From positions 32,079 to 96,078 of IMG/VR virus record IMGVR_UViG_3300032242_001655: a stretch of 64,000 nt of DNA; one strand, written 5' to 3'. Position 1 is the stretch's first letter, and every line of letters begins with the position of its first letter. The DNA is from a virus. Both the position numbers and the translations under genes were made by a program. Below the pieces are notes generated by a model, which did not search any database, was not told where the DNA came from, and saw only the letters and a list, made by a program, of their open reading frames with translations. Positions 1 through 64,000 of the stretch are shown piece after piece.

Positions 1-1
1 A

Positions 2-406
2 ATGGAAGGCATAACTATAAGTCCTTTGAGCTCGCTTGATTTAAGTGCTCTTAATAATTCTATTACTATTCCACCTAGTTCAAGTTATTCAATTAATACC
101 GGGGCGGGGTTGAACGGTACATGGCTTACAGCCGGTGGATTAAATGGATCGGGCCCAGCATACAGCACTATTACATCTTCTGCTACCCCTGGCCTGTCTC
201 TTGATGTAAATGGTGATGCTAATTTTGAAGGCGATATTAAATGGAAGGGTCGAAGTTTAACTAATATGATAGAAACTATTGAAAAGCGTTTGGCTATCCT
301 GACACCAGATCCTAAAAAATTAGAAAAATACGAAGCACTACAAAAGGCCTACGATCACTATAAACTAATGGAAAAACTTTGTCATGACGACTCCACAGAC
401 AAGTGA
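2..406 (+). CDS. Phage structural (tail/baseplate-like) protein, C-terminal part
   Basis: The reading frame is open to the window edge, so the ATG at base 2 may be internal and the gene 5'-truncated. The visible 134 residues are Ser/Thr/Gly-rich for about 70 residues. A segment of the type LDVNGDANFEGDIKWKGRSL follows, then a charged helical tail rich in Lys, Glu and Tyr. A strand segment naming a vector of 'D-V-N-G-D-A' type followed by a helix is common at the ends of phage tail or baseplate proteins. The role is an inference; no enzyme motif is seen. The next small gene starts inside it at 384. Confidence 0.5.
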   Translation: MEGITISPLSSLDLSALNNSITIPPSSSYSINTGAGLNGTWLTAGGLNGSGPAYSTITSSATPGLSLDVNGDANFEGDIKWKGRSLTNMIETIEKRLAILTPDPKKLEKYEALQKAYDHYKLMEKLCHDDSTDK

Positions 407-545
407 TCCTAAAGTTGCTCAATTAGAAAGATTAGTAGCACAACTAACACAACAGAACCTTGAACTGCACAAACGTGTAAGTTTATTAGAGCGTGAAAAC
501 AACAGACGTAAAAACGAAATTAACCAAGTAGCAAGATCAAAATGA
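384..545 (+). CDS. Small coiled-coil protein, 53 aa
   Basis: A 53-residue frame starts with ATG inside the end of the preceding gene and its TGA overlaps the ATG of thyX (ATGA). Leu, Val and Ile recur at heptad spacing from about residue 13 to 50 (QLERLVAQL, LELHKRVSLLE), a pattern typical of a coiled coil. Translational coupling on both sides supports it as a real gene. Function not recognised. Confidence 0.6.
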   Translation: MTTPQTSDPKVAQLERLVAQLTQQNLELHKRVSLLERENNRRKNEINQVARSK

Positions 546-1240
546 AAGTTAAATTAATATCATCAAGTAAGCCAAGCCGCCAGTTGGCAACTGAAGGAAT
601 TTATGATGCCCAAGAACTCATTGCTTTCTGCGCCCGTGTCAGCAATCCCTCCAACCAATTTAATGTTGAGACTTCAGAAAAACTTATTAGATATCTCATC
701 AAGCACCAACACTGGAGCCCACTTGAAATGGTCTCTGCGTGCCTTGAGATCACAACTACAAGAGATATTGCCCGACAAATTCTCAGACACAGAAGTTTCT
801 CATTCCAAGAGTTCAGCCAGCGTTACGCTGATCCAACTAAGGATCTCAAATTTGTACTTAGAGACGCCCGTAGACAAGACGACAAGAATAGACAGAACAG
901 TATAGACTTAGATATACAGACTAACGATGCTGATCGATTCCTACAGTATCAATGGGAACGGATGCAGGAAAATGTTATTGAACAGGCTCGAAATGCTTAT
1001 GAGTGGGCGATTAAATCAGGTATTGCTAAAGAACAGGCTCGTGCTGTCCTACCTGAAGGACTTATTGAAAGCAGAATCTATATGAACGGAACACTACGCT
1101 CTTGGATACATTTTATTGAACTGCGTTCAGCAAATGGAACACAAAAAGAGCATCAATTGGTTGCCATAGAATGTGCCAAGGTTATTGCTGAAATATTTCC
1201 AATGGCAGAAGAATATGTCCAATCAAGCCAAGGGGCGTAG
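542..1240 (+). CDS. thyX: Flavin-dependent thymidylate synthase ThyX
   Basis: Makes dTMP from dUMP using FAD, methylenetetrahydrofolate and NADPH, supplying thymidine nucleotides for phage DNA synthesis in the cytoplasm. The ThyX signature RHRxxSxxxxSxR is at residues 82-94 (RHRSFSFQEFSQR), followed by Tyr and Asp. The C-terminal part carries the ARAVLPEGL segment usual in the family. Length (232 aa) is normal for ThyX. The ATG overlaps the stop of the upstream coiled-coil gene. Phage ThyX is widespread; no anomaly is seen. Confidence 0.95.
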   Translation: MKVKLISSSKPSRQLATEGIYDAQELIAFCARVSNPSNQFNVETSEKLIRYLIKHQHWSPLEMVSACLEITTTRDIARQILRHRSFSFQEFSQRYADPTKDLKFVLRDARRQDDKNRQNSIDLDIQTNDADRFLQYQWERMQENVIEQARNAYEWAIKSGIAKEQARAVLPEGLIESRIYMNGTLRSWIHFIELRSANGTQKEHQLVAIECAKVIAEIFPMAEEYVQSSQGA

Positions 1241-1691
1241 TAGTTACGACAGTACAGGTACTGGGATTGTTCATTTCTTTAATAGGAATGTAACATCCTA
1301 TCCAACCGAAGCCGGTGGACCAAAGTTTGATCTAATTCCTGTTGCCAAACAAAAAGACATAATGATCAATCATGCTCGGCTATACGCCCAGCAAGAGTAT
1401 GATCGTATAATGGAATTGGTCAGTGTATTACAAAAACAAGCAGATGAAATAAAACGGCGTCTTGATGTTACTGATATGGTCTATTCCGCTGAATACGAAT
1501 TTCAAGTGGTCATGGGACAAAGTTATTGGTTGGTGTGGAGCAAGCGAAAAGAAAAGATGTTGCTAGTGGGCCTCGGACCCGATGATTGGAATACAGGTGC
1601 TCCGGTTGACTACGAATACATAACGAATGTAAAATATATGGGTGACCATACATGGTTAGAAATAAACAAAAAGGATCAAAATGTTACTTAA
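1215..1691 (+). CDS. DUF2452-like protein
   Basis: About 158 aa from the ATG at 1215 (MSNQAKGRSSYDSTGTG). An upstream in-frame ATG at 1173 would overlap thyX by 68 bases, so the later start is preferred. The central helix (residues about 50-85) leads into 'KRRLDVTDMVYSAEYEFQVVMGQSYWLVW' type sequence and a G-P-D-D-W motif. This matches the layout of the DUF2452 family: helical N-terminus, then G-x-x-Y-x-L and a 'LSLIxPxxW'-like end. Biochemical role unknown. Overlaps the next gene by 11 bases. Confidence 0.6.
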   Translation: MSNQAKGRSSYDSTGTGIVHFFNRNVTSYPTEAGGPKFDLIPVAKQKDIMINHARLYAQQEYDRIMELVSVLQKQADEIKRRLDVTDMVYSAEYEFQVVMGQSYWLVWSKRKEKMLLVGLGPDDWNTGAPVDYEYITNVKYMGDHTWLEINKKDQNVT

Positions 1692-1968
1692 AAAACCAAT
1701 TACACAAGGTACTGTTGTAAGCATTAAAATTATCAACGGTGACGAAATTATTGCTCGGTACGAAAGTGAAGACGCAGATACGGTTACAATCAATAAACCA
1801 TTGGCATTGACCATGGGCCAAGGAGGACTTGGGATGATTCCTTGGGTATTCTTAGGTGATGCTGATACTATTACCCTACAAAAACAGCACGTATTCTTTG
1901 TTATTCAAAGCAAAAAAGATGCCGCTGATCAATATATGCAGGGTACTACAGGTATTGCTCTAGTGTAA
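1681..1968 (+). CDS. Sm-like small beta-barrel phage protein
   Basis: A 95-residue protein with strand-turn pattern TVVSIKIINGDEIIARYES at residues 11-29, resembling the Sm1 motif of LSm/Hfq-like barrels. The NKPLAL stretch and a G-T-T-G-I-A end occur in a common but uncharacterised family of T4-like marine phages. The fold is an inference from pattern alone. Start overlaps the upstream gene end, so the two are co-translated. Confidence 0.5.
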   Translation: MLLKKPITQGTVVSIKIINGDEIIARYESEDADTVTINKPLALTMGQGGLGMIPWVFLGDADTITLQKQHVFFVIQSKKDAADQYMQGTTGIALV

Positions 1969-1971
1969 ATA
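1965..1971 (+). promoter_or_regulatory. Late-type box GTAAATA before PAAR gene
   Basis: GTAAATA overlaps the stop codon of the Sm-like gene. It lies 18 bases before the PAAR-gene ATG, with a GGAG ribosome site between them. It matches the core of T4 gp55-type late promoters. Confidence 0.4.
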
Positions 1972-1989
1972 CTAGTTTAGGAGAACAGT

Positions 1990-3012
1990 ATGCCTGCTGT
2001 GTCTAGGATAGGAGATTCAGTAACAACCAACCACGGGTGTGATGTGTCAACTACAATGGCTGAAGGATCGGGTAATGTATTTGCTAATGGCATAGGTGTT
2101 GTGCGTCAAGGCGATAATGATACTGTTCATGCTTACGGTGGTCGTAATTGTTCTGCTAGACATCAGGTTCCGCTAAGTGCAGGTGCACCTACTGTGTTTG
2201 TAAATGGTAGAGCTCTAGGCAGAATAGGCGATGGTGGTGAGACTCTAGCCTCAGGTAGTCCAAACGTATTTGCTGGTAATGGTAGTGGCGGTGGCTCTCA
2301 CGTAGCACCTATTTCTCCTATCCCTATGGTCAAATTTGGAGATCCAAACTTTGTTGCTAACACTCGACAATTAACTTCAAATTATGTAAGTAATCCTAAT
2401 TCGTATTATAATCCTTCTGCGGCCGCAGACGGTGTAAAGGCTGATTATTCAGGAACTGCTGACGATGCTAGCACCGATCCCGGAATTGTAACCCCGGGAC
2501 AATATAGCGATATTATTTCTTTCTTACAACAAAAATTAAGTGAAGCCGCACAGGGAAAATGGCGAGAAAGTGGACAAGGTGGACATGCAAGTAATCCTAA
2601 TATTATAGGAATTTGGAGTGATTTAGGATTTCCAGGAGCAAATTCTAGTCCGTGGAATACTGACCAAACAGCATGGTGTATGGGGTTTGTTAACTACGCA
2701 TTAAAGGCATCTGGATACAAATGGGTACCTACTGCTAGTGCGCAGGCTATTACACAAAATCCAGGACGTTGGAATGCTACACAAATACCTAAAGAACAAG
2801 CACAACCTGGGGATATTGCATTTTGGAGTTATAGACACGTAAACTTTGTCTATGAGAAAAAAGGTGCTGGTTTTACCTTTGTCGGGGGTAATCAAACTCC
2901 AAAAGGTGGAAGCAACAATCCAGATGACGGGGATATAACAATCAGTTATCCTGGCGGTACATCTTCTAGTAATGCAAATTGGGTAAGTTGTTGGCGGCCA
3001 AACAAAGGTTAA
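1990..3012 (+). CDS. PAAR-domain spike protein fused to a Cys-His peptidoglycan hydrolase
   Basis: 340 aa. Residues 1-100 form a PAAR-repeat cone that sharpens the tail spike: MPAVSRIGDSV, repeated SGNVFANG / TVFVNGRALGRIGD / SPNVFAG. After a Ser/Asn-rich linker, residues about 165-340 resemble the TIGR02594/NlpC-CHAP cysteine peptidase group. The likely nucleophile is Cys230 in TAWCMGFVNYA, with His283 in RHVNFV and a following GGNQ. The product would sit at the tip of the tail and cut cell-wall peptide or amide bonds during entry. It has a good ribosome site (AGGAG). The PAAR call is strong; the peptidase call rests on motif spacing. Confidence 0.8.
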   Translation: MPAVSRIGDSVTTNHGCDVSTTMAEGSGNVFANGIGVVRQGDNDTVHAYGGRNCSARHQVPLSAGAPTVFVNGRALGRIGDGGETLASGSPNVFAGNGSGGGSHVAPISPIPMVKFGDPNFVANTRQLTSNYVSNPNSYYNPSAAADGVKADYSGTADDASTDPGIVTPGQYSDIISFLQQKLSEAAQGKWRESGQGGHASNPNIIGIWSDLGFPGANSSPWNTDQTAWCMGFVNYALKASGYKWVPTASAQAITQNPGRWNATQIPKEQAQPGDIAFWSYRHVNFVYEKKGAGFTFVGGNQTPKGGSNNPDDGDITISYPGGTSSSNANWVSCWRPNKG

Positions 3013-3073
3013 ATAAATTGTCTGTTAAGCATCTTGGCATAGCCATGTTAGCAGTAATTGGGCGATGATTCTC

Positions 3074-3102
3074 TTGACAGATTCGTCAACGGTTAGTAAA
3101 AT
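3074..3102 (+). promoter_or_regulatory. Sigma70 promoter of the tmRNA gene
   Basis: TTGACA (3074-3079), a 17-base spacer, then TAAAAT (3097-3102). Transcription would begin near 3109, just before the acceptor half of the permuted tmRNA. Confidence 0.7.
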
Positions 3103-3108
3103 GTAAGT

Positions 3109-3360
3109 TATTGCTGTATGAAGCAAAGAGAAAAGTGTTCTGGACGCGAGTTCGAATCTCGCCATCTCCACCTAAATGTATTAAGGTATATTTAGGTGGG
3201 GATGAAAATGGTTTCGACAGGGCAACAAGTAATGGCGTGGACAGCAGAGTAGGCGATGACTCTAAATCAAGCAAAAAACGTAAATGCAAACGACGAACAG
3301 TTCGCTTTAGCCGCCTAAACTCGGCTTAGGGTAGGAAATACCTCGTAACAGAAATAACCA
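3109..3360 (+). ncRNA. ssrA: Circularly permuted tmRNA (two-piece ssrA)
   Basis: The 3' acceptor half comes first. A T-arm (GCGAG TTCGAAT CTCGC, 3146-3162) is followed by acceptor strand CATCTCC (3163-3169) and ACC. A short linker follows, then the 5' half starting GGGGATG at 3198 with TGGTTTCGACAGGG, as in the 5' end of bacterial tmRNA. The acceptor strands pair over 7 bp. The linker ends ACCTAAAT/ATTTAGGT (3170-3177, 3190-3197) extend that helix by 8 bp around a 12-base loop, as expected for a precursor that is cut into two pieces. The tag frame from 3286 reads ANDEQFALAA then TAA (3316-3318). The tag marks stalled products for ClpXP-type proteases and rescues ribosomes. The 5' boundary is set from the promoter; pseudoknots were not resolved. 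Confidence 0.92.
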
Positions 3361-3380
3361 GGGGCTACGGCCCCTTTCTT
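3361..3380 (+). terminator. Terminator of the tmRNA gene
   Basis: GGGGC-TACG-GCCCC hairpin with a stable UACG tetraloop, followed by TTTCTT. Confidence 0.75.
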
Positions 3381-3406
3381 ATCAGTTTTAAAAAGGATGA
3401 TTAAAA

Positions 3407-4324
3407 ATGGCAACAACAGTAACAATTGGGCAGACCCCAATTAACGCAACATATTCCCTAGTAGGGGGTGCAACAAATGGTGCAGGCGCTCAGGCAAAAT
3501 TCACTGTACAAAAAACAAATGGTGTATATGTAACCACCCTCGATTCAACTAATGGCGGTACAGGATATGCTCTTGGTGATACAGTTACCATTCCGGGCAC
3601 AAGCCTTGGTGGAACAGCCCCAGCCAATAACGATGTTATTATCGTTACTGGACTTGGTACAAATGGCGCAATTAAAACATTCGCCACAGCAGGTGTAGGT
3701 GCAATTGGTAATGGAACTATTAATACAGTTATTAATGTTACTCCAGATGTAGTTGCTCCAATTAACACATATGTTATGGGCGACAAAAGCGCCAACTTTA
3801 CAGTAGTTAACGATACAGCAAACAATGTTATCAGAGAAACCAGTGCTTTAAATTCTACTGTGAGTTTTAACCTAAATAACTACCAGCGTGTGGTATATAC
3901 AGATAAAGCAACCGCTTTTGATATTTCTGGTAAAGCAGGCGATGTTTATTCATTGCTTAAAGCAAGTTTTGGCGGAACGGTTAATACTACATACGAAGGT
4001 ATCGGTATTAAATTGGAAGATGCTGGCACAACCAGCGCACAAGTTGCTCAAGCAATTGTAACTAGTGCTCCATTCTTAACAGCAAATCCAGATATTCCTA
4101 CTTTTGTGAACAATCTGTATACCAATGTTATGGGAGTGGCTCCAACTCCAACTCAGGCAAGTCCGTATATTACTTCCTTAGTAACAGGTGGAACAACAAT
4201 GGGGGCTTTACTAAATGCGGCCGCTCATCTTACCACATATCAACAAACAATTGGTTTGGTAGGTGTTGCTCCAGCAACAACAGGCGTATTAGCCGGTTCA
4301 GGAATTGACTACATTCCAGCCTAA
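3407..4324 (+). CDS. Virion-type protein with DUF4214-like C-terminal region
   Basis: 305 aa, rich in Gly, Thr, Ala and Val, with an extended beta pattern and no Cys or catalytic motif. Residues 20-90 carry a repeat-like unit (NGVYVTTLDSTNGGTGYALGDTV, IPGTSLGG) seen in many marine phage structural proteins. Residues about 225-290 (FVNNLYTNVMGVAP...MGALLNAAAH) resemble DUF4214, a helical domain of secreted or surface proteins. The gene is a single unit between two terminators, with a clear AAGGATG ribosome site. A surface decoration or fibre role is inferred. Confidence 0.55.
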   Translation: MATTVTIGQTPINATYSLVGGATNGAGAQAKFTVQKTNGVYVTTLDSTNGGTGYALGDTVTIPGTSLGGTAPANNDVIIVTGLGTNGAIKTFATAGVGAIGNGTINTVINVTPDVVAPINTYVMGDKSANFTVVNDTANNVIRETSALNSTVSFNLNNYQRVVYTDKATAFDISGKAGDVYSLLKASFGGTVNTTYEGIGIKLEDAGTTSAQVAQAIVTSAPFLTANPDIPTFVNNLYTNVMGVAPTPTQASPYITSLVTGGTTMGALLNAAAHLTTYQQTIGLVGVAPATTGVLAGSGIDYIPA

Positions 4325-4348
4325 GTAAATTGGCTAAAATAGTGGTAA

Positions 4349-4374
4349 AACCGGCTTGACAGGCCGGTTTTTTT
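4349..4374 (+). terminator. Rho-independent terminator after virion-type gene
   Basis: AACCGGC (4349-4355) pairs with GCCGGTT (4363-4369), followed by a run of T. The loop and 3' arm are shared with the next promoter. Confidence 0.85.
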
Positions 4375-4384
4375 ATTGTATAAT
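4356..4384 (+). promoter_or_regulatory. Perfect consensus sigma70 promoter inside the terminator
   Basis: TTGACA (4356-4361) lies in the terminator loop. A 17-base spacer contains the terminator 3' arm and T-tract, and TATAAT is at 4379-4384. It drives the zincin gene at 4420, which has an AGGAG site. Confidence 0.8.
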
Positions 4385-4419
4385 ATATGTACACACTAAC
4401 TTTTATATAGGAGCCATAA

Positions 4420-4845
4420 ATGGATATCGCTTACAGCATTAGAAGCAAGGGTACACTAGCACTTGTTGAGTCAGTAATTTCGTTTTTTGAACAAGATCTA
4501 AAACTTACAAAATCAAAATGGAGTTTGGACGTTTATACAAGACGCGGTTTGGCAGATAGTGATGGATGTCGTGGTAGCGTTACACGGGTAGGTCCAAAAC
4601 ATCTTATTATGATGTTAGACAGCAAGTTAGATGTAGAGCGCCTGGTGCTAACAATAGCACACGAAATGGTACATGTTAAGCAATTTGCTCGCGGACAGAT
4701 TAAAGATATTCCAGGACGCACACAGGTTCGTTATTGGATGGGCAAAAAAGTTCGTAAATCCTATTATGAACAGCCCTGGGAATTAGAAGCGTTCTCCAAA
4801 GAGCGGATCTTAGCCAACAAGATTTTTAAGATTATCAATGTTTAA
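4420..4845 (+). CDS. Zincin-like metallopeptidase family protein
   Basis: 141 aa. HEMVH at residues 81-85 is an HExxH zinc/catalytic motif, and a later Glu in WELEAF (near residue 127) may be the third ligand, as in SprT-like or gluzincin folds. The rest (a Tyr/Arg-rich segment KVRKSYYEQP) matches the two larger HExxH proteins at 58.0-59.5 kb, so the phage has a small family of these. Cytoplasmic; no signal peptide. The substrate is unknown. Driven by the consensus promoter at 4356-4384. Confidence 0.65.
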   Translation: MDIAYSIRSKGTLALVESVISFFEQDLKLTKSKWSLDVYTRRGLADSDGCRGSVTRVGPKHLIMMLDSKLDVERLVLTIAHEMVHVKQFARGQIKDIPGRTQVRYWMGKKVRKSYYEQPWELEAFSKERILANKIFKIINV

Positions 4846-4858
4846 TCGGAGTTGAAGA

Positions 4859-4975
4859 ATGAACGAATTTAGTTGGGGACCAATCATTAGCACAGCCCTT
4901 GCTATTGCGGGTATGTTGTTTGCATTAGTGATGGGTTATCTGATTGGCTATAATGATGCTAAGGAGGGCAAATGA
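4859..4975 (+). CDS. Small single-pass membrane protein, 38 aa
   Basis: MNEFSWGPIISTALAIAGML then a hydrophobic stretch to residue about 31 form one membrane helix with a short polar tail. It has a ribosome site (GGAGTTGAAG). Its TGA overlaps the ATG of the next gene. Function not recognised. Confidence 0.6.
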   Translation: MNEFSWGPIISTALAIAGMLFALVMGYLIGYNDAKEGK

Positions 4976-5196
4976 ACGAACGAATTAGAGAACTTGCTGA
5001 ACAGGCTGGATCTACACACAAACAGAATCTTGGCGTATATCAATTCTACACAGAAGAATTGGAAAAGTTCGCCGAGTTGATTGTTCGGGAATGTTGTAAC
5101 ATTGTCGTGAATTGCGGTATTCCTGGAAGCAACACAGAAAGAGATTTTGTTGTTGCCTCTAGAGAAATTCGACATTATTTTGGAGTTGAAGAATGA
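4972..5196 (+). CDS. Conserved small phage protein, 74 aa
   Basis: Starts MNERIRELAEQAG and contains EELEKFAELIVRECC and a REIRHYFGVEE end. This pattern recurs in many T4-like phages of aquatic bacteria, where it is uncharacterised. Acidic and mostly helical. Coupled to the upstream membrane peptide by an ATGA overlap and closed by a terminator. Confidence 0.6.
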   Translation: MNERIRELAEQAGSTHKQNLGVYQFYTEELEKFAELIVRECCNIVVNCGIPGSNTERDFVVASREIRHYFGVEE

Positions 5197-5197
5197 A

Positions 5198-5218
5198 AGA
5201 GCCTTAGGGCTCTTTTTT
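5198..5218 (+). terminator. Rho-independent terminator
   Basis: AGAGCC-TTAG-GGCTCT hairpin followed by a T run, directly after the 74-aa gene. Confidence 0.8.
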
Positions 5219-5220
5219 TG

Positions 5221-5274
5221 TGGTGTTGATTTTCCAACACCAAGACCGTCGATTTTCCAACAGGTGTTGGAAAA
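5221..5274 (+). repeat. Two inverted repeats sharing ATTTTCCAACA
   Basis: IR1: TGGTGTTG (5221-5228) with CAACACCA (5235-5242). IR2: TTTTCCAACA (5253-5262) with TGTTGGAAAA (5265-5274), separated by GG. The core ATTTTCCAACA occurs in both. The pair sits between a terminator and the late box of the next gene and may be a binding site. Confidence 0.6.
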
Positions 5275-5308
5275 ATAACACTATAGTTTTATTTTTTGAT
5301 TTTATCAT

Positions 5309-5315
5309 GTAAATA
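5309..5315 (+). promoter_or_regulatory. Late-type box GTAAATA
   Basis: GTAAATA 34 bases before the ATG of the 45-aa gene, which has an AAGGAG ribosome site. Confidence 0.35.
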
Positions 5316-5348
5316 CTTAGGCAAGAAACTATTCTAAGGAGCGACCGG

Positions 5349-5486
5349 ATGATTAAAAAAATTATTGAAAAAATAATATCAACGATGCTACCTCTATCCA
5401 GTTTATTACAGATGATAGAAGAAATTAAATTAGAATTAGCACAGTTAAAAAAAGATATTCATGCAACAAAATCTAAAAAGAATTGA
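5349..5486 (+). CDS. Small amphipathic/coiled-coil protein, 45 aa
   Basis: MIKKIIEKIISTMLPLSSLL followed by EEIKLELAQLKKDI: hydrophobic residues fall at helical spacing with many Lys and Glu. A strong ribosome site (AAGGAG) precedes the ATG. Function not recognised. Confidence 0.5.
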   Translation: MIKKIIEKIISTMLPLSSLLQMIEEIKLELAQLKKDIHATKSKKN

Positions 5487-5543
5487 TGGCTTTACAAAAA
5501 GAAACAATTTAACAGTTCTGTAATCTTTGCGTCCATATGCTAA

Positions 5544-5551
5544 AATAAATA
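5544..5551 (+). promoter_or_regulatory. Late-type box AATAAATA, 4 bases before ATG
   Basis: AATAAATA ends at 5551 and the ATG of the LpxH-like gene is at 5556, with no ribosome site between. This suggests a leaderless or nearly leaderless mRNA. Confidence 0.4.
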
Positions 5552-5555
5552 TGGT

Positions 5556-6353
5556 ATGAAACCAAAAACTTACCGCTCTATTTTTGTGAGTGATGTACAT
5601 CTGGGTACAAAGGACTGTAAGGCAGAGGCTCTTAACAATTTCCTTAAACACAATAGTTGCGAAACGCTGTATCTTGTAGGGGATATAATAGATGCGTGGA
5701 AAATTCAACAAAATAAACTTAGGTGGAAGCAGAGCCACACTAATGTGGTTAGGCGGGTTCTTGGTCATGCTAAACGTGGTACTAGGGTTGTTTACGTGGC
5801 TGGCAATCACGATGAATTCCTGCGTCCGATGATACCGTATGGTGTGTCATTCGGACAAGTTGAAATCTGTAATCAAATAGAACACATAGGTGCTGACGGC
5901 AAGCACTATCTTGTAACACACGGAGATTTATTTGACGGTATCACTCGATTGGCTCCGTGGCTAAGTTTTTTAGGAGACAAAGCATATGATTTTATCCTTG
6001 GAGTCAATAGTAGGTTTAATTGGATCCGTCATCGTCTTGGTTTTGGCTACTGGAGCCTTAGCAAGTATCTTAAACACAGAGTCAAAAAAGCAATAGATTT
6101 CATGTTCAAGTTTGAAAGAACTATAACAGACTATTGTAAGAAACGAGGATTCGACGGAGTAATCTGCGGACACATCCACCACGCTGAGATTAAATATATA
6201 GATAATATTGTGTATATGAATGACGGCGATTGGGTTGAGTCTATGACGGCTCTTGTAGAGCATCACGACGGTCGCTGGGAAATAGTAACATGGACTCAAG
6301 AAAGTGACCAAAACAATTCTGATAATAACGGACAACCTGCCGGAGCAAATTAA
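5556..6353 (+). CDS. LpxH-like calcineurin-type metallophosphoesterase
   Basis: 265 aa with the full set of two-metal phosphoesterase motifs: SDVHLG (near residue 11), VGDIIDAWK, AGNHDE, THGD and CGHIHHA. The spacing and the VGDIIDAWK/HGDLFD forms match UDP-2,3-diacylglucosamine pyrophosphatase (LpxH, COG2908), a lipid A pathway enzyme, rather than DNA nucleases. The next gene, a GT4 glycosyltransferase, overlaps it by 50 bases. That suggests the pair acts on a membrane lipid or lipid-linked sugar. The true substrate cannot be told from sequence; family membership is secure. Confidence 0.75.
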   Translation: MKPKTYRSIFVSDVHLGTKDCKAEALNNFLKHNSCETLYLVGDIIDAWKIQQNKLRWKQSHTNVVRRVLGHAKRGTRVVYVAGNHDEFLRPMIPYGVSFGQVEICNQIEHIGADGKHYLVTHGDLFDGITRLAPWLSFLGDKAYDFILGVNSRFNWIRHRLGFGYWSLSKYLKHRVKKAIDFMFKFERTITDYCKKRGFDGVICGHIHHAEIKYIDNIVYMNDGDWVESMTALVEHHDGRWEIVTWTQESDQNNSDNNGQPAGAN

Positions 6354-7302
6354 TGGCGTTGTCACAACTTACAAAAACATTGAGAAATGTGCGCTTCTGG
6401 ACGATTATAATGTTGTGGTGCTTCATCCCGGGTGGTTCCGCTACATTAATTGTCCTGGCTACAACGAAGTCAAGATTGCCTATCCCAGGAACTTGGGCAA
6501 GAAGATTAAGGAGATCAATCCGGATTATATCCACATCGCCACAGAAGGTCCTCTTGGTCTGTGGGCTCGAAAATATCTTTCATTGGCTGGTATTAGGCAC
6601 AATACCGCTTATCACACTAAGTTTCCTGAAGGGCTGAAAAAACTATTTGGCATACCAGAATCATGGACTTGGCGCTTTGTTCGTTGGTTCCATAAACACT
6701 CAGGTAAAGTTTTAACTACAACAGACTCAATGGTACGAGAATTACAAGCACACGGATTTGACGGAGAAGTTATTCCTTGGACACGAGGTGTTGACCGTGA
6801 GATATTTTCTCCCGATTTAAGGCAAGATGTTCCTGCCAAATACCTTCTGTGTGTAAGCCGTGTTAGTAAAGAAAAGAATTTAGAAAAGTTTCTTGAAATG
6901 GACTACCCCGGATATCTTAAAATAATGGTAGGTGATGGTCCTATGTTAGAAAAGTATAAAAAACAATATCCGGATGTATACTTTGCTGGATTTAAAACTG
7001 GGCTATCATTGGCTCGATACTATGCTAACGCAGAAGTATTTGTATTTCCATCACAATGGGAAACATTTGGCATTGTGATGGCAGAAGCCATGGCCTGCGG
7101 CACTCCAGTTGCCGCATACCCTGTACAAGGACCGGAGGATGTTATTGATGAATGCAAGACAGGTTGTATGCGTGATAACTTAAAGGACGCTGTAGATGCT
7201 TGCCTAAAATTAGATAGAACTGAAGTTGAACGGTACAGCCATCGATGGTCGTGGGAACAAGCATGGGAAATTTTTAGGGACAACTTAGTGAGCGCAAAAT
7301 GA
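6304..7302 (+). CDS. GT4-type glycosyltransferase
   Basis: 332 aa, GT-B fold. The N-terminal domain (TDNLPEQINGVVTTY, residues 10-24) has the 'D.xPP..NGV' loop of group 1 transferases. The C-terminal domain has LCVSRVSKEKNLE and the donor-binding FPSQWETFGIVMAEAMACGTPV (about residues 250-272) with the E-x7-E pattern. It resembles lipid-directed alpha-glycosyltransferases such as mannosyl or sulfoquinovosyl diacylglycerol synthases. The GTG start at 6304 overlaps the LpxH-like gene; no later in-frame ATG keeps the fold intact. Confidence 0.8.
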   Translation: MTKTILIITDNLPEQINGVVTTYKNIEKCALLDDYNVVVLHPGWFRYINCPGYNEVKIAYPRNLGKKIKEINPDYIHIATEGPLGLWARKYLSLAGIRHNTAYHTKFPEGLKKLFGIPESWTWRFVRWFHKHSGKVLTTTDSMVRELQAHGFDGEVIPWTRGVDREIFSPDLRQDVPAKYLLCVSRVSKEKNLEKFLEMDYPGYLKIMVGDGPMLEKYKKQYPDVYFAGFKTGLSLARYYANAEVFVFPSQWETFGIVMAEAMACGTPVAAYPVQGPEDVIDECKTGCMRDNLKDAVDACLKLDRTEVERYSHRWSWEQAWEIFRDNLVSAK

Positions 7303-8192
7303 ATAAGAAGATATGGATATTACATCATGCCACAAATATAAATGGCTATGAAAACACACACCTAAAACAAACACTACTCGATTCGGGATTTGATGTTCAA
7401 GTCCTTGAACCTAAATACTTTGATATTATTGTGAGTCGTAGTAATACACGAAGCATTAGATATAAAGGCGAGCGTATTGACATGCCTAACCTTGTTTTAA
7501 GTAGAACAGGATCGGGCACTAACTACTTTACACTCGCTCTAATGCGTCAAATTGAAAAGTTTAACATACCTGTGATCAATGACGCAGACAGCATATCAAT
7601 TGTTAGTGATAAGTTGATGACCAGTCAGGTACTGACCCGAGAAGGTTTACCTATCCCCAAGACTATATTGGTCAACGGAGATGTTGATACAGATTTAGTC
7701 GAACGTGAAATAGGATTTCCCTGTGTTGTAAAAGCCACATCGGGTAGTAAAGGTAAGACTGTACACTTATGTAAAAGTAAAAAAGAATTTCAGACACTAA
7801 TGGATCTGCTGACTTCTATTGCTCTTAAGAAAGTTTTAATCATACAAGAGTTTATTGATGCGGCGCCGGGCACAGATCTACGTGTGTGGGTCATAGGTGG
7901 CAAAACTGTAGCCGCAATGAAACGTACAGGGCCAGATGGAGACTTCCGTGCTAATATTAGTCAAGGTGGAACAGCGACACAGTTTGAAATTACTGAAGAA
8001 GTAGATTACGTTGCTCGTGAAACTGCTCGTGCTCTTGGCCTACAGATTGCGGGTATAGATTTACTATTTGGCAAAGATGGAGTATTAGTCTGCGAAGCCA
8101 ATTCCAGTCCAGGATTTGAAGGAATGGATAAATTCTGTGGTGCTGATATGAGCCAAAAGATAGCAGAGTATATCAAATTCAAATTAGGGTAA
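7299..8192 (+). CDS. RimK-type ATP-grasp ligase
   Basis: 297 aa. ATP-grasp domain from about residue 95: a DKLMTSQVL segment, GFPCVVKATSGSKGKTV (glycine-rich ATP loop), LIIQEFIDAAPGTDLRVWVIGG, AMKRTGPDGDFRANISQGG and a metal-binding CEANSSPGFEGMD end. This matches the RimK/LysX group, which joins amino acids such as glutamate to a carboxyl end. ATG overlaps the upstream glycosyltransferase. A tiny acidic peptide gene follows it (8249), a plausible substrate. Reaction class is secure; acceptor and added group are inferred. Confidence 0.85.
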   Translation: MNKKIWILHHATNINGYENTHLKQTLLDSGFDVQVLEPKYFDIIVSRSNTRSIRYKGERIDMPNLVLSRTGSGTNYFTLALMRQIEKFNIPVINDADSISIVSDKLMTSQVLTREGLPIPKTILVNGDVDTDLVEREIGFPCVVKATSGSKGKTVHLCKSKKEFQTLMDLLTSIALKKVLIIQEFIDAAPGTDLRVWVIGGKTVAAMKRTGPDGDFRANISQGGTATQFEITEEVDYVARETARALGLQIAGIDLLFGKDGVLVCEANSSPGFEGMDKFCGADMSQKIAEYIKFKLG

Positions 8193-8213
8193 TCTACCTG
8201 TAATCTACAAAAA

Positions 8214-8221
8214 TATAAATA
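8214..8221 (+). promoter_or_regulatory. T4-type late promoter TATAAATA
   Basis: Exact TATAAATA 27 bases before the ATG of the 18-aa peptide gene. Transcription starting near 8228 would leave a short leader holding the AATAGGAG ribosome site. Confidence 0.6.
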
Positions 8222-8248
8222 AATGTACCAACTTAATAGGAGTTTCAT

Positions 8249-8305
8249 ATGAACTTATTAGCAGTATACGGACCCGGAGACGACTCCGAGGACGACGAAG
8301 AGTAA
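8249..8305 (+). CDS. 18-residue acidic peptide, candidate ATP-grasp substrate
   Basis: The frame encodes MNLLAVYGPGDDSEDDEE and stops with TAA. Nine of the last nine residues from Asp10 on are Asp, Glu or Ser. It has its own TATAAATA promoter, a good ribosome site (AATAGGAG, 8 bases before ATG), and a hairpin plus terminator after it, so it looks like a dedicated peptide gene rather than chance. It lies directly between a RimK-type ligase and a BPL_N/GATase-like protein. The acidic end resembles the C-terminus of ribosomal protein S6, the classical RimK target. Function inferred. Confidence 0.55.
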   Translation: MNLLAVYGPGDDSEDDEE

Positions 8306-8328
8306 ACCGGCCACACCGATAGAGTGGA

Positions 8329-8371
8329 TGCTGGAACTCGTAACCAGCAGTAGGGCTTAGGCCCTATTTTT
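8329..8371 (+). terminator. Hairpin plus rho-independent terminator after the peptide gene
   Basis: TGCTGG (8329-8334) pairs with CCAGCA (8344-8349). TAGGGC-TTAG-GCCCTA (8351-8366) with a T run follows. The first hairpin may be a 3' stabiliser or a separate structured element. Confidence 0.75.
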
Positions 8372-8375
8372 ACGA

Positions 8376-8382
8376 CTAAATA
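8376..8382 (+). promoter_or_regulatory. Late-type box CTAAATA
   Basis: CTAAATA 18 bases before the ATG of the BPL_N-like gene. Confidence 0.35.
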
Positions 8383-8400
8383 TTATAAAGTAGGTACATA

Positions 8401-9045
8401 ATGAAAAAGACCAAAATTGCCATTTTCCTCAATCATCCAGAATGTTCCGCACACTGCGCTGTTGGTATGTATGAAGCACTTCATCCAGATTACCATGTAA
8501 AATTTTTCAGTAAAGATCAATTCAAATCCAAAATATTTAGAGAAGCAGATGTTGTTGCCTTTCCAGGCGGCATAGGTGATAGTGATACATTTGACAAACT
8601 GGTAAGACCTAATATGGGATATGTAATAGATCATGTCGATCGTGGTGGAAGATATTTAGGAATCTGTATGGGCGCATATTGGGCAGGGCATCACTACTTT
8701 GATATACTTGATGGCATTAGAGCAGAGCAGTATATCAAACGCCCAGGAGCAGATGTTAGACGTAGTTTTGGAACTGTGTCTAATATAACTTGGAACGGTC
8801 AACAAGAAAACATGTACTTCTACGATGGCTGTAGTCTATTGGGCAACACAAGAAACAGCGAAGTAGTTGCTACCTATCCAAACGGAGATGCTATGGCTGT
8901 AATACAGAATCGTATAGGTGTAATAGGATGTCATCCAGAAGCCCTACCTAGTTGGTATGATAAGAAGCATCTAAAACCTCACTGGCACGAGGCTCGTCAT
9001 CATAAATTACTACACAACTTTGTTGATCAACTCATGCTACAATAA
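8401..9045 (+). CDS. BPL_N/class I glutamine amidotransferase-like protein
   Basis: 214 aa. Flavodoxin-like GATase1 fold: VVAFPGGIGD (residues 51-60) and the nucleophile elbow YLGICMGAYWAG near residues 95-106 with Cys. A His-containing GVIGCHPEALPSWY segment (about residues 177-190) follows, where the catalytic His is expected. It resembles the N-terminal domain seen next to biotin-protein ligase and amidohydrolases of peptides. Next to the RimK-type ligase and acidic peptide it could trim or amidate the modified peptide. That role is inference. Confidence 0.65.
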   Translation: MKKTKIAIFLNHPECSAHCAVGMYEALHPDYHVKFFSKDQFKSKIFREADVVAFPGGIGDSDTFDKLVRPNMGYVIDHVDRGGRYLGICMGAYWAGHHYFDILDGIRAEQYIKRPGADVRRSFGTVSNITWNGQQENMYFYDGCSLLGNTRNSEVVATYPNGDAMAVIQNRIGVIGCHPEALPSWYDKKHLKPHWHEARHHKLLHNFVDQLMLQ

Positions 9046-9089
9046 ATTTTTCCTATTGTAGTCATAAAAATAATTATTGTAAAAACCTA

Positions 9090-9119
9090 TTGATTTTGAG
9101 TTTTAATAGGATATATAAT
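9090..9119 (+). promoter_or_regulatory. Weak sigma70-like promoter before rubrerythrin
   Basis: TTGATT (9090-9095), 18 bases, TATAAT (9114-9119). Confidence 0.5.
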
Positions 9120-9143
9120 ATATGTACACAGAAAGGAGACATC

Positions 9144-9608
9144 ATGTCCATAACATTAAAAAACTTAGAGGCCGCATTGGCCGGTGAGAGTCAGGCTCAC
9201 ATTAAATATCGCTACTTCGCACGTATTGCTCGTGAAGAAGGTTTTGAAGAAGTTGCCCGTCACTTCGAACATACTGCTGACCAGGAACTTAAACACGCCT
9301 GGGGTCATTTGGAACTACTCATTGGTACTCCAACTACTAAAGAATGTTTACAAAAAGCCATTGAAGGTGAAACTTATGAGTTCACTACAATGTACCCACA
9401 GTTTGAAGCAATTGCTATGAAGGAAGGCGAAGTAAAAGCCGCTGAAGAAGCAAGAGCACAGATCGCAGAATCAAAAGAACATGCCGCTGAATTTGCCGCT
9501 GTTCTTAAGAAAGCAGAAAAGCGTTTTGCCGCTTTGAGTAAGATCGAGCGCCGTCATGCTGAATCGTACCAGGCTAAACTGGATGCGGTGACATTTCCAG
9601 TAATTTAA
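9144..9608 (+). CDS. Rubrerythrin-type di-iron protein
   Basis: 154 aa from the ATG at 9144, chosen because AAAGGAG precedes it; an upstream in-frame ATG at 9090 overlaps the promoter. A four-helix ferritin-like fold is shown by the paired Glu/ExxH segments: NLEAALAGESQAHIKYRYFA (start), HFEHTADQELKHA and a second EGETYEFTTMYPQFEAIA...EEARAQIAESKEHA. The usual C-terminal rubredoxin domain is absent but encoded as the next gene. Family role: reduces hydrogen peroxide with electrons from rubredoxin. Cytoplasmic. Confidence 0.85.
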   Translation: MSITLKNLEAALAGESQAHIKYRYFARIAREEGFEEVARHFEHTADQELKHAWGHLELLIGTPTTKECLQKAIEGETYEFTTMYPQFEAIAMKEGEVKAAEEARAQIAESKEHAAEFAAVLKKAEKRFAALSKIERRHAESYQAKLDAVTFPVI

Positions 9609-9618
9609 GGAGACTATT

Positions 9619-9747
9619 ATGGAATACGTATGTGTAGTTTGTGGACATGTCCACGATGAAGAAACAGAAGGCAAATGGGATGATCTACCAGAAGATTTCC
9701 TTTGCCCAGAATGTGGTTGCGGTAAAGAAGAATACGAAGCAATGTAA
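9619..9747 (+). CDS. Rubredoxin, 42 aa
   Basis: A 42-residue protein with two CxxC iron-binding knuckles: CVVCGHVHDE (Cys5, Cys8) and CPECGCG (Cys29, Cys32), and a WDDLPEDFLCP segment typical of rubredoxin and of the rubredoxin end of rubrerythrin. A single-electron carrier. It lies 10 bases after the rubrerythrin gene with an AAGGAG site and before a terminator, so the two form a split rubrerythrin unit. Confidence 0.85.
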   Translation: MEYVCVVCGHVHDEETEGKWDDLPEDFLCPECGCGKEEYEAM

Positions 9748-9754
9748 AATACGG

Positions 9755-9790
9755 CCCAGCCCTCTATCACTTAGTGATACGGCTGGGTTT
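9755..9790 (+). terminator. Rho-independent terminator after rubredoxin
   Basis: CCCAGCC (9755-9761) pairs with GGCTGGG (9781-9787). An inner TATCAC/GTGATA hairpin sits between them, and TTTTCT follows. Confidence 0.8.
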
Positions 9791-9794
9791 TCTC

Positions 9795-9823
9795 TTGACT
9801 AATTAGTAATAAGTGTATATACT
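9795..9823 (+). promoter_or_regulatory. Sigma70 promoter placed for a leaderless start
   Basis: TTGACT (9795-9800), 17 bases, TATACT (9818-9823). The ATG of the adenylate-forming enzyme is 6 bases later at 9830, about where transcription would begin. Confidence 0.65.
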
Positions 9824-9829
9824 AAAAAG

Positions 9830-10966
9830 ATGAATAAAGAAGAATTTATAGATAGATTATTTCACTCTCGTGCTGTGTTTGTAGATTGGGACGACACTGA
9901 ATATGTTGTCAGCGACCTAATGAGTCGAGCATGGAAAGAAAGACATGACACAGTCCAGTTAACTGAAACAGTTAACCATGTAGAATACTTTGTTGAATTG
10001 ATGCGAGCAGTATTAGGTGGAGGATATTTGATTCGAGGTACTAAATTGCCTGATTCAAAACCTACAGGTACATATTCATCTTGTACCAGTGGTAGTACAG
10101 GTCGTCCTAAACTAATTTCACACAACTTAGAAAACTTTATTGCTCCTAGTCTAGCAATGAGTTCTACAGAAGCAATGGACGAATCGAGTACATTTTTAGC
10201 ATATCTGCCTACCTCTACTAATGCTGTGTTCAGCGTAGGTATGTTGCCTGCGGCAATAACTGATGGCAGGTGTGTGTTTAAAAAGTTTAACCCATTTCAA
10301 ACAGTAAATGAAATACACAAATATCGCCCAACGCATACTACCTTACCTCCCGGAGTATATACTCCAACAAGCAAAACTAAAGAATGGAAGACAGCGGATC
10401 TTAGCAGTTTAAAATATGTATTAACGGGCAGTAATTTTACTGCTCGTGGCTTCTTTGAAGATATTAAAAGTAAAGGTGGTTGCCCATTTCATGGATACGG
10501 TACAACAGAAATGCCTGCTATTATGAACGCTTACCGAGGCAGTGAGCAACACCTTGGACATATTTGGTATCCAGGAGCAGAATGGAAAGAAGTAGATGGA
10601 GAACTTTGGTGCCGTTGGAATCATATGCCTTGGTGGCAAAGTGGAGACATGATAGAAGTAGATCCTATTCATGGTCCGAGAATCACAGGACGTAAAGATA
10701 ATCAATTTAAATATAGAGATCATAAAATAGTTCCCGAGAGTTATGAACTAACTGCTCGACAACATGAACTAGTAGTTGATGCTATGCTTAAACTAGAAAA
10801 GCATCTAGTGTTATATTATGAAGGAACAGCAAGTCCTGCGGAAGTAGAAGATCTGCTGTTACAACATAATTCTAAAGAAACAATGCCTAAGCAGTTTATT
10901 AAAGTAAATGCCCTACCTCGGTCTAATTTAGGAAAATTAGATCGTAAGGCTAAAATAGAAAGGTAA
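9830..10966 (+). CDS. Compact adenylate-forming (AMP-binding) enzyme
   Basis: 378 aa, short for the ANL superfamily (usually about 500). Core motifs are all there: SSCTSGSTGRPK at residues 83-94 (phosphate loop), HGYGTTE at 220-226, GD at 271-272, GRKDNQFK at 286-293 and GKLDRK near the end (catalytic Lys region). The N-terminal subdomain is reduced. It should activate a carboxylate with ATP and pass it to a thiol or amine. The radical SAM and CDGSH-like genes follow without gaps, suggesting one pathway. Substrate unknown. Confidence 0.8.
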   Translation: MNKEEFIDRLFHSRAVFVDWDDTEYVVSDLMSRAWKERHDTVQLTETVNHVEYFVELMRAVLGGGYLIRGTKLPDSKPTGTYSSCTSGSTGRPKLISHNLENFIAPSLAMSSTEAMDESSTFLAYLPTSTNAVFSVGMLPAAITDGRCVFKKFNPFQTVNEIHKYRPTHTTLPPGVYTPTSKTKEWKTADLSSLKYVLTGSNFTARGFFEDIKSKGGCPFHGYGTTEMPAIMNAYRGSEQHLGHIWYPGAEWKEVDGELWCRWNHMPWWQSGDMIEVDPIHGPRITGRKDNQFKYRDHKIVPESYELTARQHELVVDAMLKLEKHLVLYYEGTASPAEVEDLLLQHNSKETMPKQFIKVNALPRSNLGKLDRKAKIER

Positions 10967-10968
10967 TT

Positions 10969-11226
10969 ATGGGAAAAGGATCAAGACCAAGACCGTATAG
11001 TGTTAGCCAAGCACAATTTGGTAATAACTATGACACAATTTTTAGAAAGGAAAAAGAAATGCAAGTAAGAGTACCCGAACCAGGAAAGAAAATTGGAACC
11101 TGCGGCTGTGGCCGTAGCCCAACAGGCGACTGCTGTGGTTGGCATGGCTTGACTGAGGACCAATATAAAGCGACCCTTGAAAAATACATGACCAACGAGC
11201 AAGACACCAAAGGCAAATCGGTTTAA
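10969..11226 (+). CDS. Small Cys/His-rich protein, CDGSH-like
   Basis: 85 aa. After an N-terminal phage-type segment (MGKGSRPRPYSVSQAQFG), residues about 45-62 read GTCGCGRSPTGDCCGWHGL. This Cys-x-Cys...Cys-Cys-x-x-His cluster is one residue shorter than the CDGSH iron-sulfur motif. It could bind an Fe-S cluster or zinc. Its stop overlaps the start of the radical SAM gene, which fits an electron-transfer or accessory role. Assignment tentative. Confidence 0.5.
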   Translation: MGKGSRPRPYSVSQAQFGNNYDTIFRKEKEMQVRVPEPGKKIGTCGCGRSPTGDCCGWHGLTEDQYKATLEKYMTNEQDTKGKSV

Positions 11227-12197
11227 TGAAACCAATTAAGGAAATCAAGTATTACGGTCCCGTACAAATAACTTGGATCCTTAATCAAGCATGTCCTAGT
11301 CATTGCTGGTATTGTCCTGATCACATACATCGTGGTCGCAATAACAGTTTTGATTGGGACATCTGTTCTAAGTTTTTAGATTTTCTTATAGCCAAATATC
11401 CACATGCAAACATATCGCTCAGTGGTGGTGAGCCCACAACTTGGCCTTACTTTGAACAGTTAATGGACAAAGTATTGGCAGAAGGTCGACGCATTACTGT
11501 ATGTGTAAATTCGAATCTAATTAGAACGAGAGATTGGTGGGGCCGGATGGCTCCTAAGTTGTCAGGTGTGAGTGCCAGTTATCATCCTGATGTTGTAAAG
11601 ACAGATGAAGAACGACAAGACTGGTTTGACAAATTAGACTTTGTTGCCTCACAGGCAGGAACTAATTTACGTATCATGATGGATCCTAAACATTGGGACC
11701 ATTGTGTAGAAGTTATAGAACGTTTAAGAAACAGAACAGATTTACTCTACGGAGTTGAACCTGTTAGATTATTAAACTACTTTGAAGGCTTTCATGTTGT
11801 TAACTATGATATCGACTATACACCTGAGCAGGATCGTAATTTAGGAAACATGAATTTTTTACCTGCTAAGATTAATCCTCCTGCCGCACAAAAGAAACAG
11901 TTTCAAGAACTTGTGGGCATTGTACATGAAGATGGTAGTAGGGCTCGATTAGAACATGTAGGTCCTCTTGTTCTAAACAAGATGAACAAGTTCAAAGGTT
12001 GGAAGTGTAATATAGGAATTGAAAGTCTGTACATTAGTCCAGATGGGCAGATTAAAAGAGGTAATTGTTTTGAAGGTGCTATAATTGGCAATGTGTTAGA
12101 ACCAGAGAAAATCATTTGGGCTAACGAAGCACTTGAATGTTCGTATGATATGTGCCACTGTTTAACTGATATTCGGATATCCAAATGGAGACCTTAA
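11226..12197 (+). CDS. Radical SAM enzyme with C-terminal Cys cluster
   Basis: 323 aa. CPSHCWYC (Cys23, Cys27, Cys30) binds the 4Fe-4S cluster that cleaves S-adenosylmethionine; ISLSGGEPTTW is the SAM-contact GGE motif. Near the C-terminus Cys residues in WKCNIG, RGNCFEG and SYDMCHCLTDIR form a likely auxiliary cluster, SPASM-like. Such enzymes often modify peptides. It is the third gene of an operon started by the adenylate-forming enzyme. The substrate is not evident; no clear precursor peptide is seen beside it. Confidence 0.8.
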   Translation: MKPIKEIKYYGPVQITWILNQACPSHCWYCPDHIHRGRNNSFDWDICSKFLDFLIAKYPHANISLSGGEPTTWPYFEQLMDKVLAEGRRITVCVNSNLIRTRDWWGRMAPKLSGVSASYHPDVVKTDEERQDWFDKLDFVASQAGTNLRIMMDPKHWDHCVEVIERLRNRTDLLYGVEPVRLLNYFEGFHVVNYDIDYTPEQDRNLGNMNFLPAKINPPAAQKKQFQELVGIVHEDGSRARLEHVGPLVLNKMNKFKGWKCNIGIESLYISPDGQIKRGNCFEGAIIGNVLEPEKIIWANEALECSYDMCHCLTDIRISKWRP

Positions 12198-12213
12198 TTG
12201 GTAAAAAATTCTC

Positions 12214-12242
12214 TTGCGGTTTTACTGATTTTACCATACAAT
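12214..12242 (+). promoter_or_regulatory. Weak sigma70-like promoter with flanking inverted repeat
   Basis: TTGCGG (12214-12219), 17 bases, TACAAT (12237-12242). TGGTAAAA (12199-12206) and TTTTACCA (12229-12236) form an inverted repeat across the -35 region. Confidence 0.4.
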
Positions 12243-12261
12243 TAAGTATAGGAGATTTTTT

Positions 12262-12585
12262 ATGAGTTCAGAGCACACAGTCACAGTAATAAAAGAGTAT
12301 TGTAGCCGAGATTCCGGCGACTCGCAAATTTGGAAGAACAAGGATACACAGTATCATTGGAACATTGGACGTTCTACTGCCAATGGTACAATCAATGGTG
12401 TTGTTCGTAAACTAGCAGGTATTGATGCCAGCGGTTATCAAATTTGGGTAGTAGCAGGAAGTCTTAAGATCAATCCAGACGGCAGTATTGCTCGATGGAC
12501 AGGACTTCCACGTGAAACACAAAAGATGGCAGAACGAATGGGCCAACTAAAGATAGAGGCTAAAGAGAAAGTAGAAACAGAATGA
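12262..12585 (+). CDS. Uncharacterised phage protein, 107 aa
   Basis: Not recognised. Soluble, one Cys, with a central GTINGVVRKLAGIDASGYQIWVVAGSLKINPDGSI stretch suggesting a small beta fold, then a helical basic/acidic tail. Ribosome site AGGAG. Its last codons overlap the start of a membrane peptide gene. Confidence 0.5.
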   Translation: MSSEHTVTVIKEYCSRDSGDSQIWKNKDTQYHWNIGRSTANGTINGVVRKLAGIDASGYQIWVVAGSLKINPDGSIARWTGLPRETQKMAERMGQLKIEAKEKVETE

Positions 12586-12671
12586 AGTGGTTCTTCGTTC
12601 TACTACTAATATTTCTTGGCCATTGCGGTTGGGCGTTTTTGTTATGTTTTATTTTTATGTTATCGGAGTGA
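12582..12671 (+). CDS. Hydrophobic peptide, 29 aa
   Basis: ATGA overlap with the upstream gene. The peptide MKWFFVLLLIFLGHCGWAFL continues with hydrophobic residues to LSE, so almost the entire length is one membrane helix. Stops 3 bases before the next ATG. Function not recognised. Confidence 0.5.
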   Translation: MKWFFVLLLIFLGHCGWAFLLCFIFMLSE

Positions 12672-12674
12672 ACT

Positions 12675-13070
12675 ATGAGTATGCATCTTGAAGGACCTTG
12701 GCTTAGTACCACTGGTAAATACAAAGGTAAACGCAAATTCCGTAATGCTGAAGAAGCACGTAAGAGTCGCGAGTTAGACGAGTCGTGGCAGAAAATACTT
12801 AAATCTCAAGGCATTGAAGCAGAAGAGCGTAAACGCAAAAGAGCAATGTCGGCTGAGACATTGACTTATAAATTGTCAGCACCTGAAGGCCGTGGCAATA
12901 CCGCTCATATTAAAAGCCGAGGTGATTACACAGGCAATGCTACAATGCCCGCTCCTAAGGTATATACAGGTACAAAGGTAAAAGGTATTGCTACGATGCA
13001 CAAATCAAATGCTGTTCCTGTTTTTTCTGACGAAGAAGCAGTTGATATTTCAAGAATGCGTCGAGGTTAA
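12675..13070 (+). CDS. Conserved basic phage protein, 131 aa
   Basis: Starts MSMHLEGPWLSTTGKYKGKRKFRNAEEARKSREL, a pattern common in T4-like aquatic phages but without a known role. Lys/Arg-rich and low in hydrophobics, so probably partly disordered and perhaps nucleic-acid binding. Starts four bases after the membrane peptide. Confidence 0.55.
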   Translation: MSMHLEGPWLSTTGKYKGKRKFRNAEEARKSRELDESWQKILKSQGIEAEERKRKRAMSAETLTYKLSAPEGRGNTAHIKSRGDYTGNATMPAPKVYTGTKVKGIATMHKSNAVPVFSDEEAVDISRMRRG

Positions 13071-13071
13071 T

Positions 13072-13584
13072 ATGCCTAAAAAAATGTCTACATCAGAGCG
13101 ATATAACGAACCGTGGTATTCTAAACGTGTTAAAAACAATCGTATCATTGTAAATTTTTTAATTGAAAAAATTTTTGAACATCGCGAAAAAGATTTTCCG
13201 TGGACTCGAGAAGACCTACGGTATCTTAAGTATGAAGACTTACTTGAAATCGCTGTTGCCGCCGCAAATAAAAAAACACATATTTTGCTAGGAGCAAATA
13301 GAGATTTTAGCAATAATGCAGATAGTAAGTTCTCTATAGTAAGAATTAACGGCAAAGAAAACAAATCATATTCTGCTTTGATAACTGGATGTGAGAAAAA
13401 AGAACATATTTTAGCCTGTGTTTTTGAAGAACATCTTGAAAAGTTTTATTTCTTTTCTTTCCCAGCCCGCCTTAAACAACATACAATACCATTTGATCCT
13501 AACACATATGAACCTAAAACAGATAATTATATGTGGGAATACGAACGCACTACATTCGAATCCATGGCAAGATCTGTCCAATAA
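13072..13584 (+). CDS. Uncharacterised phage protein, 170 aa
   Basis: The ATG at 13072 lies next to the upstream stop; an earlier ATG at 12988 would overlap the neighbour by over 80 bases. Mixed alpha/beta, with a basic first third and aromatic-rich end (FYFFSFPARLKQ, NYMWEYERT). No family recognised. Confidence 0.45.
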   Translation: MPKKMSTSERYNEPWYSKRVKNNRIIVNFLIEKIFEHREKDFPWTREDLRYLKYEDLLEIAVAAANKKTHILLGANRDFSNNADSKFSIVRINGKENKSYSALITGCEKKEHILACVFEEHLEKFYFFSFPARLKQHTIPFDPNTYEPKTDNYMWEYERTTFESMARSVQ

Positions 13585-13593
13585 ACAACCTCT

Positions 13594-14976
13594 ATGAAAC
13601 CTACACTAAATGAAAAATTTATAGCCTACCTGGCTTTACTAAGTGGCTTATCAATATCAGCAGTAGCAGTCTACTATTCAGTAGCAGGACTTACTGCTAT
13701 TTTCTCTGCGGCAGTTATTCCCATTATTATTATGGGCACTGTTTTAGAATTGAGTAAATTGGTTGCCACAGTTTGGTTAAAACAAAATTGGTCGATAGCA
13801 CCCTTGACAATTAAAGTATATATGACTGTTGCGGTTATTGTACTGATGATGATTACTTCAATGGGTATCTTTGGCTATCTATCAAAAGCACACAATGATC
13901 AAAATCTTGTAAGCGGGGATGTCGCCGCAAAGATAGCAGTATATGATGAAAAGATAAAAACTGAAAAGGACAATATAGATGCTAATCGTAAGATACTCAA
14001 ACAACTTGATGAAGGCGTGGACCAAGTTATGGCACGCTCACAAGATGAAAAAGGTGCGGACAAAGCAGTTGCTATTCGAAAGGCCCAACAGAAAGATCGT
14101 AGTCGAATTAGCCAAGAGATTATTCAATCCCAAAAAACCATTGCTACTCTTAACGATGAGAGAGCGCCTATTGCGGCAGAGGTACGTAAGGTCGAAGCAG
14201 AGGTAGGACCTGTCAAATATATAGCGGCTTTTATATATGGAGCCAATCCAGACTCGTCGATCCTTGAAAGAGCAGTTACTTGGATTATTATTCTTATTGT
14301 GATTGTATTTGATCCATTAGCAGTTATATTATTGTTAGCAAGTCAAATCAGTTTCCAAAGTTTCAGAGAAAAGAGAGATTGGATTGACGATCAAGCAGAA
14401 GAACTAACAGAAGCATTCAACGCTCCAGACCCTTATGTTGCAGAAGTCGGCGAAAAACCCACAGCAGATGAAATCGAGTCTGTAGAGTTAGAATGGAAAG
14501 AAGCAGGACCAGAACCCGCATATGAACAAGATGACGGCCCATTAACTGAACAGCAGATTGAACAACTGGAAGAATCAGTTAAATTGGCAGATCCAGGTGA
14601 GCATCCTAAAGATAATTTACAATACGAATTCCTGGATGAAGAACACGACCCTGAATTTGTAGATGAAGGTCCAAATTTTGAAGGTGTAAAAGTTGATGGA
14701 GAGTGGATTCAGACCGGCCCTACATTTGAAGAGATTACTCCTCCGGAGCCTCCTCAAACTGTAGAACATCCAAGCGGAGAATATGTAACCATTAACGGAG
14801 AGCGTTTCCATAAACGTGCTGTACCAAGAGGCTACGTTCAAAATGAAGAACAACAAGAAGGTGGCAAATGGAAAGAGATAACTAAGGCTACACAAATAAC
14901 AGAACAAGAATATATTGAAAAGGCCAAAGAACAGCGTGAAAAAAATAACCCTAATAACACCACCGGACTTTTATGA
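13594..14976 (+). CDS. Large four-helix membrane protein with coiled coil and acidic tail
   Basis: 460 aa. Membrane segments at about residues 10-34, 38-58, 67-92 and 225-252. A long charged coiled coil runs between the third and fourth (about 110-205: KIKTEKDNIDANRKILKQLDEG, EIIQSQKTIATLNDERAP). The C-terminal 190 residues are acidic, Glu/Pro-rich and probably cytoplasmic and disordered. Resembles uncharacterised inner-membrane proteins of large T4-like phages. Possible roles include membrane remodelling or superinfection control; none is shown by sequence. Confidence 0.5.
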   Translation: MKPTLNEKFIAYLALLSGLSISAVAVYYSVAGLTAIFSAAVIPIIIMGTVLELSKLVATVWLKQNWSIAPLTIKVYMTVAVIVLMMITSMGIFGYLSKAHNDQNLVSGDVAAKIAVYDEKIKTEKDNIDANRKILKQLDEGVDQVMARSQDEKGADKAVAIRKAQQKDRSRISQEIIQSQKTIATLNDERAPIAAEVRKVEAEVGPVKYIAAFIYGANPDSSILERAVTWIIILIVIVFDPLAVILLLASQISFQSFREKRDWIDDQAEELTEAFNAPDPYVAEVGEKPTADEIESVELEWKEAGPEPAYEQDDGPLTEQQIEQLEESVKLADPGEHPKDNLQYEFLDEEHDPEFVDEGPNFEGVKVDGEWIQTGPTFEEITPPEPPQTVEHPSGEYVTINGERFHKRAVPRGYVQNEEQQEGGKWKEITKATQITEQEYIEKAKEQREKNNPNNTTGLL

Positions 14977-15328
14977 GAATGACACCTATAGTATTTTATT
15001 AATAGGTATCACTGAGTTAGAGCAAGACCAAATAAGTCATCAATTAGGTCAATTAGAATCAGACATACCGCTTAACATTTATTATTTTCAAGGCGAAAAT
15101 AATATGGAGTGGTTGTTGTTTGCATTAAATAGATGTGACGCTGTATATATAAATGCTGACGCTGGCACAGACTTAGTCAAGTGGTTAGCCAGTTACATGT
15201 TAGGAAAATCAAATGTCTGGTACTCTACTTCTGATAAAGAGTTGAAAGCATTGTTTTCATACATTAATCAGAAGTGGGTACCTGATATTAAAAAGTTTAT
15301 AGAGGTTCAATTTGACAACAAGAAATAA
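14915..15328 (+). CDS. Uncharacterised alpha/beta protein, 137 aa
   Basis: Overlaps the membrane protein by 62 bases if the ATG at 14915 is used; a GTG near 14936 would also keep the conserved [20 protein letters not shown] strand. The alternation of beta strands and helices, [20 protein letters not shown] and a Trp-containing C-terminus suggest a Rossmann-like or TIR/nucleoside-binding layout, but no catalytic motif is clear. Overlaps clpX start. Confidence 0.45.
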
Positions 15329-16553
15329 AGATCCACATTGCTCGTTTTGTGGTAAAGAAAAGAACACAGTTGAAAAACTTATTGTAGGTGCTGAAGATAT
15401 AGGTATTTGTAATGACTGTGTTGACTTGTGCGTGGATATTCTAAAAGATGAGAAAGTTAAAAAGTTTCCACTTGAAGAAAAGAAACATTACAATCCTGTT
15501 AAGATCAAAGACTATCTTGATCAATACATTATTGGACAAGACGAAGCAAAGATAAGTTTGAGTGTAGCAGTTTGCCAACACTTCAAACGTATCAATCACC
15601 CTGACAAAGACATTGAATTAGAAAAGACCAATGTGCTTGTATTAGGTCCAACTGGTTGTGGTAAAACAATGTTGGCTAAGAAGATCGCAGAATATCTGGA
15701 TATTCCTTTTGCCATCTGTGATGCCACTGGACTAACCGAAGCAGGTTATGTAGGTGATGATGTAGAAAGTGTTCTTACTCGTCTAATCAATATAGCCGAT
15801 GGAGATGTTGAGAAAGCACAGCGTGGTATTATCTATATCGACGAAATTGACAAACTTGCTCGAAAAGGCGAAAGCATGAGCATTACACGAGATGTTTCAG
15901 GTGAAGGTGTACAACAGGCTTTGCTTAAAATGGTTGAAGGGTCTGTGTGTAGGGTTCCTGCTGGAGACAAGCGCAAGCACCCAAAGGGTGATATGCTTGA
16001 AATTGATACCAGCAAGATCTTATTCATCTGCGGCGGCGCTTTTGTCGGTATTGATAAAATCATTCAACGCAGACGAGGTTCAAAAGGCGTAGGCTTTGGT
16101 GCTACAATTAAAACCAAAGAAGAAGAAAACGTAGATGTATTCAAACACCATACTACTAAGGATCTTATCAGTTATGGAATGATTCCGGAATTTGTGGGAC
16201 GTTTTGGTATCACAGTTAGTGTTGAAAAATTAACAGAAGAACAGTTAGTTCAAATTCTAAAAGAACCAAAGAACAGTCTTATCAAACAGTATCAATACAT
16301 CTTTGAATTAGATGGACTTGGACTTACATTTGAAGACTCTGCTCTTAAAGAAATTGCTCATAAGGCTACAGAATTAGATACTAATGCTCGTGGATTAAAA
16401 AGTATATTGGAAAAAATCTTATTGCCTTACCAATTTGATGCTGTAGATTTACGTCAAAACGGTTTAACCAATATAAATATCACATTAGATGCTGTAAATG
16501 AACAACCAGCAGAATTAACATTTGAAACCGAACACAATGAGAAAATCAAATAG
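15312..16553 (+). CDS. clpX: ClpX-type AAA+ unfoldase
   Basis: 413 aa, full family length. N-terminal zinc domain with Cys10/Cys13 (CSFC) and Cys33/Cys36 (CNDC); Walker A GPTGCGKT at 112-119; Walker B IIYIDEID at 173-180; a sensor and Arg-finger region (PEFVGRFG); and the KGVGFGATI loop where ClpX carries its ClpP-docking IGF motif (here GVGF). Unfolds ssrA-tagged and other proteins and feeds ClpP. A TTG start codon at 15312 is needed to include the zinc domain. No clpP is seen here, so it would use host ClpP. The phage tmRNA supplies its classic substrate tag. Confidence 0.92.
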
Positions 16554-16767
16554 TCGTGGCCCAACCGTGGAGGTTAGAGATGCCAATATTAATGTTGCCC
16601 TGAGGAAACTCAAAAAGAAAGTTGAAGAGGGCGGAGTTCTACTTGAAGTTTTAGCCAATCAACATTTTGAAAAGCCCACCACAGAGCGTAAGCGTAAAAA
16701 GGGTGCGGCCCGTGCCCGTTGGCTTAAAAAACTACGCGATAACGAATTACCTAAAAAATTGTATTGA
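16537..16767 (+). CDS. rpsU: Ribosomal protein bS21
   Basis: 76 aa from the ATG at 16537, inside the clpX end. The pattern [23 protein letters not shown], then [18 protein letters not shown] and a basic LYx end matches bS21, the small-subunit protein near the anti-Shine-Dalgarno end of 16S rRNA. Phage copies are known in other aquatic phages and are thought to enter host ribosomes and bias initiation. Co-transcribed with clpX. Confidence 0.9.
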
Positions 16768-16792
16768 CTTTGGTATAAAAATGTAGTATAAT
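16764..16792 (+). promoter_or_regulatory. Sigma70 promoter TTGACT-17-TATAAT
   Basis: TTGACT (16764-16769), which overlaps the bS21 stop, a 17-base spacer and TATAAT (16787-16792). Drives the gene at 16815. Confidence 0.75.
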
Positions 16793-16814
16793 AGTTTTTT
16801 AACGAAAGAAACTA

Positions 16815-17399
16815 ATGAAACAAACCAAAATTGATCAAATTGTAGCAGATATTAAAACATTCGATTGGCAAAAAGTTATCGACTATGCTAACAGTTTGGG
16901 TTCACAATTTAATGATGCCCAGTGGCGATTCCTTAAAGGACTTATCTTAGAAAGGGCCGCCGAAATTCATTCTAATGATTCTACATTCAAATATGTTGGA
17001 GAAACACACTGCGATTTCCGATGGGGGAAATACAAGATTACAGTAGAGCAAAAGAGTAAGACAGCAGGTAAGTTTTATACCAAAAAGAATAAACTCAAAA
17101 AAACAATTAGTTTTATTCTTACTAATAGTTATGGAACCAACAACACAGATAAAATTTCTAGCACTTCTGTTTCGGATGTTCTTATTGGAATTGCAAGTGA
17201 TGGAGTAGTGTTTGCATCAAAAGATACTGTACTCAAATATCTAAAAGAAAATGGTGATGGATTTGTTGTTAATATTCCAGCAACCGAAATTGTTGAAATA
17301 ACCGGCCATACTACTCAAAAAGTAAAATACGAAAGCAAATTGGCTGAAAAGATTATTGAAGCAATTGACGAAGAAATTATTCGCTTGACAAAACAATAA
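16815..17399 (+). CDS. Uncharacterised protein, possible PD-(D/E)xK nuclease fold
   Basis: 194 aa, soluble, Lys-rich. Asp in HCDFRWG followed by VEQK (an E-x-K) about 12 residues later gives the spacing of a PD-(D/E)xK nuclease core. The rest of the fold is not verifiable by eye. The transcript has its own sigma70 promoter. Other readings (a general DNA-binding protein) are equally possible. Confidence 0.4.
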   Translation: MKQTKIDQIVADIKTFDWQKVIDYANSLGSQFNDAQWRFLKGLILERAAEIHSNDSTFKYVGETHCDFRWGKYKITVEQKSKTAGKFYTKKNKLKKTISFILTNSYGTNNTDKISSTSVSDVLIGIASDGVVFASKDTVLKYLKENGDGFVVNIPATEIVEITGHTTQKVKYESKLAEKIIEAIDEEIIRLTKQ

Positions 17400-17413
17400 T
17401 TCTATGTTATAAT
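17385..17413 (+). promoter_or_regulatory. Perfect sigma70 promoter TTGACA-17-TATAAT
   Basis: TTGACA (17385-17390) is inside the end of the upstream gene; TATAAT is at 17408-17413. Drives the exonuclease gene. Confidence 0.8.
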
Positions 17414-17439
17414 AGTGTTTTATAACACAGAAAGATAAT

Positions 17440-17970
17440 ATGGCTAAGCACATGATGATTGACTTAGAGACTATGGCAGTCTCTCCAAATGCAGTAGTTC
17501 TAACATTAGGTGCAGTACATTTTAATCCCTACGGCAATGGGTATAGTGACAAACTATATCTACGTTTTGATCTCGATGATCAAGATAAGTTAGGACGTGA
17601 AATTGATCCAAATACACTTGAGTGGTGGGCTAAACAAGATCCTAAAGTTATGGAAGAAGCATTTAGTCCAGATGATCGTGTACCATTAGTAGATGCTATG
17701 GATCAGTTCCATAAGTTTGCATGGGGCTGTACAGCCTTTTGGGCTCATGGTAGTTTGTTCGACATTGCTATCTTAGAAAATATATATCGTCAATTGGTAC
17801 GTACTCCACCTTGGCAATATTGGCAGATCCGCGATACACGTACAATCTTTGATTTAGGGTATGATCCAGATATGCCTAAAGCCAGTAAGCACGATGCTCT
17901 ACAGGATGCTATTCGTCAGTCAGTAGGTGTTCAAAATGTATACTCAAAATTGAAGATAAAAGAGCGGTAA
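17440..17970 (+). CDS. DnaQ/DexA-like 3'-5' exonuclease
   Basis: 176 aa. DEDDh signature: DLET (residues 8-11), a central Asp in WAHGSLFDIAIL, and HDALQDA (His then Asp five residues later) near the C-terminus. RDTRTIFDLG and the WWAKQDP segment match the Rv2179c-like/T4 DexA branch, which degrades single-stranded DNA or RNA from the 3' end. Cytoplasmic; probably host or replication nucleic-acid turnover. Confidence 0.8.
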   Translation: MAKHMMIDLETMAVSPNAVVLTLGAVHFNPYGNGYSDKLYLRFDLDDQDKLGREIDPNTLEWWAKQDPKVMEEAFSPDDRVPLVDAMDQFHKFAWGCTAFWAHGSLFDIAILENIYRQLVRTPPWQYWQIRDTRTIFDLGYDPDMPKASKHDALQDAIRQSVGVQNVYSKLKIKER

Positions 17971-17988
17971 ATTATCCAAAGATGTAAA

Positions 17989-17995
17989 CTAAATA
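17989..17995 (+). promoter_or_regulatory. Late-type box CTAAATA
   Basis: CTAAATA 41 bases before the ATG of the exported His/Gly protein; AGGAGAA ribosome site follows. Confidence 0.35.
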
Positions 17996-18036
17996 TTAAT
18001 CTAAAGCGTTATAGTATTATAACCGAGGAGAAAATT

Positions 18037-18342
18037 ATGAAGAAACTCTTATTGGCATTATCAATGTTATGTGTTGTAGGTACAGCCGGTGCACAATGGC
18101 ATCATGGTTATCATGGCTGTTGCTATAGAGGTGGTTACGGCGGTGGATGGGTTGCTCCTGCTCTTATTGGCGGAGTAATTGGATATGAACTAAGCAGACC
18201 TCAAACAGTTTATGTTGAACCCCAACCAGTGATTGTACAACCTCCTGTGAGCGTAGTGCAACAACCTCCAATTGGATACCATTGGCAAGAAATGATTGAT
18301 CCTGCAACAAACACAAAGAAAATTGTATTAGTACCAAATTAA
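18037..18342 (+). CDS. Exported small protein with glycine-zipper-like segment
   Basis: 101 aa. Signal peptide MKKLLLALSMLCVVGTAGAQ with likely cleavage after AGA. The mature part is His/Gly/Tyr-rich (HHGYHGCCYRGGYGGGW), then PALIGGVIGYEL, then Pro/Val/Gln-rich to the end. Similar small periplasmic proteins occur in proteobacteria. Role unknown. Confidence 0.6.
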   Translation: MKKLLLALSMLCVVGTAGAQWHHGYHGCCYRGGYGGGWVAPALIGGVIGYELSRPQTVYVEPQPVIVQPPVSVVQQPPIGYHWQEMIDPATNTKKIVLVPN

Positions 18343-18343
18343 T

Positions 18344-18475
18344 ATGAAACTAAGAAAACTTCGCAAAAAATTATATCAGGCTATTTTTGAACACAAAGTA
18401 GAAAAAGAGAAAAAAGTTTGGTTCAAGATTCTTAAAAAATCCGTTAAACATAAACATACAGAAGATATAAGGTAA
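18344..18475 (+). CDS. Small basic protein, 43 aa
   Basis: Starts one base after the upstream stop and ends directly before the next ATG. It contains many Lys and Arg with His (MKLRKLRKKLYQAIFEHKVE), so it could bind nucleic acid. Real-gene support is the exact fit between neighbours. Not recognised. Confidence 0.5.
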   Translation: MKLRKLRKKLYQAIFEHKVEKEKKVWFKILKKSVKHKHTEDIR

Positions 18476-18760
18476 ATGGCTTTAAAATTTGAACCCGGTG
18501 AGTCTTACGATAGTTGGGCAGGCCGGGTTGAAAAGTTTGAATTAGAACAAGCCCGCAAACGCATTGCCAAAGGTGATGATCCCAAATTGGTCTTAGAAGC
18601 CATGTCTAAATCAATGACACAAAAATTGATGCACCCTATATTACGAATAATTCGAGATAGTGCCGGTGGAGGATTTGATCCTGAAGCAAACAGAAAATCC
18701 TATAACGAATCCATGAAGGGTAGAGGTGTTGTAGCAGATCATGTAGAAAGGGATACATGA
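18476..18760 (+). CDS. Conserved phage protein, 94 aa
   Basis: Starts directly after the upstream stop. Helical, with PKLVLEAMSKSMTQKLMHPIL near residues 42-62, a segment met in small T4-like phage proteins without known role. Overlaps the next gene by 4 bases. Confidence 0.5.
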   Translation: MALKFEPGESYDSWAGRVEKFELEQARKRIAKGDDPKLVLEAMSKSMTQKLMHPILRIIRDSAGGGFDPEANRKSYNESMKGRGVVADHVERDT

Positions 18761-19005
18761 AATTAGATCGTAGATATACGGGTTATAGTGATTTCAAATA
18801 TGCTGTGACCTTTAGATACAAAGAAGGTCAAATATTCTGCGAGCGTAGAGAATGGATGTGGGATCAATTTGGCCCAAGTTGTGAGTACGAACATTGGCGA
18901 GACGGCAAGCAGGCCTGTTGGTGTTGGATAAACGACAACTATAGAACTCGTATATTATTTGAAAGCGAAAAAGAATATAATTGGTACAGGTTAAAATGGG
19001 GTTGA
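18757..19005 (+). CDS. Aromatic-rich phage protein, 82 aa
   Basis: Rich in Tyr and Trp (YSDFKYAVTFRY, WMWDQFGPSCEYEHWRDGKQACWCWIND), with four Cys that could bind a metal. Coupled to the upstream gene by an ATGA overlap. Not recognised. Confidence 0.5.
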   Translation: MKLDRRYTGYSDFKYAVTFRYKEGQIFCERREWMWDQFGPSCEYEHWRDGKQACWCWINDNYRTRILFESEKEYNWYRLKWG

Positions 19006-19030
19006 CTTTTTACCAGTTTCATAGTATAAT
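19002..19030 (+). promoter_or_regulatory. Sigma70 promoter with leaderless spacing
   Basis: TTGACT (19002-19007), 17 bases, TATAAT (19025-19030). The ATG of the phosphoesterase is 6 bases later at 19037. Confidence 0.7.
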
Positions 19031-19036
19031 ATATGT

Positions 19037-19858
19037 ATGAAAATCCACTATGTTTCCGACCTGCATCTTGAATGCGAATACCAAGAACTTCCCGGCGGAG
19101 AAGTACTGATCCTTGCTGGCGATATTGCCGAAGTTGTAGGAATCAGTAAACAGCATCACAGCACCAAACTCGTTCAGGACACTCCTGATCACGTCTACCG
19201 TTTGAGTGAATTCTTCAAATGGGAATGTGCCAAATACGATAAGGTATTTTATGTGTTAGGAAATCATGAACACTATCACGGACGTTTGGATAAGTCTTAT
19301 CACATTCTAAAATCAATCATGCCTAACAATGTCAGTATGTTAGAGAACGAAGTTGTCGAATACAAGGGTGTTATGTTCATGGGTGCCACCATGTGGACCG
19401 ATATGAACAAGAATGATCCTATTACTCTTTATGCTGTTAAAAATGGTATGAACGATTACAGGGCTATTACTAATCTCTACGAGAACAAAAACGTTTACTA
19501 TAAACTAACTCCAGAACATACTGTTGGCATTTTTAGGAAAACTGTAGAATGTTTTAAACAGATATTAGAAAGTGATGAAAACAAAACTAAACCATTTGTT
19601 GTAATCACACATCACAGTCCAAGTTATCAAAGTATCAACAAAAAGTATAAATCTGAGTATCACATGAATGGTGCTTACTGTAGTGATCTAAGTGATTTTA
19701 TATTAGATCATCCTCAGATCAAATACTGGATACACGGACATCTACATGATCCTGTAGACTACATGATTGGTGATACTCGTATCATTAGCAACCCGCGTGG
19801 ATATATAGGATTTGAAGATACTGATCAATTTGATCCTAACAAGAGTTTTGAAATTTGA
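19037..19858 (+). CDS. Calcineurin-type metallophosphoesterase
   Basis: 273 aa. Motifs SDLHLEC (near residue 7), LAGDIAE, VLGNHEHYHG, VITHHSPSYQS and HGHLHDPVDY show the two-metal phosphoesterase core. Unlike the LpxH-like gene at 5556, it lacks lipid A-pathway features. Substrate unknown; phage members include nucleotide and RNA-end phosphatases. mRNA probably leaderless. Confidence 0.75.
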   Translation: MKIHYVSDLHLECEYQELPGGEVLILAGDIAEVVGISKQHHSTKLVQDTPDHVYRLSEFFKWECAKYDKVFYVLGNHEHYHGRLDKSYHILKSIMPNNVSMLENEVVEYKGVMFMGATMWTDMNKNDPITLYAVKNGMNDYRAITNLYENKNVYYKLTPEHTVGIFRKTVECFKQILESDENKTKPFVVITHHSPSYQSINKKYKSEYHMNGAYCSDLSDFILDHPQIKYWIHGHLHDPVDYMIGDTRIISNPRGYIGFEDTDQFDPNKSFEI

Positions 19859-20067
19859 TTAAAGTTAGAATCAAATGGAGTAGAGACTTATCTACAGAAG
19901 AAGCGTGGGATAAAGTCTGTATATGGGCCCTCGAGCATTTTGGACTGCCCGGGGGCCGATATTCTACAGAACTTAATATTGACTATATGGATTTTATCTT
20001 TGAAAGCAAACATGATGCGCTCATGTTTGCCCTAGCCCAGAATGGGCAATTACTTGAACCAGCCTAA
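19855..20067 (+). CDS. Small phage protein, 70 aa
   Basis: Uses a TTG start at 19855 within the upstream stop codon region. Sequence MIKVRIKWSRDLSTEEAWDKV, FESKHDALMFALAQNG is a pattern repeated among aquatic phages (short ferredoxin-like sheet). Converges with the minus-strand DUF454 gene, overlapping it by 18 bases. Confidence 0.5.
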   Translation: MIKVRIKWSRDLSTEEAWDKVCIWALEHFGLPGGRYSTELNIDYMDFIFESKHDALMFALAQNGQLLEPA

Positions 20068-20484
20068 CTTTTCGCCGGCTTCTTTGCGTCTTTCTGCTTC
20101 TTCTTTACTACCAGGTAGTCTATATGCCCAGAATAAAATTAGCATAAAGAAGATGCTCATCCACATGCAGGCTTTCCAATTACCTGTAGCAAACCATAGT
20201 ATAATCAAACTGGCATCCATACTAGCAAACATAGCCCACTTAGCCATTGTAGGAAATACACGACCGTTTTTCCAGTTAGCAATAAATGGTCCAAACAGTT
20301 TATGATTTATCATGTAGTTATGAAAACGCTCTGAACTACGAGCAAAGCAGTAGGTAGCAATTAGACTGGGTGTTGACCAAGGAATTCCTGGTACAATAAC
20401 ACCAATGTAGGCAATACCTAAAAACATTATACCTGCGGCAAACCACAATCCTTTTTTAATCTTTTTAATCAATTCCATTGACAC
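20050..20484 (-). CDS. DUF454 (YbaN-like) inner-membrane protein
   Basis: 144 aa. Matches the DUF454 pattern: a first hydrophobic helix then IGVIVPGIPWSTPSLIATYCFARSSERFHNYMINHKLFGPFI, followed by two close hydrophobic helices (about residues 85-117) and a charged tail. Predicted three or four membrane helices. Function of the family is unknown. The gene is divergent from the Hsp20 promoter, which lies inside its start region. Confidence 0.7.
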   Translation of the reverse strand: MSMELIKKIKKGLWFAAGIMFLGIAYIGVIVPGIPWSTPSLIATYCFARSSERFHNYMINHKLFGPFIANWKNGRVFPTMAKWAMFASMDASLIILWFATGNWKACMWMSIFFMLILFWAYRLPGSKEEAERRKEAGEKLGWFK

Positions 20485-20508
20485 TCTCCATTCTTTCGTG
20501 TATAAATA
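20478..20508 (+). promoter_or_regulatory. Overlapping sigma70 and late promoter before hsp20
   Basis: TTGACA (20478-20483), 17 bases, TATAAA; the -10 is also a perfect TATAAATA (20501-20508). Confidence 0.7.
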
Positions 20509-20567
20509 TAGTTATACAGAAATGCCTATTAGGGTTCTGTATATTGGGCATGGTGCCCACAAAAACG

Positions 20568-20586
20568 TTCTTGCTTATTAAAGGAG
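20568..20586 (+). promoter_or_regulatory. Possible RNA thermometer hairpin masking the hsp20 ribosome site
   Basis: TTCTT (20568-20572) can pair with AAGGA (20581-20585) of the ribosome site across an 8-base loop, using one G-U pair. This is weak pairing that would melt easily. Confidence 0.3.
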
Positions 20587-20592
20587 AAAACT

Positions 20593-21030
20593 ATGAACGC
20601 AATTACTCGCCTTGACACAAACGCTCTAAGTCAATTAAACAGAGCACTCGTTGGATTTGATCGTATGTTTGACACATTCGAGCACAGATTTGCAAACCAA
20701 ATCCAAAACAACTACCCCCCACATAACGTACTCAAAGTAGATGAAAACAACTACGCAATTGAAATTGCGGTTGCTGGATTCCAGAAGAGTGAAGTCACTG
20801 TGAAGGTAGATCAAGACGAATTAGTAATTACAGGTCAACGCACCGAATCACCCGAAGTAGAGTATCTACATCGTGGATTGAGCAGTCGCGACTTTACCAA
20901 ATCATTTACTCTTGCTGAGTATATGGTTGTTAAAGGTGCTGTAATTAAAGATGGTATTTTGAGAATTGATCTCGAACGCCAACTTCCCGAGGCTTTACAA
21001 CCCCGTCTTATTGACATTGTAGAGGCTTGA
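20593..21030 (+). CDS. Small heat-shock protein Hsp20 (IbpA-like)
   Basis: 145 aa. Alpha-crystallin domain from about residue 35: PPHNVLKVDENNYAIEIAVAGFQKSEVTVKVDQDELVITGQR, then the loop-dimer segment and GILRIDLERQLPE. Holds unfolded proteins in the cytoplasm. Phage Hsp20 copies are common in T4-like marine phages. It has a strong promoter and a long leader of about 80 bases that contains a GGGCA-TGG-TGCCC hairpin. Confidence 0.92.
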   Translation: MNAITRLDTNALSQLNRALVGFDRMFDTFEHRFANQIQNNYPPHNVLKVDENNYAIEIAVAGFQKSEVTVKVDQDELVITGQRTESPEVEYLHRGLSSRDFTKSFTLAEYMVVKGAVIKDGILRIDLERQLPEALQPRLIDIVEA

Positions 21031-21039
21031 TGCTATAAT
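21011..21039 (+). promoter_or_regulatory. Perfect sigma70 promoter TTGACA-17-TATAAT
   Basis: TTGACA (21011-21016) lies in the end of hsp20; TATAAT is at 21034-21039. Drives the clpS-KAS-HO-bilin operon. A 9-bp hairpin AAAGCAGGG/CCCTGCTTT (21041-21068) immediately follows in the leader. Confidence 0.8.
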
Positions 21040-21067
21040 TAAAGCAGGGGGAATTAACTCCCTGCTT

Positions 21068-21075
21068 TATAAATA
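21068..21075 (+). promoter_or_regulatory. Late promoter box TATAAATA
   Basis: Exact TATAAATA 18 bases before the clpS ATG, a second, late start for the same operon. Confidence 0.5.
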
Positions 21076-21093
21076 ATACACTCGGGGAACTTA

Positions 21094-21396
21094 ATGGAAC
21101 AAGTTGACGTCAAAGAAATAGAAGAAATAGATATTGAGATTTTGAATCCAGGAAAATATAAAGTTGTGGTTCAAAACGATGATGTCACACCGATGGAGTT
21201 TGTTATTGCCATGCTGATACAGGTATTCAATCACTCCGAAGAACGTGCTAAAGATATAACACTACAAATTCACAACGATGGAGCAGGAGTCGCAGGCATA
21301 TTCAGTTATGAAGTAGCCGAGCAAAAGGGCATTGAGGGTACACTATTAGCCCGCCAACATGGTTGGCCCTTAGCAATTAAAATCGAGGAAGAATGA
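21094..21396 (+). CDS. clpS: ClpS adaptor protein
   Basis: 100 aa. KYKVVVQNDDVTPMEFVIAMLIQVFNHSEERAKDI then HNDGAGVAGIFSYEVAEQKG match ClpS, which binds N-degron substrates and delivers them to ClpA with ClpP. First gene of a four-gene operon; its stop overlaps the start of the ketoacyl synthase. With phage ClpX, Hsp20 and tmRNA it adds to a proteolysis set. Confidence 0.9.
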   Translation: MEQVDVKEIEEIDIEILNPGKYKVVVQNDDVTPMEFVIAMLIQVFNHSEERAKDITLQIHNDGAGVAGIFSYEVAEQKGIEGTLLARQHGWPLAIKIEEE

Positions 21397-22625
21397 AATT
21401 TGCAATTACCGGAATAGGAATCCTTAACGGATTAGGCTCCACGCTGGAAGAAAATTGGAGCAATCTATTAGCAGGTAAGTCTGCTATACAGGATATTGAG
21501 TGGCCCGAAGATAATCCTGACGTTCTTCCTTCTACCTGTAAAGGTATACAGATTAAAACTGGATTCCCTAGTCCCACTCCAGAATTTACACGAGACGAGT
21601 ACGATAATGAACACCGTCATTGGTCACGTTCTACCAAAATGACTATATATACTGGCACCCAAGCCTATAAGGATAGTGGCCTTACTTCTAAAAACGTGGG
21701 AGTATTTTTTACAACTACTGTTGGGCAAATGGAAGCCAACAACAAAATTATGAAGGCTATTGACAAAGGCCGTGAAAAATACAGCCCTAAACAAATATTG
21801 AATGGTAGTAATGCGTACGGTAGTGAACAGGTACAGAAATATTTAAAACTAGAAGGTCCTAGTGGATCAATACACACTGCCTGTGCCACAGGAATCTACC
21901 TACTTGATTACGGAATAAAGACACTGATGACAGATCCGGATCTAGATGCTGTAATGATCGGATGCAGTGACAGTTGCTTTCAACCATTTGTCTTTTATTA
22001 TTTTCAAAATCTTAATGCGCTGAGTCGCCAACCTGCGGAAGAGGCATGTAAACCATTTGATGTTAATAGATCCGGATTTGTGTTAGGTGAAGGATCTTGT
22101 GCTTACATTATAGAACCTCTAGAAAAAGCAGTTGCCCGAGGTGCATATATCTACGGACTAGTATTAGGTACAGGTATTTCTGGCTCAGGAGTATTTGACA
22201 CAGAACCCGATCCCACTGGTCATACACAAAGATTAGCAGTGAATAAGGCACTCCGTAATGCCCGTGTAGATCCAGAAGATATCGATTATATTAATGCTCA
22301 TGCTACAGGCACACCAGTTGGTGATGAGTTAGAATACAATCTCATGAATGAAATGTTCCATGGTAAAGTCATGGTAAGTAATAAAGGACAAATAGGACAT
22401 ACATTAGGAGTTTGTTCTGTGATAGAGTTAATCTATACTATAATGGCTCTTAAAGAGCAACGCACACCGCCTAATGTAAATTTAACAACACCAGTAGGTG
22501 CCGGAATGCAGTTGCCCACGACTGAAACCAAGATATACGCAAAGTATGCTCTAAAGAATAGTTTTGCGTTTGGAGGACGTTCAGCCTGTGCTGTATTAGC
22601 AAAATATGATGGAGAAACAAAATGA
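21393..22625 (+). CDS. Beta-ketoacyl-ACP synthase (FabF-like)
   Basis: 410 aa thiolase-fold KAS II. Active-site Cys in HTACATG (near residue 165), His in NAHATGTPVGD (near 305) and Lys/His in NKGQIGHTLG (near 330), the Cys-His-His triad of elongating condensing enzymes. Glycine-rich end SFAFGGRSACAVL also fits. Would condense malonyl-ACP with an acyl group. No ACP or acyltransferase is seen beside it. It is coupled to a heme oxygenase, so its role is uncertain: membrane lipid supply or a pigment-linked acyl chain. Confidence 0.85.
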   Translation: MKFAITGIGILNGLGSTLEENWSNLLAGKSAIQDIEWPEDNPDVLPSTCKGIQIKTGFPSPTPEFTRDEYDNEHRHWSRSTKMTIYTGTQAYKDSGLTSKNVGVFFTTTVGQMEANNKIMKAIDKGREKYSPKQILNGSNAYGSEQVQKYLKLEGPSGSIHTACATGIYLLDYGIKTLMTDPDLDAVMIGCSDSCFQPFVFYYFQNLNALSRQPAEEACKPFDVNRSGFVLGEGSCAYIIEPLEKAVARGAYIYGLVLGTGISGSGVFDTEPDPTGHTQRLAVNKALRNARVDPEDIDYINAHATGTPVGDELEYNLMNEMFHGKVMVSNKGQIGHTLGVCSVIELIYTIMALKEQRTPPNVNLTTPVGAGMQLPTTETKIYAKYALKNSFAFGGRSACAVLAKYDGETK

Positions 22626-23158
22626 GTTTAAAAGAGTTAACCTGGGATAATCACCAACGAGCAGAAGCCACAGCATTTATGAAGGCTGTGTTTGATAAGT
22701 CTATGCTACAATCAGCATGGGCAGACTTTACATATCAAAAGTCAGTTATTTACGGATCAATTGAAAATGTTGCCCGTGATGCTAAACTTACATTAGACAT
22801 TCTTGAAATTGAACGTGCTCTAAAATTATACTTAGATGCTCAAGATATGTGTGGAGGTGAGTTTCCACGTATTCGTAAAGAAACTGTTGAGTATAGCAGA
22901 TACATCATGAACTTGGTAGGACAACCAGAGCGCATTATGGCACATCTTTATACTTGGCACATGGGTGACCTGTTTGGTGGGCAGATGATCAAGAAGATGA
23001 TGCCCGGACCTCATCGTAACTTAGAGTTTGATGATGTAGATAATCTCAAAGCCAAAGTACGTGCTAAGTTAAAAGATAGTATGGGAGACGAAGCAAATGT
23101 GGCTTTTGAATGGGCAATCAAACTAATGGAGACTTATAATAATGAGCTCAGTGTTTGA
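22622..23158 (+). CDS. Heme oxygenase-like protein
   Basis: 178 aa. NHQRAEATAFM carries His11 in the position of the heme-ligand His with the H-x-x-A-E pattern, and GDLFGGQ (115-121) matches the distal-helix glycine motif of heme oxygenases. Converts heme to biliverdin, CO and iron. Shorter than bacterial HO1 (about 240 aa), as for phage forms. ATG overlaps the ketoacyl synthase end and its stop overlaps the next gene by 17 bases, so product transfer is likely. Confidence 0.75.
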   Translation: MSLKELTWDNHQRAEATAFMKAVFDKSMLQSAWADFTYQKSVIYGSIENVARDAKLTLDILEIERALKLYLDAQDMCGGEFPRIRKETVEYSRYIMNLVGQPERIMAHLYTWHMGDLFGGQMIKKMMPGPHRNLEFDDVDNLKAKVRAKLKDSMGDEANVAFEWAIKLMETYNNELSV

Positions 23159-23810
23159 AAAAAGCATTGCCTGTGCTAAAGAGTTTGAAAGACGTTTTAG
23201 AGAAACAGGAACATTAGAAGTTTCAAATATAGACGAAAGTGTAGGTTTATATGACCTTTCATTTTCATCTATGCGTTATCGGAGGGCACATCTTAGCATA
23301 GTTGATGCTCGAGAAACTAAAAATGTATGGATGCTACATGTAACAGTATTCCCTCACACAAATGACAGTGCTCCTATCTACGGGTTTGATATTGTAGCAG
23401 GTCCTAATAAAGTTAGCGGTGCGTTTCACGATTTCAGTAAAGCAGGTGATGCTGACCATTATATGATGAAGTGGTTTGCTAATTGGACTGACGAGTTAGA
23501 CTGGAATAAACGTAGAGAATTACCTGAGTGGGCAAAAAACATCTTTAGTGATAGCATAGTTGCTATAGGTGCAGTTGATGCAGAAGAACTGGGTTATTTT
23601 ACAGATTTAGGATTGTCTACACTTAATTACTATTTAGATAGGGTAGGAAACACTCAAGAAAGCGGATTTGATTATCATATGGCACAGAATCGCTACTGTT
23701 ATTATCAAAAGCAAAACCCACATACTCCCAAGGTATTGGTTAATTTAGGGTTCACAGAATCAAAGGCCAAAGAATTTATTGCTAACAATTTGTTTCCAGA
23801 ATTAGCATAA
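23142..23810 (+). CDS. Ferredoxin-dependent bilin reductase (PcyA/PcyX-like)
   Basis: 222 aa. HTNDSAPIYGFDIVAGPNKVSGAFHDFSKAG (residues about 65-97) follows the HY2/FDBR family layout: P-x-x-G-x-D, then a D-x-x-P/K region. A DPDPYLSVVQ-like end is replaced by QESGFDYHMAQNRYCYYQKQN. Size and partnership with heme oxygenase fit phage FDBRs such as PcyX. Reduces biliverdin to a bilin using host ferredoxin. Which bilin is made cannot be read from sequence. Confidence 0.7.
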   Translation: MSSVFEKSIACAKEFERRFRETGTLEVSNIDESVGLYDLSFSSMRYRRAHLSIVDARETKNVWMLHVTVFPHTNDSAPIYGFDIVAGPNKVSGAFHDFSKAGDADHYMMKWFANWTDELDWNKRRELPEWAKNIFSDSIVAIGAVDAEELGYFTDLGLSTLNYYLDRVGNTQESGFDYHMAQNRYCYYQKQNPHTPKVLVNLGFTESKAKEFIANNLFPELA

Positions 23811-23813
23811 ATA
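23806..23813 (+). promoter_or_regulatory. Late-type box CATAAATA, 5 bases before ATG
   Basis: CATAAATA overlaps the bilin-reductase stop; ATG at 23819 follows after TCGCT, with no ribosome site. Confidence 0.5.
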
Positions 23814-23818
23814 TCGCT

Positions 23819-24871
23819 ATGAGAGCAAAAGAATTTTTGTTAGAAAAAAAGTTATCTCCTGCAGATATATTAAAATATCCAAATTCTCCCAAGGATCGTT
23901 TACCTACCTTCCTTGAAAAAATCATAATGAAATCACCATTTACTCTATCAACTGGTGAAAAAGTTGTTATCGATCCCAATGAATTTGAACGTGTGGCATC
24001 CTGGTTTGACGGTCCAAGAACCACAAATCTCAAAATGAATACTGTTGATGGTCGATCAATTTCTTTTTCAGCATTAGAAAAGACCAAGGAGTTTGGTGGA
24101 GAACAAGCCGGCAAACGCGAAACTGTTGAACAAGGACAAATTGAAGGTATTGCTCAAGAATTAGAAGATGCCAAAGCCGGACGTCCATCAGTTCCGCTTG
24201 CGGTAGGCAATACCACAGTGAATGCCGCTACAGTTAGAAAAACTCCCGAACTGATTAATGGCCGTCAACCCAAAAGCGACATGACTGTGTATGACGAGAA
24301 TGATAATCCTGTAGCATGGGTAAGTCTCAAAGATGTAAAATTTAGATGGGGCGGGTGGAATCATATGATGCATCGTCCTGAAATAGCCGCATGGCTTGCT
24401 CGTATCAAAGCAATCGACGGCGGTGTTTTACAAAGCAAAGAATCATATGGATTACATGCCAGTGATGATATAAAGAATCTAATTGTATTTGGAAAAGATT
24501 TTGATTCTGGAAAATTTGGTATCAGCAATGTAAATGCTGTATTGATAGGGTGGACGCATATCAAGAAATCTGGAAAGAAATATATGTTGGCCGCAGACCA
24601 CATTTATCCAAATGGTGTAACACCTACTGGCGCACACGAACCTTACTTAGTTGTACGATACATGCTAGGTCGTTCAGATGTTGGACTCAAAAATGCTCGT
24701 GCTGAAACAAACACCAAAAGCGAGACTAGAAATGTCAAATGGCTTGACACTGATAAAGAAGTAAAATCTGTTGCCGAACCTAAAGTTAACCCAATAAAAC
24801 AGTCGGGACTCACACCCACGCCTGCTCAACAACAATTAGGCAAGCCGATGGGTGCCCCACCCGGACAATGA
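23819..24871 (+). CDS. Large phage protein, possibly nuclease-like
   Basis: 350 aa. Opens MRAKEFLLEKKL, a peptide common at starts of T4-like phage head-core or scaffold proteins. The central region has KSDMTVYDENDNPVAWVSLKDVKF (residues about 150-173): an Asp followed 14 residues later by S-L-K, compatible with a PD-(D/E)xK type core. The last 60 residues are Lys/Pro/Gln-rich. Promoter-start spacing predicts a leaderless late mRNA. Two readings (nuclease, or structural) remain open. Confidence 0.45.
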   Translation: MRAKEFLLEKKLSPADILKYPNSPKDRLPTFLEKIIMKSPFTLSTGEKVVIDPNEFERVASWFDGPRTTNLKMNTVDGRSISFSALEKTKEFGGEQAGKRETVEQGQIEGIAQELEDAKAGRPSVPLAVGNTTVNAATVRKTPELINGRQPKSDMTVYDENDNPVAWVSLKDVKFRWGGWNHMMHRPEIAAWLARIKAIDGGVLQSKESYGLHASDDIKNLIVFGKDFDSGKFGISNVNAVLIGWTHIKKSGKKYMLAADHIYPNGVTPTGAHEPYLVVRYMLGRSDVGLKNARAETNTKSETRNVKWLDTDKEVKSVAEPKVNPIKQSGLTPTPAQQQLGKPMGAPPGQ

Positions 24872-24872
24872 C

Positions 24873-25016
24873 ATGACTCCTGACCAAATGTGGAATTCTC
24901 TTGGATTCCAAGCCTGGCTAAAAAATCCCTGTATAGGTGATTGGTTAGACTATCAAGTTTGGTTAATGCTTAAGATTTATTTCTTACCCTATGAGATTAT
25001 GGGTAGTCAAGCGTAA
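24873..25016 (+). CDS. Small protein, 47 aa
   Basis: Begins one base after the upstream stop: MTPDQMWNSLGFQAWLKNPC then a Trp/Tyr/Leu-rich segment. It could attach to a membrane. Ends convergent with the minus-strand operon, overlapping its last gene by 10 bases. Not recognised. Confidence 0.4.
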   Translation: MTPDQMWNSLGFQAWLKNPCIGDWLDYQVWLMLKIYFLPYEIMGSQA

Positions 25017-25261
25017 GACTCTGGATAGTCGTATGAGGAGGGATTATCATACGACTCGTCTGGATTGTCGTAGACAACAGGTTCAGGAGCAGGTGGCGGA
25101 GCATAACTATGGTGAACTAACTCACCACTTTCATGATATACTTTTGAATCTCCTAATTTTGCTGAAAAACTAATAGCATCTTCAATATCTTGAAATTCTA
25201 GTTCTTCAACGTGTAAAAGTCCTTTGATCCATTTGAAAGATTTGACTTTGTGCTTACCCAT
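25007..25261 (-). CDS. Small phage protein with Tyr/Pro-rich tail, 84 aa
   Basis: The first 50 residues form a small alpha/beta unit (KVKSFKWIKGLLHVEEL, DIEDAISFSAKLGDSKVYHE). The tail is repeats of Asp/Tyr/Pro/Ser (YDNPDESYDNPSSYDYPE). Last gene of the minus-strand sugar operon. Similar T4-like proteins exist without a known role. Confidence 0.5.
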   Translation of the reverse strand: MGKHKVKSFKWIKGLLHVEELEFQDIEDAISFSAKLGDSKVYHESGELVHHSYAPPPAPEPVVYDNPDESYDNPSSYDYPESYA

Positions 25262-25263
25262 TG

Positions 25264-26388
25264 TTATTCCTCAGTGAAATATTTAGTCCAAATCTTAGCG
25301 GTTTTATTTGTATATTTTTTTAACGAACCTTGATGTAGTTTGACATTCATCCAAGACCAATTGTAGGCTGTCTTAAGTTTATTAGCAATTGTATCACTGT
25401 CAACAGGTACAGCAGAATAAGCAGGTATAGCCCATGGTATTTCTTTTTCAGTCCCCACCAATGGTACACCCTGACTGATTAGATCAGCACCTACAATATT
25501 AAATGTCTCACTAAAACTGACCTGAAGTCCTATGTCCATTGTGGCACAGAGTTCTAGAAATTCTTCTCTGGGTCGCCATTGATGGTTAACAAGTTCGTGC
25601 CCAGTGCTATGTAATTGTTGGAATAGGCCTTTAAGATTGTTAATCACTGGACTACCATTCATTTCAATACGTCCTGCATTTACGTGAAAGCGTAATTTTT
25701 TTCCTATACTGTCAGCAAATTCTATTGCGGCAAACGCTTGTAGCAAATGATTCTTTAACGGACGGATAGCACCGAAGCAGGCAATATCAATAGTATCTTT
25801 CTTTTTATCTATCTTTTTAGGTGATTTATAATCTTGTGGATAGTAGTTAGGCAAATAGATTACTTTTTTAGCAGTTGTGTCTGTATCCCACTTGTTGCGT
25901 ATCTTAAAATACATACTGATCTCGTCAAACATTCTTGGAGCATTTATGCCCAAAACAATGTTTTTAAAATCGCTGTAGTCTCCGATCCAGTCCATAGCAT
26001 TACCTTCTCCTGCCATAAATGGCATTTCTGAGTGTATGCGAATGATCCACGTAATATTAGGATGCAGTTTCTGTAAGATATAAAATTTATCTGGAACTAC
26101 CCAAAGAGCTTCTATAATAACGTGTGTAGGACAATGTGTTGTAACGAGCCTATCAATACAGTTATTGTCAATAGCAATTTCTAGATTGCTTTCAATACCT
26201 GCTTCAACAAGCATGTCGTTCATAAATTTAGCACTATTATATAGGCCGGTACTCAATCCAATATGAGAGTGAACTGCGGCGCTGTAGTCTTCGCGACGTT
26301 TGAGGATGAATAAAACTTTTTTCATAGGTGGTGGGGGAGTTGGTATGTCAATATTTAACAGCAACGAGATTACAGGACTATTAATCAC
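25264..26388 (-). CDS. GT4-like glycosyltransferase
   Basis: 374 aa from a GTG that overlaps the upstream stop, or 353 aa from the ATG at 26325 (MKKVLFILKRREDY), which is where the conserved sequence begins. GT-B fold: IDIACFGAIRPLKNHLLQAFAA starts the donor half, and SFSETFNIVGADLISQGVPLVGT (near residue 300) carries the E-based donor loop. Transfers an activated sugar. Part of a nine-gene operon that builds or modifies a glycan. Confidence 0.7.
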   Translation of the reverse strand: MINSPVISLLLNIDIPTPPPPMKKVLFILKRREDYSAAVHSHIGLSTGLYNSAKFMNDMLVEAGIESNLEIAIDNNCIDRLVTTHCPTHVIIEALWVVPDKFYILQKLHPNITWIIRIHSEMPFMAGEGNAMDWIGDYSDFKNIVLGINAPRMFDEISMYFKIRNKWDTDTTAKKVIYLPNYYPQDYKSPKKIDKKKDTIDIACFGAIRPLKNHLLQAFAAIEFADSIGKKLRFHVNAGRIEMNGSPVINNLKGLFQQLHSTGHELVNHQWRPREEFLELCATMDIGLQVSFSETFNIVGADLISQGVPLVGTEKEIPWAIPAYSAVPVDSDTIANKLKTAYNWSWMNVKLHQGSLKKYTNKTAKIWTKYFTEE

Positions 26389-27091
26389 GACGAATTATTT
26401 TTGCCAATCTTAAAAATTCAAATAATTTTAACCACATCCAACCAATATCAATTTCAAACCATTTACGACTAAGTTTAGGACTAGCAGGAGATAGGTGATG
26501 ATTATTGTGCAGTTCTTCCCCGCCAATAATGATACCCCAGGGACTTATATTACGACTTTGATCTTTTGTTTCACCGTTGCGATACCCCCACCAGTGTCCT
26601 ATGCCATTGATTACACCGGCCGCCCAAAATGGAATCCATATCATCTGTATAGCCCAGACCGCAATACCGATTGGACCAAATAACAATAAATCTATAATTA
26701 ACATTAAACTCACACCTAAAAAATTGTATTTGGAATAGATATTTCTTTCTACCCAATCGTTAGGAGTTCCTACCCCGTATTGATTAATCATTTCTGTATC
26801 TTTAGAGGCTCTACTATAAAGTAAAGCACCCTGTGTTAAAAGAGTCCAGATTCCAAATACATGAGGGCTATGTGGGTCTCCTTCTTGATCGCTGAACCTA
26901 TGATGTTTGCGATGTATGGCTACCCATTGTTGTGTAACCATACCAGTTGTTAGCCATAACCAAAAACGCATAAAGTGTTGAAGTACAGGATTAAATGTGA
27001 TACCTCGATGTGCCTGTCCTCTATGCAAAAATAAAGTCACACATACTATGGTAATATGCGTGACTATTAGTGTGTACAAAATGATATTCAT
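26381..27091 (-). CDS. Fatty acid desaturase
   Basis: 236 aa. Three histidine boxes: HRGQAH (23-28), HRKHH (60-64) and ELHNNHH (about 193-199), with three to four hydrophobic helices. This is the acyl-CoA/acyl-lipid delta-9 desaturase class, a di-iron membrane enzyme that introduces double bonds in acyl chains. A second desaturase is at 52753. Embedded in a sugar operon, so a glycolipid target is possible. Confidence 0.85.
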   Translation of the reverse strand: MNIILYTLIVTHITIVCVTLFLHRGQAHRGITFNPVLQHFMRFWLWLTTGMVTQQWVAIHRKHHRFSDQEGDPHSPHVFGIWTLLTQGALLYSRASKDTEMINQYGVGTPNDWVERNIYSKYNFLGVSLMLIIDLLLFGPIGIAVWAIQMIWIPFWAAGVINGIGHWWGYRNGETKDQSRNISPWGIIIGGEELHNNHHLSPASPKLSRKWFEIDIGWMWLKLFEFLRLAKIIRRD

Positions 27092-27107
27092 CTTGTACTT
27101 ATCTAAA

Positions 27108-28055
27108 TTACCAAATGAAGTTTTTGGTATAGTACTTAACGATTGATTTTAGTTCTTGATCAAACTTTGCTTCAGCAGTCCAGCCTAAATCTTGTAATTT
27201 TGTATCATCTATAGCATAACGAACATCTTGTCCTGCCCGTGTTACACCAAGGTCAAAGTATTGATTTGGGTCACCCTTGAAGCCCATTAATTTTACAATC
27301 TTAGTAGCAACCACAATATTTGCTTCTTCATAATTGCCTGAGATGTTATAAATCTCATTTACAATACCCATATCAATAATACGAATGACTGCGGCGGCTG
27401 TGTCGCTGGCATGTAGCCATGTACGTCTTGGTGTGCCTGCATTGTGTAAAGGAGCAGGTTTACCTAAACTCAGATACTTAATTGTGTGTGGAATAAACTT
27501 TTCTGTGTACTGCCCAATACCATAGTTATTGGTAGGACGAACAATAACATACGGAATGTTATAGGTTCTGGCAAATGCTGTGACCAACATATCAGCCGCG
27601 GCCTTTGTAGCAGAGTAAGGATTACTGGGTTTTAGGAGATCTTGTTCTGTATGAAATCCTTCTACAATATCACCGTAAACTTCATCAGTGGAGAAATGTA
27701 AGAGTGTGGGCATTTTAAACTTATAGTTGTCTTTAATCAACTTTAGCAAATGATGAACACCATCTATATTACTTTTTACAAACACATCGCTTGATGCTAT
27801 AGAATTGTCTACATGAGTTTCTGCGGCTGTATTAATAATGTAATCACATTCGTAGAGAATGTCTAAGTCATTAATGTCTTTTTTCTCAAAAACAAATTTA
27901 TCATATTGTAATAATTCTGGCAAAAGATTTTCATTTGCGGCATAGGTACATTTATCAATACCACGCACATACCAGCCCTGTTCTAAACAGGCTTTGGTTA
28001 CGTGATATCCGATAAATCCTAAACAACCTGTAACATAAACAACTTTTGTACTCAT
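27108..28055 (-). CDS. dTDP-glucose 4,6-dehydratase-like (RmlB-type SDR)
   Basis: 315 aa extended SDR. VTGCLGFIGYHV is the NAD-binding GxxGxxG; FSTDEVYGD (TDE catalytic segment) and NPYSATKAAADM (Tyr-x3-Lys) are RmlB-type, with RPTNNYGIGQYTEKFIP. Forms a 4-keto-6-deoxy nucleotide sugar. No RmlA is in the window. The start overlaps the stop of the next upstream gene by 4 bases. Confidence 0.85.
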   Translation of the reverse strand: MSTKVVYVTGCLGFIGYHVTKACLEQGWYVRGIDKCTYAANENLLPELLQYDKFVFEKKDINDLDILYECDYIINTAAETHVDNSIASSDVFVKSNIDGVHHLLKLIKDNYKFKMPTLLHFSTDEVYGDIVEGFHTEQDLLKPSNPYSATKAAADMLVTAFARTYNIPYVIVRPTNNYGIGQYTEKFIPHTIKYLSLGKPAPLHNAGTPRRTWLHASDTAAAVIRIIDMGIVNEIYNISGNYEEANIVVATKIVKLMGFKGDPNQYFDLGVTRAGQDVRYAIDDTKLQDLGWTAEAKFDQELKSIVKYYTKNFIW

Positions 28056-28534
28056 AATGCTCTCTTTAAATTTAGATAAGCAGGCTTATTGCTATTAATC
28101 CATTTTTTAAACTCTACTGTTAGATCTTCTAGGCCTGCAGGACGATGCTGTGAGATATTTGGCAGTGATTGTAATACCGTTCTATCATCATGTGCCCAAT
28201 GGCTCATCCCATCATGACTATAATCATAATCACGTCCTGATCCTAAAAGTTTGACAGGAATATTTTCGTGGTTTACATAATTACGCAAGAACTCAAAAGG
28301 ACGATACAATAAGAAACTACTCATTGAGTAGCAAACTGGAATCAAGCCTTCTTCTGCCATACCAATAGCAACACCGACCATAAGTTGTTCAGCGGCACCT
28401 ACATTGTAAAAACGATCTGGATATGCGTTACGAATGTGGTCTAAAATACCAAATCCTAAATCAGCAGTGACAACACGAACGCGATCATTGACTGACATTT
28501 CTTCTAATAATAATTGAGCGCACTCTTTTCTCAT
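28052..28534 (-). CDS. Transketolase C-terminal subunit
   Basis: About 160 aa starting with MRKECAQLLLEE. The start is placed at 28534, where ATGA overlaps the stop of the N-terminal subunit; a longer in-frame start would overlap far more. DLGFGILDHIRNAYPDRFYNVGAAEQLMVGVAIGMAEEG matches the Pyr domain of two-gene transketolases (conserved Glu in GAAEQ). With the N-subunit it transfers two-carbon units between sugars. Shorter than common transketolase halves (about 310 aa): it lacks the third domain. Confidence 0.8.
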   Translation of the reverse strand: MRKECAQLLLEEMSVNDRVRVVTADLGFGILDHIRNAYPDRFYNVGAAEQLMVGVAIGMAEEGLIPVCYSMSSFLLYRPFEFLRNYVNHENIPVKLLGSGRDYDYSHDGMSHWAHDDRTVLQSLPNISQHRPAGLEDLTVEFKKWINSNKPAYLNLKRAL

Positions 28535-29145
28535 TTTGTTAACTCCTCGTAGTCTGCTGGTTTCAACACATAGTAGTGTGTTAGCAGGTCTTTGGCAAAT
28601 GACCATTTGTATGGGTCACTGGTTCGAATATTGATTCTGGGTAAGAATGCTCGTAGTCTATTGATTAGGTATTCTGTATCAACAGGATCATATGCACTCA
28701 ATCCATTGATGTTAACATACACTTCAAGATTGTCTACAGGATGTTCTTGAATAAAACGTAGGCTTTCCCAAATGCTCCCTTCTGCGGCTTCTCCGTCACT
28801 AATCATGCAGTAGACTTTCTTGTCCGGAGTTGCTAAGGCATGTCCTACCGCAATAGGAAGCCCACTGCCTAAACTGCCTGTTGAACAGTACAAGTGATTG
28901 GGTAAATCTTTGCCTGGGTGGATACCGTGTTTGTGTAGAAGTTCTACAGGATCAACTCCGTAGTATTTTTCTAATACAACATACAGAGCGAGCCCTGCAT
29001 GTCCATTGCTGAGAATAAACACTTCATCGTCTTTGCGTTGAGCATAAATTTCTTCAATGATAGGAAGTGCACTCAGTGTACTACTAAGGTGGCTTAATTT
29101 TTCTTGATATGTAATATCAATGAGTCTTTGTTCTAATGTAGTCAT
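28531..29145 (-). CDS. Transketolase N-terminal (thiamine-binding) subunit
   Basis: 204 aa. ILSNGHAGLALYVVLEKY and GSLGSGLPIAVGHALA, then ISDGEAAEGSIWESL: GDGE-like ThDP-binding motif (here SDGE), with Asn about 25 residues later. Split transketolases of this kind work on unusual sugars in bacterial surface-glycan clusters. Encoded just before the C-subunit. Confidence 0.85.
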   Translation of the reverse strand: MTTLEQRLIDITYQEKLSHLSSTLSALPIIEEIYAQRKDDEVFILSNGHAGLALYVVLEKYYGVDPVELLHKHGIHPGKDLPNHLYCSTGSLGSGLPIAVGHALATPDKKVYCMISDGEAAEGSIWESLRFIQEHPVDNLEVYVNINGLSAYDPVDTEYLINRLRAFLPRINIRTSDPYKWSFAKDLLTHYYVLKPADYEELTK

Positions 29146-29146
29146 A

Positions 29147-29704
29147 TTAATTTTTAAAAATTACCAGCAGGCCTCTTTTACATTGCTCATCGGGTAATGA
29201 ACTCTTATTAAACAGCATATGTGATTTTTTCTGTTCTTTACATTTATCAAGTATCTCAAGAAGATTTTTAAATGCGTTAGCATCAAATACATTTACATCA
29301 TGATAGACTAATATACCACCGTCATTTAACAAGTTGTCATAAACATGTTCAAACCATTCTTGTGTATGATAGTGATCAGCATCGCTCATAATAAAATCAA
29401 ATTTTTTGTCGCAGTTAAGAACATAGTCTTTTTCTTCGCTTTTTACAATTTTAATTTTATCGCCATAGCGTTCGGGAAGTTCATGAGGAATCTCATATTG
29501 GAAATCTAAAAAGTTATCGACTAAGGTGTAGTCATACGGTTGTTGATTATATTCAAGACCTTCTAAGATACCATCTAAACTTCTTCCACCGCCTACTCCC
29601 ATTTCTAAAATAGTTGTAGGTTTTTGTGCTTTAACAAGTCCAGTTAATAACATAGCATGGCACTTGTCTATTTTTATGTTTTCATCTTGCCCAAATGGTA
29701 TCAT
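29147..29704 (-). CDS. SAM-dependent methyltransferase
   Basis: 185 aa class I methyltransferase. ILEMGVGGGRSLDGIL is motif I, and FDFIMSDADHYHTQEWFEHVY (D-A-D) matches motif II/IV of the Methyltransf_24 group. Likely methylates a sugar or glycolipid, given its operon. The start overlaps the epimerase stop by one base. Confidence 0.75.
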   Translation of the reverse strand: MIPFGQDENIKIDKCHAMLLTGLVKAQKPTTILEMGVGGGRSLDGILEGLEYNQQPYDYTLVDNFLDFQYEIPHELPERYGDKIKIVKSEEKDYVLNCDKKFDFIMSDADHYHTQEWFEHVYDNLLNDGGILVYHDVNVFDANAFKNLLEILDKCKEQKKSHMLFNKSSLPDEQCKRGLLVIFKN

Positions 29705-30534
29705 TATGCAGTCCTTTCATATGTTGCGGTATTGAAAAATTCTTTGATTCCTGATTCTATATCATATTGAGTTTCAAACCCGTATTGCTCTTTGGCATAA
29801 GTTGTATCACAAACCCACACTTCACTTTCAAATGATTTGGCCATACCTGATACAAGTTCTACAGGTGCTGTCTTGTCTAATATTTTTTCAATCATAGCAT
29901 GGATAGCCCAATTGGTCCAAGACTTACCAGATCCAAAGTTTACAATGTCACCTAACGGCTTATCATTTTTCTGAACCAATAAATCAATACCTCTAACAAA
30001 ATCATCTATGTATATAAAATCGTGAACACCATGAAACAGTTTCATTGGTTCATTTAAGTTAAATGCTCGCCACAGTCTTGGAAATAGTCTGTGTGGCTTT
30101 TCATACTTGCCATATACACTATATGGTCTTGCTACTGAAATGTCAAGATTGTATGTTCTTGCGTAGCCTTGGCATAAGAGTGTAGCGGCACCTTTAGTTG
30201 CTTGATACATATCAACAGGATTAATGCGATCTGTTTCTTTACTTGCTCTGGGCATAGGACCGTACTCAGCACTACTGCCTATCTGTACCATTTTGGTGTT
30301 GGGAAATTCTTTTGTGTATTCAAGGCAATCCTGTGTCCACAACACATTAGGAATCCACATGTCTTCTGCCTTGTATATCTCAGCCGCACAGTTAATAACT
30401 ACATCTGGTTTGAAATACTCTAGTTTAGCACGAACATCCATGTAGCGTTTGTGTTCAAACACTTCGTGTTCTTCGTAGTATTCCACAAGATTACGGCCCA
30501 CAAAACCCGAGGATCCTGTTATAAAAATTTTCAT
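29704..30534 (-). CDS. NAD-dependent sugar epimerase/dehydratase
   Basis: 276 aa extended SDR. ITGSSGFVGRNL cofactor motif, QIGSSAEYGPM, and MYQATKGAATLL with the Tyr-x3-Lys pair. Followed by RPYSVYGKYE and a typical SWTNWAIHAMIEKIL end. Resembles GDP- or UDP-sugar 4-epimerases/reductases. Coupled to the GT34 gene by a 4-base overlap. Confidence 0.8.
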   Translation of the reverse strand: MKIFITGSSGFVGRNLVEYYEEHEVFEHKRYMDVRAKLEYFKPDVVINCAAEIYKAEDMWIPNVLWTQDCLEYTKEFPNTKMVQIGSSAEYGPMPRASKETDRINPVDMYQATKGAATLLCQGYARTYNLDISVARPYSVYGKYEKPHRLFPRLWRAFNLNEPMKLFHGVHDFIYIDDFVRGIDLLVQKNDKPLGDIVNFGSGKSWTNWAIHAMIEKILDKTAPVELVSGMAKSFESEVWVCDTTYAKEQYGFETQYDIESGIKEFFNTATYERTA

Positions 30535-31181
30535 TTAACTACTCTTTCCAAATAAATTTTGGCAAGTTCTAAACGTTTTTCAAGTGAAGTACCGGGCCAA
30601 TGAATAAGCCAATCACCATGTTGCCATGTGCCGTCTGTACCTAAACAGTCAAACTTGCTTTGATGTGGATATAGACTGTTTTGGTAAGCGTTCAAATATC
30701 GCTGTGGAACAATTTTAATCTTACCCGCATTTTCTTCTAAGAATACAGAGTCGATCATAGCCTGTTGCTCATAAAAGTAATGATTAGCATATTGATCAAC
30801 AACTTCTGTAATGCTTTTCATGTAAGCACGACCCCATTCGGAATTTTTAATTAAGAAACTGTCGTTGTTGATTTCATTACAGTCTGTGGCCAAGATCAAA
30901 TCATATTCTGGAATGATCTTGTCTTCAATTTTAATGGTATGATTTGTAATCATAGCATCTGTACCAGTCCACCAAAACCATTCAATGTCTTGACGTTCTG
31001 TCATTAGATCTAGCATCCAGAAGATTTTTTCAAATCCAATCGGAATGCCACCTTTGAGTTTGTCTGTTTTTAGGATACCTTCGTATCCGTGTCGGTCACA
31101 ATAAATCTGTTTGTTCTGTGTCCAAGTCATATCTGCTAGGGGTTGATACTTTGCATCGTTTAGGCTAATAACTGCGTACAT
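30531..31181 (-). CDS. GT34-like glycosyltransferase
   Basis: 216 aa. FWWTGTDAMITN carries the D-x-D-like metal motif. EINNDSFLIKNSEWGRAYM, FYEQQAMID and NAYQNSLYPH...QHGDWLIHWPG follow the GMA12/MNN10 (GT34, galactosyl/xylosyl) layout. First gene of the minus operon; GAGGAAC ribosome site precedes the ATG. A phage glycan-building role is inferred. Confidence 0.7.
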   Translation of the reverse strand: MYAVISLNDAKYQPLADMTWTQNKQIYCDRHGYEGILKTDKLKGGIPIGFEKIFWMLDLMTERQDIEWFWWTGTDAMITNHTIKIEDKIIPEYDLILATDCNEINNDSFLIKNSEWGRAYMKSITEVVDQYANHYFYEQQAMIDSVFLEENAGKIKIVPQRYLNAYQNSLYPHQSKFDCLGTDGTWQHGDWLIHWPGTSLEKRLELAKIYLERVVK

Positions 31182-31202
31182 GAGTTCCTCTTTAATTTGT
31201 TT

Positions 31203-31209
31203 TATTTAC
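31203..31209 (-). promoter_or_regulatory. Late-type box GTAAATA on the minus strand
   Basis: Minus-strand GTAAATA about 22 bases before the GT34 ATG, divergent from the box at 31226. Confidence 0.35.
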
Positions 31210-31225
31210 TACGTATATAATGGGT

Positions 31226-31233
31226 ACTAAATA
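31226..31233 (+). promoter_or_regulatory. Late-type box ACTAAATA, 5 bases before ATG
   Basis: ACTAAATA ends at 31233, then TTTTT and the ATG at 31239; no ribosome site. Confidence 0.5.
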
Positions 31234-31238
31234 TTTTT

Positions 31239-31727
31239 ATGTTCTATAAACTTAATTGTAAGATCGATCCAGAAAAATTCCTATTGTATGAAGAGGAACA
31301 TCGTAAAAATTGGTTCCTTGACTTTGGGTTCGATACTATGCTAATGCCTCAGAAGATTTTAGAAGATCATACTTTAATGGATGTTATCAAAAAATTTCGA
31401 GGACAGGTTGTGATGTTGCGAATGCCCGAATGGCATTTTTACAATTTCCATGTTGATACAAAAAGACGTTGTGCTATAAATTCACTAGTAACAGGATACG
31501 ATAGCAATTCCTATTTTGGTAGTGATGTATACAAAAACGAAAAGTTGATACACGAGTTAGAAAAAATAGAACCGTTAAATTATACCTTAGGCTCTTGTTA
31601 TGTATTCAACACTAAGCATAGACATGGTGTTGTAAATCGAGCAAATATTAGGTTGACACTTAGCATAGGTTTCTATAATAATAGTTACGAAGAGGTGTTA
31701 GCCTACTGTCAACAAAGAGATTTATAA
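31239..31727 (+). CDS. 2-oxoglutarate/Fe(II) oxygenase-like (aspartyl/asparaginyl hydroxylase fold)
   Basis: 162 aa. His71 and Asp73 (NFHVDTKRRCAIN) give the metal-binding H-x-D and are followed by an aromatic/charge-matched strand. His129 (HRHGVVN) and Arg138 (NIRLTLSIGF) give the distal His and the 2-oxoglutarate Arg. This spacing matches aspartyl/asparaginyl beta-hydroxylases. Target unknown. The mRNA probably starts at the ATG. Confidence 0.6.
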   Translation: MFYKLNCKIDPEKFLLYEEEHRKNWFLDFGFDTMLMPQKILEDHTLMDVIKKFRGQVVMLRMPEWHFYNFHVDTKRRCAINSLVTGYDSNSYFGSDVYKNEKLIHELEKIEPLNYTLGSCYVFNTKHRHGVVNRANIRLTLSIGFYNNSYEEVLAYCQQRDL

Positions 31728-31752
31728 TGTGGCAAAAAAGCCACAGATCAGG

Positions 31753-31781
31753 TTGACAACGAGACTAAATAAACGTACAAT
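31753..31781 (+). promoter_or_regulatory. Sigma70 promoter TTGACA-17-TACAAT
   Basis: TTGACA (31753-31758), TACAAT (31776-31781), with CTAAATA (31764-31770) in the spacer. Serves the 42-aa gene. Confidence 0.6.
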
Positions 31782-31806
31782 AATACTTTAAGGAAAGTAA
31801 ACGCAA

Positions 31807-31935
31807 ATGAAAAACTGTTCGATACATTATTATACAAAGGCCAAACAGGCAGGCTTTATGCCCTCTGTATGGTTTGCGTCAAGTAATGATCGTACACAAG
31901 AGATTTGCCAGGGGTCCAAGGAGACCATAGTGTAA
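31807..31935 (+). CDS. Small protein, 42 aa
   Basis: MKNCSIHYYTKAKQAGFMPS...QGSKETIV. It has its own promoter, an AAGGAAAG ribosome site and a terminator soon after, so it is a one-gene transcript. Not recognised. Confidence 0.5.
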   Translation: MKNCSIHYYTKAKQAGFMPSVWFASSNDRTQEICQGSKETIV

Positions 31936-31960
31936 AGAAACACTAACTAACTCCAAAGGA

Positions 31961-31989
31961 CCCCAGGATTAAAAACCCTGGGGTTTTTT
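31961..31989 (+). terminator. Rho-independent terminator
   Basis: CCCCAGG (31961-31967) with CCTGGGG (31977-31983), then TTTTTT. Confidence 0.85.
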
Positions 31990-32005
31990 ATTACTTGAAA
32001 GAATT

Positions 32006-32170
32006 ATGAACGAAACAGAAAAGAAATTTAAAAGAGAAGCCGATTGGTTTGCCGCACACTCAATGACCAAGCAAGAAGTTGAAAAACTCATTGCCGAAAA
32101 GATGGCTCGTGCGTTAGCATACCTAGAGGCTCAAAACAAGCAGTCAATGGTTCCTAAAGAGATCCAATAA
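32006..32170 (+). CDS. Small helical protein, 54 aa
   Basis: MNETEKKFKREADWFAAHSM then TKQEVEKLIAEKMARALAYLEAQ: strongly helical and charged, probably a coiled coil. Placed between a terminator and a structured non-coding stretch. Ribosome site GAAAG. Not recognised. Confidence 0.5.
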   Translation: MNETEKKFKREADWFAAHSMTKQEVEKLIAEKMARALAYLEAQNKQSMVPKEIQ

Positions 32171-32400
32171 TCTGCGAAGTGCTATAGGAAACGAGGTCCT
32201 TGTATCACTCTAAACTACTAAACGGGCGGCCTACGGGATGAAGTTCCTTTTGTGGAATGAAAAATCGTAGCGTATTAAAGTGTTCTTCATTCACCCTGCA
32301 CAGGTGTCTAAAAGCATAGCGGAGAGCATTTTAATACACACTCTCTACTTCACTCGACTGGAAGGACACGGCACGTAGTGCTGAGAGTGTTATCTATTTT
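32171..32400 (+). ncRNA. Structured non-coding stretch before the tRNA cluster
   Basis: 230 bases without a credible gene. GTATTAAA (32272-32279) pairs with TTTAATAC (32330-32337), and directly after it ACACTCTC (32338-32345) pairs with GAGAGTGT (32383-32390). Inner hairpins include CACC/GGTG and GCAC-GTA-GTGC. Two adjacent long-range helices suggest a folded RNA. No known family was recognised. Confidence 0.4.
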
Positions 32401-32490
32401 GGAGCCTGTTCCCTACGGCGGACTGTAAATCCGTTGCCATAATTTTGTAGGGTGGCTGGCAGTTAGGTTCAATTCCTTCAGGCTCCACCA
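32401..32490 (+). tRNA. tRNA-Tyr(GUA)-like, degenerate
   Basis: Acceptor GGAGCCT/AGGCTCC with encoded ACCA and an anticodon loop CTGTAAA (GUA). A normal D-arm is missing; instead CCCTAC (32411-32416) can pair with GTAGGG (32447-32452) around the anticodon arm. T-stem is also weak. May be a broken or specialised tRNA-like RNA. Confidence 0.5.
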
Positions 32491-32495
32491 ATTTA

Positions 32496-32570
32496 GGTCT
32501 CAAAGTGTTCATGGACGCACACGAGCCTGTCACGCTCGAAGAAGGGGATCGTTACCCCTTGGGACCGCCA
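32496..32570 (+). tRNA. tRNA-Asp(GUC)
   Basis: Cloverleaf with acceptor GGTCTCA/TGGGACC, anticodon stem CGAGC/GCTCG, loop CTGTCAC (GUC) and CCA encoded. T-loop is ATCGTTA rather than TTCGANT. Confidence 0.85.
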
Positions 32571-32576
32571 AATTAT

Positions 32577-32651
32577 TCCCTAGTAGATCAGAGGTAGATC
32601 AGCGGACTGTTAATCCGTGTGTCGGTGGTTCGATCCCACCCTGGGGAGCCA
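32577..32651 (+). tRNA. tRNA-Asn(GUU)
   Basis: Acceptor TCCCTAG/CTGGGGA, loop CTGTTAA (GUU), T-arm GGTGG TTCGATC CCACC, CCA encoded. Confidence 0.9.
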
Positions 32652-32655
32652 AACA

Positions 32656-32731
32656 TGGGCTGTTAGTGATAATGGGAGCACGGGGGCTTTGCAAGCCTTA
32701 GGTGGGAGTTCGATCCTCCCACGGTCCACCA
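32656..32731 (+). tRNA. tRNA-Ala(UGC)
   Basis: Anticodon loop TTTGCAA (UGC), T-arm GTGGGAG TTCGATC CTCCCAC, CCA encoded. Acceptor stem contains several G-U pairs. Confidence 0.85.
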
Positions 32732-32736
32732 AGTTT

Positions 32737-32811
32737 GCCGAGGTAGCTCAGAGGAAGAGCAATGTGTTGATAACGCATAGGTCGAGATTTCAAAATTCTC
32801 CCTCGGTACCA
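32737..32811 (+). tRNA. tRNA-Ile(GAU)
   Basis: Acceptor GCCGAGG/CCTCGGT, anticodon loop TTGATAA (GAU), CCA encoded. Confidence 0.85.
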
Positions 32812-32815
32812 GTTT

Positions 32816-32892
32816 GGGACGGTAACTCAGTTGGCTAGAGTATCGGTCTTTTAAACCGAGAGTCGCGGGTTCGAATCCCGCTCGTCCTACCA
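32816..32892 (+). tRNA. tRNA-Lys(UUU)
   Basis: Acceptor GGGACGG/TCGTCCT, loop CTTTTAA (UUU) on stem TCGGT/ACCGA, T-arm GCGGG TTCGAAT CCCGC, CCA encoded. Confidence 0.9.
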
Positions 32893-32900
32893 ATGTTTGT

Positions 32901-32974
32901 TGGCTTATGGTGAAATGGTATCACAACGGATTTTGATTCCGTCGTTCTTGGTTCGATCCCAAGTAGGCCTGCCA
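32901..32974 (+). tRNA. tRNA-Gln(UUG)
   Basis: Loop TTTTGAT (UUG) on ACGGA/TCCGT, T-arm CTTGG TTCGATC CCAAG, CCA encoded. First acceptor pair is U-U, as weak as the usual U-A of tRNA-Gln. Overlapped antisense by the 65-aa gene. Confidence 0.85.
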
Positions 32975-33118
32975 ATTAGTTAGAGTAAATGTATTTTCTA
33001 CCGTAGGATAAGATTCTAGAAATTCTTTAGAAGTAGTCCAAGAAGTTCTTGGAACATAGGAAGATTTGCTGAGATTATACAACATTTTGTATTCAGTATA
33101 GTCATCTTCAAATTTCAT
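32921..33118 (-). CDS. Small protein antisense to tRNA-Gln, 65 aa
   Basis: Minus-strand ATG at 33118 lies 5 bases after a perfect CATAAATA box, which strongly supports it as a real, leaderless gene. Reads MKFEDDYTEYKMLYNLSKSS...; the last 18 residues run through the tRNA-Gln gene on the opposite strand. Family not recognised. Confidence 0.5.
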   Translation of the reverse strand: MKFEDDYTEYKMLYNLSKSSYVPRTSWTTSKEFLESYPTVENTFTLTNWQAYLGSNQERRNQNPL

Positions 33119-33123
33119 AATAA

Positions 33124-33131
33124 TATTTATG
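33124..33131 (-). promoter_or_regulatory. Late-type box CATAAATA on the minus strand, 5 bases before ATG
   Basis: Minus-strand CATAAATA, spacer TTATT, ATG at 33118. The box touches base 1 of tRNA-Met on the other strand. Confidence 0.55.
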
Positions 33132-33205
33132 GTAATGTAGCATAATGGAAGTGCCCCGCCTTCATACGGCGTCCAGTGTAGGTTCGACTCCTACCATTAC
33201 CACCA
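33131..33205 (+). tRNA. tRNA-Met(CAU)
   Basis: Acceptor GGTAATG/CATTACC, loop TTCATAC (CAU), T-arm GTAGG TTCGACT CCTAC, ACCA encoded. It has a paired first base pair, so an elongator; a lysidine-type tRNA-Ile(CAU) cannot be excluded. Confidence 0.8.
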
Positions 33206-33206
33206 T

Positions 33207-33295
33207 GGAGGGTTATCTGGGCTGGGCCCAGCTCTGTCTTGAAAACAGAAGGTTCGCGAAAGCGGATAGAGTTCGATTCTACTAGCCCTCCTCCA
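33207..33295 (+). tRNA. tRNA-Ser(UGA)
   Basis: Class II. Loop CTTGAAA (UGA) on TCTGT/ACAGA, long variable arm, acceptor GGAGGGT/GCCCTCC, CCA encoded. Confidence 0.85.
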
Positions 33296-33302
33296 TATAT
33301 AC

Positions 33303-33310
33303 ATTAAATA
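33303..33310 (+). promoter_or_regulatory. Late-type box ATTAAATA, 5 bases before ATG
   Basis: ATTAAATA, TCCAG, ATG at 33316; no ribosome site. Confidence 0.5.
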
Positions 33311-33315
33311 TCCAG

Positions 33316-33927
33316 ATGCAATATTGGTTATTTTTCTGGGGCGGTACAGGTGGTGATGGACTTAGCAATCTGCTAGAACATGCTGACAATCTAGAACCCT
33401 GTGATGGAATAAAACGATGGCGTACTAGAAATACTCCATCAGGTAAGATTGCGTTCCATGGGCCTAGGTTTTCTAACGTACCATCACTGTTTAGAAATCA
33501 TCAAGGATTTGATATGAGCAAAATTCATTTGCTCAAGCACTATGTAGATTTAATAGAACAAGGAAAGAATACAGTTATTCCTGCACATCCGTGGCCTTAT
33601 AATGATTTTCTTTCTAAGTTTCCACAAAGAGATATCATTGAAAAAGATCAACACAAAATTCTGTTATACTCAAATGATATGGATAGAATAGTTACAGACT
33701 TTATAGATAAGAATCCTACTAGTGAAAAGGCCAAACAAGAATTAATTAGATCAATTGCTGGGAAAAATGTCCTTAAGGATTCGCCTAAATTAGGATATCA
33801 AACATACATTGATATGGATAAAGTTTGGAAAGATTGGGATTACCTAAATAACATCCTAACTGGTATAGGAATTAATTTAGATAGAGTGTATTATGAAGAA
33901 TACTTAAATGTATCAAAGAAAAGATAA
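33316..33927 (+). CDS. Uncharacterised protein, possible sulfotransferase-like
   Basis: 203 aa between tRNA genes. Starts MQYWLFFWGGTGGDGLSNLLEHAD: a hydrophobic strand then a Gly-rich loop, as in the PAPS-binding loop of sulfotransferases, but without further confirming motifs. DMSKIHLLKHY and a FIDKNPTSEKAK stretch follow. Leaderless late promoter. Function uncertain. Confidence 0.4.
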   Translation: MQYWLFFWGGTGGDGLSNLLEHADNLEPCDGIKRWRTRNTPSGKIAFHGPRFSNVPSLFRNHQGFDMSKIHLLKHYVDLIEQGKNTVIPAHPWPYNDFLSKFPQRDIIEKDQHKILLYSNDMDRIVTDFIDKNPTSEKAKQELIRSIAGKNVLKDSPKLGYQTYIDMDKVWKDWDYLNNILTGIGINLDRVYYEEYLNVSKKR

Positions 33928-33928
33928 A

Positions 33929-34018
33929 GGAGCGGTGGCCGAACGGTAAGGCAGTAGATTGCTAATCTATACAACGTGTTAAAGCGTTGACTGGGTTCGA
34001 CTCCCAGTCGCTCCGCCA
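33929..34018 (+). tRNA. tRNA-Ser(GCU)
   Basis: Class II. Loop TTGCTAA (GCU) on GTAGA/TCTAT, variable arm CAACG/CGTTG, acceptor GGAGCGG/TCGCTCC, GCCA encoded. Starts one base after the upstream stop. Confidence 0.9.
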
Positions 34019-34023
34019 AATTA

Positions 34024-34097
34024 GCCCTATTAGTACAATGGCAGTACAGCGGTTTTGTAATCCGTTGATGGCAGTTCGATTCTGTCATGGGGCACCA
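34024..34097 (+). tRNA. tRNA-Thr(UGU)
   Basis: Acceptor GCCCTAT/ATGGGGC, loop TTTGTAA (UGU), CCA encoded. Top of the anticodon stem has a mismatch. Confidence 0.8.
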
Positions 34098-34101
34098 ATT
34101 T

Positions 34102-34175
34102 ACCTCGTTCGTCTAATGGTAGGGCCGCGCCTTTACACGGCGCAGACGGCAGTTCGATTCTGTCACGAGGTACCA
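34102..34175 (+). tRNA. tRNA-Val(UAC)
   Basis: Acceptor ACCTCGT/ACGAGGT perfect, loop TTTACAC (UAC) on GCGCC/GGCGC, CCA encoded. Confidence 0.9.
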
Positions 34176-34189
34176 TAGACTGTTTAGGT

Positions 34190-34264
34190 GTGACCTTAGT
34201 GTTAGCGGTTAGCACCACGGATTGTGATTCCGTTAGGATGGATTCGAATTCCATAGGTCACCCC
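34190..34264 (+). tRNA. tRNA-His(GUG)
   Basis: Acceptor GTGACCT/AGGTCAC, loop TTGTGAT (GUG) on ACGGA/TCCGT. The 3' end is CCC then T, so CCA is not encoded, and the -1 base is T rather than the usual G. Confidence 0.8.
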
Positions 34265-34289
34265 TGAGCAGTTTTGTAAATAGAATTAA

Positions 34290-34366
34290 CGGTGTGTAGC
34301 TCAGCCTGGTAGAGCTCTTGGTTTGGGACCAAGTGGTCGCATGTTCGAATCGTGTCACACCGACCA
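34290..34366 (+). tRNA. tRNA-Pro(UGG)
   Basis: Acceptor CGGTGTG/CACACCG, loop TTTGGGA (UGG) on CTTGG/CCAAG, ACCA encoded. Confidence 0.9.
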
Positions 34367-34380
34367 TATAAAGGAATATT

Positions 34381-34653
34381 ATGTCAAAAGTAAGAGCAAG
34401 CCATATTTTAGTCATGTCATTAAATGAAGCAGTTAACATCCATGAACAAATTTCAAATGGTGTTAGTTTTGAAACATTGGCTCAACAAAATAGTAAGTGC
34501 CCTAGCGGACGCAATGGCGGAGACCTAGGCGAGTTTGGACGCGGACAAATGGTTAAGCCATTTGAAGATGCCGCATTTGGGTTAAATGTAGGAAGTCTCA
34601 GTGACCCAATCAAAACACAATTTGGGTATCACCTCATCAAGCGTACTGCCTAA
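34381..34653 (+). CDS. Parvulin-type peptidyl-prolyl isomerase
   Basis: 90 aa, a single PpiC/parvulin domain. VRASHILVMS (residues 4-13) supplies the catalytic-site His, FETLAQQNSKCPSGRNGGDLGEFGRGQMVKPFEDAAF is the diagnostic mid region and FGYHLIK the second His. Speeds proline isomerisation in the cytoplasm. Downstream gene starts 2 bases after its stop. Confidence 0.92.
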   Translation: MSKVRASHILVMSLNEAVNIHEQISNGVSFETLAQQNSKCPSGRNGGDLGEFGRGQMVKPFEDAAFGLNVGSLSDPIKTQFGYHLIKRTA

Positions 34654-34654
34654 C

Positions 34655-35659
34655 ATGTTAAACTACACCTTACACGAAAACGGTTGGACGGTGTTGTTAG
34701 GTAACTTTGATTTTAAAAATACTACACAACAAGATGCAGATGAAATTGCTCGACTAGTTTCTACCAATGTAGCAGTTGTAGCACAGGGTAGTAATATTGA
34801 AAATATGACTCCAGAAGATCAGGTTCGGTTCTGCTCAATGATAGGTAACCTTGAAGAATATCATAATGACACAGCATGGGGTCGTGCTATTGCTCTAAGT
34901 ACTGATAACATCGGAAATAAGATCCAACGTGTTACAGGTGCGGCAAATGAAGAAGGACATCCTGGTTTATTTGGACATGACGAAGAATTAGATTGGCACA
35001 ATAATACTCCCTGGGACATGAGACGCAAGCCCGCTGTATTTTTAAAATCAATCAGCGGAGCAGAAGGTAGTAGAACAAGTTGGACTAACACACAGTTGGC
35101 TTACCGTGATCTTAAACTTGAAGACCCTGCATTTGTTCAAGAATTAGAAGAACAGAATTATCGTGTAGTTTGTGGTTGGCACAAAGAAGGTGGTCATACA
35201 ACAATGTATAACTACTGGCATGATCAGGGACATTTTCCAGATGAAGTAGAATCTGAAGAAACTGCTATGCCATTGGTCTTTACTAATGAAACAGGTTGTA
35301 AAGGATTTTTCTTACCATATCTACAAGCACATAGATTATTCGGCTTGACAAGAGAAGAAAGTTTGCCTATACTTAAACGAGTATGGGATTATTGCTTACA
35401 AGAAAAATACATTTATCATCATGATTGGCTACCCGGGGGTAGCGAGATAGTGTTTGCCGAGCAATGGCTATCTACACATAAGCGTTGGGAGTTTGATAAA
35501 ATGAAAACTCGTTTTATGGAAAGATCAGCAGTTGACTATGTAAACACTTCATGGTGGCCAGATGTAAAGAAAACATTTAGAAAACAGATAACAGACATAA
35601 TAAGACAGAATAATGTAGAGATGGCAGAGCGGCAAATGCAACGGATTGCAAATCCGTAA
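34655..35659 (+). CDS. TauD/TfdA-like oxygenase fold
   Basis: 334 aa from ATG at 34655. LDWHNNTPWDMRRKPAVFLKSISGAEGSRTSWTN matches the TauD layout (W-H-x-D...S...GG-x-T) but the H-x-D Asp is Asn here (HNN). The distal His is in LSTHKRWEF with Arg following. If the Asp is really lost, activity is doubtful or altered; halogenase-type relatives change this residue to Gly or Ala. The last 15 codons extend 44 bases into the tRNA-Cys gene. Confidence 0.65.
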   Translation: MLNYTLHENGWTVLLGNFDFKNTTQQDADEIARLVSTNVAVVAQGSNIENMTPEDQVRFCSMIGNLEEYHNDTAWGRAIALSTDNIGNKIQRVTGAANEEGHPGLFGHDEELDWHNNTPWDMRRKPAVFLKSISGAEGSRTSWTNTQLAYRDLKLEDPAFVQELEEQNYRVVCGWHKEGGHTTMYNYWHDQGHFPDEVESEETAMPLVFTNETGCKGFFLPYLQAHRLFGLTREESLPILKRVWDYCLQEKYIYHHDWLPGGSEIVFAEQWLSTHKRWEFDKMKTRFMERSAVDYVNTSWWPDVKKTFRKQITDIIRQNNVEMAERQMQRIANP

Positions 35660-35691
35660 AACCGTGGGTTCGAGTCCCACTCTCTATTCCA
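35616..35691 (+). tRNA. tRNA-Cys(GCA)
   Basis: Loop TTGCAAA (GCA) on ACGGA/TCCGT, T-arm GTGGG TTCGAGT CCCAC, CCA encoded. Acceptor pairing is 6 bp. The upstream gene ends inside it. Confidence 0.85.
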
Positions 35692-35693
35692 GG

Positions 35694-35700
35694 TTAAATA
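35694..35700 (+). promoter_or_regulatory. Late-type box TTAAATA before tRNA-Gly
   Basis: TTAAATA three bases after tRNA-Cys and 9 bases before tRNA-Gly. Confidence 0.3.
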
Positions 35701-35708
35701 TATGCGAT

Positions 35709-35782
35709 GCGGGATTAGTTTAATGGTAAAACGAGATCCTTCCAAGTTCAAGTCAGCGGTTCGATTCCGCTATCCCGCTCCA
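35709..35782 (+). tRNA. tRNA-Gly(UCC)
   Basis: Acceptor GCGGGAT/ATCCCGC with T and CCA, loop CTTCCAA (UCC), T-arm AGCGG TTCGATT CCGCT. Only three of five anticodon-stem pairs form, unlike host tRNA-Gly. Confidence 0.75.
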
Positions 35783-35796
35783 AGTTAAAGGTTATC

Positions 35797-36516
35797 ATGA
35801 ATATTGGATATTTTGGTCATAGTACAGTAGGTGACGATACTAATGGAAAAGAAGGGTCATTTATTATCGATGTTGCTAAGTTTTTTAATGCACAAATTGT
35901 AAATGTAGGAACTGGTCAAGGTTCTGAAGAACGTATTTTATTTGATCTTAAAAAATGCAGACACATAGATGTTGCTGTGATATTTCACAGCAGACCTCAG
36001 AGTTTGTTTATTCCTAATTGTAAAATGGATTTTAATATTTCTGAGGATCCAGATCGCAAAGCAGAGATACTTTGGAGTCAGGAATTGATTTTACAAATGA
36101 CTCCTCCTGCGGAAAACGAAGATCAGATGTATACAGAAAAATATAAAGAAAGTCTTCAATACAGAAAGAACTTTTCGTCTGTGTTCAAAACTCCTCAGGA
36201 TTTTGCCACATGTCTAAAGAATTTTAAAAAATATCTTTATCATCAGGATCTGCAACAAAACAGGTTCGAAGGTGCACTAACATTGATAGATCAATACTGT
36301 GCGGCGAGAGTTCCTATTGTAGTCCATTCAATTGATAAAAAACGACTACCTGCCTGGTGGACTGGGTTTAAGTCTGGAGTACTAGGCGAGGAATTGAATG
36401 TAATTGAAAATCAATATAGACAAACTAGTCAACCAAATTGTCTAAACCCAGAAGGACATAAACGAATGGGTGCTGAGGTAATTAGACTTATTCTTGAACA
36501 GATGGAAAAAAGATAA
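35797..36516 (+). CDS. Uncharacterised protein, possible SGNH-type hydrolase
   Basis: 239 aa. GYFGHSTVGDDTNGKEGSFI at the start and LNPEGHKRMGAEV at the end sit where SGNH hydrolases carry block I and the final Asp-x-x-His, though the Ser block is unclear. VIFHSRPQSLF is a strand-loop. Family assignment weak. Ribosome site AAAGG. Confidence 0.35.
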   Translation: MNIGYFGHSTVGDDTNGKEGSFIIDVAKFFNAQIVNVGTGQGSEERILFDLKKCRHIDVAVIFHSRPQSLFIPNCKMDFNISEDPDRKAEILWSQELILQMTPPAENEDQMYTEKYKESLQYRKNFSSVFKTPQDFATCLKNFKKYLYHQDLQQNRFEGALTLIDQYCAARVPIVVHSIDKKRLPAWWTGFKSGVLGEELNVIENQYRQTSQPNCLNPEGHKRMGAEVIRLILEQMEKR

Positions 36517-36525
36517 CTAGTTGAT

Positions 36526-36614
36526 GCAGGTCGTGGCAGAGTGGTCAAATGCGCCCGGTCGTAAATCGGGTGACCTTTAAGGTCTACGGAGGTTCGAATC
36601 CCCCATCTGCTCCA
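36526..36614 (+). tRNA. Class II tRNA, anticodon GUA (Tyr) most likely
   Basis: Acceptor GCAGGT/(C)ATCTGC, anticodon stem CCCGG/TCGGG with loop TCGTAAA (GUA), variable arm GACCTT/AAGGTC, T-arm, CCA encoded. Base 33 is C instead of the near-invariant U. Confidence 0.6.
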
Positions 36615-36619
36615 ATTTT

Positions 36620-36694
36620 CGGTCTTTGGTGAAATGGATATCATTCTTGTCTTCGAAACAAGAGGTGTGGGTTCGATTCCTGCAAGACCGGCCA
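36620..36694 (+). tRNA. tRNA-Arg(UCG)
   Basis: Acceptor CGGTCTT/AAGACCG, loop CTTCGAA (UCG) on CTTGT/ACAAG, GCCA encoded. Confidence 0.9.
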
Positions 36695-36695
36695 A

Positions 36696-36998
36696 TTATA
36701 CAGTATAAGTTGTAGAAGTGGTAATAATATTGTTTTCTAAATTATATTGGTACCTCATAATTTGTTCAGGTTGAGATAATCTCCAATTTTTAAAATCATC
36801 TAAAGATGCTTGATCTTCAAAAATACGAGTTTCAATTGCTGTGTTTACATCAGGATTTTCAATATTCCATCCAATGGCTTTAGGCCCATTATAATTCTTA
36901 ATATTAGATATCATAGTTTGCACAACATCAGGGTGTACGTCTCTAAACCAAACAACATTCTCTGGTTTTCGAGAAATAGTTTTTTCAACAATCGCCAT
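36696..36998 (-). CDS. Small phage protein, 100 aa
   Basis: Start at ATG 36998 (MAIVEKTISRKPENVVWFRDVHPD), preferred over a TTG 12 bases earlier because GGAG precedes it. Alpha/beta, with an IKNYNGPKAIGWNIENPD stretch. Lies between tRNA-Arg and tRNA-Phe on the other strand. Not recognised; its own TATAAATA promoter supports it. Confidence 0.55.
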   Translation of the reverse strand: MAIVEKTISRKPENVVWFRDVHPDVVQTMISNIKNYNGPKAIGWNIENPDVNTAIETRIFEDQASLDDFKNWRLSQPEQIMRYQYNLENNIITTSTTYTV

Positions 36999-37022
36999 AC
37001 AGTTCTCCAAGTAATTAATTAT

Positions 37023-37030
37023 TATTTATA
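37023..37030 (-). promoter_or_regulatory. T4-type late promoter TATAAATA (minus)
   Basis: Exact TATAAATA on the minus strand, 24 bases before the 100-aa gene ATG; GGAG site follows. Confidence 0.6.
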
Positions 37031-37040
37031 TACTTTTTTT

Positions 37041-37116
37041 GCCAATTTAGCAAATGTGGTCATTGCGGCGGACTGAAAATCCGTGGAACCTGGTTCGATC
37101 CCGGGAGTTGGCACCA
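37041..37116 (+). tRNA. tRNA-Phe(GAA)
   Basis: Acceptor GCCAATT/AGTTGGC, loop CTGAAAA (GAA) on GCGGA/TCCGT, ACCA encoded. Confidence 0.9.
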
Positions 37117-37138
37117 TGTTGTATTTTTGCTACATGTA

Positions 37139-37167
37139 TTGACACAGGCAATAAATGCCTGTATAAT
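37139..37167 (+). promoter_or_regulatory. Perfect sigma70 promoter with operator-like repeat before initiator tRNA
   Basis: TTGACA (37139-37144), 17 bases, TATAAT (37162-37167). The spacer is a perfect inverted repeat, ACAGGCA-ATAAA-TGCCTGT (37144-37162), which touches both boxes. Confidence 0.75.
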
Positions 37168-37181
37168 TGATATTAAGTTAG

Positions 37182-37255
37182 CGCGGGATAGAGTAGTGGT
37201 TACTCATGGGTCTCATAAGCCCACCAGGTAGGTTCGATTCCTGCTCCCGCAACCA
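37182..37255 (+). tRNA. Initiator tRNA-fMet(CAU)
   Basis: C1-A72 mismatch (CGCGGGA/TCCCGCA), anticodon stem TGGGT/GCCCA with the three G-C pairs next to loop CTCATAA (CAU). ACCA encoded. These are the hallmarks of the bacterial initiator. Confidence 0.92.
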
Positions 37256-37258
37256 ACT

Positions 37259-37334
37259 GTCCCGTTCGTCTAGAGGCCTAGGACATCACCCTTTCACGGT
37301 GAGTACACCAGTTCGAATCTGGTACGGGACGCCA
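37259..37334 (+). tRNA. tRNA-Glu(UUC)
   Basis: Acceptor GTCCCGT/ACGGGAC, loop CTTTCAC (UUC) on TCACC/GGTGA, GCCA encoded. Confidence 0.9.
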
Positions 37335-37517
37335 TTAGTTGAGAGCATTCACGAGGTATTGTGTATGGACGCATACACTAGGCGGGCTGGTCGGGCCATC
37401 GATAAGTCCTAATATAACTCGGGCAATGGCTTATGAGAGGATCGCGCCCTCACTCAGAAATACGCTCAGCCTGTAAGGCTGTCGAGTGTTTTCAACTAAT
37501 GGTAAGTAATGTATTAC
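37335..37517 (+). other. Gene-less structured stretch between tRNAs
   Basis: 183 bases with no credible gene. Hairpins visible: GTGTATG-GACG-CATACAC, CAGCC-TGTAA-GGCTG inside a CACTC/GAGTG helix, and GC-rich pairing near 37380-37400. Possibly a folded RNA or a relic of lost tRNA genes. Not identified. Confidence 0.3.
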
Positions 37518-37594
37518 GCCCCGGTGACGGAATTGGTATACGTGTTGGTCTTAGAAGCCAAATTTTAGGAGTTCGAGTCTCCTCTGGGGCACCA
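37518..37594 (+). tRNA. tRNA-Leu(UAG) lacking the long variable arm
   Basis: Acceptor GCCCCGG/CTGGGGC, leucine-type D-arm (GGAATTGGTATACGTG), loop CTTAGAA (UAG) on TTGGT/GCCAA. The variable region is only about 5 bases, whereas bacterial tRNA-Leu has a class II arm. ACCA encoded. Confidence 0.8.
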
Positions 37595-37595
37595 A

Positions 37596-37669
37596 GTCTC
37601 TTTAGTATAATGGCAGTACTGCGGTCTCCAAAACCGTTAGTGGGGGTTCGAGTCCCTCAGGGGACGCCA
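37596..37669 (+). tRNA. tRNA-Trp(CCA)
   Basis: Loop CTCCAAA (CCA) on GCGGT/ACCGT, acceptor GTCTCTT/AGGGGAC with G-U pairs, T-arm GGGGG TTCGAGT CCCTC, GCCA encoded. Confidence 0.88.
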
Positions 37670-37685
37670 ACAATGAAAGGTCGAT

Positions 37686-38150
37686 ATGCCAAAATGTTAT
37701 CAATTAGTCGGAGTTCCCGGCAGTGGAAAATCTACATGGGCTAATAGTCAAGAATGGTTTCTTGAATGTGACTGCATATCTACAGATAAGTTCGTGGACG
37801 CTTATGCTCATGATACTGGTAGAACTTACTCAGAAGTGTTTGACGAAATTATGCCAAAGGCTGTTGACTTGATGGCAAAAGAAGTTGTTGTTGCACAAAA
37901 AGCAGGACGAGATATAATTTGGGATCAAACATCGACTACAATTGCTAGCCGTAAAAAGAAGTTTAATATGTTGCCCGATTATGAACATATTGCTGTGGTA
38001 TTCAAAACACCAGATCATGAGGAACTAGTGCGTAGATTAAAAGGCCGAATAGGCAAAGTTATTCCTTGGGAAGTCATAGAAAGTATGATTAAGAATTTTG
38101 AAATGCCCACAGAACAAGAAGGGTTTAAGGAGATCTGGTTTACTGGTTGA
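37686..38150 (+). CDS. P-loop kinase, polynucleotide-kinase-like
   Basis: 154 aa. GVPGSGKST (residues 9-17) is the Walker A loop, DCISTDKFVD supplies the Asp of the kinase site, and IIWDQTSTTIASRKKK and ELVRRLKGRIGK give the lid Arg/Lys region. The layout is like the kinase half of T4 Pnk, without a phosphatase half. Could phosphorylate 5' ends of nucleic acid or a small molecule. Follows the tRNA run, compatible with tRNA-end repair. Confidence 0.75.
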   Translation: MPKCYQLVGVPGSGKSTWANSQEWFLECDCISTDKFVDAYAHDTGRTYSEVFDEIMPKAVDLMAKEVVVAQKAGRDIIWDQTSTTIASRKKKFNMLPDYEHIAVVFKTPDHEELVRRLKGRIGKVIPWEVIESMIKNFEMPTEQEGFKEIWFTG

Positions 38151-38175
38151 CAAAGTGGTAAATTTTTGTTATAAT
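38147..38175 (+). promoter_or_regulatory. Perfect sigma70 promoter TTGACA-17-TATAAT
   Basis: TTGACA (38147-38152) overlaps the kinase stop; TATAAT is at 38170-38175. Drives the phosphoesterase at 38202. Confidence 0.8.
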
Positions 38176-38201
38176 AGTATTTTAAATGAAAGGAGCGAAC
38201 T

Positions 38202-38804
38202 ATGCCAAGCGTATTTTTAGTAAGCGACACGCACTTTGGTCATGCTGGTGTATGTCACTTCACACACGAGAACACAGGAGTTAAAATCCGTCCATGGACT
38301 GATCCAGATGAAATGGATGAGGCTATGGTAAAATTGTGGAATGACCGTGTCAAGCCAACTGACAAAGTCTACCATTTAGGAGATGTTGTCATTAACCGTA
38401 AGGCATTAAAAATAATGTCAAGATTAAATGGTGACAAAGTGTTAATTCGTGGCAACCATGATATCTTCAAAGACGAGGACTACAGACAATACTTTCGTGA
38501 ATTACGTGCCTACCACGTTATGAACGGAATGATATTAAGTCATATTCCAGTTCATGCAGATAGTTTAGGTCGCTTTGGAGTTAACATTCACGGTCACTTA
38601 CACACTCGCCGTGTTAAAAAAGCAAGAGGCGTTGATGCTCGTACAGGAGAAGTCTTATACAGCGATGAGCCCGATGTTAGATATCACTGCGTATGTGTAG
38701 AGCAAACAGACTTTGCCCCAATTTTATTCGAAGACGTTATCCGTCGTATCGAAGCAGAAGGTGGTGTAGTTGGATTTCAAAAGGGAAACGGGCCTACAAT
38801 GTAG
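38202..38804 (+). CDS. Calcineurin-type metallophosphoesterase
   Basis: 200 aa. SDTHFGHAG (residues 7-15), HLGDVV, IRGNHDIF, SHIPVH and NIHGHLHTR give all five metal-binding motifs, in the compact form common in phages. Third phosphoesterase of the window. With the adjacent kinase it could make a kinase/phosphatase pair. The ribosome site AAAGGAG is strong. Confidence 0.8.
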   Translation: MPSVFLVSDTHFGHAGVCHFTHENTGVKIRPWTDPDEMDEAMVKLWNDRVKPTDKVYHLGDVVINRKALKIMSRLNGDKVLIRGNHDIFKDEDYRQYFRELRAYHVMNGMILSHIPVHADSLGRFGVNIHGHLHTRRVKKARGVDARTGEVLYSDEPDVRYHCVCVEQTDFAPILFEDVIRRIEAEGGVVGFQKGNGPTM

Positions 38805-38817
38805 GCTCGTTTTTTTA
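38789..38817 (+). terminator. Terminator overlapping the phosphoesterase stop
   Basis: ACGGGCCTAC (38789-38798) with GTAGGCTCGT (38802-38811), then T run to 38817. Confidence 0.8.
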
Positions 38818-39058
38818 AGTAGGGAACTTAAAACGCAAAAAGTGTGCCGAAAGGGTTTTGGATGCAGGCCGGAAGCCAGTATCTGGATAGTGTTGTAAAC
38901 ACTCGCATCGGTTGAAGCAACGGGTCAACAGACTGGCTGTTGTGGAGTGATCCGTGAGCGTTCCATGTTTCCTGGACAAGAGAGAGCGGGGGCTGTTGTC
39001 TCCGGGCGGGCAAGGATATCACTTTCGTGGACCAAAACTCTCATAAGTTCCCTACTTA
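38817..39058 (+). ncRNA. Candidate structured RNA closed by a 15-bp perfect inverted repeat
   Basis: TAAGTAGGGAACTTA (38817-38831) pairs perfectly with TAAGTTCCCTACTTA (39044-39058), framing about 210 bases without a convincing gene. Inside are AGTGTT-GTA-AACACT, CCAG-TAT-CTGG, CAACAG-ACTGG-CTGTTG and a GATGC/GCATC helix enclosing the first two. The base composition is richer in G and C than the neighbours. It lies between a terminator and the QueC-like gene end, with which it overlaps 3 bases. Transcribed strand unknown; no match to a known RNA class was recognised. Confidence 0.55.
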
Positions 39059-39682
39059 AAATGTATAGTTAATATCAAATTCGTAGCGTTCACGAGGTGA
39101 GGTTTGAGGATCAAGGTATCCGCATTTATCAAATGCCCATGCTCTTTCTTTGCAGTGCCAACATTCGTCACACACCTTATCATCCGGTGTTTCGCATGAA
39201 TATGCAATTTTCATTAGGTCAATAAGATCACAATCAATGGCTTCTTGTACTATATAGTCTTTGGTTAATTCTATCCATGGCTGAGCATATCTAGCCAATT
39301 TCATTGATTGCCGTCTTGGTCCTATTTCTATTTCTTTTGGATTTTTAGTATCGCCTAATACAAATACTTCTATATCATCATCGGAGGCTTCTCTCAATCC
39401 GCTTATTACCTGTAGGGTATGATGGACTTTATCTGTGCCTACTTTATTAATAGTATAACTGATTCCAAACTTGTCATTAATCCAATCCAATATATTCTGT
39501 GTACGAACTAGACTGTTGTTTGGACGATCCACTGTATATACTTTGAATTCATTGTTAGTTTTTAGTTCTTCTCTTAGAGCATGTACTAGATATATTAATA
39601 GGCCGCTATCTAAACCTCCGGAAACAAATAGTCCAATTTTCCTGTTATTTTGTAGTATTTTTTTGATTGGCTCTCTTATCAT
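39056..39682 (-). CDS. QueC-like ATP-pyrophosphatase
   Basis: 208 aa starting at 39682. LFVSGGLDSGLL (near residue 19) is the PP-loop that binds ATP. SCETPDDKVCDECWHCKERAWAF near the C-terminus is the Cys cluster of 7-cyano-7-deazaguanine synthase QueC (zinc site). QueC makes preQ0; phage copies can serve 7-deazaguanine DNA modification. No QueD, QueE, FolE or DpdA is seen in the window. The late box TTAAATA with 5-base spacing fixes the start. Confidence 0.65.
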   Translation of the reverse strand: MIREPIKKILQNNRKIGLFVSGGLDSGLLIYLVHALREELKTNNEFKVYTVDRPNNSLVRTQNILDWINDKFGISYTINKVGTDKVHHTLQVISGLREASDDDIEVFVLGDTKNPKEIEIGPRRQSMKLARYAQPWIELTKDYIVQEAIDCDLIDLMKIAYSCETPDDKVCDECWHCKERAWAFDKCGYLDPQTSPRERYEFDINYTF

Positions 39683-39687
39683 AAAAA

Positions 39688-39694
39688 TATTTAA
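39688..39694 (-). promoter_or_regulatory. Late-type box TTAAATA (minus), 5 bases before ATG
   Basis: Minus-strand TTAAATA, spacer TTTTT, ATG at 39682. Confidence 0.5.
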
Positions 39695-39702
39695 CCTTCT
39701 AG

Positions 39703-39731
39703 TTGACAGCACTGGTTTTTTCATGTATAAT
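39703..39731 (+). promoter_or_regulatory. Perfect sigma70 promoter with leaderless spacing
   Basis: TTGACA (39703-39708), 17 bases, TATAAT (39726-39731); lipoprotein ATG 6 bases on, at 39738. Confidence 0.8.
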
Positions 39732-39737
39732 AAAAAC

Positions 39738-39980
39738 ATGAAGAAATTAGTTGCTGTCATTTTTTTTGGACTGTTGGTCGGATGTTCCACTGTAACCAAT
39801 CAGCGGATACTGACTCCTTACGAAGTTAGTACCATACCAACCGATTGTCTTAATCAACGACAAATTATAAACTATTTAGAAAGCCAGGTGAAATTTGCAA
39901 ATGAAAACAACATCAAAGAAAACTTGGGAGTTGTCAAGTATAAACTTTGGGAAATTCGTACTTTGTGTAATGGCGGCTAG
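39738..39980 (+). CDS. Small lipoprotein, 80 aa
   Basis: MKKLVAVIFFGLLVGC: a lipoprotein signal with lipobox L-V-G-C (Cys16), then STVTNQRILTPYEV. Mature part contains two further Cys. Anchored in the outer or inner membrane of the host. The start is set by the promoter and a leaderless layout. The next gene overlaps its last 80 bases. Confidence 0.6.
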   Translation: MKKLVAVIFFGLLVGCSTVTNQRILTPYEVSTIPTDCLNQRQIINYLESQVKFANENNIKENLGVVKYKLWEIRTLCNGG

Positions 39981-40248
39981 TCTTATTGGATGTGCTACTC
40001 AACAGAAAACTAGACCTGATACTATGGCAATACTCGAAATTAAACCGGATTGTCGTATTGCTGAGCAACAATTAGAATGGCTAAGAGGAATGATCCCTAC
40101 GGTTCAAGAACATCAAGATGCTGAAATGCAGATGATATTTGCAAACACAACTACATTTGAAGCAAATAGAAAAATAAGAGAATACACCTACGATCGTATT
40201 ATTAAAACCAAAATCAATGATATATATTACGTATGCGCAAAACAATAA
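39901..40248 (+). CDS. Second lipoprotein, about 115 aa
   Basis: MKTTSKKTWELSS then FGKFVLCVMAASLIGCATQ: basic start, hydrophobic core and lipobox L-I-G-C. Mature part helical with paired Cys. Overlaps the first lipoprotein; such a nested pair of exported proteins recalls two-component spanins, but the C-termini lack the usual pattern. Confidence 0.5.
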   Translation: MKTTSKKTWELSSINFGKFVLCVMAASLIGCATQQKTRPDTMAILEIKPDCRIAEQQLEWLRGMIPTVQEHQDAEMQMIFANTTTFEANRKIREYTYDRIIKTKINDIYYVCAKQ

Positions 40249-40802
40249 CAGCCTTAACTATTTTTGGAATCTTTGGGTTGGTGCAAGCACAAGACTGCCA
40301 ACTTCAACAGACTATTCGTTCGACAACTGAAGGTGTAGTCACCGAGGTACGCAACATTTCAACTGATGTTGTTCCCTGGGGCAATGGAGGAACCAAGTGT
40401 ATGGTAAATCTAGATGGCTTAGTCAATGGTGTTTGGCGTAAATCGTTTGGAGAATATACTTGGTATGACCAACGACCAGCCAAAGAAATGTGTTTAATTG
40501 CAGTTGGATTGGCAAAAAAGAACTTGCTTCAATCGGTAAATTCAAGTACAATTAATACTAATAGTGTCGTTATCTGCCGTGACAACTCTAAACCTAAAGT
40601 TAATAATACAGCAATAGGAATGGTTGTTGAGGATATAACACAACTAAGACCTCATCCAGTATTTCAAAAGACTTTTAGGTACAAGGATGAGCAGTGCAGA
40701 TGGTTTGTTGAAGCAGGTTGGACAGGTAATGACTTTCAGAAACTGAATGGCATTGCATGTTTGACTAGCAGTAGGCAATGGGTAGTAGTTGATAAATTTT
40801 AA
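40233..40802 (+). CDS. Exported protein, 189 aa
   Basis: Signal peptide MRKTITALTIFGIFGLVQAQ (cleavage after AQA). The mature part is mostly beta, with six Cys that could form disulfides (CQLQQ, TKCMVN, EMCLIA, VICRD, EQCRW, IACLT), and repeated Trp/Tyr. Periplasmic. Family not recognised. Confidence 0.55.
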   Translation: MRKTITALTIFGIFGLVQAQDCQLQQTIRSTTEGVVTEVRNISTDVVPWGNGGTKCMVNLDGLVNGVWRKSFGEYTWYDQRPAKEMCLIAVGLAKKNLLQSVNSSTINTNSVVICRDNSKPKVNNTAIGMVVEDITQLRPHPVFQKTFRYKDEQCRWFVEAGWTGNDFQKLNGIACLTSSRQWVVVDKF

Positions 40803-40820
40803 CACACAGAGAGGATAGTT

Positions 40821-40949
40821 ATGAGATCGTTTATTTTAGGCACAATCTTTGGATTGATCTTAGCAACCGTGGGATTTAGCGGTATTGCTCGTATGCTTGA
40901 CAAAGGTATTAACACAGTTAAAACTCAATCAGAGGAGATGGCAAAATGA
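40821..40949 (+). CDS. Small membrane protein, 42 aa
   Basis: MRSFILGTIFGLILATVGFS: one N-terminal helix, short polar tail. Ribosome site GAGGATAG. TGA overlaps the start of the next lipoprotein gene. Confidence 0.5.
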   Translation: MRSFILGTIFGLILATVGFSGIARMLDKGINTVKTQSEEMAK

Positions 40950-41689
40950 AATTTACCACACTAGCAATGACACTATCGGCTGTAGGTTTGGCCGCTTGTC
41001 AAACTGCACCAACAAAAGTTGCCGAACCTGTAATTCACGAACGTGTTGTTGAAAAGATTGTTTACAAAGAACCTACCAGCATTGTTATGTCTAATGTGCC
41101 AGATTGGATGAGCAAGTTGCCTAAAGAAACTGGACATATGTTTGCATCCGGTACTGCTCGTAGCCAAGACTATAGTATGGCAGTTGAAAAGGCTAAAACT
41201 GTTGCTCAAAGTAAGTTAGCAGAACTGTTAGGTGTCAAGGTAGACAAGCAGACTAAGATTTACCAATCGGATAAGAATGGTGCTTATTACGAAAACTCAA
41301 GTACCGCAATCCGCAAGAGTGTAGAAGAAGTTACCATGGTTGGTGCTGAAGTTGTTGAAACCAAGGTTATCATGGAAGCACCCAATGTATATCGAGCATT
41401 CATCTTAATGACTATTAAAGGTGAGGAACAAAAACAAGTGCAGGCACCTACTCAACCTACGGAGGATGATGAAGAAAAAAGTGCATTTGATCAATTAGGT
41501 AAAAAGAAAGTATCTGCTATTAAAACAGAACCTACTTCTAAAGTTGCCAGTGTAGTTGTTCAGCCCGCTTCTGAAATTGACCAAACCAAAATGGTTGTAA
41601 ATACTATTTCAGATGCGGGTGTTAAGGCTCGAGTTGCAGAGACAATGAAAGATCCTAATGCTGTTGTAATTAATACAACCATTCGATAA
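40946..41689 (+). CDS. LPP20-like lipoprotein
   Basis: 247 aa. Signal with lipobox L-A-A-C (about residue 18). VPDWMSKLPKETGHMFASGTARSQDYSMAVEKAKTVAQSKLAELLGVKV follows the LPP20 pattern (PxWxxxxP...GxA...A...A). The C-terminal 80 residues are Pro/Thr/Glu-rich and disordered. Outer-membrane lipoprotein by family. A phage origin is unusual; it may alter the surface. Confidence 0.65.
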   Translation: MKFTTLAMTLSAVGLAACQTAPTKVAEPVIHERVVEKIVYKEPTSIVMSNVPDWMSKLPKETGHMFASGTARSQDYSMAVEKAKTVAQSKLAELLGVKVDKQTKIYQSDKNGAYYENSSTAIRKSVEEVTMVGAEVVETKVIMEAPNVYRAFILMTIKGEEQKQVQAPTQPTEDDEEKSAFDQLGKKKVSAIKTEPTSKVASVVVQPASEIDQTKMVVNTISDAGVKARVAETMKDPNAVVINTTIR

Positions 41690-41694
41690 TAACT

Positions 41695-41769
41695 CTGGCC
41701 ATAGTTCAACGGATAGAACAATCGCCTTCTAAGCAATCAATCCAGGTTCGATTCCTGGTGGCTGGACCA
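41695..41769 (+). tRNA. tRNA-Arg(UCU)
   Basis: Acceptor CTGGCCA/TGGCTGG with two G-U pairs, loop CTTCTAA (UCU), T-arm CCAGG TTCGATT CCTGG, ACCA encoded. Anticodon stem has one mismatch. Confidence 0.82.
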
Positions 41770-41773
41770 AACA

Positions 41774-41781
41774 TTTAAATA
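41774..41781 (+). promoter_or_regulatory. Late-type box TTTAAATA, 5 bases before ATG
   Basis: TTTAAATA, CTTCT, ATG at 41787; heads the ATP-pyrophosphatase array. Confidence 0.5.
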
Positions 41782-41786
41782 CTTCT

Positions 41787-42281
41787 ATGCGAATAGGAAT
41801 AATAGGACATAGAGGATTATTGGGGAGTGCCATTTCGGCAGAATTCTCTGAGGGTAATGAAGTAATTGGGATGAGTCGTAATACAGGATACGATCTTCAA
41901 ACCAATTACAATGATATTATAGATGTGTGTAAGGAATGTGACTTGGTATTCAATAACGCACATTCTTCTACACTACAGGCCAGTGTTATTAGAGACTTAT
42001 CAAACACCAAAATTAAATTAGTAACTTCCGGCAGTATAGCGGCTAACTATGGGTTTTCTGATTACTGTAAACAAAAGAAAATAATAGAAGAAACTTATCA
42101 CTTATATATTAGAAGATACCCAGAAAGATGTTTGCTATTAAAAATGGGTTACCTTGAAGGATTAGAGCCTGGTAAGGCCAGAAACTTTAAAACTATTCCA
42201 TTAACAACTATAACTTCAAGCATTAGACATTGGTTAGCCAATCCAAGAATAACAAAAATGGAATTTGAAAATGTTCTTTGA
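41787..42281 (+). CDS. Short NAD(P)-binding Rossmann protein
   Basis: 164 aa. GIIGHRGLLGSAISAEF is a GxxGxxG dinucleotide loop, as in dTDP-4-dehydrorhamnose reductase/SDR folds. The Tyr-x3-Lys position reads YGFSDYCKQKKI. It is half the usual SDR length, so the substrate part is reduced. First gene of the array transcript; overlaps the next by 11 bases. Confidence 0.6.
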   Translation: MRIGIIGHRGLLGSAISAEFSEGNEVIGMSRNTGYDLQTNYNDIIDVCKECDLVFNNAHSSTLQASVIRDLSNTKIKLVTSGSIAANYGFSDYCKQKKIIEETYHLYIRRYPERCLLLKMGYLEGLEPGKARNFKTIPLTTITSSIRHWLANPRITKMEFENVL

Positions 42282-43476
42282 CAACGACCAAGAAATAACC
42301 AAGCACGGATACTATCAGGTTAATGGTATAAAAACTTTTAGTAAATTCGAAGCATTTAAATTTGCTGGCGGCGATAAGGATAAAATTAAATTTATCTATA
42401 ACGAAGATGTAATGGATCAGCAAGATTGGACCAAAGAACCAGATGAAGATATATACGAATTGTACGCCGAACGTGCTCGACAACTAAGACACAAATATGA
42501 CTATCTTGTGTTATTATATAGCGGTGGTATAGATAGTCACACCGTATTGGAATCTTTTTTAAATAATAGAATTCACTTAGACGAAATATGCACTTTTACA
42601 AATGCTGAGGTAGAATCTAAAACAGGAAAGTTTAATCAGGAAGTATTTAATGCCGCAGTTCCTTTTGTTAATACATTGAATCTTAGTGAACTTAAAACTA
42701 AGTTTAGATTATTTGATATCAGTGATTTGATTATTAATCAATATCAAGATGAGTTTCATTTTGAAAATCATCACTTGTATAATCAAGGTCCTGGTAATAG
42801 TTGGAGTAGTGCAGTACGTTCTCATGTATTAAAATCTAAGATTCAAGATCATTTAAGATTAACAGAGCAAGGTAAAAGTGTTTGTTATATTTGGGGATTC
42901 GATAAGCCTACACTAACCTTTGAAAATAATCAATATTTTATTAGATTTGCCGATAATTCAATTGATCTAAATATGCGTCAATATATTAATAGAAAAACAC
43001 TAATAAGTAAGTTTGCTAATTTTTACGACGAGCCATTTTATATCTGTCGAGAATTTCCTAAGATATCGATCAAACAGGGACATTTACTTTTTAATTTAAT
43101 CAAAACTATAAAAATAATCGATCCTATATTAAAATCTCAAAATGAGATTCCTACTACAGGGCCATTTGTTGTTCATCATCGAGCAGAATATTTTAGATTT
43201 TTACCCAAGAAAGTAGTCGACAGAACTATATATCCAAAAGCAAATCTATTACAATTTGGTGATGATAAAACTAAAGGAAGCATTATACTTACTCCCAAAG
43301 ATGATTGGTTTAACAGATCTAACCATAATAATCAACATCGATGGTTTCAAAATTTAGAAAACCTAATAAAACAAAATCAAGGACTTTATAAATTTAAAAA
43401 CAACAAGGTAATAGGAATAAATTATATCCTCAGCAAACCATACTACATAGGTGAATTTGATGTATTTAAAAATTAA
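42271..43476 (+). CDS. N-type ATP-pyrophosphatase, family 1, copy A
   Basis: 401 aa from ATG 42271, chosen to match copy B (44324), which starts MFFYDT. LLYSGGIDSHTVLESFL (near residue 87) is the PP-loop of ATP-pyrophosphatases such as asparagine synthase and tRNA thiolation enzymes. CYIWGFDKPTL and DEPFYICREFPKISIKQGHLLFNL are shared with copy B. It lacks the glutaminase domain of asparagine synthase. Would activate a carboxylate or amide as the adenylate; substrate unknown. Confidence 0.75.
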   Translation: MFFDNDQEITKHGYYQVNGIKTFSKFEAFKFAGGDKDKIKFIYNEDVMDQQDWTKEPDEDIYELYAERARQLRHKYDYLVLLYSGGIDSHTVLESFLNNRIHLDEICTFTNAEVESKTGKFNQEVFNAAVPFVNTLNLSELKTKFRLFDISDLIINQYQDEFHFENHHLYNQGPGNSWSSAVRSHVLKSKIQDHLRLTEQGKSVCYIWGFDKPTLTFENNQYFIRFADNSIDLNMRQYINRKTLISKFANFYDEPFYICREFPKISIKQGHLLFNLIKTIKIIDPILKSQNEIPTTGPFVVHHRAEYFRFLPKKVVDRTIYPKANLLQFGDDKTKGSIILTPKDDWFNRSNHNNQHRWFQNLENLIKQNQGLYKFKNNKVIGINYILSKPYYIGEFDVFKN

Positions 43477-44320
43477 ATATTTTTTAGTCTTATTATTATT
43501 TCCTGTATACTGTTTTCCTGAAATAAACATTGTCGTACCATCTACTCCTGGAGGAGCATACGATCAATTGGCTAGAAAATTTAGCAAGTTTGTAACTAAT
43601 GAAACAGATATGCCAGTCGTTGTTATAAATGTTTCAGGTGCTGGCGGATTAATAGGTATAAGAAAAGTTGAGGCTGATTCTAAAAGCACATTCATGTTAT
43701 CAAGTTCTGCACTATACATTCTACTTAATGAAGAATCTATACCATTAGATCATTTTAAATATGTTTCGATTATTGGGGAAAGTCCTCTGTTCTTAGCCGT
43801 TTCAAAAAGCAGGGGACTAACTTGTGAAGATCTTAGAGATAGAACACAACATTTTTTTGTAGGGACTTCTGGAAAGGGAGGGGTTGCTGGACAACCATTA
43901 GAGATGATTAAAAAGAAATATTCAAATTTTACTGAGATTCCTTATAGGAGTGCATACGCATCAACAGTTGATATCATCTCGGGTCAAATTGATATAACAT
44001 TTATATCCGGGTTATATTCAAATCGTCCCGACTTTGAATTGTTGGCTAATACTTCTAATAGACCATTTAATAATATTCCTACCTTAAAAACTTGTATGGG
44101 GGTAAACGAACCTATATTAACTCAATTTATTCTTTCGGCTAATCAGAACACAAATGACGATCTTGTTAAAAAATTAAATACTTTAGCAATAAAATTTGTT
44201 TCCGATCCCGATACTGACAAGTATCTTAAAGAACAGGGAATTATGCCAAAGGCAAAATCTCTTGAATTAACTAACAAAGAAATTAAATTCGAATACGAAA
44301 AATGGAAATTAACAAGGTAA
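43460..44320 (+). CDS. TctC/Bug-type periplasmic binding protein, copy A
   Basis: 286 aa from ATG 43460. Signal peptide MYLKIKYFLVLLLFPVYC, then INIVVPSTPGGAYDQLARKF and INVSGAGGLIGIRKVEA: the P-x-x-P-G-G-x-x-D and GAGG loops of tripartite tricarboxylate (Bug) receptors. A later TEIPYRSAYASTVDIISGQIDITF also fits. Binds small carboxylates in the periplasm. No TctA/TctB transport genes are here. Paralogue of 45577. Confidence 0.85.
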   Translation: MYLKIKYFLVLLLFPVYCFPEINIVVPSTPGGAYDQLARKFSKFVTNETDMPVVVINVSGAGGLIGIRKVEADSKSTFMLSSSALYILLNEESIPLDHFKYVSIIGESPLFLAVSKSRGLTCEDLRDRTQHFFVGTSGKGGVAGQPLEMIKKKYSNFTEIPYRSAYASTVDIISGQIDITFISGLYSNRPDFELLANTSNRPFNNIPTLKTCMGVNEPILTQFILSANQNTNDDLVKKLNTLAIKFVSDPDTDKYLKEQGIMPKAKSLELTNKEIKFEYEKWKLTR

Positions 44321-44323
44321 TTT

Positions 44324-45580
44324 ATGTTTTTTTATGATACTCCCGAACTTACAAAATATGGATATTATCTTGTTAATGATACCATTAAAACATTTAGTAA
44401 ATTTGAAGCATATCAACTTGCAGGAAAAAATTGGAAGAATATAAGATTTATCTTTAATGATGACGAGTTTGAAAAATACGATTGGACAGTCGAGCCTGAA
44501 GAAGATATCTACGAATTATATAGGCAACGAGCACAACAACTAAGAGAAAAATATGATTATGTAGTGTTAATGTATAGCGGTGGGATAGATAGTCATACAA
44601 TATTAGAAACATTTTTGCAAAATAATATTAAATTAGATGAGATCTGTACTTTTTCTGTTTCCGATACTGAAGACAAATTAAAAAGTTTAAACCCGGAGGT
44701 ATTTAGAACAGCCCTTCCATTTATTGAAACTTTAAATTTAAAAAAAATAGGTACAGTTTTTAGAGATGTTGAAGTCGGAAAACTTATTTTAGATTGGTGG
44801 AACGATGATTTTCATGCTGAAAATTTCCAATATTACACAATTCAACAACAATGGTCTGGAGTGGTTAGATCTTATTATTTTAAATCTAAAATAAAAGAAC
44901 ATATGGCGTTAATTGAAAATGGAAAAACAGTATGTTATATATGGGGATCAGATAAACCTTCAATGTGTGTTACTCAAAATCATTACGCATTATACATACC
45001 AGACGGTGCTCTTGATTTAGGAAGTAAACAATACGTTAACAGATTACATTTTAATAAAAAATTTTATAATTTCTATGATGAACCTTTTTATATATGCAGA
45101 GAATTTCCTAAGATATCAATCAAACAATCACATTTATTAGTAAATCTAATGGAAACAATACCTAAAACAGATAGTCGCCTGCTCTTAAAAGGTCAATTAC
45201 CTACCTTTGGTCCATTTGTTAGCCACCATGTAGAAAATAATATTGTAAAATTTTTAGATAAAGCAACTATAGATGGGTGCATATACCCTAATGCTTTATT
45301 AAGTAGATTTAGGAATGACAAAATATATAACGCAAGTCTAATCATTTCTCCAAAAGATAATTGGTTTTTATCTTCAAATCATCCTAACCGATATAAATTT
45401 GAAGAGCAAATAACAAAAATAATTAAAGAGAACCAAAACTATTTTTATTATACAAATGCAAAAAATCACAGATTATTTAAGCAAGAGGAATACAAAGATA
45501 CAATACCTAAAAATGCGGGAGTGACATTTAGTAGATTATATTTTATTAGACCGGTTTCGAATTTAAATAACAACTTATGA
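44324..45580 (+). CDS. N-type ATP-pyrophosphatase, family 1, copy B
   Basis: 418 aa paralogue of 42271. LMYSGGIDSHTILETFL PP-loop, YYFKSKIKEHMAL, CYIWGSDKPSM, DEPFYICREFPKISIKQSHLLVNLMET and SPKDNWFLSSNHPN are conserved with copy A. Starts 4 bases after copy A of TctC. C-terminal extension of 15 residues. Confidence 0.75.
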   Translation: MFFYDTPELTKYGYYLVNDTIKTFSKFEAYQLAGKNWKNIRFIFNDDEFEKYDWTVEPEEDIYELYRQRAQQLREKYDYVVLMYSGGIDSHTILETFLQNNIKLDEICTFSVSDTEDKLKSLNPEVFRTALPFIETLNLKKIGTVFRDVEVGKLILDWWNDDFHAENFQYYTIQQQWSGVVRSYYFKSKIKEHMALIENGKTVCYIWGSDKPSMCVTQNHYALYIPDGALDLGSKQYVNRLHFNKKFYNFYDEPFYICREFPKISIKQSHLLVNLMETIPKTDSRLLLKGQLPTFGPFVSHHVENNIVKFLDKATIDGCIYPNALLSRFRNDKIYNASLIISPKDNWFLSSNHPNRYKFEEQITKIIKENQNYFYYTNAKNHRLFKQEEYKDTIPKNAGVTFSRLYFIRPVSNLNNNL

Positions 45581-46446
45581 AAAAAATTATTTCAATTATA
45601 CTATTATTAATAACATTCTCTGTATCAGCAGAAGAAATTAGTATTATTGTTCCATTTCCGCCTGGTGGAGCATATGACATTATGGCAAGAAAATTTGCGC
45701 AATTTATCACAGACGAAACACCTAATCATGCGATTGTTAATAACATTGTAGGGGCTGGCGGATATATCGGGCTGAAAAAATTAGAATCGAGCCCTCCTAA
45801 TACTGTAATATTAGCACAGAGTAGTTCATTCTATGGGGGGTTAATTGAACATCAAATTCCTCTTGAAAACTTTAAACTTGTTGCAGTATTGGCAGAAAGT
45901 CCTTACTTCCTTGTAGTATCTAAAAATAATGGATTAACCTGTGAAAAGTTAAAGAATACACAAAAATATTTTTTTGCGGGAACTGGTGGGAAAAATACCA
46001 GTACTGATGAAATAGTAAAATTTATTAAAGAAAAATATTCTAATTTTCAAGATGTACCTTATAAAGGTGTAATACAAACTTTAACTGATTTAATATCAGG
46101 GCAAATAGATTTAACATTCTTTTCAGGGCTATCTAATTCTCGACCGGAAATAATATTTTTAGCCAATACATCGTCTGTAGTGTTTGATGGTATCCCTACG
46201 TTAAAATCTTGTTTAGGAATAGAAAAAACAATAACAAATGAATTTATTTTAGTTGCAAATAATACCGCAGATATTTCTTTTTTGAAACAAATGAATCAAT
46301 TGGCTTACAAATTTGTCGAGGACTCTAAAACAAAAGAATATTTTAAAACCAATGGTATTAGTTCCAGAGTAGACTCGTTAGAAAAATCTGAAAAAATATT
46401 TAAATTTAATTTTTTACAAATACAAAATGGAACTAATCAAAGATAA
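45577..46446 (+). CDS. TctC/Bug-type periplasmic binding protein, copy B
   Basis: 289 aa. Signal peptide MKKIISIILLLITFSVSAEE; IIVPFPPGGAYDIMARKF and NNIVGAGGYIGLKKLES match the family more closely than copy A. ATGA overlap with the ATP-pyrophosphatase shows translational coupling of a cytoplasmic enzyme with a periplasmic receptor. Overlaps the next gene by 20 bases. Confidence 0.88.
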   Translation: MKKIISIILLLITFSVSAEEISIIVPFPPGGAYDIMARKFAQFITDETPNHAIVNNIVGAGGYIGLKKLESSPPNTVILAQSSSFYGGLIEHQIPLENFKLVAVLAESPYFLVVSKNNGLTCEKLKNTQKYFFAGTGGKNTSTDEIVKFIKEKYSNFQDVPYKGVIQTLTDLISGQIDLTFFSGLSNSRPEIIFLANTSSVVFDGIPTLKSCLGIEKTITNEFILVANNTADISFLKQMNQLAYKFVEDSKTKEYFKTNGISSRVDSLEKSEKIFKFNFLQIQNGTNQR

Positions 46447-47422
46447 TTATCTTCGAGGATTTGGGACTGGCGATACATGGCGAGTCGAAATCGATCCTCC
46501 AACCAGACCAGTAAAATCTTATTTTGAAGAAATGTTAATTTCTTCAGAATATATATACGCAAACAAAACTGGAAAATTATATTTGTTAGTTAGTGGAGGA
46601 TTAGATAGTGAATATGTTTTTAGAATTTTTAAATACCTTAAATTTGATTTCACTCCAGTAATTATTAGATACACAGGAAAATATCATTACCATGACTATA
46701 ATTTGGCTGATACACAATATGCTTTTATGCTCTGCAATAGTATGAATGTTACTCCTTTAGTTATAGAATTTAATATTGATAAATGGATAGAAAGCGGTGA
46801 CATTTTTAAAAAGATGCACTCTATTCGGACAGGATTTCCAGTCACGGCTACCTATTTGCATGTTATTGAATCGTTAGACGGATTCACAGTATTAGGTAAT
46901 GATCCACCGTTTGTTCGATATAATGAAGAAACAGGAGTATGGCAACTTGAAGAAGAAGAATCAGCCCATGCACAATTAAGAAATTATAAACTAAACAATA
47001 TGCAGGGATGCCCTTATACATTATCATATACAGCAGAAATGATGCTATCATTTTTGTTAGAAAAAAGAATAGTTGATTTGGTAAACAATAAGTTGCCAGG
47101 AAAAACAGGCACCAATTCAAGTAAATCCTATGTTTATAATAACGGTTCAGGATTTAATATAGATCATTATGATCCCGATTCAACTTTTAAATTTTTTAAA
47201 AATAATAAGATGATAGAATTTCTTCAACAACCTTCTAAATTGTTAACCCTTCCTCGCATCAAATTTAATGGATGGGAATTAATTCGACGTCTTCCATTTT
47301 ATCGCAATCATCCAGAAAAATTAAAAAATTTCAATTTAGATGCTAATCATCTCTATAGAGGATGTTACTCAGAAAACTACTTTGAATTAGTGTTGCGACT
47401 ATCAATCAATCAACATATATAA
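46427..47422 (+). CDS. N-type ATP-pyrophosphatase, family 2, copy 1
   Basis: 331 aa. LLVSGGLDSEYVFRIF (residues about 54-70) is the PP-loop; MELIKDNYLRGFGTG, DPPTRPVKSYFEE and PGKTGTNSSKSYVYN are shared with copy 5 (51333). A 30-residue insertion before the C-terminus (FKFFKNNKMIEFLQQ) distinguishes it. No partner domain. Substrate unknown. Confidence 0.7.
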   Translation: MELIKDNYLRGFGTGDTWRVEIDPPTRPVKSYFEEMLISSEYIYANKTGKLYLLVSGGLDSEYVFRIFKYLKFDFTPVIIRYTGKYHYHDYNLADTQYAFMLCNSMNVTPLVIEFNIDKWIESGDIFKKMHSIRTGFPVTATYLHVIESLDGFTVLGNDPPFVRYNEETGVWQLEEEESAHAQLRNYKLNNMQGCPYTLSYTAEMMLSFLLEKRIVDLVNNKLPGKTGTNSSKSYVYNNGSGFNIDHYDPDSTFKFFKNNKMIEFLQQPSKLLTLPRIKFNGWELIRRLPFYRNHPEKLKNFNLDANHLYRGCYSENYFELVLRLSINQHI

Positions 47423-47428
47423 TATTAA

Positions 47429-48313
47429 ATGATTCCAAGAATTAAAAATAATTATATGAGGCCAAACGGAGTCCTTTCAGATTTCAAGATAGAACTTGAT
47501 CCGCTACCTACAAAATTTGACAATTACTTTATTGAGACATGTCGGGCCGCTGAAGAGATATATAATCTAAAACAAGGTAAACTTCATTTATTATATAGTG
47601 GCGGTCTCGATAGTGAGTACGCATTAAGTGTGTTTTTACATTTAGGAATGGATATAACTCCTGTTATTATCAAATTAAATCCTGGATATAACGATCACGA
47701 TCTCGAGTACGCATTTAAATTCTGTGACTCTAAAAATATTAAACCTCTAATAATTGATATAGACTTTCCGCATTTTGTTAAATCTGGAAAGTTTTATGAT
47801 ATAATGAAAATTACAGAAGGTAGTGTTTATACTATTAGTACAACTGCATATGCCCTTGGACAAATTAACGGGTCTGTGCTAGTTGCGGCAAACGAACCGT
47901 ACATAGGAAAACATCCAGATACAGGAGAATGGTATTTTGTATTAGAGAGATGGGCCTGGGGATTAGAAAGGTATTGTAATATAAATGGTATAGACGGTAC
48001 TGTATCTTTTAATGCGTATACACCAGAAATGGTTTCATCATGGTTAATGGATCCAAGGATGGCAGAATTAGCAAATAATTTACATCCGGGCAAAAGAGAC
48101 TCTCAATCAAGTAAGCATTACGTCTATAACAGAGATAGTGGGTTTAATTTAGAAATTAGGCCTAAATTCCACGGATGGGAAAAAATTATTCTTGATACAA
48201 TATACCAACATGAAGATTTTGAAAAATGTCATAATGAAATTTATGCAAAATTTAAAGGAAGGTGGAGTATCAAATATTTTGATTTAATCAAAAATATTAT
48301 TGACAAATCTTAA
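47429..48313 (+). CDS. N-type ATP-pyrophosphatase, family 2, copy 2
   Basis: 294 aa. MIPRIKNNYMRPNG, LLYSGGLDSEYALSVFLHLGMDITPVI, YAFKFCDSKNIKP and PGKRDSQSSKHYVYN. Closest to copy 4 (50422). The Asp/Ser of the PP-loop is intact, so it should be active. Confidence 0.7.
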   Translation: MIPRIKNNYMRPNGVLSDFKIELDPLPTKFDNYFIETCRAAEEIYNLKQGKLHLLYSGGLDSEYALSVFLHLGMDITPVIIKLNPGYNDHDLEYAFKFCDSKNIKPLIIDIDFPHFVKSGKFYDIMKITEGSVYTISTTAYALGQINGSVLVAANEPYIGKHPDTGEWYFVLERWAWGLERYCNINGIDGTVSFNAYTPEMVSSWLMDPRMAELANNLHPGKRDSQSSKHYVYNRDSGFNLEIRPKFHGWEKIILDTIYQHEDFEKCHNEIYAKFKGRWSIKYFDLIKNIIDKS

Positions 48314-48327
48314 TTTTAGTATATACT
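48300..48327 (+). promoter_or_regulatory. Sigma70-like promoter within the array
   Basis: TTGACA (48300-48305), 16 bases, TATACT (48322-48327), overlapping the end of copy 2. Serves the gene at 48358. Confidence 0.5.
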
Positions 48328-48357
48328 ATATAAAGTAACACTTAAATCGGACAAACT

Positions 48358-48723
48358 ATGACAATATATTGGGGATATCATCTAATGCTCGACTGCGGGA
48401 ATTGTGACTTAGTGAAGATGACAGATAAGGATAACATTAAAAATTTTGTTCAAGAGTTGGTAATTGCTATCGATATGGTTGCAATAGGAGACCCGTGGAT
48501 TGAACGTACCGCGATAGGAATACCCGATAAGGAAGGTTTTAGTCTATACCAACTTATTGTTACTAGTAATATTTCTGCACACTTTGTTGATATTCCTAAG
48601 CAAATTTACCTAGATGTTTTTAGTTGTAAAGAATTTAACAGTGATGTTGTAATCGAGATTGTTAAAAAGTATTTTACCCCTTCTAAGATAAATCAAAATT
48701 TTGTAATTAGGGATGCCTCTTAA
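48358..48723 (+). CDS. S-adenosylmethionine decarboxylase (SpeD-like) candidate, 121 aa
   Basis: 121 aa. YWGYHLMLDCGNCD at the start, then NFVQELVIAIDMVAIGDPW and TSNISAHFVDIPKQIYLDVFSCKEFN. The size, the leading 'xGxHLxLDxxxCD' and the late 'S-N-I-S-A-H-F...DVFSC' correspond to small prokaryotic AdoMet decarboxylases (SpeD: H-L-x-x-D, ESHISIHTxPE, DxFTC), but the usual E-S-H self-cleavage motif reads T-S-N-I-S-A-H. So activity is uncertain; could be a degenerate relative. Lies between array copies 2 and 3. Confidence 0.5.
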   Translation: MTIYWGYHLMLDCGNCDLVKMTDKDNIKNFVQELVIAIDMVAIGDPWIERTAIGIPDKEGFSLYQLIVTSNISAHFVDIPKQIYLDVFSCKEFNSDVVIEIVKKYFTPSKINQNFVIRDAS

Positions 48724-48725
48724 AT

Positions 48726-49547
48726 ATGAAAACAAAGAATGATTGGTTTACATCTAATATTGCAGAACGGTTTACTGATCCTAGTTCTCCGTTTGATGTT
48801 AATATAAACTTATATCCATTTAAAAAAATTGATTTTAAATCTGCTGTTAAGTTAACAATTAAGGAGATCGCCAATTCTTATTCAAATTTATATGTGGCGC
48901 TAAGTGGAGGACTAGATAGTGAATTTGTTTTAAGAGCATTTAATCAATTAGATATTTCAATAATTCCTATTATTGTATGTTATGGAAATGAACTTGAAAA
49001 CAAGTATGCTTACAAAGTGTGTAAAGAACTTTCAATTAATCCAATCACTATTTCTGTGTCAGATAATGAATATCTTGAATGCTTTACTGAAAGAATCTAT
49101 AAAAAATTTAATGGGGTTGGTATCCACACTACCCAGGTATTGTTTGCGGCAGATTATGTTGAAAAAAACAATGGAGTGTTGATCACCGGCAATCATTTAA
49201 TAGGAGACGGTAACGAAATAATTTCAGAAGAAAATTATGCATCGTCGAATGAGTGGGATTTTTATGTAGAGTATACACATCCTTCTATAGTTCATATTGA
49301 TCTTTTATTATATACTTTAGAAATAGCACATGCATCATTGCCAACATCAAACGGTAATACATGGAAAAATTATAAAAGCGAATTATATAACATTAAACAT
49401 AGAGAAAAGATAAAACCAACTTATTCAAACGATATAATTTTTAAACTTCAAGAACTACATCTTAAAAGACCTGCATTTAGATACAGAACTGAAAAAACTT
49501 GGTCAAGAAGTGAGTTTAATGATATTTTCCAAAAGGTTACCAAATAA
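48726..49547 (+). CDS. N-type ATP-pyrophosphatase, family 2, copy 3
   Basis: 273 aa, the most divergent. VALSGGLDSEFVLRAF PP-loop (near residue 60), YGNELENKYAYKVCKELSINPI, LITGNHLIGDGNEIISEEN. C-terminal NSSK motif is replaced by SNGNTWKNYKSE. Precedes the Rieske gene directly. Confidence 0.65.
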   Translation: MKTKNDWFTSNIAERFTDPSSPFDVNINLYPFKKIDFKSAVKLTIKEIANSYSNLYVALSGGLDSEFVLRAFNQLDISIIPIIVCYGNELENKYAYKVCKELSINPITISVSDNEYLECFTERIYKKFNGVGIHTTQVLFAADYVEKNNGVLITGNHLIGDGNEIISEENYASSNEWDFYVEYTHPSIVHIDLLLYTLEIAHASLPTSNGNTWKNYKSELYNIKHREKIKPTYSNDIIFKLQELHLKRPAFRYRTEKTWSRSEFNDIFQKVTK

Positions 49548-50438
49548 ATGTTCAAAAATCCACCAAATATATATGCACATGTGTCTGCATTAAAAAATGG
49601 ACACTTTGTAACAGAAGATGAGATAATTCTTAAAAAAGATGAAAAATATTCTATAAAAAGTAGAGAATGTCCTCATCGTGGATATACTATGCAAGAGCCC
49701 GGGGATGTTGTAAAAAACGTAGTATGCAAACTACATGGATTCGCATGGGACGATGAAGGGAAACCTTTTGAAAATAAAAATGATCTTTGTAGAAATCATT
49801 TTTATAGATTACATCATCATGGTAATTTAGAAATAGGTAAATCTGGATTATTATTTCAAAATTTTAAAGAACAAGAGCAGTCTGAATGGGTTCAAGTATT
49901 GAATAAGATGACCGATCTTGAATTTGTTAAAACCTTAACAGGTGAAAGTTTTGGGAGTCGATTTTGGATGATGGAACAACTAACAGATATATTGCATTTT
50001 AGACAAAACGGAATACACCCAAGACAGACTTTAGAAACTCCACTAGAGTTATTAGAACAAAGGTTAGAAGAAGGATGCTCTATACAAAAAAACACTAATG
50101 TGAGCGGTGTTGTTGGCTATTGGGTTTTTGTATATCCGGGTTTTGGAATAGAGTTTGAGCCTGGAAAGTTATTAATCACTAGAATAATTCCAAAAAATAA
50201 AAAAGAAGAATTCGGGTACATCTGGGAAATGCAATTTTATTACGCACCATGGGTAGATAAAAATGAACAAGAAGAATGGGAAAAATGTAAAGATGTTTAC
50301 ATAGAAGATGTTCTGGCCGTTGAAAAAATAAAACGTCCATACTTTCCTTTAAAGAAAATGGTCAATAAATATGAAGAGCAAATGCACCATTGGGGTAAAT
50401 GGTATTTAAACAATAAAATTAATGATACCAAGGATTAA
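49548..50438 (+). CDS. Rieske [2Fe-2S] oxygenase-like protein
   Basis: 296 aa. Two Rieske ligand pairs, CPHRG (Cys41, His43) and CKLHG (Cys60, His63), with a FAWD stretch after. The remainder has the size of a catalytic (SRPBCC) domain, but no clear D-x2-H-x4-H iron site was seen: candidate His are sparse. It may be a shortened ring-hydroxylating oxygenase or an electron-transfer protein. Starts one base after copy 3 and overlaps copy 4 by 17. Confidence 0.65.
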   Translation: MFKNPPNIYAHVSALKNGHFVTEDEIILKKDEKYSIKSRECPHRGYTMQEPGDVVKNVVCKLHGFAWDDEGKPFENKNDLCRNHFYRLHHHGNLEIGKSGLLFQNFKEQEQSEWVQVLNKMTDLEFVKTLTGESFGSRFWMMEQLTDILHFRQNGIHPRQTLETPLELLEQRLEEGCSIQKNTNVSGVVGYWVFVYPGFGIEFEPGKLLITRIIPKNKKEEFGYIWEMQFYYAPWVDKNEQEEWEKCKDVYIEDVLAVEKIKRPYFPLKKMVNKYEEQMHHWGKWYLNNKINDTKD

Positions 50439-51312
50439 AAACAATTTTATCCGACCAATTGGATCTGGGGAAACATGGACTTTAAACATAGATCCCCTTC
50501 CTAAAAAGTTTGACAATTATTTTGTCGAGTCATGTCGTGCGGCTGAAGAAATATACGATCTTAAAGAAGGTCCATTACACATAATGTATAGCGGCGGCAT
50601 TGATAGTGAATATGCGTTGAATGTATTTTTACATTTAGGAATTGATATTACCCCTGTTATTGTTAGATTAAATCCTAACTTTAATGATTTTGATATCGAA
50701 TATGCTTTTAAATTCTGTCAGAAATATAATTTAACACCGCATGTTATCGATATAGATTTTAAAGAATTTATAACTTCTGGCAAGTATGCACAAACCAAAA
50801 ACATCATAAAATCTTCAGTTATACCAAGAGTAAGTACTTGCTATGCACTTGGGCTAGTGGACGGTAGTATTGTGTGTGGTGAAGGAGATCCGCATATTAG
50901 TAAAGATGAAAATACAGATGTATGGTATTTTGATGCTGTCGAGCATGATTATACATTAGATAATTATATGAATCATAAAAAAATAGACGGCACTTCTTTC
51001 TTCTGTGGATATACTCCTGAGATGGTTTCTGCATTTTTAATAGACCCGCAAATGAAAGATTTAGCAGATAATAAAGTTCCAGGAAAATTAGGTAGCCATT
51101 CTAGCAAATATATAATGTATAATCGGCATAGTAATTTTGAACTAGTCAAACGACCAAAATATCACGGATATGAAAAAATTCTGCAAGATGAAATAGCAAA
51201 ACAATTAAATCTTGCATTAGAAACAGACGAACCGTATAAATTTAAAGATTTTGAATATAACGGTCATTTTCAAATAGAATATTACAAACTAATAAAAGAT
51301 TTGATAGAATAA
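50422..51312 (+). CDS. N-type ATP-pyrophosphatase, family 2, copy 4
   Basis: 296 aa. MIPRIKNNFIRPIGSGETW, IMYSGGIDSEYALNVFLHLGIDITPVI, PGKLGSHSSKYIMYN. Sister of copy 2. Overlaps the Rieske gene, which suggests a shared pathway. Confidence 0.7.
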   Translation: MIPRIKNNFIRPIGSGETWTLNIDPLPKKFDNYFVESCRAAEEIYDLKEGPLHIMYSGGIDSEYALNVFLHLGIDITPVIVRLNPNFNDFDIEYAFKFCQKYNLTPHVIDIDFKEFITSGKYAQTKNIIKSSVIPRVSTCYALGLVDGSIVCGEGDPHISKDENTDVWYFDAVEHDYTLDNYMNHKKIDGTSFFCGYTPEMVSAFLIDPQMKDLADNKVPGKLGSHSSKYIMYNRHSNFELVKRPKYHGYEKILQDEIAKQLNLALETDEPYKFKDFEYNGHFQIEYYKLIKDLIE

Positions 51313-51332
51313 ATTTACAGACAGATTATTGT

Positions 51333-52214
51333 ATGGAACTAATACACAATAACTATCTTCGAGGATCTGGGCATGGGGCTAACTGGCAGGTAGCAGTAGA
51401 TCCTCCAACACGACCTGTTAAAAGTTATTATGAAGAAGTGTGTATTGCGGCAGAAATGGTATGGGCACAAAAACTAGGAACTATGTATGTTAGCCTCAGT
51501 GGCGGATTAGACAGTGAATTTGTACTAGCAGTATTGTTATCGTTAAAGATGAATGCTGTACCTGTTATCATGCGTACACAGTACAATCATCCCGAAACTG
51601 CCTATGCTTTTAAGTTTTGTGAAAAAAATAATTTAACTCCTGTAGTGTTTGATTTAGACTATGATAATTTTGTTAAATCTGGTAAAGTATTAGAATATTG
51701 CAATTTGATGAAATGCTCTGTACCGTGGCATGCTTCTAATGCTTGGGTAATTCAACAATTAGATGGTACCGTACTAACAGGCAATGATCCTCCCCATATG
51801 AAAAAGAAAGAAGATGGATTATGGTATCTTGACGAAGAAGAACATATCCACTCTCAGTTAAGAGGATTTAGGAAAAATAACATTCACGGTACTCCTTACT
51901 TGCTAAGTTATACTCCAGAAACTATGTACGCATTTTTAACACATCCAACAATGGTAACATTAGCCAATGATAGGCTTCCTGGAAAGACTGGGACTAACTC
52001 TAGTAAAATACGAGTGTTTAATACCAACAAAGGAAAGTTCACTCTAGAACAACGAATTAAAAAAAGCGGATACGAATTAATAGAAAACAGTGATATAAAA
52101 AATCATCCCGATATCCAGACTGTATGGAGTTGGAATCACTGGCGTGGATCTTCTGATCATCAGTATCACGAACTAATTAAAACGCTGTCTGCTGGTAAAA
52201 CATCTATTCAATAA
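51333..52214 (+). CDS. N-type ATP-pyrophosphatase, family 2, copy 5
   Basis: 293 aa. MELIHNNYLRGSGHG, DPPTRPVKSYYEEVCIAAEMV, SLSGGLDSEFVLAVLL PP-loop, PGKTGTNSSKIRVFN. Sister of copy 1; its stop shares a base with the next start. Confidence 0.7.
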   Translation: MELIHNNYLRGSGHGANWQVAVDPPTRPVKSYYEEVCIAAEMVWAQKLGTMYVSLSGGLDSEFVLAVLLSLKMNAVPVIMRTQYNHPETAYAFKFCEKNNLTPVVFDLDYDNFVKSGKVLEYCNLMKCSVPWHASNAWVIQQLDGTVLTGNDPPHMKKKEDGLWYLDEEEHIHSQLRGFRKNNIHGTPYLLSYTPETMYAFLTHPTMVTLANDRLPGKTGTNSSKIRVFNTNKGKFTLEQRIKKSGYELIENSDIKNHPDIQTVWSWNHWRGSSDHQYHELIKTLSAGKTSIQ

Positions 52215-52756
52215 TGGAAGCAATAACATGGGTTCCTGGAACAGATCCAGAATTTGATCAACTATTCGAAGTCTTGCGGCTACAACGCTTTAACGATAAA
52301 TCCCACAGGTTGTGGAAGAACTACGGACCTGATGCATTTGAATCGTGTGTAGCCTTAACTATTTGTTTTGATGATAACAACCAACCAGAAGTATGCTCAA
52401 GTATTAGTTCAAGAGATTGTTGGCCAAAGAATGTTTATCGCATACACAACAGAGTTTGGAAAACATTTAACAAGAAAGAATACTTACGCACAGTAAGTCC
52501 TAGTATGGGTGTATCAGCACAGAGTCAAATAGATTGGTTGCGTGATAACACACTGTCAGAATTATACTTTATTAGCCGACAGACTAATAACTGGAATGAT
52601 TGGATGATAGAACACTTTGGTAAAAACTTTGGAATCAAGTTTAAAACAGATAAGTACACTTATCTAACCTGTCCTAATGAGTGTGATGAAACTTGTTGGC
52701 AGACAATTATATACAACGGCAACGAACAACTATTAGCAGATTGGAAACGTAGATGA
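52214..52756 (+). CDS. Uncharacterised protein, 180 aa
   Basis: Soluble. EAITWVPGTDPEFDQLFEVLRLQRFND and AQSQIDWLRDNTLSELYFISRQTNNWNDWMIEHFGKNFGIKF suggest a GNAT-like acetyltransferase-type fold, but the acetyl-CoA loop is not clear. Last cytoplasmic gene of the array; overlaps the desaturase by 4 bases. Confidence 0.4.
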   Translation: MEAITWVPGTDPEFDQLFEVLRLQRFNDKSHRLWKNYGPDAFESCVALTICFDDNNQPEVCSSISSRDCWPKNVYRIHNRVWKTFNKKEYLRTVSPSMGVSAQSQIDWLRDNTLSELYFISRQTNNWNDWMIEHFGKNFGIKFKTDKYTYLTCPNECDETCWQTIIYNGNEQLLADWKRR

Positions 52757-53541
52757 AAAACTTTATCAAGACTACATTAGCATTACCTCAATTATGGGCG
52801 GTTATTCTCCCAATGCAGATTTTAGGGCTATATACTATCTATAATCTGATCTCTGGAAACGCACCCTGGTGGTGGTGGATTACCTCTATTATAGGCTACG
52901 TCTGTTTTACCATGTTAGGAATCTCAGCAGGATACCATAGATTGTTTAGCCACAAAGGATTTAAGGTTAATAAAATAGTAAAAAGAATATTGTTGTATTT
53001 TGGTATTCTAGGAGGGCAAGGTAGCCCTATTATGTGGATTGGTGTACATAGAGGATATCATCATAGGTATGCAGATACTCCCAAAGATCTACACAGCCCT
53101 AAAGATGGCCTATGGCATAGTTATATGGGATGGATGTTTAAGTACCCAAAAATTAGTATTCGATCTGTTATTGATTTAACTCGAGATCCAGATATGTTAT
53201 TTGCTCACAAATACTATGTTCCTATCATTTACATAACACATATTATTGTTGCTATGATTAGTATAGATCTGTGGATGTATCTGTTGATGCTTCCTATGTT
53301 TATAACACTACACGGATTCCTAACACAAACCTCTCTTACACATTTGCGTAAATTGGGATATAGAAATTATAATGTCAAAGATAATAGTGTTAACGTTCCT
53401 TGGCTATTTCCTTTTATATTAGGAGAAGCATGGCACAACAATCATCACGGTGACGGACGTAATCCTAACTACGGTGGTAGACATTGGTGGGAACTAGATC
53501 CCACCTTCTGGCTTATACAGGCTATACGAACTGATAGTTAG
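52753..53541 (+). CDS. Fatty acid desaturase, second copy
   Basis: 262 aa. Histidine boxes HRLFSH, HRGYHH and EAWHNNHH, with hydrophobic helices before and between. Delta-9-like acyl desaturase of the membrane. Differs clearly from the minus-strand copy at 26381. Coupled to the array, so its substrate may be linked to it. Confidence 0.85.
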   Translation: MKNFIKTTLALPQLWAVILPMQILGLYTIYNLISGNAPWWWWITSIIGYVCFTMLGISAGYHRLFSHKGFKVNKIVKRILLYFGILGGQGSPIMWIGVHRGYHHRYADTPKDLHSPKDGLWHSYMGWMFKYPKISIRSVIDLTRDPDMLFAHKYYVPIIYITHIIVAMISIDLWMYLLMLPMFITLHGFLTQTSLTHLRKLGYRNYNVKDNSVNVPWLFPFILGEAWHNNHHGDGRNPNYGGRHWWELDPTFWLIQAIRTDS

Positions 53542-53556
53542 ATGCTATAATGAAAT

Positions 53557-53652
53557 GTGGCTGTGAGTGGAATTGGAAGACCTCTGCCTAGGCAGGATGG
53601 GGCAAAGACATAGTCATTTGCTTTTGTAGGTTCGAAACCTACCAGCCATACC
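53557..53652 (+). tRNA. Class II tRNA with oversized variable arm, probably Leu(UAG)
   Basis: Acceptor GTGGCTG/CAGCCAT, T-arm GTAGG TTCGAAA CCTAC, leucine-like D-arm. Variable arm GGGGCAAA/TTTGCTTT continues into GAC-ATA-GTC, about 11 bp. Anticodon arm is irregular: best reading is loop CCTAGGC (UAG), with C33 and mismatches. 3' end is ACCG, CCA not encoded. TATAAT (53546-53551) ends 6 bases before it. Confidence 0.5.
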
Positions 53653-53661
53653 GATATTCAA

Positions 53662-53669
53662 TATAAATT
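53662..53669 (+). promoter_or_regulatory. Late-type box TATAAATT, 5 bases before ATG
   Basis: TATAAATT, spacer ACAGT, ATG at 53675. Confidence 0.45.
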
Positions 53670-53674
53670 ACAGT

Positions 53675-54382
53675 ATGAACTACGAACGAAGAATAGAATT
53701 AATTCACTTACTACTACAAAGAACACAAGGAAAAATATACCAAGGACCTTTCCAGGGTATGAAGATATTGCCTAAATGGTCTTGGGGAGATGGTGATCTT
53801 GGAGGCAAGATTTTAGGCATTTACGAATGCGAACTTGCACCTTATATTGAACAGGTTATTGCTAGTAAACCCGATGTTACTCTAAACATAGGATGTGCCG
53901 AAGGTTATTACGGAATTGGAATGGCTCTTAGAACCGGAGCACTTTCTGCACTATTTGATGTGTCTGATTCTGCAATAAGCATTGCTAGAGAAAATGCTTA
54001 TGTCAACGGAGTAAACAAGATACATTTTAGTAATGACTGTACCGTTGAACATTATAGAAGTTACCTTACTGACGCAAAAAACCCTTTTATCTTTATGGAT
54101 TGTGAGGGTGCTGAAATCGATATATTAGATTTTAATTTAATACCTGAGTTAGCAAAGACCACGGTGTTGGTTGAATCTCATGACTGTATTAGGCATGACA
54201 TCAGTTACAATTTGATCACAAGATTCCAACCCACACACGATTTTAAAATTATTCCGCAAGGTGCTAAGAATCCATACATGGATATCACTGTAGACCTTTC
54301 TGACTGGGACAAAATGTTATTGACATGTGAGTTTAGACCAAGTACAATGAATTGGTTGTTCATGACTCCTAAGACTAATTAA
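53675..54382 (+). CDS. FkbM-like methyltransferase
   Basis: 235 aa class I methyltransferase: DVTLNIGCAEGYYGIGMAL is motif I; a Asp in ALFDVSDSAI is motif II; FIFMDCEGAEIDIL is the FkbM-type post-II motif, followed by VLVESHD. O-methylates sugars in many surface-glycan clusters. Followed by an aldolase and glycosyltransferases. Confidence 0.7.
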   Translation: MNYERRIELIHLLLQRTQGKIYQGPFQGMKILPKWSWGDGDLGGKILGIYECELAPYIEQVIASKPDVTLNIGCAEGYYGIGMALRTGALSALFDVSDSAISIARENAYVNGVNKIHFSNDCTVEHYRSYLTDAKNPFIFMDCEGAEIDILDFNLIPELAKTTVLVESHDCIRHDISYNLITRFQPTHDFKIIPQGAKNPYMDITVDLSDWDKMLLTCEFRPSTMNWLFMTPKTN

Positions 54383-54390
54383 GTACTCAG

Positions 54391-54397
54391 TTAAATA
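54391..54397 (+). promoter_or_regulatory. Late-type box TTAAATA, 4 bases before ATG
   Basis: TTAAATA, TACA, ATG at 54402. Confidence 0.45.
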
Positions 54398-54401
54398 TAC
54401 A

Positions 54402-55025
54402 ATGTTAAAAAATATCTGTGATGTTTTAAAAGAAGCCTACAAAAGAGGTTGGATATCTACCAGAGACGGCAATGCATCTTACTATGATCAAACTAATCTT
54501 TGGATTACTCCAAGTGGATTAAGGAAGTATGATTTACATCCCGACCAACTGGTTCAATTAGAGTTTACTGAAGAGGAAGAAACTCAGATTAAAGGCGATA
54601 TTAGAATGCCCTGGGAACATGTTAACATTGTCAATAGACATGGATACAATCCTAGTAGTGAACTTCCATTTCATTATCTAATACAAAAAGCCGCAACTGC
54701 ACCGCAATGTGTATTGCATCTACATCCAACCTATACTGTGTCTGCTATGTACTCCGGCTTAGATTTACAATATGTAGCACAGGAATTTGCAGAAATAAAT
54801 CGATATACTCGAGTAGGTCCTAGTGTGCATCAACCTCCAGGTAGTGCCGCACTGGCATTAGATGTAGAAACCGCATTTGATTTAAAGTCAGGAAGACTGA
54901 TTTACGATATTATAGGTTTAGATAGGCATGGCGTTATTGCTATTGCTCCAACTATAGAAGAAGCGTTTGAGCATGTTGAAAGGCTCGAACATGTATGTAA
55001 AATTATTTTAGGTGCTAATTTATGA
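54402..55025 (+). CDS. Class II aldolase (AraD/FucA-like)
   Basis: 207 aa. SELPFHYLIQKAAT supplies the active-site Glu, and LHLHPTYT the H-x-H zinc ligands; the third zinc His is probably in LDRHGVIAIA. Cleaves or forms sugar phosphates (fuculose or ribulose phosphates in the family). First of a glycan run. Confidence 0.8.
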   Translation: MLKNICDVLKEAYKRGWISTRDGNASYYDQTNLWITPSGLRKYDLHPDQLVQLEFTEEEETQIKGDIRMPWEHVNIVNRHGYNPSSELPFHYLIQKAATAPQCVLHLHPTYTVSAMYSGLDLQYVAQEFAEINRYTRVGPSVHQPPGSAALALDVETAFDLKSGRLIYDIIGLDRHGVIAIAPTIEEAFEHVERLEHVCKIILGANL

Positions 55026-55882
55026 GAAAAATTTATGACTGCTTTACGTTCTATAACGAACTTGATTTGTTAGAACTGCGACTTGAAGAACATTATGACT
55101 ATGTTGATTATTTTGTAATTGCCGAGGCAAACAAAACACACCAAGGTAGAGATAAAATCTATTACCTAGAAGAAAATTGGGATAGGTACGCCAAGTATCA
55201 CGACAAGATCATTCACATTAAAGTAGACGATATGCCTACAAATGATAATGCCTGGGTGCTCGAAAACTATCAACGTAATGCCTTGGCCAAAGGTTATGTA
55301 GATGCAGATGAAGATGATATCATTGTTATTTCCGACCTCGATGAAGTTATGCGAGCAGAAACATTCGAATTAATGCGTGAAGACACAGAGCATACAGTAT
55401 TCATTTGTCGTTGTCCATTATTCTACTTTAAGGTAAACTATATCATGGTTAAGCCAAAATCTTATTGGGTTAACGGTATGGCTATGCCTAAGAAGTATAT
55501 GACCAGCCCACAAGACCTTAGAAATTTAACTCACTGGGCATCAGCACAACCAGAAGACCTTGTCACAGATAAGGTAATGACAATTCAACACGCAGGTTGG
55601 CATTTTACCTATTTGGGTAATACAGATCACGCAAAAAATAAAATTGTAAACTTTGCTCATCAAGAATCAAACCATCTTGCCGACACAATGGATGTAGAAG
55701 CATTCATGAAACTTAAAAAAGGTATTGATCCAAACAATCCTAATGAAAGTTTTGAAATTGTTGAATTAGATGATTACTTCCCCGAAACTATTGTTAACAA
55801 TCTAGAACGTTGGAAAGACTACATAGCCACAGGAGAAGGAATGAGTATTAAGAACTTTGTACCAGATTGGGAAACAGCATGA
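55022..55882 (+). CDS. GT17-like glycosyltransferase
   Basis: 286 aa. [39 protein letters not shown] is the diagnostic start of the GT17 family (N-acetylglucosaminyltransferases), and [12 protein letters not shown] holds the D-x-D site. Start overlaps the aldolase stop. A surface or virion glycan role is likely. Confidence 0.85.
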
Positions 55883-57036
55883 CACAAAAATTTAGATTTC
55901 ACATATTGGGCTTGCCCCACACCGTTTCAAGCAAAGAGTTCAATGCCTGTGCTTATACCCAAAAGGTAGTTAAGTTTGGAAAGATGATGAAGGCATTAGG
56001 ACACTATGTTATTCATTATGGACACGAGGACAGTGATTTAGAATGTGACGAGCACGTTACAGTATTAACTAACGAAGACTTTCAGATCAGTTACGGTGAT
56101 CACGATTGGCGCAAGAACTTCTTTAAATTTGACATGAACGATCATGCTTATCAAACTTTCTTTGCTAATGCAATTCGCGAAGTAGGAAAGCGTAAGCAAA
56201 AGAATGATTTCATTCTTCCATTCTGGGGATCAGGTGTTCGTCCTATTTGCGATGCTCACCAAGACGATATGATTGTTGTTGAGCCAGGTATTGGCTATGC
56301 AGGTGGTCATTGGGCACGTTGGAAGATTTTTGAATCATATGCTATCTATCATGCCTACTACGGACTTGAAGCAGTAGGATCTTGTAAACAAGATTGGTAT
56401 GATGCTGTTATTCCAAACTACTTTGATCTCGACGATTTTGAATTTAATCCTGCTGAAAAAGAAGACTACTTCCTTTACCTAGGTCGTGTTTATGGCGGTA
56501 AGGGAACCAATGTTGCTATTGAAGTTACCAAGTCTTTGAATGTACCTTTGAAGATTGCAGGGCAGAATAATTTAAAAGAAATGGGATACGACAAGACACC
56601 CGATCATGTGGAGTTCATCGGATATGCCGATGTGCCTACTCGTAAGCGTCTAATGAGTCGTGCCAAAGGTGCGTTTGCTCCTAGTATGTACGTCGAACCA
56701 TTCGGTGGTGTGCAAATTGAAATGTTGTTAAGTGGTACTCCTACTATTACAACAGACTGGGGATCATTCAGCGAAAACAATGTACACGGTGTTACAGGAT
56801 ATCGTTGCCGTACATTTGATCAGTTCCAGTGGGCGGCTCAAAATATCGACAAGATCAATCCACAAGATTGCCGAGACTTTGCTGTTCGCAATTTTAGTTT
56901 AGAACGTGTGGGTAAGATGTACGAAGAATATTTCCAAACTGTCTATGATGTTTATACCGGCAATGGTTGGTATCAGCCTCATCCAGAGCGTGAAAATCTT
57001 GACTGGTTACGCAAATACTACCCACCAATGAACTAA
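55879..57036 (+). CDS. GT4-type glycosyltransferase
   Basis: 385 aa from the ATG that overlaps the GT17 stop. [17 protein letters not shown] and [26 protein letters not shown] (E-x7-E loop, near residue 280) show the GT-B donor domain. An unusual N-terminal half with [15 protein letters not shown]. Substrate unknown. Confidence 0.8.
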
Positions 57037-57037
57037 T

Positions 57038-57982
57038 ATGAAAAGAAAACGCATTGTATTTTACTTTGAACCCAATTGGGCATTTGGTGTAGTTCATTAC
57101 GAACTGTGCAAGTATCTTTGGGAACGAGGTTTTGATTGCCACTTACTTCCCTGGAATAAAAGTTACACCAGAGAAGAGATGTGGGAATTAAATGATTCTA
57201 CAGATTTGTTTGTAACCACACCGCATGGATGGCGTTTCTTAGGCTATGACTATCAAACAGTCAAACCAGAACAATGTGTGATTATCAGTCATGCCAAACT
57301 AGACATGACCGAACTTATCCATTATCACGGTATGGAAGACTTTAACAAGTTTTACAAATACGGTGCTGTAAGTAATTGGTTAATTGATGTGGGTAAAGAA
57401 TTAGGTATTACCCGAGAAGCACAATTATGCCCTGTGGCTATTAATACCAATGCGTTCTATAACGAACCAAGTCAATATCTTAAAAGTGTAGGCTATACAG
57501 GATCATTCCATCAAAAGGATGAGTTTCCTCCAGAAGATGTAGCAGGCCAACTAGCACAGCCTAAGTATCATAAGCGTGGTTGGTTGGTTAAAAAAGCAGT
57601 AGAAGCCGCTGGTTTAGAGTTTAAGGTTGCTCAACCTTACCATAATTCATACATCACAATGCCTGGATTCTATAAAAATATTGATGCAGTTATATCTGCT
57701 AGCACAGAGGAAGGTGCCGGACTACCGGTTTTGGAAGGCGGAGCCGCTGGTAAATTGGTAATCGGTACACCTGTTGGACACTGGAACGAACGGATTGGAA
57801 CACAGGGAGGAGATAGTGTACCTATTCCTGAGGAGGAATTTTTCCAAAAAACGGTAGAATTACTTCTTTATTACAAATATAATCCTGTAAAATATAGAGA
57901 ACGCTGTGCAGAAATACAAGCACATGCCCAAGGATACGATTGGGAACATGTAATAGATAGTTGGGTAAACATACTAACGTAA
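57038..57982 (+). CDS. GT-B glycosyltransferase
   Basis: 314 aa. VVHYELCKYLWERGFD acceptor half; a donor half with VISASTEEGAGLPVLEGGAAGKLVIGTPVG, the E-loop of GT4/GT1 enzymes. Starts 2 bases after the upstream GT4 stop. Probably adds the next sugar. Confidence 0.7.
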   Translation: MKRKRIVFYFEPNWAFGVVHYELCKYLWERGFDCHLLPWNKSYTREEMWELNDSTDLFVTTPHGWRFLGYDYQTVKPEQCVIISHAKLDMTELIHYHGMEDFNKFYKYGAVSNWLIDVGKELGITREAQLCPVAINTNAFYNEPSQYLKSVGYTGSFHQKDEFPPEDVAGQLAQPKYHKRGWLVKKAVEAAGLEFKVAQPYHNSYITMPGFYKNIDAVISASTEEGAGLPVLEGGAAGKLVIGTPVGHWNERIGTQGGDSVPIPEEEFFQKTVELLLYYKYNPVKYRERCAEIQAHAQGYDWEHVIDSWVNILT

Positions 57983-58015
57983 ATTAAATACCTATATAAC
58001 CATGTTCCGATCACA

Positions 58016-58022
58016 GTAAATA
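58016..58022 (+). promoter_or_regulatory. Late-type box GTAAATA
   Basis: GTAAATA 20 bases before the ATG at 58043, with GAGGTG between; another TTAAATA is at 57984-57990. Confidence 0.35.
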
Positions 58023-58042
58023 ACATAACACTGAGGTGAAAC

Positions 58043-58774
58043 ATGGTTGGTATAAAAAACTATGATTGGTCTACGTTAGATAGAAGTCTCATTAGAGAAA
58101 TGATAACTGCTTCGGCATCAAATATTGTAAGTTGTCCACTTACTCCTCACTCTTTCACTAAAAAAATACGAGATACTTTTAGGTACTTTGAAGTACCTGT
58201 TAAGGTCATTATGACCAAAAACAAAGAAGTAAAAAAGGATGCTGTATGGGTTGGCGGACTGTACGACAGTATTAAAGATAAGAAGAATAATAAATTCATT
58301 ACTATAGGTCTAAACTACAATCCTAAACAAAAACAAGTTAAACTAAGTAATCGTGGGTTTAACGGATTGGCTATAAATGTTGCCGATACACTACTACATG
58401 AAATTATTCACACACGACAATATCGTCGTAGAAACTTCAAAGATATTCCAGGATACGAAAGTACCGCAGAATTAGGCAAACAACGCAGAGATCAAGTCTA
58501 CTACGGTCATGATGACGAGATAGATGCGTATGCGTTTAATATTGCCTGTTACCTAAATGATCGTTTCAAGGGAGATAAGAAACAAATCGTCCAGTATCTG
58601 AACAGCGATCTCAGAGACCGCCGATTAAAGAAGAATGCCTATAGAACGTATTTGGCCACTTTTGATCACGATCACAATCACAGAGTTATTAAAAAACTCA
58701 AAAAGAAAGTGATATACTATTTGCCATATACCGAAATAGGAAAACCGTATAAGACAGCAGATTGGTTAAAATGA
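58043..58774 (+). CDS. Zincin-like HExxH protein, 243 aa
   Basis: HEIIH at residues 119-123 followed by TRQYRRRNFKDIPGY, a pattern it shares with the 141-aa gene at 4420 (HVKQFARGQIKDIPGR). Third metal ligand probably Asp/Glu in HDDEIDAYAFN. Basic C-terminus. Paired with the next zincin by ATGA overlap. Substrate unknown. Confidence 0.6.
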   Translation: MVGIKNYDWSTLDRSLIREMITASASNIVSCPLTPHSFTKKIRDTFRYFEVPVKVIMTKNKEVKKDAVWVGGLYDSIKDKKNNKFITIGLNYNPKQKQVKLSNRGFNGLAINVADTLLHEIIHTRQYRRRNFKDIPGYESTAELGKQRRDQVYYGHDDEIDAYAFNIACYLNDRFKGDKKQIVQYLNSDLRDRRLKKNAYRTYLATFDHDHNHRVIKKLKKKVIYYLPYTEIGKPYKTADWLK

Positions 58775-59478
58775 AAAGAAAAATAAAAAAATTTAATTGC
58801 TCTCCTAAATTAAACAAGCCGGTAATTGTACCAACTAGAAATGATGTGCTTCCAATTATGGAAGAACTTCGCAAAGACATAGTGAACCAACTTATTCCCA
58901 TTGATGATTTTATTGAACATCTGGGGGTGTTTATCGGCCAGAGATTTAATATCACAGTCAAACACGTTTCAAGTCCACAAGTTGACGAAAATGATTTGGG
59001 CTTCAGCAGTTTCTATGACGGCGGGTTAGATGAAAATAACGAAGTTCCAATCGAAATTTACCTTGTGACCAATCCGGTTAATGAAGTTATGATTATGGAT
59101 ACAGAAACATTTGATCGTATGATTCGAAATCTTGCTGACAATTTAGCACATGAAATGATTCACATGTACCAATATCGTACTAGAGATTTTTGGGAACCAG
59201 GCCCAATTTATGTGCCAGATGATTGTACAGAAGAAGAAGAAAATTTAATTTATCTAAGTGATCCAGATGAGATCGGTGCTTATGCTCACAACATTGCCTG
59301 CGAACTATTGGAGCACGGTGATGTAGATGTTGTTAAAGAAAAACTCAAAGAAGTCAAAAAGATCACAGTTAAAGACAGTGTGAACCTTTGGGCTTATGTA
59401 CAGACATTTCAGGAGTATCCGAACCATCCTGTGATGAAAAAATTATTAAAGAAAGTTTACCAGAATCTATCAAAATAA
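58771..59478 (+). CDS. Zincin-like HExxH protein, 235 aa
   Basis: HEMIH at residues 127-131, MYQYRTRDF after, and DPDEIGAYAHNIACELL near residue 168, where the third ligand lies. ATG at 58771 overlaps the upstream stop; a TTG 9 bases earlier is less likely. Sister of the previous protein. Confidence 0.6.
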   Translation: MKRKIKKFNCSPKLNKPVIVPTRNDVLPIMEELRKDIVNQLIPIDDFIEHLGVFIGQRFNITVKHVSSPQVDENDLGFSSFYDGGLDENNEVPIEIYLVTNPVNEVMIMDTETFDRMIRNLADNLAHEMIHMYQYRTRDFWEPGPIYVPDDCTEEEENLIYLSDPDEIGAYAHNIACELLEHGDVDVVKEKLKEVKKITVKDSVNLWAYVQTFQEYPNHPVMKKLLKKVYQNLSK

Positions 59479-59479
59479 C

Positions 59480-59508
59480 TTGACACAGCAGAGGTAATGT
59501 TATATACT
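59480..59508 (+). promoter_or_regulatory. Sigma70 promoter with leaderless spacing
   Basis: TTGACA (59480-59485), 17 bases, TATACT (59503-59508); ATG at 59515 six bases on. Confidence 0.75.
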
Positions 59509-59514
59509 AAGAGT

Positions 59515-59745
59515 ATGAACATTACTTCTTGTCAAAGCCAAATTCGAACTATCAGACCCGGTGATAAAAATTTTACCATCACAGACGGGTTAGTAGTAAC
59601 TAATCGAGCAGGATTTGAAGTTGGAACTAATTGTCCAAAAGAATACAGAAGTGTTTTGACCATGGCATTAAATGCTGGTTGGATTAAACCTATAGCCTAT
59701 GTTACAGAACGAGAAATGTTATTCATGGGCCTAACCAATAATTAA
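59515..59745 (+). CDS. Small phage protein, 76 aa
   Basis: MNITSCQSQIRTIRPGDKNF, ITDGLVVTNRAGFEVGTNCPKEYRSVLTMALNAGWI. Start set by the promoter; an upstream in-frame ATG at 59497 lies inside the promoter. Pattern known from aquatic phages, no role. Confidence 0.6.
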   Translation: MNITSCQSQIRTIRPGDKNFTITDGLVVTNRAGFEVGTNCPKEYRSVLTMALNAGWIKPIAYVTEREMLFMGLTNN

Positions 59746-59798
59746 TAAACTGATCATATAATTAAGATAATTAAAAGAATAAACTCACAAAGGAAGTT

Positions 59799-60524
59799 AT
59801 GAAAGTCAAACCAAAGTTTAATGTGAAGCCAGCGCAAGCCCGCCCTGCTCAACCAACTACAACACCACAGACCTTTAACCCACAAGCACAAGGTGGTAAG
59901 GCTCCAAGCATCATGATTGCTGTTCCAGCAATGGAAATGGTCAATGCTGAATTTGCTCAACATCTTGCTATGTCGGCGGCTAATATGGTTGCTAATGGTA
60001 TCAAGATCAATTGTGCTTTTAACATTGGATCAGTTATTACAATCGCTCGACGCAATCTTGTTGACATCTTTATGAAGTCAGACTTTGATTACATCTGGTG
60101 GGTTGATAGCGATATGAAATTCCCAATTGATGCTCCACTACGATTGCTGAAACGTGGTAAAGCAATCATCGGTGCTAACTATCGTAGACGTCGTTTTCCT
60201 AATCCTAACTTTACAGGTATGATGGGCAAAGCCGGTACATACTCAGAATTCCAAACAACTGATCAAAGTCCTCCATTGGAATTGATCGATGTTTTACCAC
60301 ACGGAATGGTTCTTTGCCATCGTTCTGTGTATGAAAAGATTCCTCACCCACACTACTTGCAAGAGTACATTCCAGAGTTAAATTTGGAAATCGGTGAAGA
60401 CATATACTTCTGTCAGCAAGCCCAAAAGGCAGGGTTCGAAGTTTGGTGCGATCAAGAACTTAGCAGAGAAGTATCGCACATTGGTATTTTCCACTTTAAT
60501 TACAACTTATCTGTTCCACAGTAA
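59799..60524 (+). CDS. GT-A glycosyltransferase
   Basis: 241 aa. A 40-residue Pro/Gln/Ala-rich N-terminus, then IMIAVPAMEMVNAEFAQHL, DYIWWVDSDMKFP (D-x-D, near residue 104) and GEDIYFCQQAQKAGFEVWCD (ED catalytic region). GT2-like fold. Fourth transferase of the right-hand glycan region. Confidence 0.75.
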   Translation: MKVKPKFNVKPAQARPAQPTTTPQTFNPQAQGGKAPSIMIAVPAMEMVNAEFAQHLAMSAANMVANGIKINCAFNIGSVITIARRNLVDIFMKSDFDYIWWVDSDMKFPIDAPLRLLKRGKAIIGANYRRRRFPNPNFTGMMGKAGTYSEFQTTDQSPPLELIDVLPHGMVLCHRSVYEKIPHPHYLQEYIPELNLEIGEDIYFCQQAQKAGFEVWCDQELSREVSHIGIFHFNYNLSVPQ

Positions 60525-60540
60525 ACACACAGGAGGACCT

Positions 60541-60693
60541 ATGGTCTTTGAAGCAATTGAATTACGTCAAGTAAAAAACGGTATCATTGTAGTGCTACGC
60601 ACTGAAGATGATGAAAGTGAATATGTATTTGACACATCCAGGAAAGCCCTGAAATTTGTCAAAGAATTGCTTGAGGCCAAGACTCCACAATGA
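60541..60693 (+). CDS. Small phage protein, 50 aa
   Basis: Start at 60541 behind AGGAGG. MVFEAIELRQVKNGIIVVLRTEDDESEYVFDTSRKALKFVKELLE: a small alpha/beta protein common in T4-like phages. Overlaps galE by 4 bases. Confidence 0.55.
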   Translation: MVFEAIELRQVKNGIIVVLRTEDDESEYVFDTSRKALKFVKELLEAKTPQ

Positions 60694-61694
60694 ACGTGTT
60701 AGTAACCGGCGGCAGTGGCTACGTTGGTAGCCATGTCGCAAAAATGTTGTATGAACAGGGTCATACTCCTGTTGTCTACGACTTACAGGCAAAACTGCGT
60801 CCGTGGGCTAACCTGCATTGGGAAGCCATTTCGGCAGATATCAATAAAAAATATTCCCTAGAAAGAGCATTTGAAGAGCATAAATTCGATGCTGTTATTC
60901 ATCTTGCGGCTTCAAGTGAAGTAGGTGCCAGTGTTAGCGACCCACTTCGATATTATCAAAACAATGTCTCTGGTTCTGCCACTGTTTTAGAAACCTGTGT
61001 CAAATACGGTGTAAATAAGTTTGTGTTTAGTAGCACCAGTAGCGTCTACGGTGAAGTTCATCCTGATAAACTGCCCACACGTGAATACTATCCAAAGGCT
61101 CCCACAACCAGTTATGGTTCCAGCAAGTTAGCAGTAGAAAACATGCTGAGAGATGTGGATGTAGCACACGGTATTCGAAGTGTAAGTCTACGCTACTTTA
61201 ACGCCAGTGGTGCGGCGCCTGATGGCTCAATCGGCGAGTTTAGAAAAAATCCTACACATCTTATTCCCAGTCTTCAAAATATCATAGACGGAAGACAGAG
61301 AGAGTTTGTGATCAACGGAGGAGATTATCCTACAGAAGATGGTACCACAGTTAGAGATTACACACACATTTGGGACATTGCTCGAGCACATATCAAAGCA
61401 CTCAAATACTTAGATGCAGGCGGCACAACTGACTATATCAATATTGGAGCAGGTGAAGGCAAGAGTGTTATCCGTATGATGAGCGAGTTTTTAGATCAGG
61501 CCAAGGTAGGTATGTTTCCTTGGCGAATTGGCCCAAGACGGGCAGGCGATATTCCTATCAATTACGCAGACATCAGTCGTGCCAAGGCTGTGTTAGGATG
61601 GGAACCAGAGATAAGCACAGCGTCTGAGATTGTGAAAGACGCATTGAATTGGTATAGAGGTGATCTATACAAGGAACTAAGAAATGAAGAATGA
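60690..61694 (+). CDS. galE: UDP-glucose 4-epimerase-like (GalE)
   Basis: 334 aa. VTGGSGYVGSHV cofactor loop, FSSTSSVYG, SYGSSKLAVENML (Tyr-x3-Lys) and RYFNASGAAPDGSIGE, the GalE signature. Interconverts UDP-glucose and UDP-galactose for the adjacent glycan genes. Overlaps the small gene before and the one after. Confidence 0.88.
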   Translation: MNVLVTGGSGYVGSHVAKMLYEQGHTPVVYDLQAKLRPWANLHWEAISADINKKYSLERAFEEHKFDAVIHLAASSEVGASVSDPLRYYQNNVSGSATVLETCVKYGVNKFVFSSTSSVYGEVHPDKLPTREYYPKAPTTSYGSSKLAVENMLRDVDVAHGIRSVSLRYFNASGAAPDGSIGEFRKNPTHLIPSLQNIIDGRQREFVINGGDYPTEDGTTVRDYTHIWDIARAHIKALKYLDAGGTTDYINIGAGEGKSVIRMMSEFLDQAKVGMFPWRIGPRRAGDIPINYADISRAKAVLGWEPEISTASEIVKDALNWYRGDLYKELRNEE

Positions 61695-62157
61695 ATACAA
61701 CATAAAAGATCAAGTGTGGATTCACTTGGGCGAGCGCAATCTCGTTGAAGGTAGAGTGGTAGATATTATCACTCTTGAACATCTGAAAGAAGGCCACAAG
61801 ATTCAAGACCTTTACATAATTGAAATCGAAACAGGCATAGACGATATCTATGAAGTCCGAACTTTTGATATGATCAGTCCTGACCCCAGGGGTCCTATCA
61901 TGGCATTCCGCAAGTTGGAAGATGCTGTAGAAAACAATAGGCTGTTGAAGAAGTTAGGAATGCCTATTCCATTAGTAGGAACAACACTTGAAGAAGCCCT
62001 GGCTTCAGATGAAGAAGAAGATGAAGTCAGTCCAGATCAAATACATGCGGCAATGGAACGTAGAATGAAGGACGCAGAAATTCCTGCTATTATGCCTACC
62101 GCAAGTCCTAAACCAAAACGTAAATTTTATAAACGCAAATCAAAGAAGGTAGTATGA
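61684..62157 (+). CDS. Uncharacterised phage protein, 157 aa
   Basis: N-terminal beta-rich part (KDQVWIHLGERNLVEGRVVDI), then a helix, an acidic DEEEDEVSPDQ loop and a basic tail (SPKPKRKFYKRKSKK) suggesting nucleic-acid binding. Seen as hypothetical in T4-like phages. Confidence 0.5.
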   Translation: MKNEYNIKDQVWIHLGERNLVEGRVVDIITLEHLKEGHKIQDLYIIEIETGIDDIYEVRTFDMISPDPRGPIMAFRKLEDAVENNRLLKKLGMPIPLVGTTLEEALASDEEEDEVSPDQIHAAMERRMKDAEIPAIMPTASPKPKRKFYKRKSKKVV

Positions 62158-62441
62158 CTACACTCAATGATGTAATGAGAACTTGGGCAATGGACCATCC
62201 TGTAGAAACTGTAACACCTCATTTAATCAAACGCAAGAACAATTGGTGTGTTCAATTTGTAGCAGAACGTCCGGATCCTGAAGTCTTTTATAAATCGGCT
62301 CTCGATGAACACATTGCCTGGGTTGAACAAGAAGCACCTAAATGGTTAGGTACAAGACGGTTGGCTTGGGACATGTGGTACTTTGACGACAAGAGAACAG
62401 CCGAAAAGTTTATAACACTTTATCATTTGATCCATGGCTAA
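62154..62441 (+). CDS. Uncharacterised phage protein, 95 aa
   Basis: Coupled to neighbours by 4- and 8-base overlaps. Trp-rich (MRTWAMDHP, HIAWVEQEAPKWLGTRRLAWDMWYFDD). Not recognised. Confidence 0.5.
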   Translation: MTTLNDVMRTWAMDHPVETVTPHLIKRKNNWCVQFVAERPDPEVFYKSALDEHIAWVEQEAPKWLGTRRLAWDMWYFDDKRTAEKFITLYHLIHG

Positions 62442-62733
62442 AGTACAATACGCAGTAGACGACCAACAGTCTGTACGAGAAATACACAAAGTGGTTGTAC
62501 ACACTTTCAGAATGGGAGATGTAGAAGATCCGGATCTGTATGCGGCAGAGCCCATGTGGACATGGCAAGAAAGTGATGCGGGTAAGTTTGTAATGAAACA
62601 TGCCGAGGATCAACCCGAATGGCGTAGACAACCAGATGCGTTGACAATGGGCTATAAGTATGCTATAGTAGCAGAGTTAGAAAAGAAAAAACTTGCAGAA
62701 TTTTACCTACGTTTTGGGAAAGCAGAATTATGA
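62434..62733 (+). CDS. Uncharacterised phage protein, 99 aa
   Basis: MAKVQYAVDDQQSVREIHKVVVHTFRMGDVEDPDLYAAEPMW, an uncharacterised T4-like phage family. Overlaps both neighbours. Confidence 0.5.
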   Translation: MAKVQYAVDDQQSVREIHKVVVHTFRMGDVEDPDLYAAEPMWTWQESDAGKFVMKHAEDQPEWRRQPDALTMGYKYAIVAELEKKKLAEFYLRFGKAEL

Positions 62734-63557
62734 GAAGCACATATTGGTCATGTTCAAAATTTGCAGATTGGGTTCGCGGAACTCCTAAACTCAGTGCAGG
62801 CACCAGCGAACAATGGGATGAATGGCGCCAAAAGGCTCAAGGTTATAATCCCGTACGCTTTTGGATTGCTGAAGAAGCACTCGATGCTGTCCAAAACTTT
62901 ATTCATTATCCTACGGACAAATTAAATGATGTCAGATATTACATTAATAATCGTTGGGTCTCTCGTAGTCATAGCCTTACAGCGCATCCTCAAGATATTA
63001 AACCAGGACAATGGCAAGATGTTGGAAATCGGTTCCTTCCTTGTTTGTTTAATGAGCTTGTGGATTTTGTTGAAATAGAACAAGCCTGGCACTATGTAAT
63101 GTGGAACAGCGAGGAACAAAAGAAGTACAATGTTCCATGGTGGCGTAGTGGCTGGTTGCGTTGGCGCACCTGGCGCTGTCCAGAAGCCGGACTTGCCTAC
63201 TTAGACTGGGCAATGACTCTTACCAATAAAGAATTTATCGAAGAAGGCGAAAAAGAAGAGCCTACATATCAAGCCAAAGCCGCTCGAGAAATTAAAGAAC
63301 TTTACCTTTGGTGGACCACTACATATCGTAATCGTCCTGATCCATATGAAGTAAGTGGTTGGACTGCCTACTGTGAACTTAGCCGTTTACAAAATGGCGG
63401 CAAACTGAGTTGGGATGGTGCTAAGGATAGTAAAGAACTTGAACGAGCCAGCAAGTTGGCTCTTAAGGAACTTCGTAAAATAGAAGCCGCCTATGAGAAG
63501 GAAGATGAGCAAATGATGATTCGTTTAATCAAGATTAGACAATCACTTTGGACCTAA
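62730..63557 (+). CDS. Trp-rich phage protein, 275 aa
   Basis: Very rich in Trp (WWRSGWLRWRTWRCPEAGLAYLDWAM) with a helical Lys/Glu C-terminus. A recurring large-phage protein of unknown function. Confidence 0.5.
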   Translation: MRSTYWSCSKFADWVRGTPKLSAGTSEQWDEWRQKAQGYNPVRFWIAEEALDAVQNFIHYPTDKLNDVRYYINNRWVSRSHSLTAHPQDIKPGQWQDVGNRFLPCLFNELVDFVEIEQAWHYVMWNSEEQKKYNVPWWRSGWLRWRTWRCPEAGLAYLDWAMTLTNKEFIEEGEKEEPTYQAKAAREIKELYLWWTTTYRNRPDPYEVSGWTAYCELSRLQNGGKLSWDGAKDSKELERASKLALKELRKIEAAYEKEDEQMMIRLIKIRQSLWT

Positions 63558-63566
63558 GGAGATCAT

Positions 63567-63791
63567 ATGAAGACAGCAAAAGAAATTGCAGACTCAGCAC
63601 TTGAACGTGCCAGACAATTACAAGAGTTTACTGTTGAACAGGAACTGCCCGAAGGCTTTCAGTTCTACGGTACTGTACCATTTGACATGATGATTCAAGA
63701 TGGTATTCTAAAAGCCAAGGTATATGCTATCAGCGAAGAAGAAGCACAGGGCATGTTGGCCGAATACTTAAAAAACGGCACTTCAATATGA
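63567..63791 (+). CDS. Uncharacterised phage protein, 74 aa
   Basis: Ribosome site AAGGAG. MKTAKEIADSALERARQLQ, then a beta unit. Overlaps the next gene (ATGA). Confidence 0.5.
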   Translation: MKTAKEIADSALERARQLQEFTVEQELPEGFQFYGTVPFDMMIQDGILKAKVYAISEEEAQGMLAEYLKNGTSI

Positions 63792-64000
63792 CCGACGATA
63801 TTGCTTCAAGTCCTGATCGGCATACCTTCCAAAAAGAAGGGTATGTCAAACGCTGTGAGAAAGACGGCAAGTTGCCCAATCCAGCATATGTTAAGATGTA
63901 TGAGACTTGGCGAGAAGAAGAAGCAAAAGAAATTATAGATCCAGAATGGCAAAAAGACAATATGGAATACGATCTACGTAGCACCAAATGGATCTGCGAC
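63788..64000 (+). CDS. Uncharacterised protein, truncated by window end
   Basis: 71 codons open to the right edge (MTDDIASSPDRHTFQKEGYV, YVKMYETWREEEAKE). Coupled to the upstream gene. Too short to classify. Confidence 0.5.
   Translation, partial: MTDDIASSPDRHTFQKEGYVKRCEKDGKLPNPAYVKMYETWREEEAKEIIDPEWQKDNMEYDLRSTKWICD

Follow-up and report, generated by a model that had tools for sequence, protein, structure and literature searches.

A structured RNA family of phage tRNA arrays, closed by a long terminal helix and with a covarying kissing loop

In phage T4, rnaC and rnaD (species 1 and 2) encode small stable RNAs from the tRNA region whose role is unknown (PMC3014915), and the ROOL and GOLLD RNAs of phages and prophages, also of unknown function, are often found near tRNA islands and contain pseudoknots and kissing loops (PMC12286853). 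Here we describe a phage RNA, designated RNA-A, from a 64,000-nt stretch (the window) of the IMG/VR virus record IMGVR_UViG_3300032242_001655. RNA-A meets the test of being phage-encoded near tRNA islands and shares extensive structure and kissing loops with ROOL and GOLLD, although those RNAs are much longer, with many GOLLD members over 800 nt. At the level of sequence comparison, the RNA-A family, its fold and its tRNA-array context are firmly established. Our preferred interpretation, to which we give a probability of about 0.75, is that RNA-A represents a new phage RNA family of ~245 nt that serves as a stable trans-acting scaffold made together with the tRNAs; its transcription, excision, action in trans and partner are all inferred.

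A sequence-only reading of the window had proposed a structured RNA of about 242 nt at 38817-39058, closed by a perfect 15-bp terminal helix. The inverted repeat is real and perfect, but it is 18 bp long, with 38813-38830 pairing to 39044-39061 across 213 nt; the proposed bounds were off by one in register and three to four pairs too short, the true ends being 38813 and 39061. The claim of a new structured RNA passed the check suggested for it, covariation with homologues, in that homologues were found and compensatory changes are abundant; its size had to be corrected, to 249 nt. Several other observations also held: the interior is GC-richer (~0.49 for RNA-A, 0.39 in the surrounding 2 kb), the ORFs inside are only short and overlapping so that the interval has no gene, a hairpin with a T7 tract, read directly in the sequence, ends just 5' of RNA-A, and a minus-strand gene has its stop codon (39056-39058) within the 3' arm. 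The 18-bp helix alone is only suggestive and could be luck, because an 18-bp spaced inverted repeat also turned up in one of 40 first-order shuffled versions of the complete window; the 242 nt had only a moderate folding advantage over shuffles (z = -2.83 on the plus strand, -1.89 on the minus strand). The window sequence by itself left the case undecided, and it is homology and covariation that, within the sequences compared, put RNA-A beyond chance.

An exact-pattern scan identified a near relative of the window RNA-A, L084, at 95% identity; between the two loci, RNA-A and the kinase and phosphoesterase genes are 94% identical and the next gene 74%. Exact-pattern scans with window k-mers otherwise gave chance matches only, and L278 was rejected as a homologue, being a chance pattern match. 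A covariance model built from the two near-identical sequences of the window and L084 (R1) was searched against 45 virus records, i.e. 44 in which the phosphoesterase gene has a relative and that of L084 itself, and gave four further full-length matches (E 1e-5 to 3e-4); the R1 fold was partly wrong, yet these four distant copies were detected. A block conserved among them, CCAUGUU...AGAGC...CUGU, was then used as a pattern in IMG/VR scans. Model R2, with an explicit structure, was built from L246, L217, L232 and L247 only, leaving the window sequence out, and recovers the window copy over its full length at 38813-39061 on the plus strand (108.9 bits, E ~1e-36) and the remaining copies with matching ends. 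RNA-A is thereby present in 27 virus contigs, the window and 26 others, the homologues all being metagenomic virus contigs, and the final alignment, A12, comprises 20 distinct sequences. If a full-length R2 match with the terminal helix and the kissing loop kept is taken as the test for the new family, the window copy meets it. A blastn search of phages and plasmids gave chance or tRNA matches only, and R2 found no RNA-A copy in T4, AerS_266, CBB and XbC2, nor in eight annotated phages picked via the phosphoesterase gene or tRNA similarity. In two records holding a full-length RNA-A, R2 also gave a second, weak match (97 nt, 15.9 bits; L046:7591-7687 and L239:7551-7647), which could be a decayed or shortened relative.

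The RNA-A fold consists of 12 helices, with P3 in two segments. Its parts in the window, together with the two pseudoknots, are as follows.

38813..39061, plus strand: whole RNA-A, 249 nt (R2 end-to-end match)
38813..38830, plus strand: 5' arm of the terminal helix P1, perfect over 18 bp, pairs with 39044-39061
39044..39061, plus strand: 3' arm of P1, perfect over 18 bp (covariation)
38832..38836, plus strand: 5' arm of P1b, AACGC, pairs with GCGUU at 38958-38962 (both-side changes at 5 of 6 pairs)
38842..38844, plus strand: 5' arm of P2, pairs with 38904-38906 (98.9% of cells paired, both-side changes at 5 of 5)
38847..38854, plus strand: P2b hairpin CC-GAAA-GG with a GNRA loop (alignment, covariation)
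38857..38887, plus strand: P3, a long hairpin with the nearly invariant loop CGGAA at 38870-38874 (alignment, covariation)
38889..38903, plus strand: P4 hairpin, loop region GUUGUAAAC (99% of cells paired, both-side changes at 4 of 5)
38917..38943, plus strand: P5a/P5b hairpin (alignment, covariation)
38926..38931, plus strand: CAACAG of the P5b loop, one strand of the kissing loop (complement CUGUUG at 38993-38998)
38962..38969, plus strand: highly conserved UCCAUGUU between P1b and P6 (alignment)
38971..39010, plus strand: P6 (38971-38974 with 39007-39010), enclosing AGAG and P7 (covariation, alignment)
38983..38986, plus strand: pseudoknot 2 strand AGAG, pairs with CUCU at 39038-39041 (both-side changes, few sequences)
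38987..38990 with 39001..39004, plus strand: P7, inside P6
38993..38998, plus strand: kissing-loop partner CUGUUG in the P7 loop (loop-loop covariation)
39019..39030, plus strand: P8 hairpin UCAC-UUUC-GUGG (both-side changes at 3 of 4 pairs)
39031..39037, plus strand: unpaired conserved ACCAAAA, 3' of P8 (alignment)

Among the homologues, P1 has both-side changes at 17 of 17 model pairs, P1b occurs as AGUAUC/GAUACU and AGUAC/GUACU, and P6, which is CCUG/CGGG in the window, reads GCUA/UAGC or GCGA/UCGC. P2 closes a four-way junction with P2b, P3 and P4; both P2 and P2b are short in the window copy, and the P2b loop is GUAA or GCAA in many homologues. The outer half of P3 is the least well paired helix (77.6%), and the P4 loop, with the consensus GUURUARAC, looks T-loop-like by inspection. 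Of the internal hairpins in a minimum-free-energy fold only some are right, since the conserved fold contains a four-way junction and two pseudoknots. For the window RNA-A this fold comes to -72.3 kcal/mol against a computed minimum of -89.3 kcal/mol, without pseudoknot energies, and the minimum-free-energy fold of the window sequence alone is misleading. A pairing of the 3' ACUCUC with the 5' arm of P2 was dropped, since a partner after P4 fits the sequences better.

In the 11 sequences outside the R2 training set, 93.5% of cells pair, compared with 66.4% when shuffled and 36-43% when slid; both-side changes are found at 62 of the 69 pairs, for a covariation score of 0.804, compared with 0.291 +/- 0.018. 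With all 20 distinct sequences, the respective values are 93.9%, 64 of 69 and 0.782. It should be kept in mind that the sequences are related and that the alignment, being fitted to the model, leans to the model structure; relatedness is preserved in the slid control, whereas the fitting bias is not. The alignment has 147 G-U cells to 9 A-C cells, an excess that places RNA-A on the tRNA strand, and its encoding on the plus strand is strongly supported as far as an alignment can tell. The kissing loop is free of the fitting problem, because the P5b-P7 pairing is absent from the model and was found afterwards. The two loops are complementary in nearly all RNA-A sequences, with pairs such as CUUACAG/CUGUAAG in L247, UUUUCAG/CUGAAAA in L270 and GUUAAUAGC/GCUAUUAAC in L269, and the mean longest Watson-Crick run is 6.75 with a loop's own partner versus 4.89 with the partners of other sequences; the own-partner sum was reached in 0 of 10000 permutations, which ignore relatedness. 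In L251 and L276 the AGAG-CUCU pseudoknot has G-C replaced by A-U through changes in both strands, and in L257 it is GAAG/CUUC, but an extra U in L217 and L246 disturbs the pairing, and from the aligned sequences its support appears weaker than that of the kissing loop. An all-pairs covariation scan brought up other pairs, many of them coincidental, and only the two run-forming pseudoknots were kept.

The window tRNA array holds 21 tRNAs at 32496-37669, with a further tRNA-Arg at 41695, and in both the window and L084 RNA-A is found ~1.15 kb downstream of tRNA-Trp, from which two protein genes separate it. Its immediate surroundings in the window are the following.

38147..38175, plus strand: sigma-70 promoter TTGACA-17-TATAAT with TG (12 of 12 consensus matches; consensus match only)
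38202..38804, plus strand: calcineurin-like phosphoesterase gene, directly 5' of RNA-A (Pfam PF00149, PHROG 547)
38789..38816, plus strand: terminator-like hairpin cgggcctac-aat-gtaggctcg followed by T7 (read directly; same in L084)
39056..39736, minus strand: QueC/PP-loop-like gene, convergent, with its stop inside the P1 3' arm (Pfam PF06508, PHROG 1550)

The promoter reads through the phosphoesterase gene toward RNA-A. The terminator-like hairpin of the upstream gene is outside the RNA-A family, its T-tract being overlapped by the outer U-run of P1, and it was not listed by the consensus scan; a pattern scan of IMG/VR gave no relatives of the QueC-like neighbour gene. Elsewhere in the window there is a tmRNA (3060-3409, plus strand; tag ANDEQFALAA by ARAGORN) whose best Rfam match is the betaproteobacterial type, which may hint at the host of the phage, a tRNA-Sec match within the tRNA array (33207-33291, plus strand; 48.3 bits against a gathering score of 47) not called by ARAGORN, and a beta-ketoacyl synthase gene with both domains (21393-22622, plus strand; Pfam E 5e-31 and 3e-28).

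Most RNA-A homologues directly adjoin tRNA genes, with gaps of 0-9 nt. In L247 a tRNA-Leu lies 1 nt 5' and a tRNA-Arg at the RNA-A end, in L218 a tRNA-Met lies 2 nt 5' and a tRNA-Cys 3 nt 3', in L257 the flanks are tRNA-Met and tRNA-Arg, and about half of the distinct copies have a tRNA-Gly(gcc) within a few nt 3'; in L252 the nearest tRNA is several hundred nt away. The tRNAs beside RNA-A thus vary by phage (Gly, Arg, Cys, Met, Leu, Pro), which argues for a trans-acting RNA and against a cis element of one gene.

The same array contains RNA-B, a second structured RNA of 171 nt (37332-37502, plus strand) between tRNA-Glu and tRNA-Leu. Like RNA-A, it is structured and has a long terminal helix (18-19 bp); it differs in its length of 168-171 nt, in its conserved sequence and in its fold, and has a model of its own, R3. 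Built from six sequences, R3 detects copies in seven other virus records, including two matches outside its training set (L271, E 6e-19; L246, E 1.6e-10), and the position of RNA-B is unchanged in L246, where tRNA-Glu and tRNA-Leu(tag) flank it. Both-side changes occur at 28 of 45 pairs in seven distinct sequences; five of the seven also served to train R3. RNA-B has no Rfam match and is a second new RNA family, and it occurs together with RNA-A in at least five records (the window, L084, G026, L271 and L246). We also noted an unannotated 297-nt gap from tRNA-Leu to tRNA-Asn in Aeromonas phage AerS_266 (L264:604-900; OR496884.1 148664-148960), which folds far better than shuffles (z -4.3) and is neither RNA-A nor RNA-B; possibly it is another tRNA-array RNA, in this case in a phage of a cultured host.

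That RNA-A is a real functional RNA is very likely, even in the absence of expression data. Because it lies inside the tRNA gene array in other phages, it is most likely co-transcribed with the tRNAs and then freed by the nucleases that process them, RNase P cutting at the following tRNA and endo- and exonucleases acting after the preceding tRNA. The copies of the window and L084, having no adjacent tRNA and a terminator-like hairpin 5', would need read-through or a promoter of their own. In the proposed molecule, the 18-bp P1 would shut and protect the ends, P1b would hold the four-way junction of P2 with the GNRA hairpin, the CGGAA-loop hairpin and the T-loop-like hairpin, and the kissing loop and the AGAG-CUCU pseudoknot would compact the 3' half. 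The folded RNA would most likely be a stable scaffold, acting in trans for a protein, a tRNA or the ribosome during infection; this role is an inference from likeness to T4 RNA C and D and to ROOL and GOLLD.

Other explanations start from the same features. We regard it as a tentative possibility that RNA-A is a new class of compact, tertiary-folded RNA, made with the tRNAs, whose kissing loop and conserved loops form either an assembly of RNA alone or a particle that is catalytic or binds tRNA. In another and rather improbable reading, RNA-A would be a homo-oligomer, with P5b-P7 joining separate copies into a ring or cage; ROOL and GOLLD, phage RNAs often near tRNA islands, are indeed assembled by intermolecular kissing loops (PMC12286853), and the loop-loop covariation is compatible with pairing within or between molecules, but RNA-A, at ~245 nt, is no more than about half as long as ROOL, matches ROOL and GOLLD neither in sequence nor by model, and comes with no oligomer data. 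A ribozyme or tRNA-handling RNA, such as one by which the phage assists tRNA processing, whose active or binding site would be made up of P4, T-loop-like, and the conserved single strands, could be read from the association with tRNA arrays and from the strong conservation of the unpaired UCCAUGUU, ACCAAAA, CGGAA and GUURUARAC; we find this doubtful, as RNase P, tmRNA, group I introns and self-cleaving ribozymes in Rfam give no match and no conserved cleavage position was seen.

It also seems unlikely that RNA-A is no separate RNA but merely a cis-acting element of the tRNA operon (processing signal, attenuator or terminator). It does sit in transcribed arrays with ends that coincide with tRNA ends, but the flanking tRNAs vary among phages, the window and L084 copies lie between protein genes away from tRNAs, the 3' end has no U-tract, and 12 helices with a loop-loop pairing far exceed what a processing signal needs. 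A perfect terminal inverted repeat could in principle bound a mobile unit, whether insertion element, intron or retron-type locus, and a match to an insertion element would have refuted the original proposal; there is no sign of one, RNA-A being present once in the 96-kb uncultured virus record, without flanking direct repeats, and with none of the neighbouring proteins tested being a reverse transcriptase or transposase. The retron msr-msd test likewise gave no adjacent reverse transcriptase, the neighbours being a P-loop kinase, the phosphoesterase and the QueC-like protein. Since the repeat covaries as an RNA helix, which contradicts a mobile unit, this explanation can be set aside almost completely.

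The comparison with known RNA classes that the sequence-only reading had called for gave no Rfam family matching RNA-A. Gathering scores were reached by tRNA and tmRNA-type families alone in the window, and by tRNAs alone across eight homologous loci; scans at permissive settings yielded no credible hit, RNA-A did not match the Rfam models of tmRNA, RNase P RNA, 6S and group I intron, and the ROOL and GOLLD models matched neither the window nor those eight loci. As far as Rfam 15, INPHARED, PLSDB and the open literature that could be searched go, RNA-A has not been described before. Undescribed RNA families are thus present in tRNA arrays of uncultured phages, this one window containing two, and the RNA-A model can be used on all phage genomes. 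In the whole T4 record, R2 gave no significant match (best E 0.95, outside rnaC and rnaD), and an unfiltered scan over rnaD reached ~5 bits; by these model searches T4 RNA C and D are not homologous to RNA-A. The likeness is one of setting: rnaC and rnaD also specify stable RNAs of the tRNA region, rnaD 1 nt from a tRNA gene, but at 139 and 119 nt, compared with the 249 nt of RNA-A. T4 has long provided examples of stable non-coding RNAs from a phage tRNA region, with roles still unknown, and the widespread RNA-A family, whose fold is well determined, whose ends are defined and for which a covariance model exists, offers a concrete object on which the roles of such RNAs can be tested.

Follow-up and report, generated by a model that had tools for sequence, protein, structure and literature searches.

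Two related branches of N-type PP-loop ATP pyrophosphatases, clustered in large uncultivated phages

Why does a phage carry seven ATP pyrophosphatase-like genes in one operon, and what do they make? We analyzed a 64,000-nt window, positions 32,079 to 96,078 of the 96,078-base IMG/VR record IMGVR_UViG_3300032242_001655; coordinates below are those of the window. A run of 14 co-directional genes on the plus strand (41787–53541), with intergenic gaps of –26 to +44 bp, forms one operon, and seven of them are PP-loop genes. An initial annotation had described seven PP-loop paralogues in two families, and both statements hold: all seven ORFs are present, two in a family termed A and five in a family termed B, and SGG[IL]DS is intact in each. 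Every A or B copy of the whole 96,078-base record sits inside this array.

The run begins with a short, peripheral SDR/epimerase-like ORF (41787–42281; Pfam Epimerase E 0.0021, below cut-off), whose last 17 bp lie within the following gene. That gene is A copy 1 (42265–43476, starting at TTG 42265 or ATG 42271; YSGGIDS), 81% identical to the A protein of locus L022 and without a Pfam match. The gene for a TctC-type periplasmic solute-binding receptor (43451–44320; Pfam TctC E 5e-10) overlaps it, followed by A copy 2 (44324–45580; YSGGIDS) and a second TctC-type receptor (45577–46446). The latter belongs to the same TctC cluster (cluster 22) as the first and gives a weak TAXI-type receptor score (NCBIfam TIGR02122 E 2.8e-5, below cut-off). 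Family B comprises copy 1 (46427–47422; 331 aa; SGGLDS, PGKTGTNSSK), sister of the L020 B protein; copy 2 (47429–48313; SGGLDS, PGKRDSQSSK); copy 3 (48726–49547; SGGLDS), which is divergent and clusters with L022 and L021 counterparts; copy 4 (50422–51312; SGGIDS, PGKLGSHSSK), 66% identical to L022 B; and copy 5 (51333–52214; SGGLDS, PGKTGTNSSK). Among these lie genes for an AdoMet decarboxylase-like protein of the SpeD type (48358–48723; Pfam AdoMet_dc E 2.8e-15; TIGR03330 E 7.9e-7, below cut-off) and a compact Rieske non-heme iron oxygenase (49548–50438; Pfam Rieske E 1e-7). X180 (52214–52756), a conserved protein of no recognised family with 37 invariant residues among 12 members, separates the last B gene from that of a membrane diiron fatty-acid desaturase (52753–53541; Pfam FA_desaturase E 1.6e-14; three histidine boxes by eye). 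The motif PGK-x-[GD]-x-x-SSK, previously assigned to the end of the second family, is present in four B copies but not in copy 3, and lies at residue ∼215–225 of ∼293 rather than at the C terminus.

The A copies are 51% identical to each other. Four B copies share 31–51% identity over their length (E 1e-48 to 1e-109), with copy 3 more distant (28–35% over parts, E 1e-9 to 1e-12); these identities and E-values indicate homology and exclude chance motifs. An hhalign comparison of the A and B profiles spans 190 columns (95%, E 2.7e-8), showing that homology extends past the loop, and a second motif, G-x-D-[KP]-P, is common to both. S-x-G-x-D-S is invariant in 59/59 B proteins, and its S, G and D in 57/57 A proteins. 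In family B (A3), S56, G58, D60 and S61 do not vary, and K243 and R241 are retained in 58/59 and 54/59 proteins, respectively; ∼50 residues precede the loop. Predicted structures put the SGGxDS loop between a strand and a helix, as expected for the N-type PP-loop ATP pyrophosphatase superfamily. Full-length matches were absent from Pfam, NCBIfam, PHROGs and PDB for both A and B. Assignment to a single known family and loss of catalytic residues in most copies, both raised in the initial annotation, were checked: no single known family matches A or B, and every copy retains an intact catalytic loop. A and B are thus two related, undescribed branches of this superfamily in large uncultivated tailed phages.

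How widespread and how old are these genes? Viral contigs yielded 467 A and 209 B relatives, including at least eight A/B copies on one 524-kb contig. A tblastn search of the named phages in INPHARED with five A/B proteins gave zero matches, and full-length A relatives in a viral structure library are annotated ‘uncharacterized protein’ from uncultured phages. Genome contigs scanned with A yielded three Bacteriovoracales contigs, each with one A copy in an apparently bacterial setting; family B was not present in these three. Family A, the one scanned, is almost absent from bacterial genomes. Every window copy has counterparts in other phages and groups with them, and dN/dS is ∼0.05–0.1 wherever dS is measurable, indicative of strong purifying selection. 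The paralogues are thus ancient, and each has been maintained separately. Because every copy clusters with genes from other phages, we rejected a recent tandem duplication in this one. The earlier idea of an expansion within one phage operon was therefore not borne out: the paralogues predate divergence of the phages, and such PP-loop clusters recur across dozens of large phage contigs. Literature searches turned up no account of such arrays. Names can now be given to two widespread ‘uncharacterized’ families of phage proteins, with a concrete gene set at hand.

To which enzymes are A and B closest? HMM and structure comparisons, proposed in the initial annotation, bore out the N-type PP-loop; they gave no full-length family match, and the longest fold alignments of B, to asparagine/beta-lactam synthetases, scored low. 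For the AF2 model of B copy 5 (pLDDT 96.4), the longest fold alignments were with beta-lactam, carbapenam and asparagine synthetases (TMq 0.40–0.53, high rmsd). The model of A copy 2 (pLDDT 89.7) matched PDB entries at the PP-loop domain alone. With both models, LarE and TtuA were top fold matches by E-value, ranking as high on that measure. Because fold scores are low and rmsd is high, the type of ligase is not fixed by these comparisons. B resembles the C-terminal domain of asparagine synthetase B and the beta-lactam/carbapenam synthetases in its N-type PP-loop and, probably, in carboxylate adenylation. Unlike them, it lacks a glutaminase-like N-terminal domain and has its own C-terminal part with PGK..SSK and R-x-K; neither a glutaminase domain nor a dedicated ammonia source linked to A or B was found. 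Pfam Asn_synthase reached B with a best E of 0.058, with no full-length synthetase match. E. coli AsnB aligned with B over 92 columns (hhalign, 24% probability), too short for AsnB to serve as a template for active-site mapping, and it was rejected for that use.

The rank of LarE and TtuA raises the possibility that A and B are sulfur-transfer enzymes of the TtuA, ThiI or LarE type, thiolating tRNA or a small molecule. An IscU-like gene ∼2–3 kb upstream of B in L009, L011, L012, L015, L016 and L116 would fit such a role, yet it is confined to one phage lineage, and the neighbours of A and B are acyl and oxygenase genes. The PP-loop core is common to all these proteins, but A and B lack the conserved cysteine set for sulfur chemistry. 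Each alignment has one cysteine column (C96, 86%, in B; 53% in A), with no conserved pair or zinc ribbon. The catalytic cysteine pair of TtuA/ThiI/MnmA-type thiolases is missing, which argues against a two-cysteine thiolase, and we regard sulfur transfer as unlikely.

Several B copies also give weak QueC scores, and a genuine QueC-like gene lies at 39056–39799. This gene, earlier counted as an eighth member, is indeed QueC-like (26 bits, above the cut-off of 22, with scores to QueC and phrog_1550) but is on the opposite strand, outside the array and outside families A and B. B shares the PP-loop with QueC and the phrog_1550 QueC-like phage proteins; the match ends at the loop, reaches at most 18.2 bits, and B lacks the zinc-type cysteine cluster seen at the C terminus of the 39056 protein. 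The 96-kb record has no PTPS/QueD family gene, and no transglycosylase or DNA-modification genes were noticed among the neighbours. It is highly improbable that A and B act as modifying enzymes on phage DNA or nucleotides, or produce a deazaguanine-type base in the manner of QueC/DndC.

NAD synthetase-like counter-defence genes are often present in large phages, and NAD synthetases are the best PDB sequence matches of B. Yet these matches, like those of the B profile to TtuA, Cap9 and nitrile synthetase, are confined to the PP-loop region, and NCBIfam models for TilS, NAD synthetase and argininosuccinate synthetase gave 11–17 bits against cut-offs of 64–479. PADLOC gave no match beyond weak QueC and very weak methyltransferase scores, and many divergent paralogues with metabolic neighbours fit poorly with counter-defence. 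A role for A and B in resynthesising a nucleotide that host defence consumes, or in neutralising it, is very unlikely.

Gene neighbourhoods, also proposed for study at the outset, were compared in 35 large contigs (7.3 Mb), some of them near-duplicates, so that p-values for these counts come out too small. Rieske genes lay within 1.5 kb of B in 13 of 15 cases (2.6% of bases are that near); with three near-duplicate contig pairs collapsed, ∼10/11 were still beside B. TctC genes were within 1.5 kb of A in 24/38 cases (2.9% of bases) and desaturases within 3 kb of B in 19/47 (4.3% of bases). Epimerases, a common and unrelated control family, showed no such clustering (1/56 within 3 kb of A or B; 7.6% of bases). 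Two modules recur in divergent phages: A with TctC receptors, and B with a Rieske oxygenase, a fatty-acid desaturase and a GNAT-like protein or X180. Hence the receptors and Rieske protein noted earlier as interleaved are present but not incidental. 2-Oxoglutarate-type oxygenases are often found in B modules. Genes of the FAS type (AcpS, ACP, FabZ and ketosynthase) are limited to about five B loci. Four of these (L008, L118, L124, L131) have Rieske-B-FabZ-ACP-KAS in one direction and desaturase-X180-AcpS opposed; L007 has the FabZ-ACP-KAS arrangement with B, opposed to desaturase-X180-AcpS, without Rieske. No ACP was recognised in the window, which does contain a beta-ketoacyl-ACP synthase gene 20 kb from the array (21393–22625, plus strand; fabF E 4.7e-78), a possible supplier of acyl chains to it.

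Could this instead be a loose island whose auxiliary genes are unrelated, with PP-loop genes building up there by chance and serving no single pathway? Gene order is variable, many further auxiliary genes lie nearby, and the GC content of PP-loop genes is below that of neighbouring genes in 97/106 loci, consistent with island-like acquisition. The recurrent A-TctC, B-Rieske and B-desaturase pairings, the lack of enrichment of the control family and the conserved B-X180-desaturase order all speak against it, making such an island a rather unlikely explanation.

The partner proteins are recognisable enzymes in part. All 28 Rieske members keep the cluster ligands C41, H43, C60 and H63 (C-x-H...C-x2-H) and the mononuclear iron site D147, H150 and H157 (D-x2-H-x6-H). 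The family profile finds carnitine monooxygenase CntA with E 1.8e-22, the match spanning most of the phage protein. Both metal sites are shared with CntA and SxtT-type oxygenases, whereas the phage proteins are shorter (∼270–300 versus 334–391 aa). The closest solved relatives of the desaturase are acyl-CoA desaturases (E 7e-17). X180, encoded downstream of B or adjoining AcpS and usually beside the desaturase, has no Pfam or PDB match and is not recognisable as an acyltransferase. X176/GNAT3 is weakly GNAT (best E 0.0006, 9/23 members); merging X180 and X176 into a single family was rejected (hhalign 18%).

Beside the observed families, intact motifs, co-localization, fold and purifying selection, we infer a reaction type, an acyl substrate, an order of steps and a purpose. 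We give an even chance to A and B being ligases that use ATP to activate carboxylates and form amides, in a phage pathway whose product is an acyl amide or aminolipid-like molecule, oxidised and desaturated. The SGGxDS loop would bind ATP, the substrate carboxylate would be converted to an adenylate, releasing PPi, and attack by an amine would then yield an amide, by analogy with asparagine and beta-lactam synthetases. B would work with the Rieske oxygenase, the desaturase and a GNAT-like protein or X180, and in some phages AcpS, acyl carrier proteins, a dehydratase and a ketosynthase are encoded within the module itself. The B-module product in the infected cell would most likely be the acyl amide or aminolipid-like molecule. 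A would work with the TctC receptor, perhaps on a carboxylate imported by TctC, or TctC may bind the product. Several paralogues per phage would serve different substrates or steps.

This proposed ligase pathway agrees with one half of the initial proposal of an undescribed modification or small-molecule pathway: a small-molecule pathway fits the conserved modules with Rieske, desaturase, GNAT-like and, in some, ACP/AcpS/FabZ/ketosynthase genes, but DNA or tRNA modification is unsupported. Phage auxiliary genes usually supplement one step of host metabolism; a conserved ligase/oxygenase/acyl-carrier module in many large phages suggests phage-run biosynthesis. More tentatively, the genes might constitute a dedicated biosynthetic cluster, with its own carriers, oxygenases and specialised PP-loop ligases, for a virus-specified acyl amide or aminolipid unknown from cells that remodels the host envelope or acts as a signal or weapon in infection. 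Bacterial ornithine-lipid biosynthesis involves acyl-ACP-dependent N-acylation and lipid hydroxylation (PMC3972451, PMC11631085). Phage modules likewise contain ACP, GNAT-like, Asp/Arg-hydroxylase and fatty-acid hydroxylase families, yet the known aminolipid pathway has no step for PP-loop ligases, and no OlsB-type N-acyltransferase or OlsA-type O-acyltransferase was found among the neighbours tested.

Excerpts of earlier reports describe phage-borne lipid desaturases (cited in PMC11480375) and SpeD homologues (PMC9992855); these excerpts make no mention of PP-loop arrays or a B module. The AdoMet decarboxylase was rejected as a core partner, being weakly associated (3/12 near A or B). The SpeD-type protein at 48358 may be an ornithine or arginine decarboxylase (PMC9992855).

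All seven ORFs of the array lie where the initial annotation placed them, and each keeps the SGG[IL]DS motif it described. The further motif PGK-x-[GD]-x-x-SSK is present in four of the five family B copies, but two thirds along the protein rather than at its end, as had been claimed. All-against-all BLAST splits the ORFs into the same two families. Copies 42265/42271 and 44324 (family A) are 51% identical over 382 aa. In family B, copies 46427, 47429, 50422 and 51333 show mutual identities of 31–51%, and 48726 is more distant from the others (E = 1e-9 to 1e-12). Aligned with hhalign, the A and B profiles match over 190 columns (probability 95%, E = 2.7e-8) and have in common a G-x-D-x-P motif downstream of the loop, which places both families in one clan. 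The stretch between 41787 and 53541 comprises fourteen co-directional genes, with intergenic gaps of –26 to +44 bp.

In HMM comparison, suggested in the initial annotation, none of the seven proteins reached the curated cut-off of a Pfam or NCBIfam model. The best PHROGs hit was a partial QueC-like match in the loop region (2.9e-5), and PADLOC returned weak QueC scores, a single very weak methyltransferase score and nothing else. Against solved PP-loop proteins, a B profile of 59 sequences matched NAD synthetase (1.4e-6), TtuA, Cap9 and nitrile synthetase, always confined to the surroundings of the loop; the A profile gave no convincing match. AlphaFold models of both were confident (mean pLDDT 96.4 for B, 89.7 for A). 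Fold searches with the B model ranked TtuA, carbapenam synthetase and LarE best by E-value, with higher TM-scores, at large rmsd, for beta-lactam synthetase (TMq 0.53) and asparagine synthetase (0.48). For A, only the loop domain found fold matches, and a viral structure library held full-length relatives (TMq 0.65–0.81) labelled 'uncharacterized protein' from uncultured phages, plus partial matches to a few entries named asparagine synthase. No conserved cysteine pair was found in A or B, which speaks against two-cysteine sulfur transfer. R241 (54/59) and K243 (58/59) are conserved in B and may be counterparts of the catalytic lysine of AsnB, with which B aligns over a short stretch.

The idea of an expansion inside one phage did not hold, as trees place each copy with genes of other phages. 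Copy 42271 groups with loci L022, L021 and L024, 44324 with L019, 46427 with L020, and 48726 with L022 and L021; 50422 pairs with L022, with 47429 beside this pair, and 51333 groups with L021, L100 and the L007/L118/L124/L131 group. Judged from these trees, the paralogues are old, with no local burst. dN was 0.06–0.19 at dS from 0.8 to saturated. GC content of PP-loop genes was below that of other genes of the same locus in 97/106 loci (mean –3.7 points), a difference that could stem from acquisition or from composition.

Scanned with degenerate patterns, viral contigs (metagenomic and mostly incomplete) yielded 467 A and 209 B relatives, of which the best 80 of each were retained. Among 110 locus groups (duplicate loci still included) were 332 A/B genes, with two or more in 54 groups and seven in one other locus, L159. 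Within 35 large contigs, one of 524 kb carries at least eight, and several others five to seven. In named phages, tblastn with five A/B proteins gave no match. Scanning 84,980 bacterial and archaeal genomes for A matched three Bacteriovoracales contigs, each with a single copy amid apparently chromosomal genes; no B was found in the genomes of these three contigs. Bacteriovoracales are a possible cellular source or recipient of family A. On L177, L178 and L179, from this order, the neighbours of the single A gene include an S-adenosylhomocysteinase-like gene, an identification made by eye.

The gene-neighbourhood search in related phages, also suggested initially, revealed distinct partner sets, with modules drawn from neighbour clustering, Pfam and locus maps. 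B neighbours are a Rieske protein, a fatty-acid desaturase or hydroxylase, X180 (52214–52756 in the window) or GNAT-like proteins, and several 2-oxoglutarate oxygenase-like proteins, one cluster assigned by Pfam Asp_Arg_Hydrox and the rest by eye. A neighbours are periplasmic TctC receptors, DUF2061 and radical SAM/SPASM genes. The 35 contigs were selected for presence of A or B, partner positions playing no part. In them, a Rieske gene lay within 1.5 kb of B in 13/15 cases (versus 2.6% of bases that near). TctC lay within 1.5 kb of A in 24/38 (2.9% of bases), and desaturases within 3 kb of B in 19/47 (4.3%), versus 1/56 for control epimerases within 3 kb of A or B (7.6%). Ketosynthases were near B in 3/5, and the AdoMet decarboxylase association was weak (3/12). 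Near-duplicate contig pairs inflate these counts; collapsing three pairs left ∼10/11 Rieske genes beside B. Many contigs (the L033–L060 group, e.g. L052) show a fixed order around A: GT, SpeD, peroxiredoxin, porin/OMP, A, DUF2061, radical SAM/SPASM. In L018, a tryptophan-halogenase family gene (3796–5451) sits directly 3' of an A gene and two TctC-like receptors; its cluster recurs near A in L028 and L096.

In 28/28 Rieske proteins the [2Fe-2S] ligands are kept, as is the mononuclear iron motif, and a profile of the family hits carnitine monooxygenase (1.8e-22) and oxygenases of the SxtT type. These motifs and matches indicate that the Rieske partners are real oxygenases, not ferredoxins. Nearest relatives of the desaturase partner are acyl-CoA desaturases. 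X180 has 37 invariant residues and no family assignment; the X176/GNAT3 neighbour proteins resemble GNAT weakly. The B module in L007, L008, L118, L124 and L131 includes AcpS, FabZ, a carrier protein and a ketosynthase, with a second small carrier protein in all of these except L124. The window has a ketosynthase (21393); no ACP was recognised in it.

ATP sites are intact, the operons are conserved, and oxygenase and acyl-chain partners are present. We suggest that B would adenylate a carboxylate, leading to an amide, with acyl chains supplied from ACP or CoA and tailored by the desaturase, Rieske and other oxygenases; the paralogues would differ in substrate. The proposed chemistry resembles that of aminolipid pathways, where N-acylation of an amino acid by acyl-ACP precedes a hydroxylation (PMC3972451, PMC11631085). 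Neither OlsB nor OlsA was found, so the likeness is one of analogy, not membership. Since SpeD proteins of some phages decarboxylate ornithine or arginine (PMC9992855), the window's SpeD homologue (48358) may by analogy supply an amine; beyond close relatives of the window, it is tied only weakly to the module.

Elsewhere, the QueC-like gene (39056–39799, minus strand) has an intact loop, a C-terminal cysteine cluster and a phrog_1550 match; no PTPS/QueD family gene was found in the parent IMG/VR record (96,078 bases, the window being 32079–96078). At 21393–23158, the beta-ketoacyl-ACP synthase gene is preceded by a ClpS gene and followed directly by heme oxygenase. A second desaturase (26381–27091, minus strand) lies apart from the array, and a transketolase-like enzyme is encoded amid sugar-nucleotide genes in two adjacent genes, for the TPP-binding and pyrimidine-binding halves (28052–29145, minus strand). 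ARAGORN reported an asterisk-marked tmRNA gene (3081–3409; tag ANDEQFALAA). There are 23 tRNA genes at 32496–53652, 21 of them at 32.5–37.7 kb. Two tandem paralogues lacking a Pfam match (58043–59478) are conserved in L007/L008, and the L007 counterparts are 30% identical to each other.
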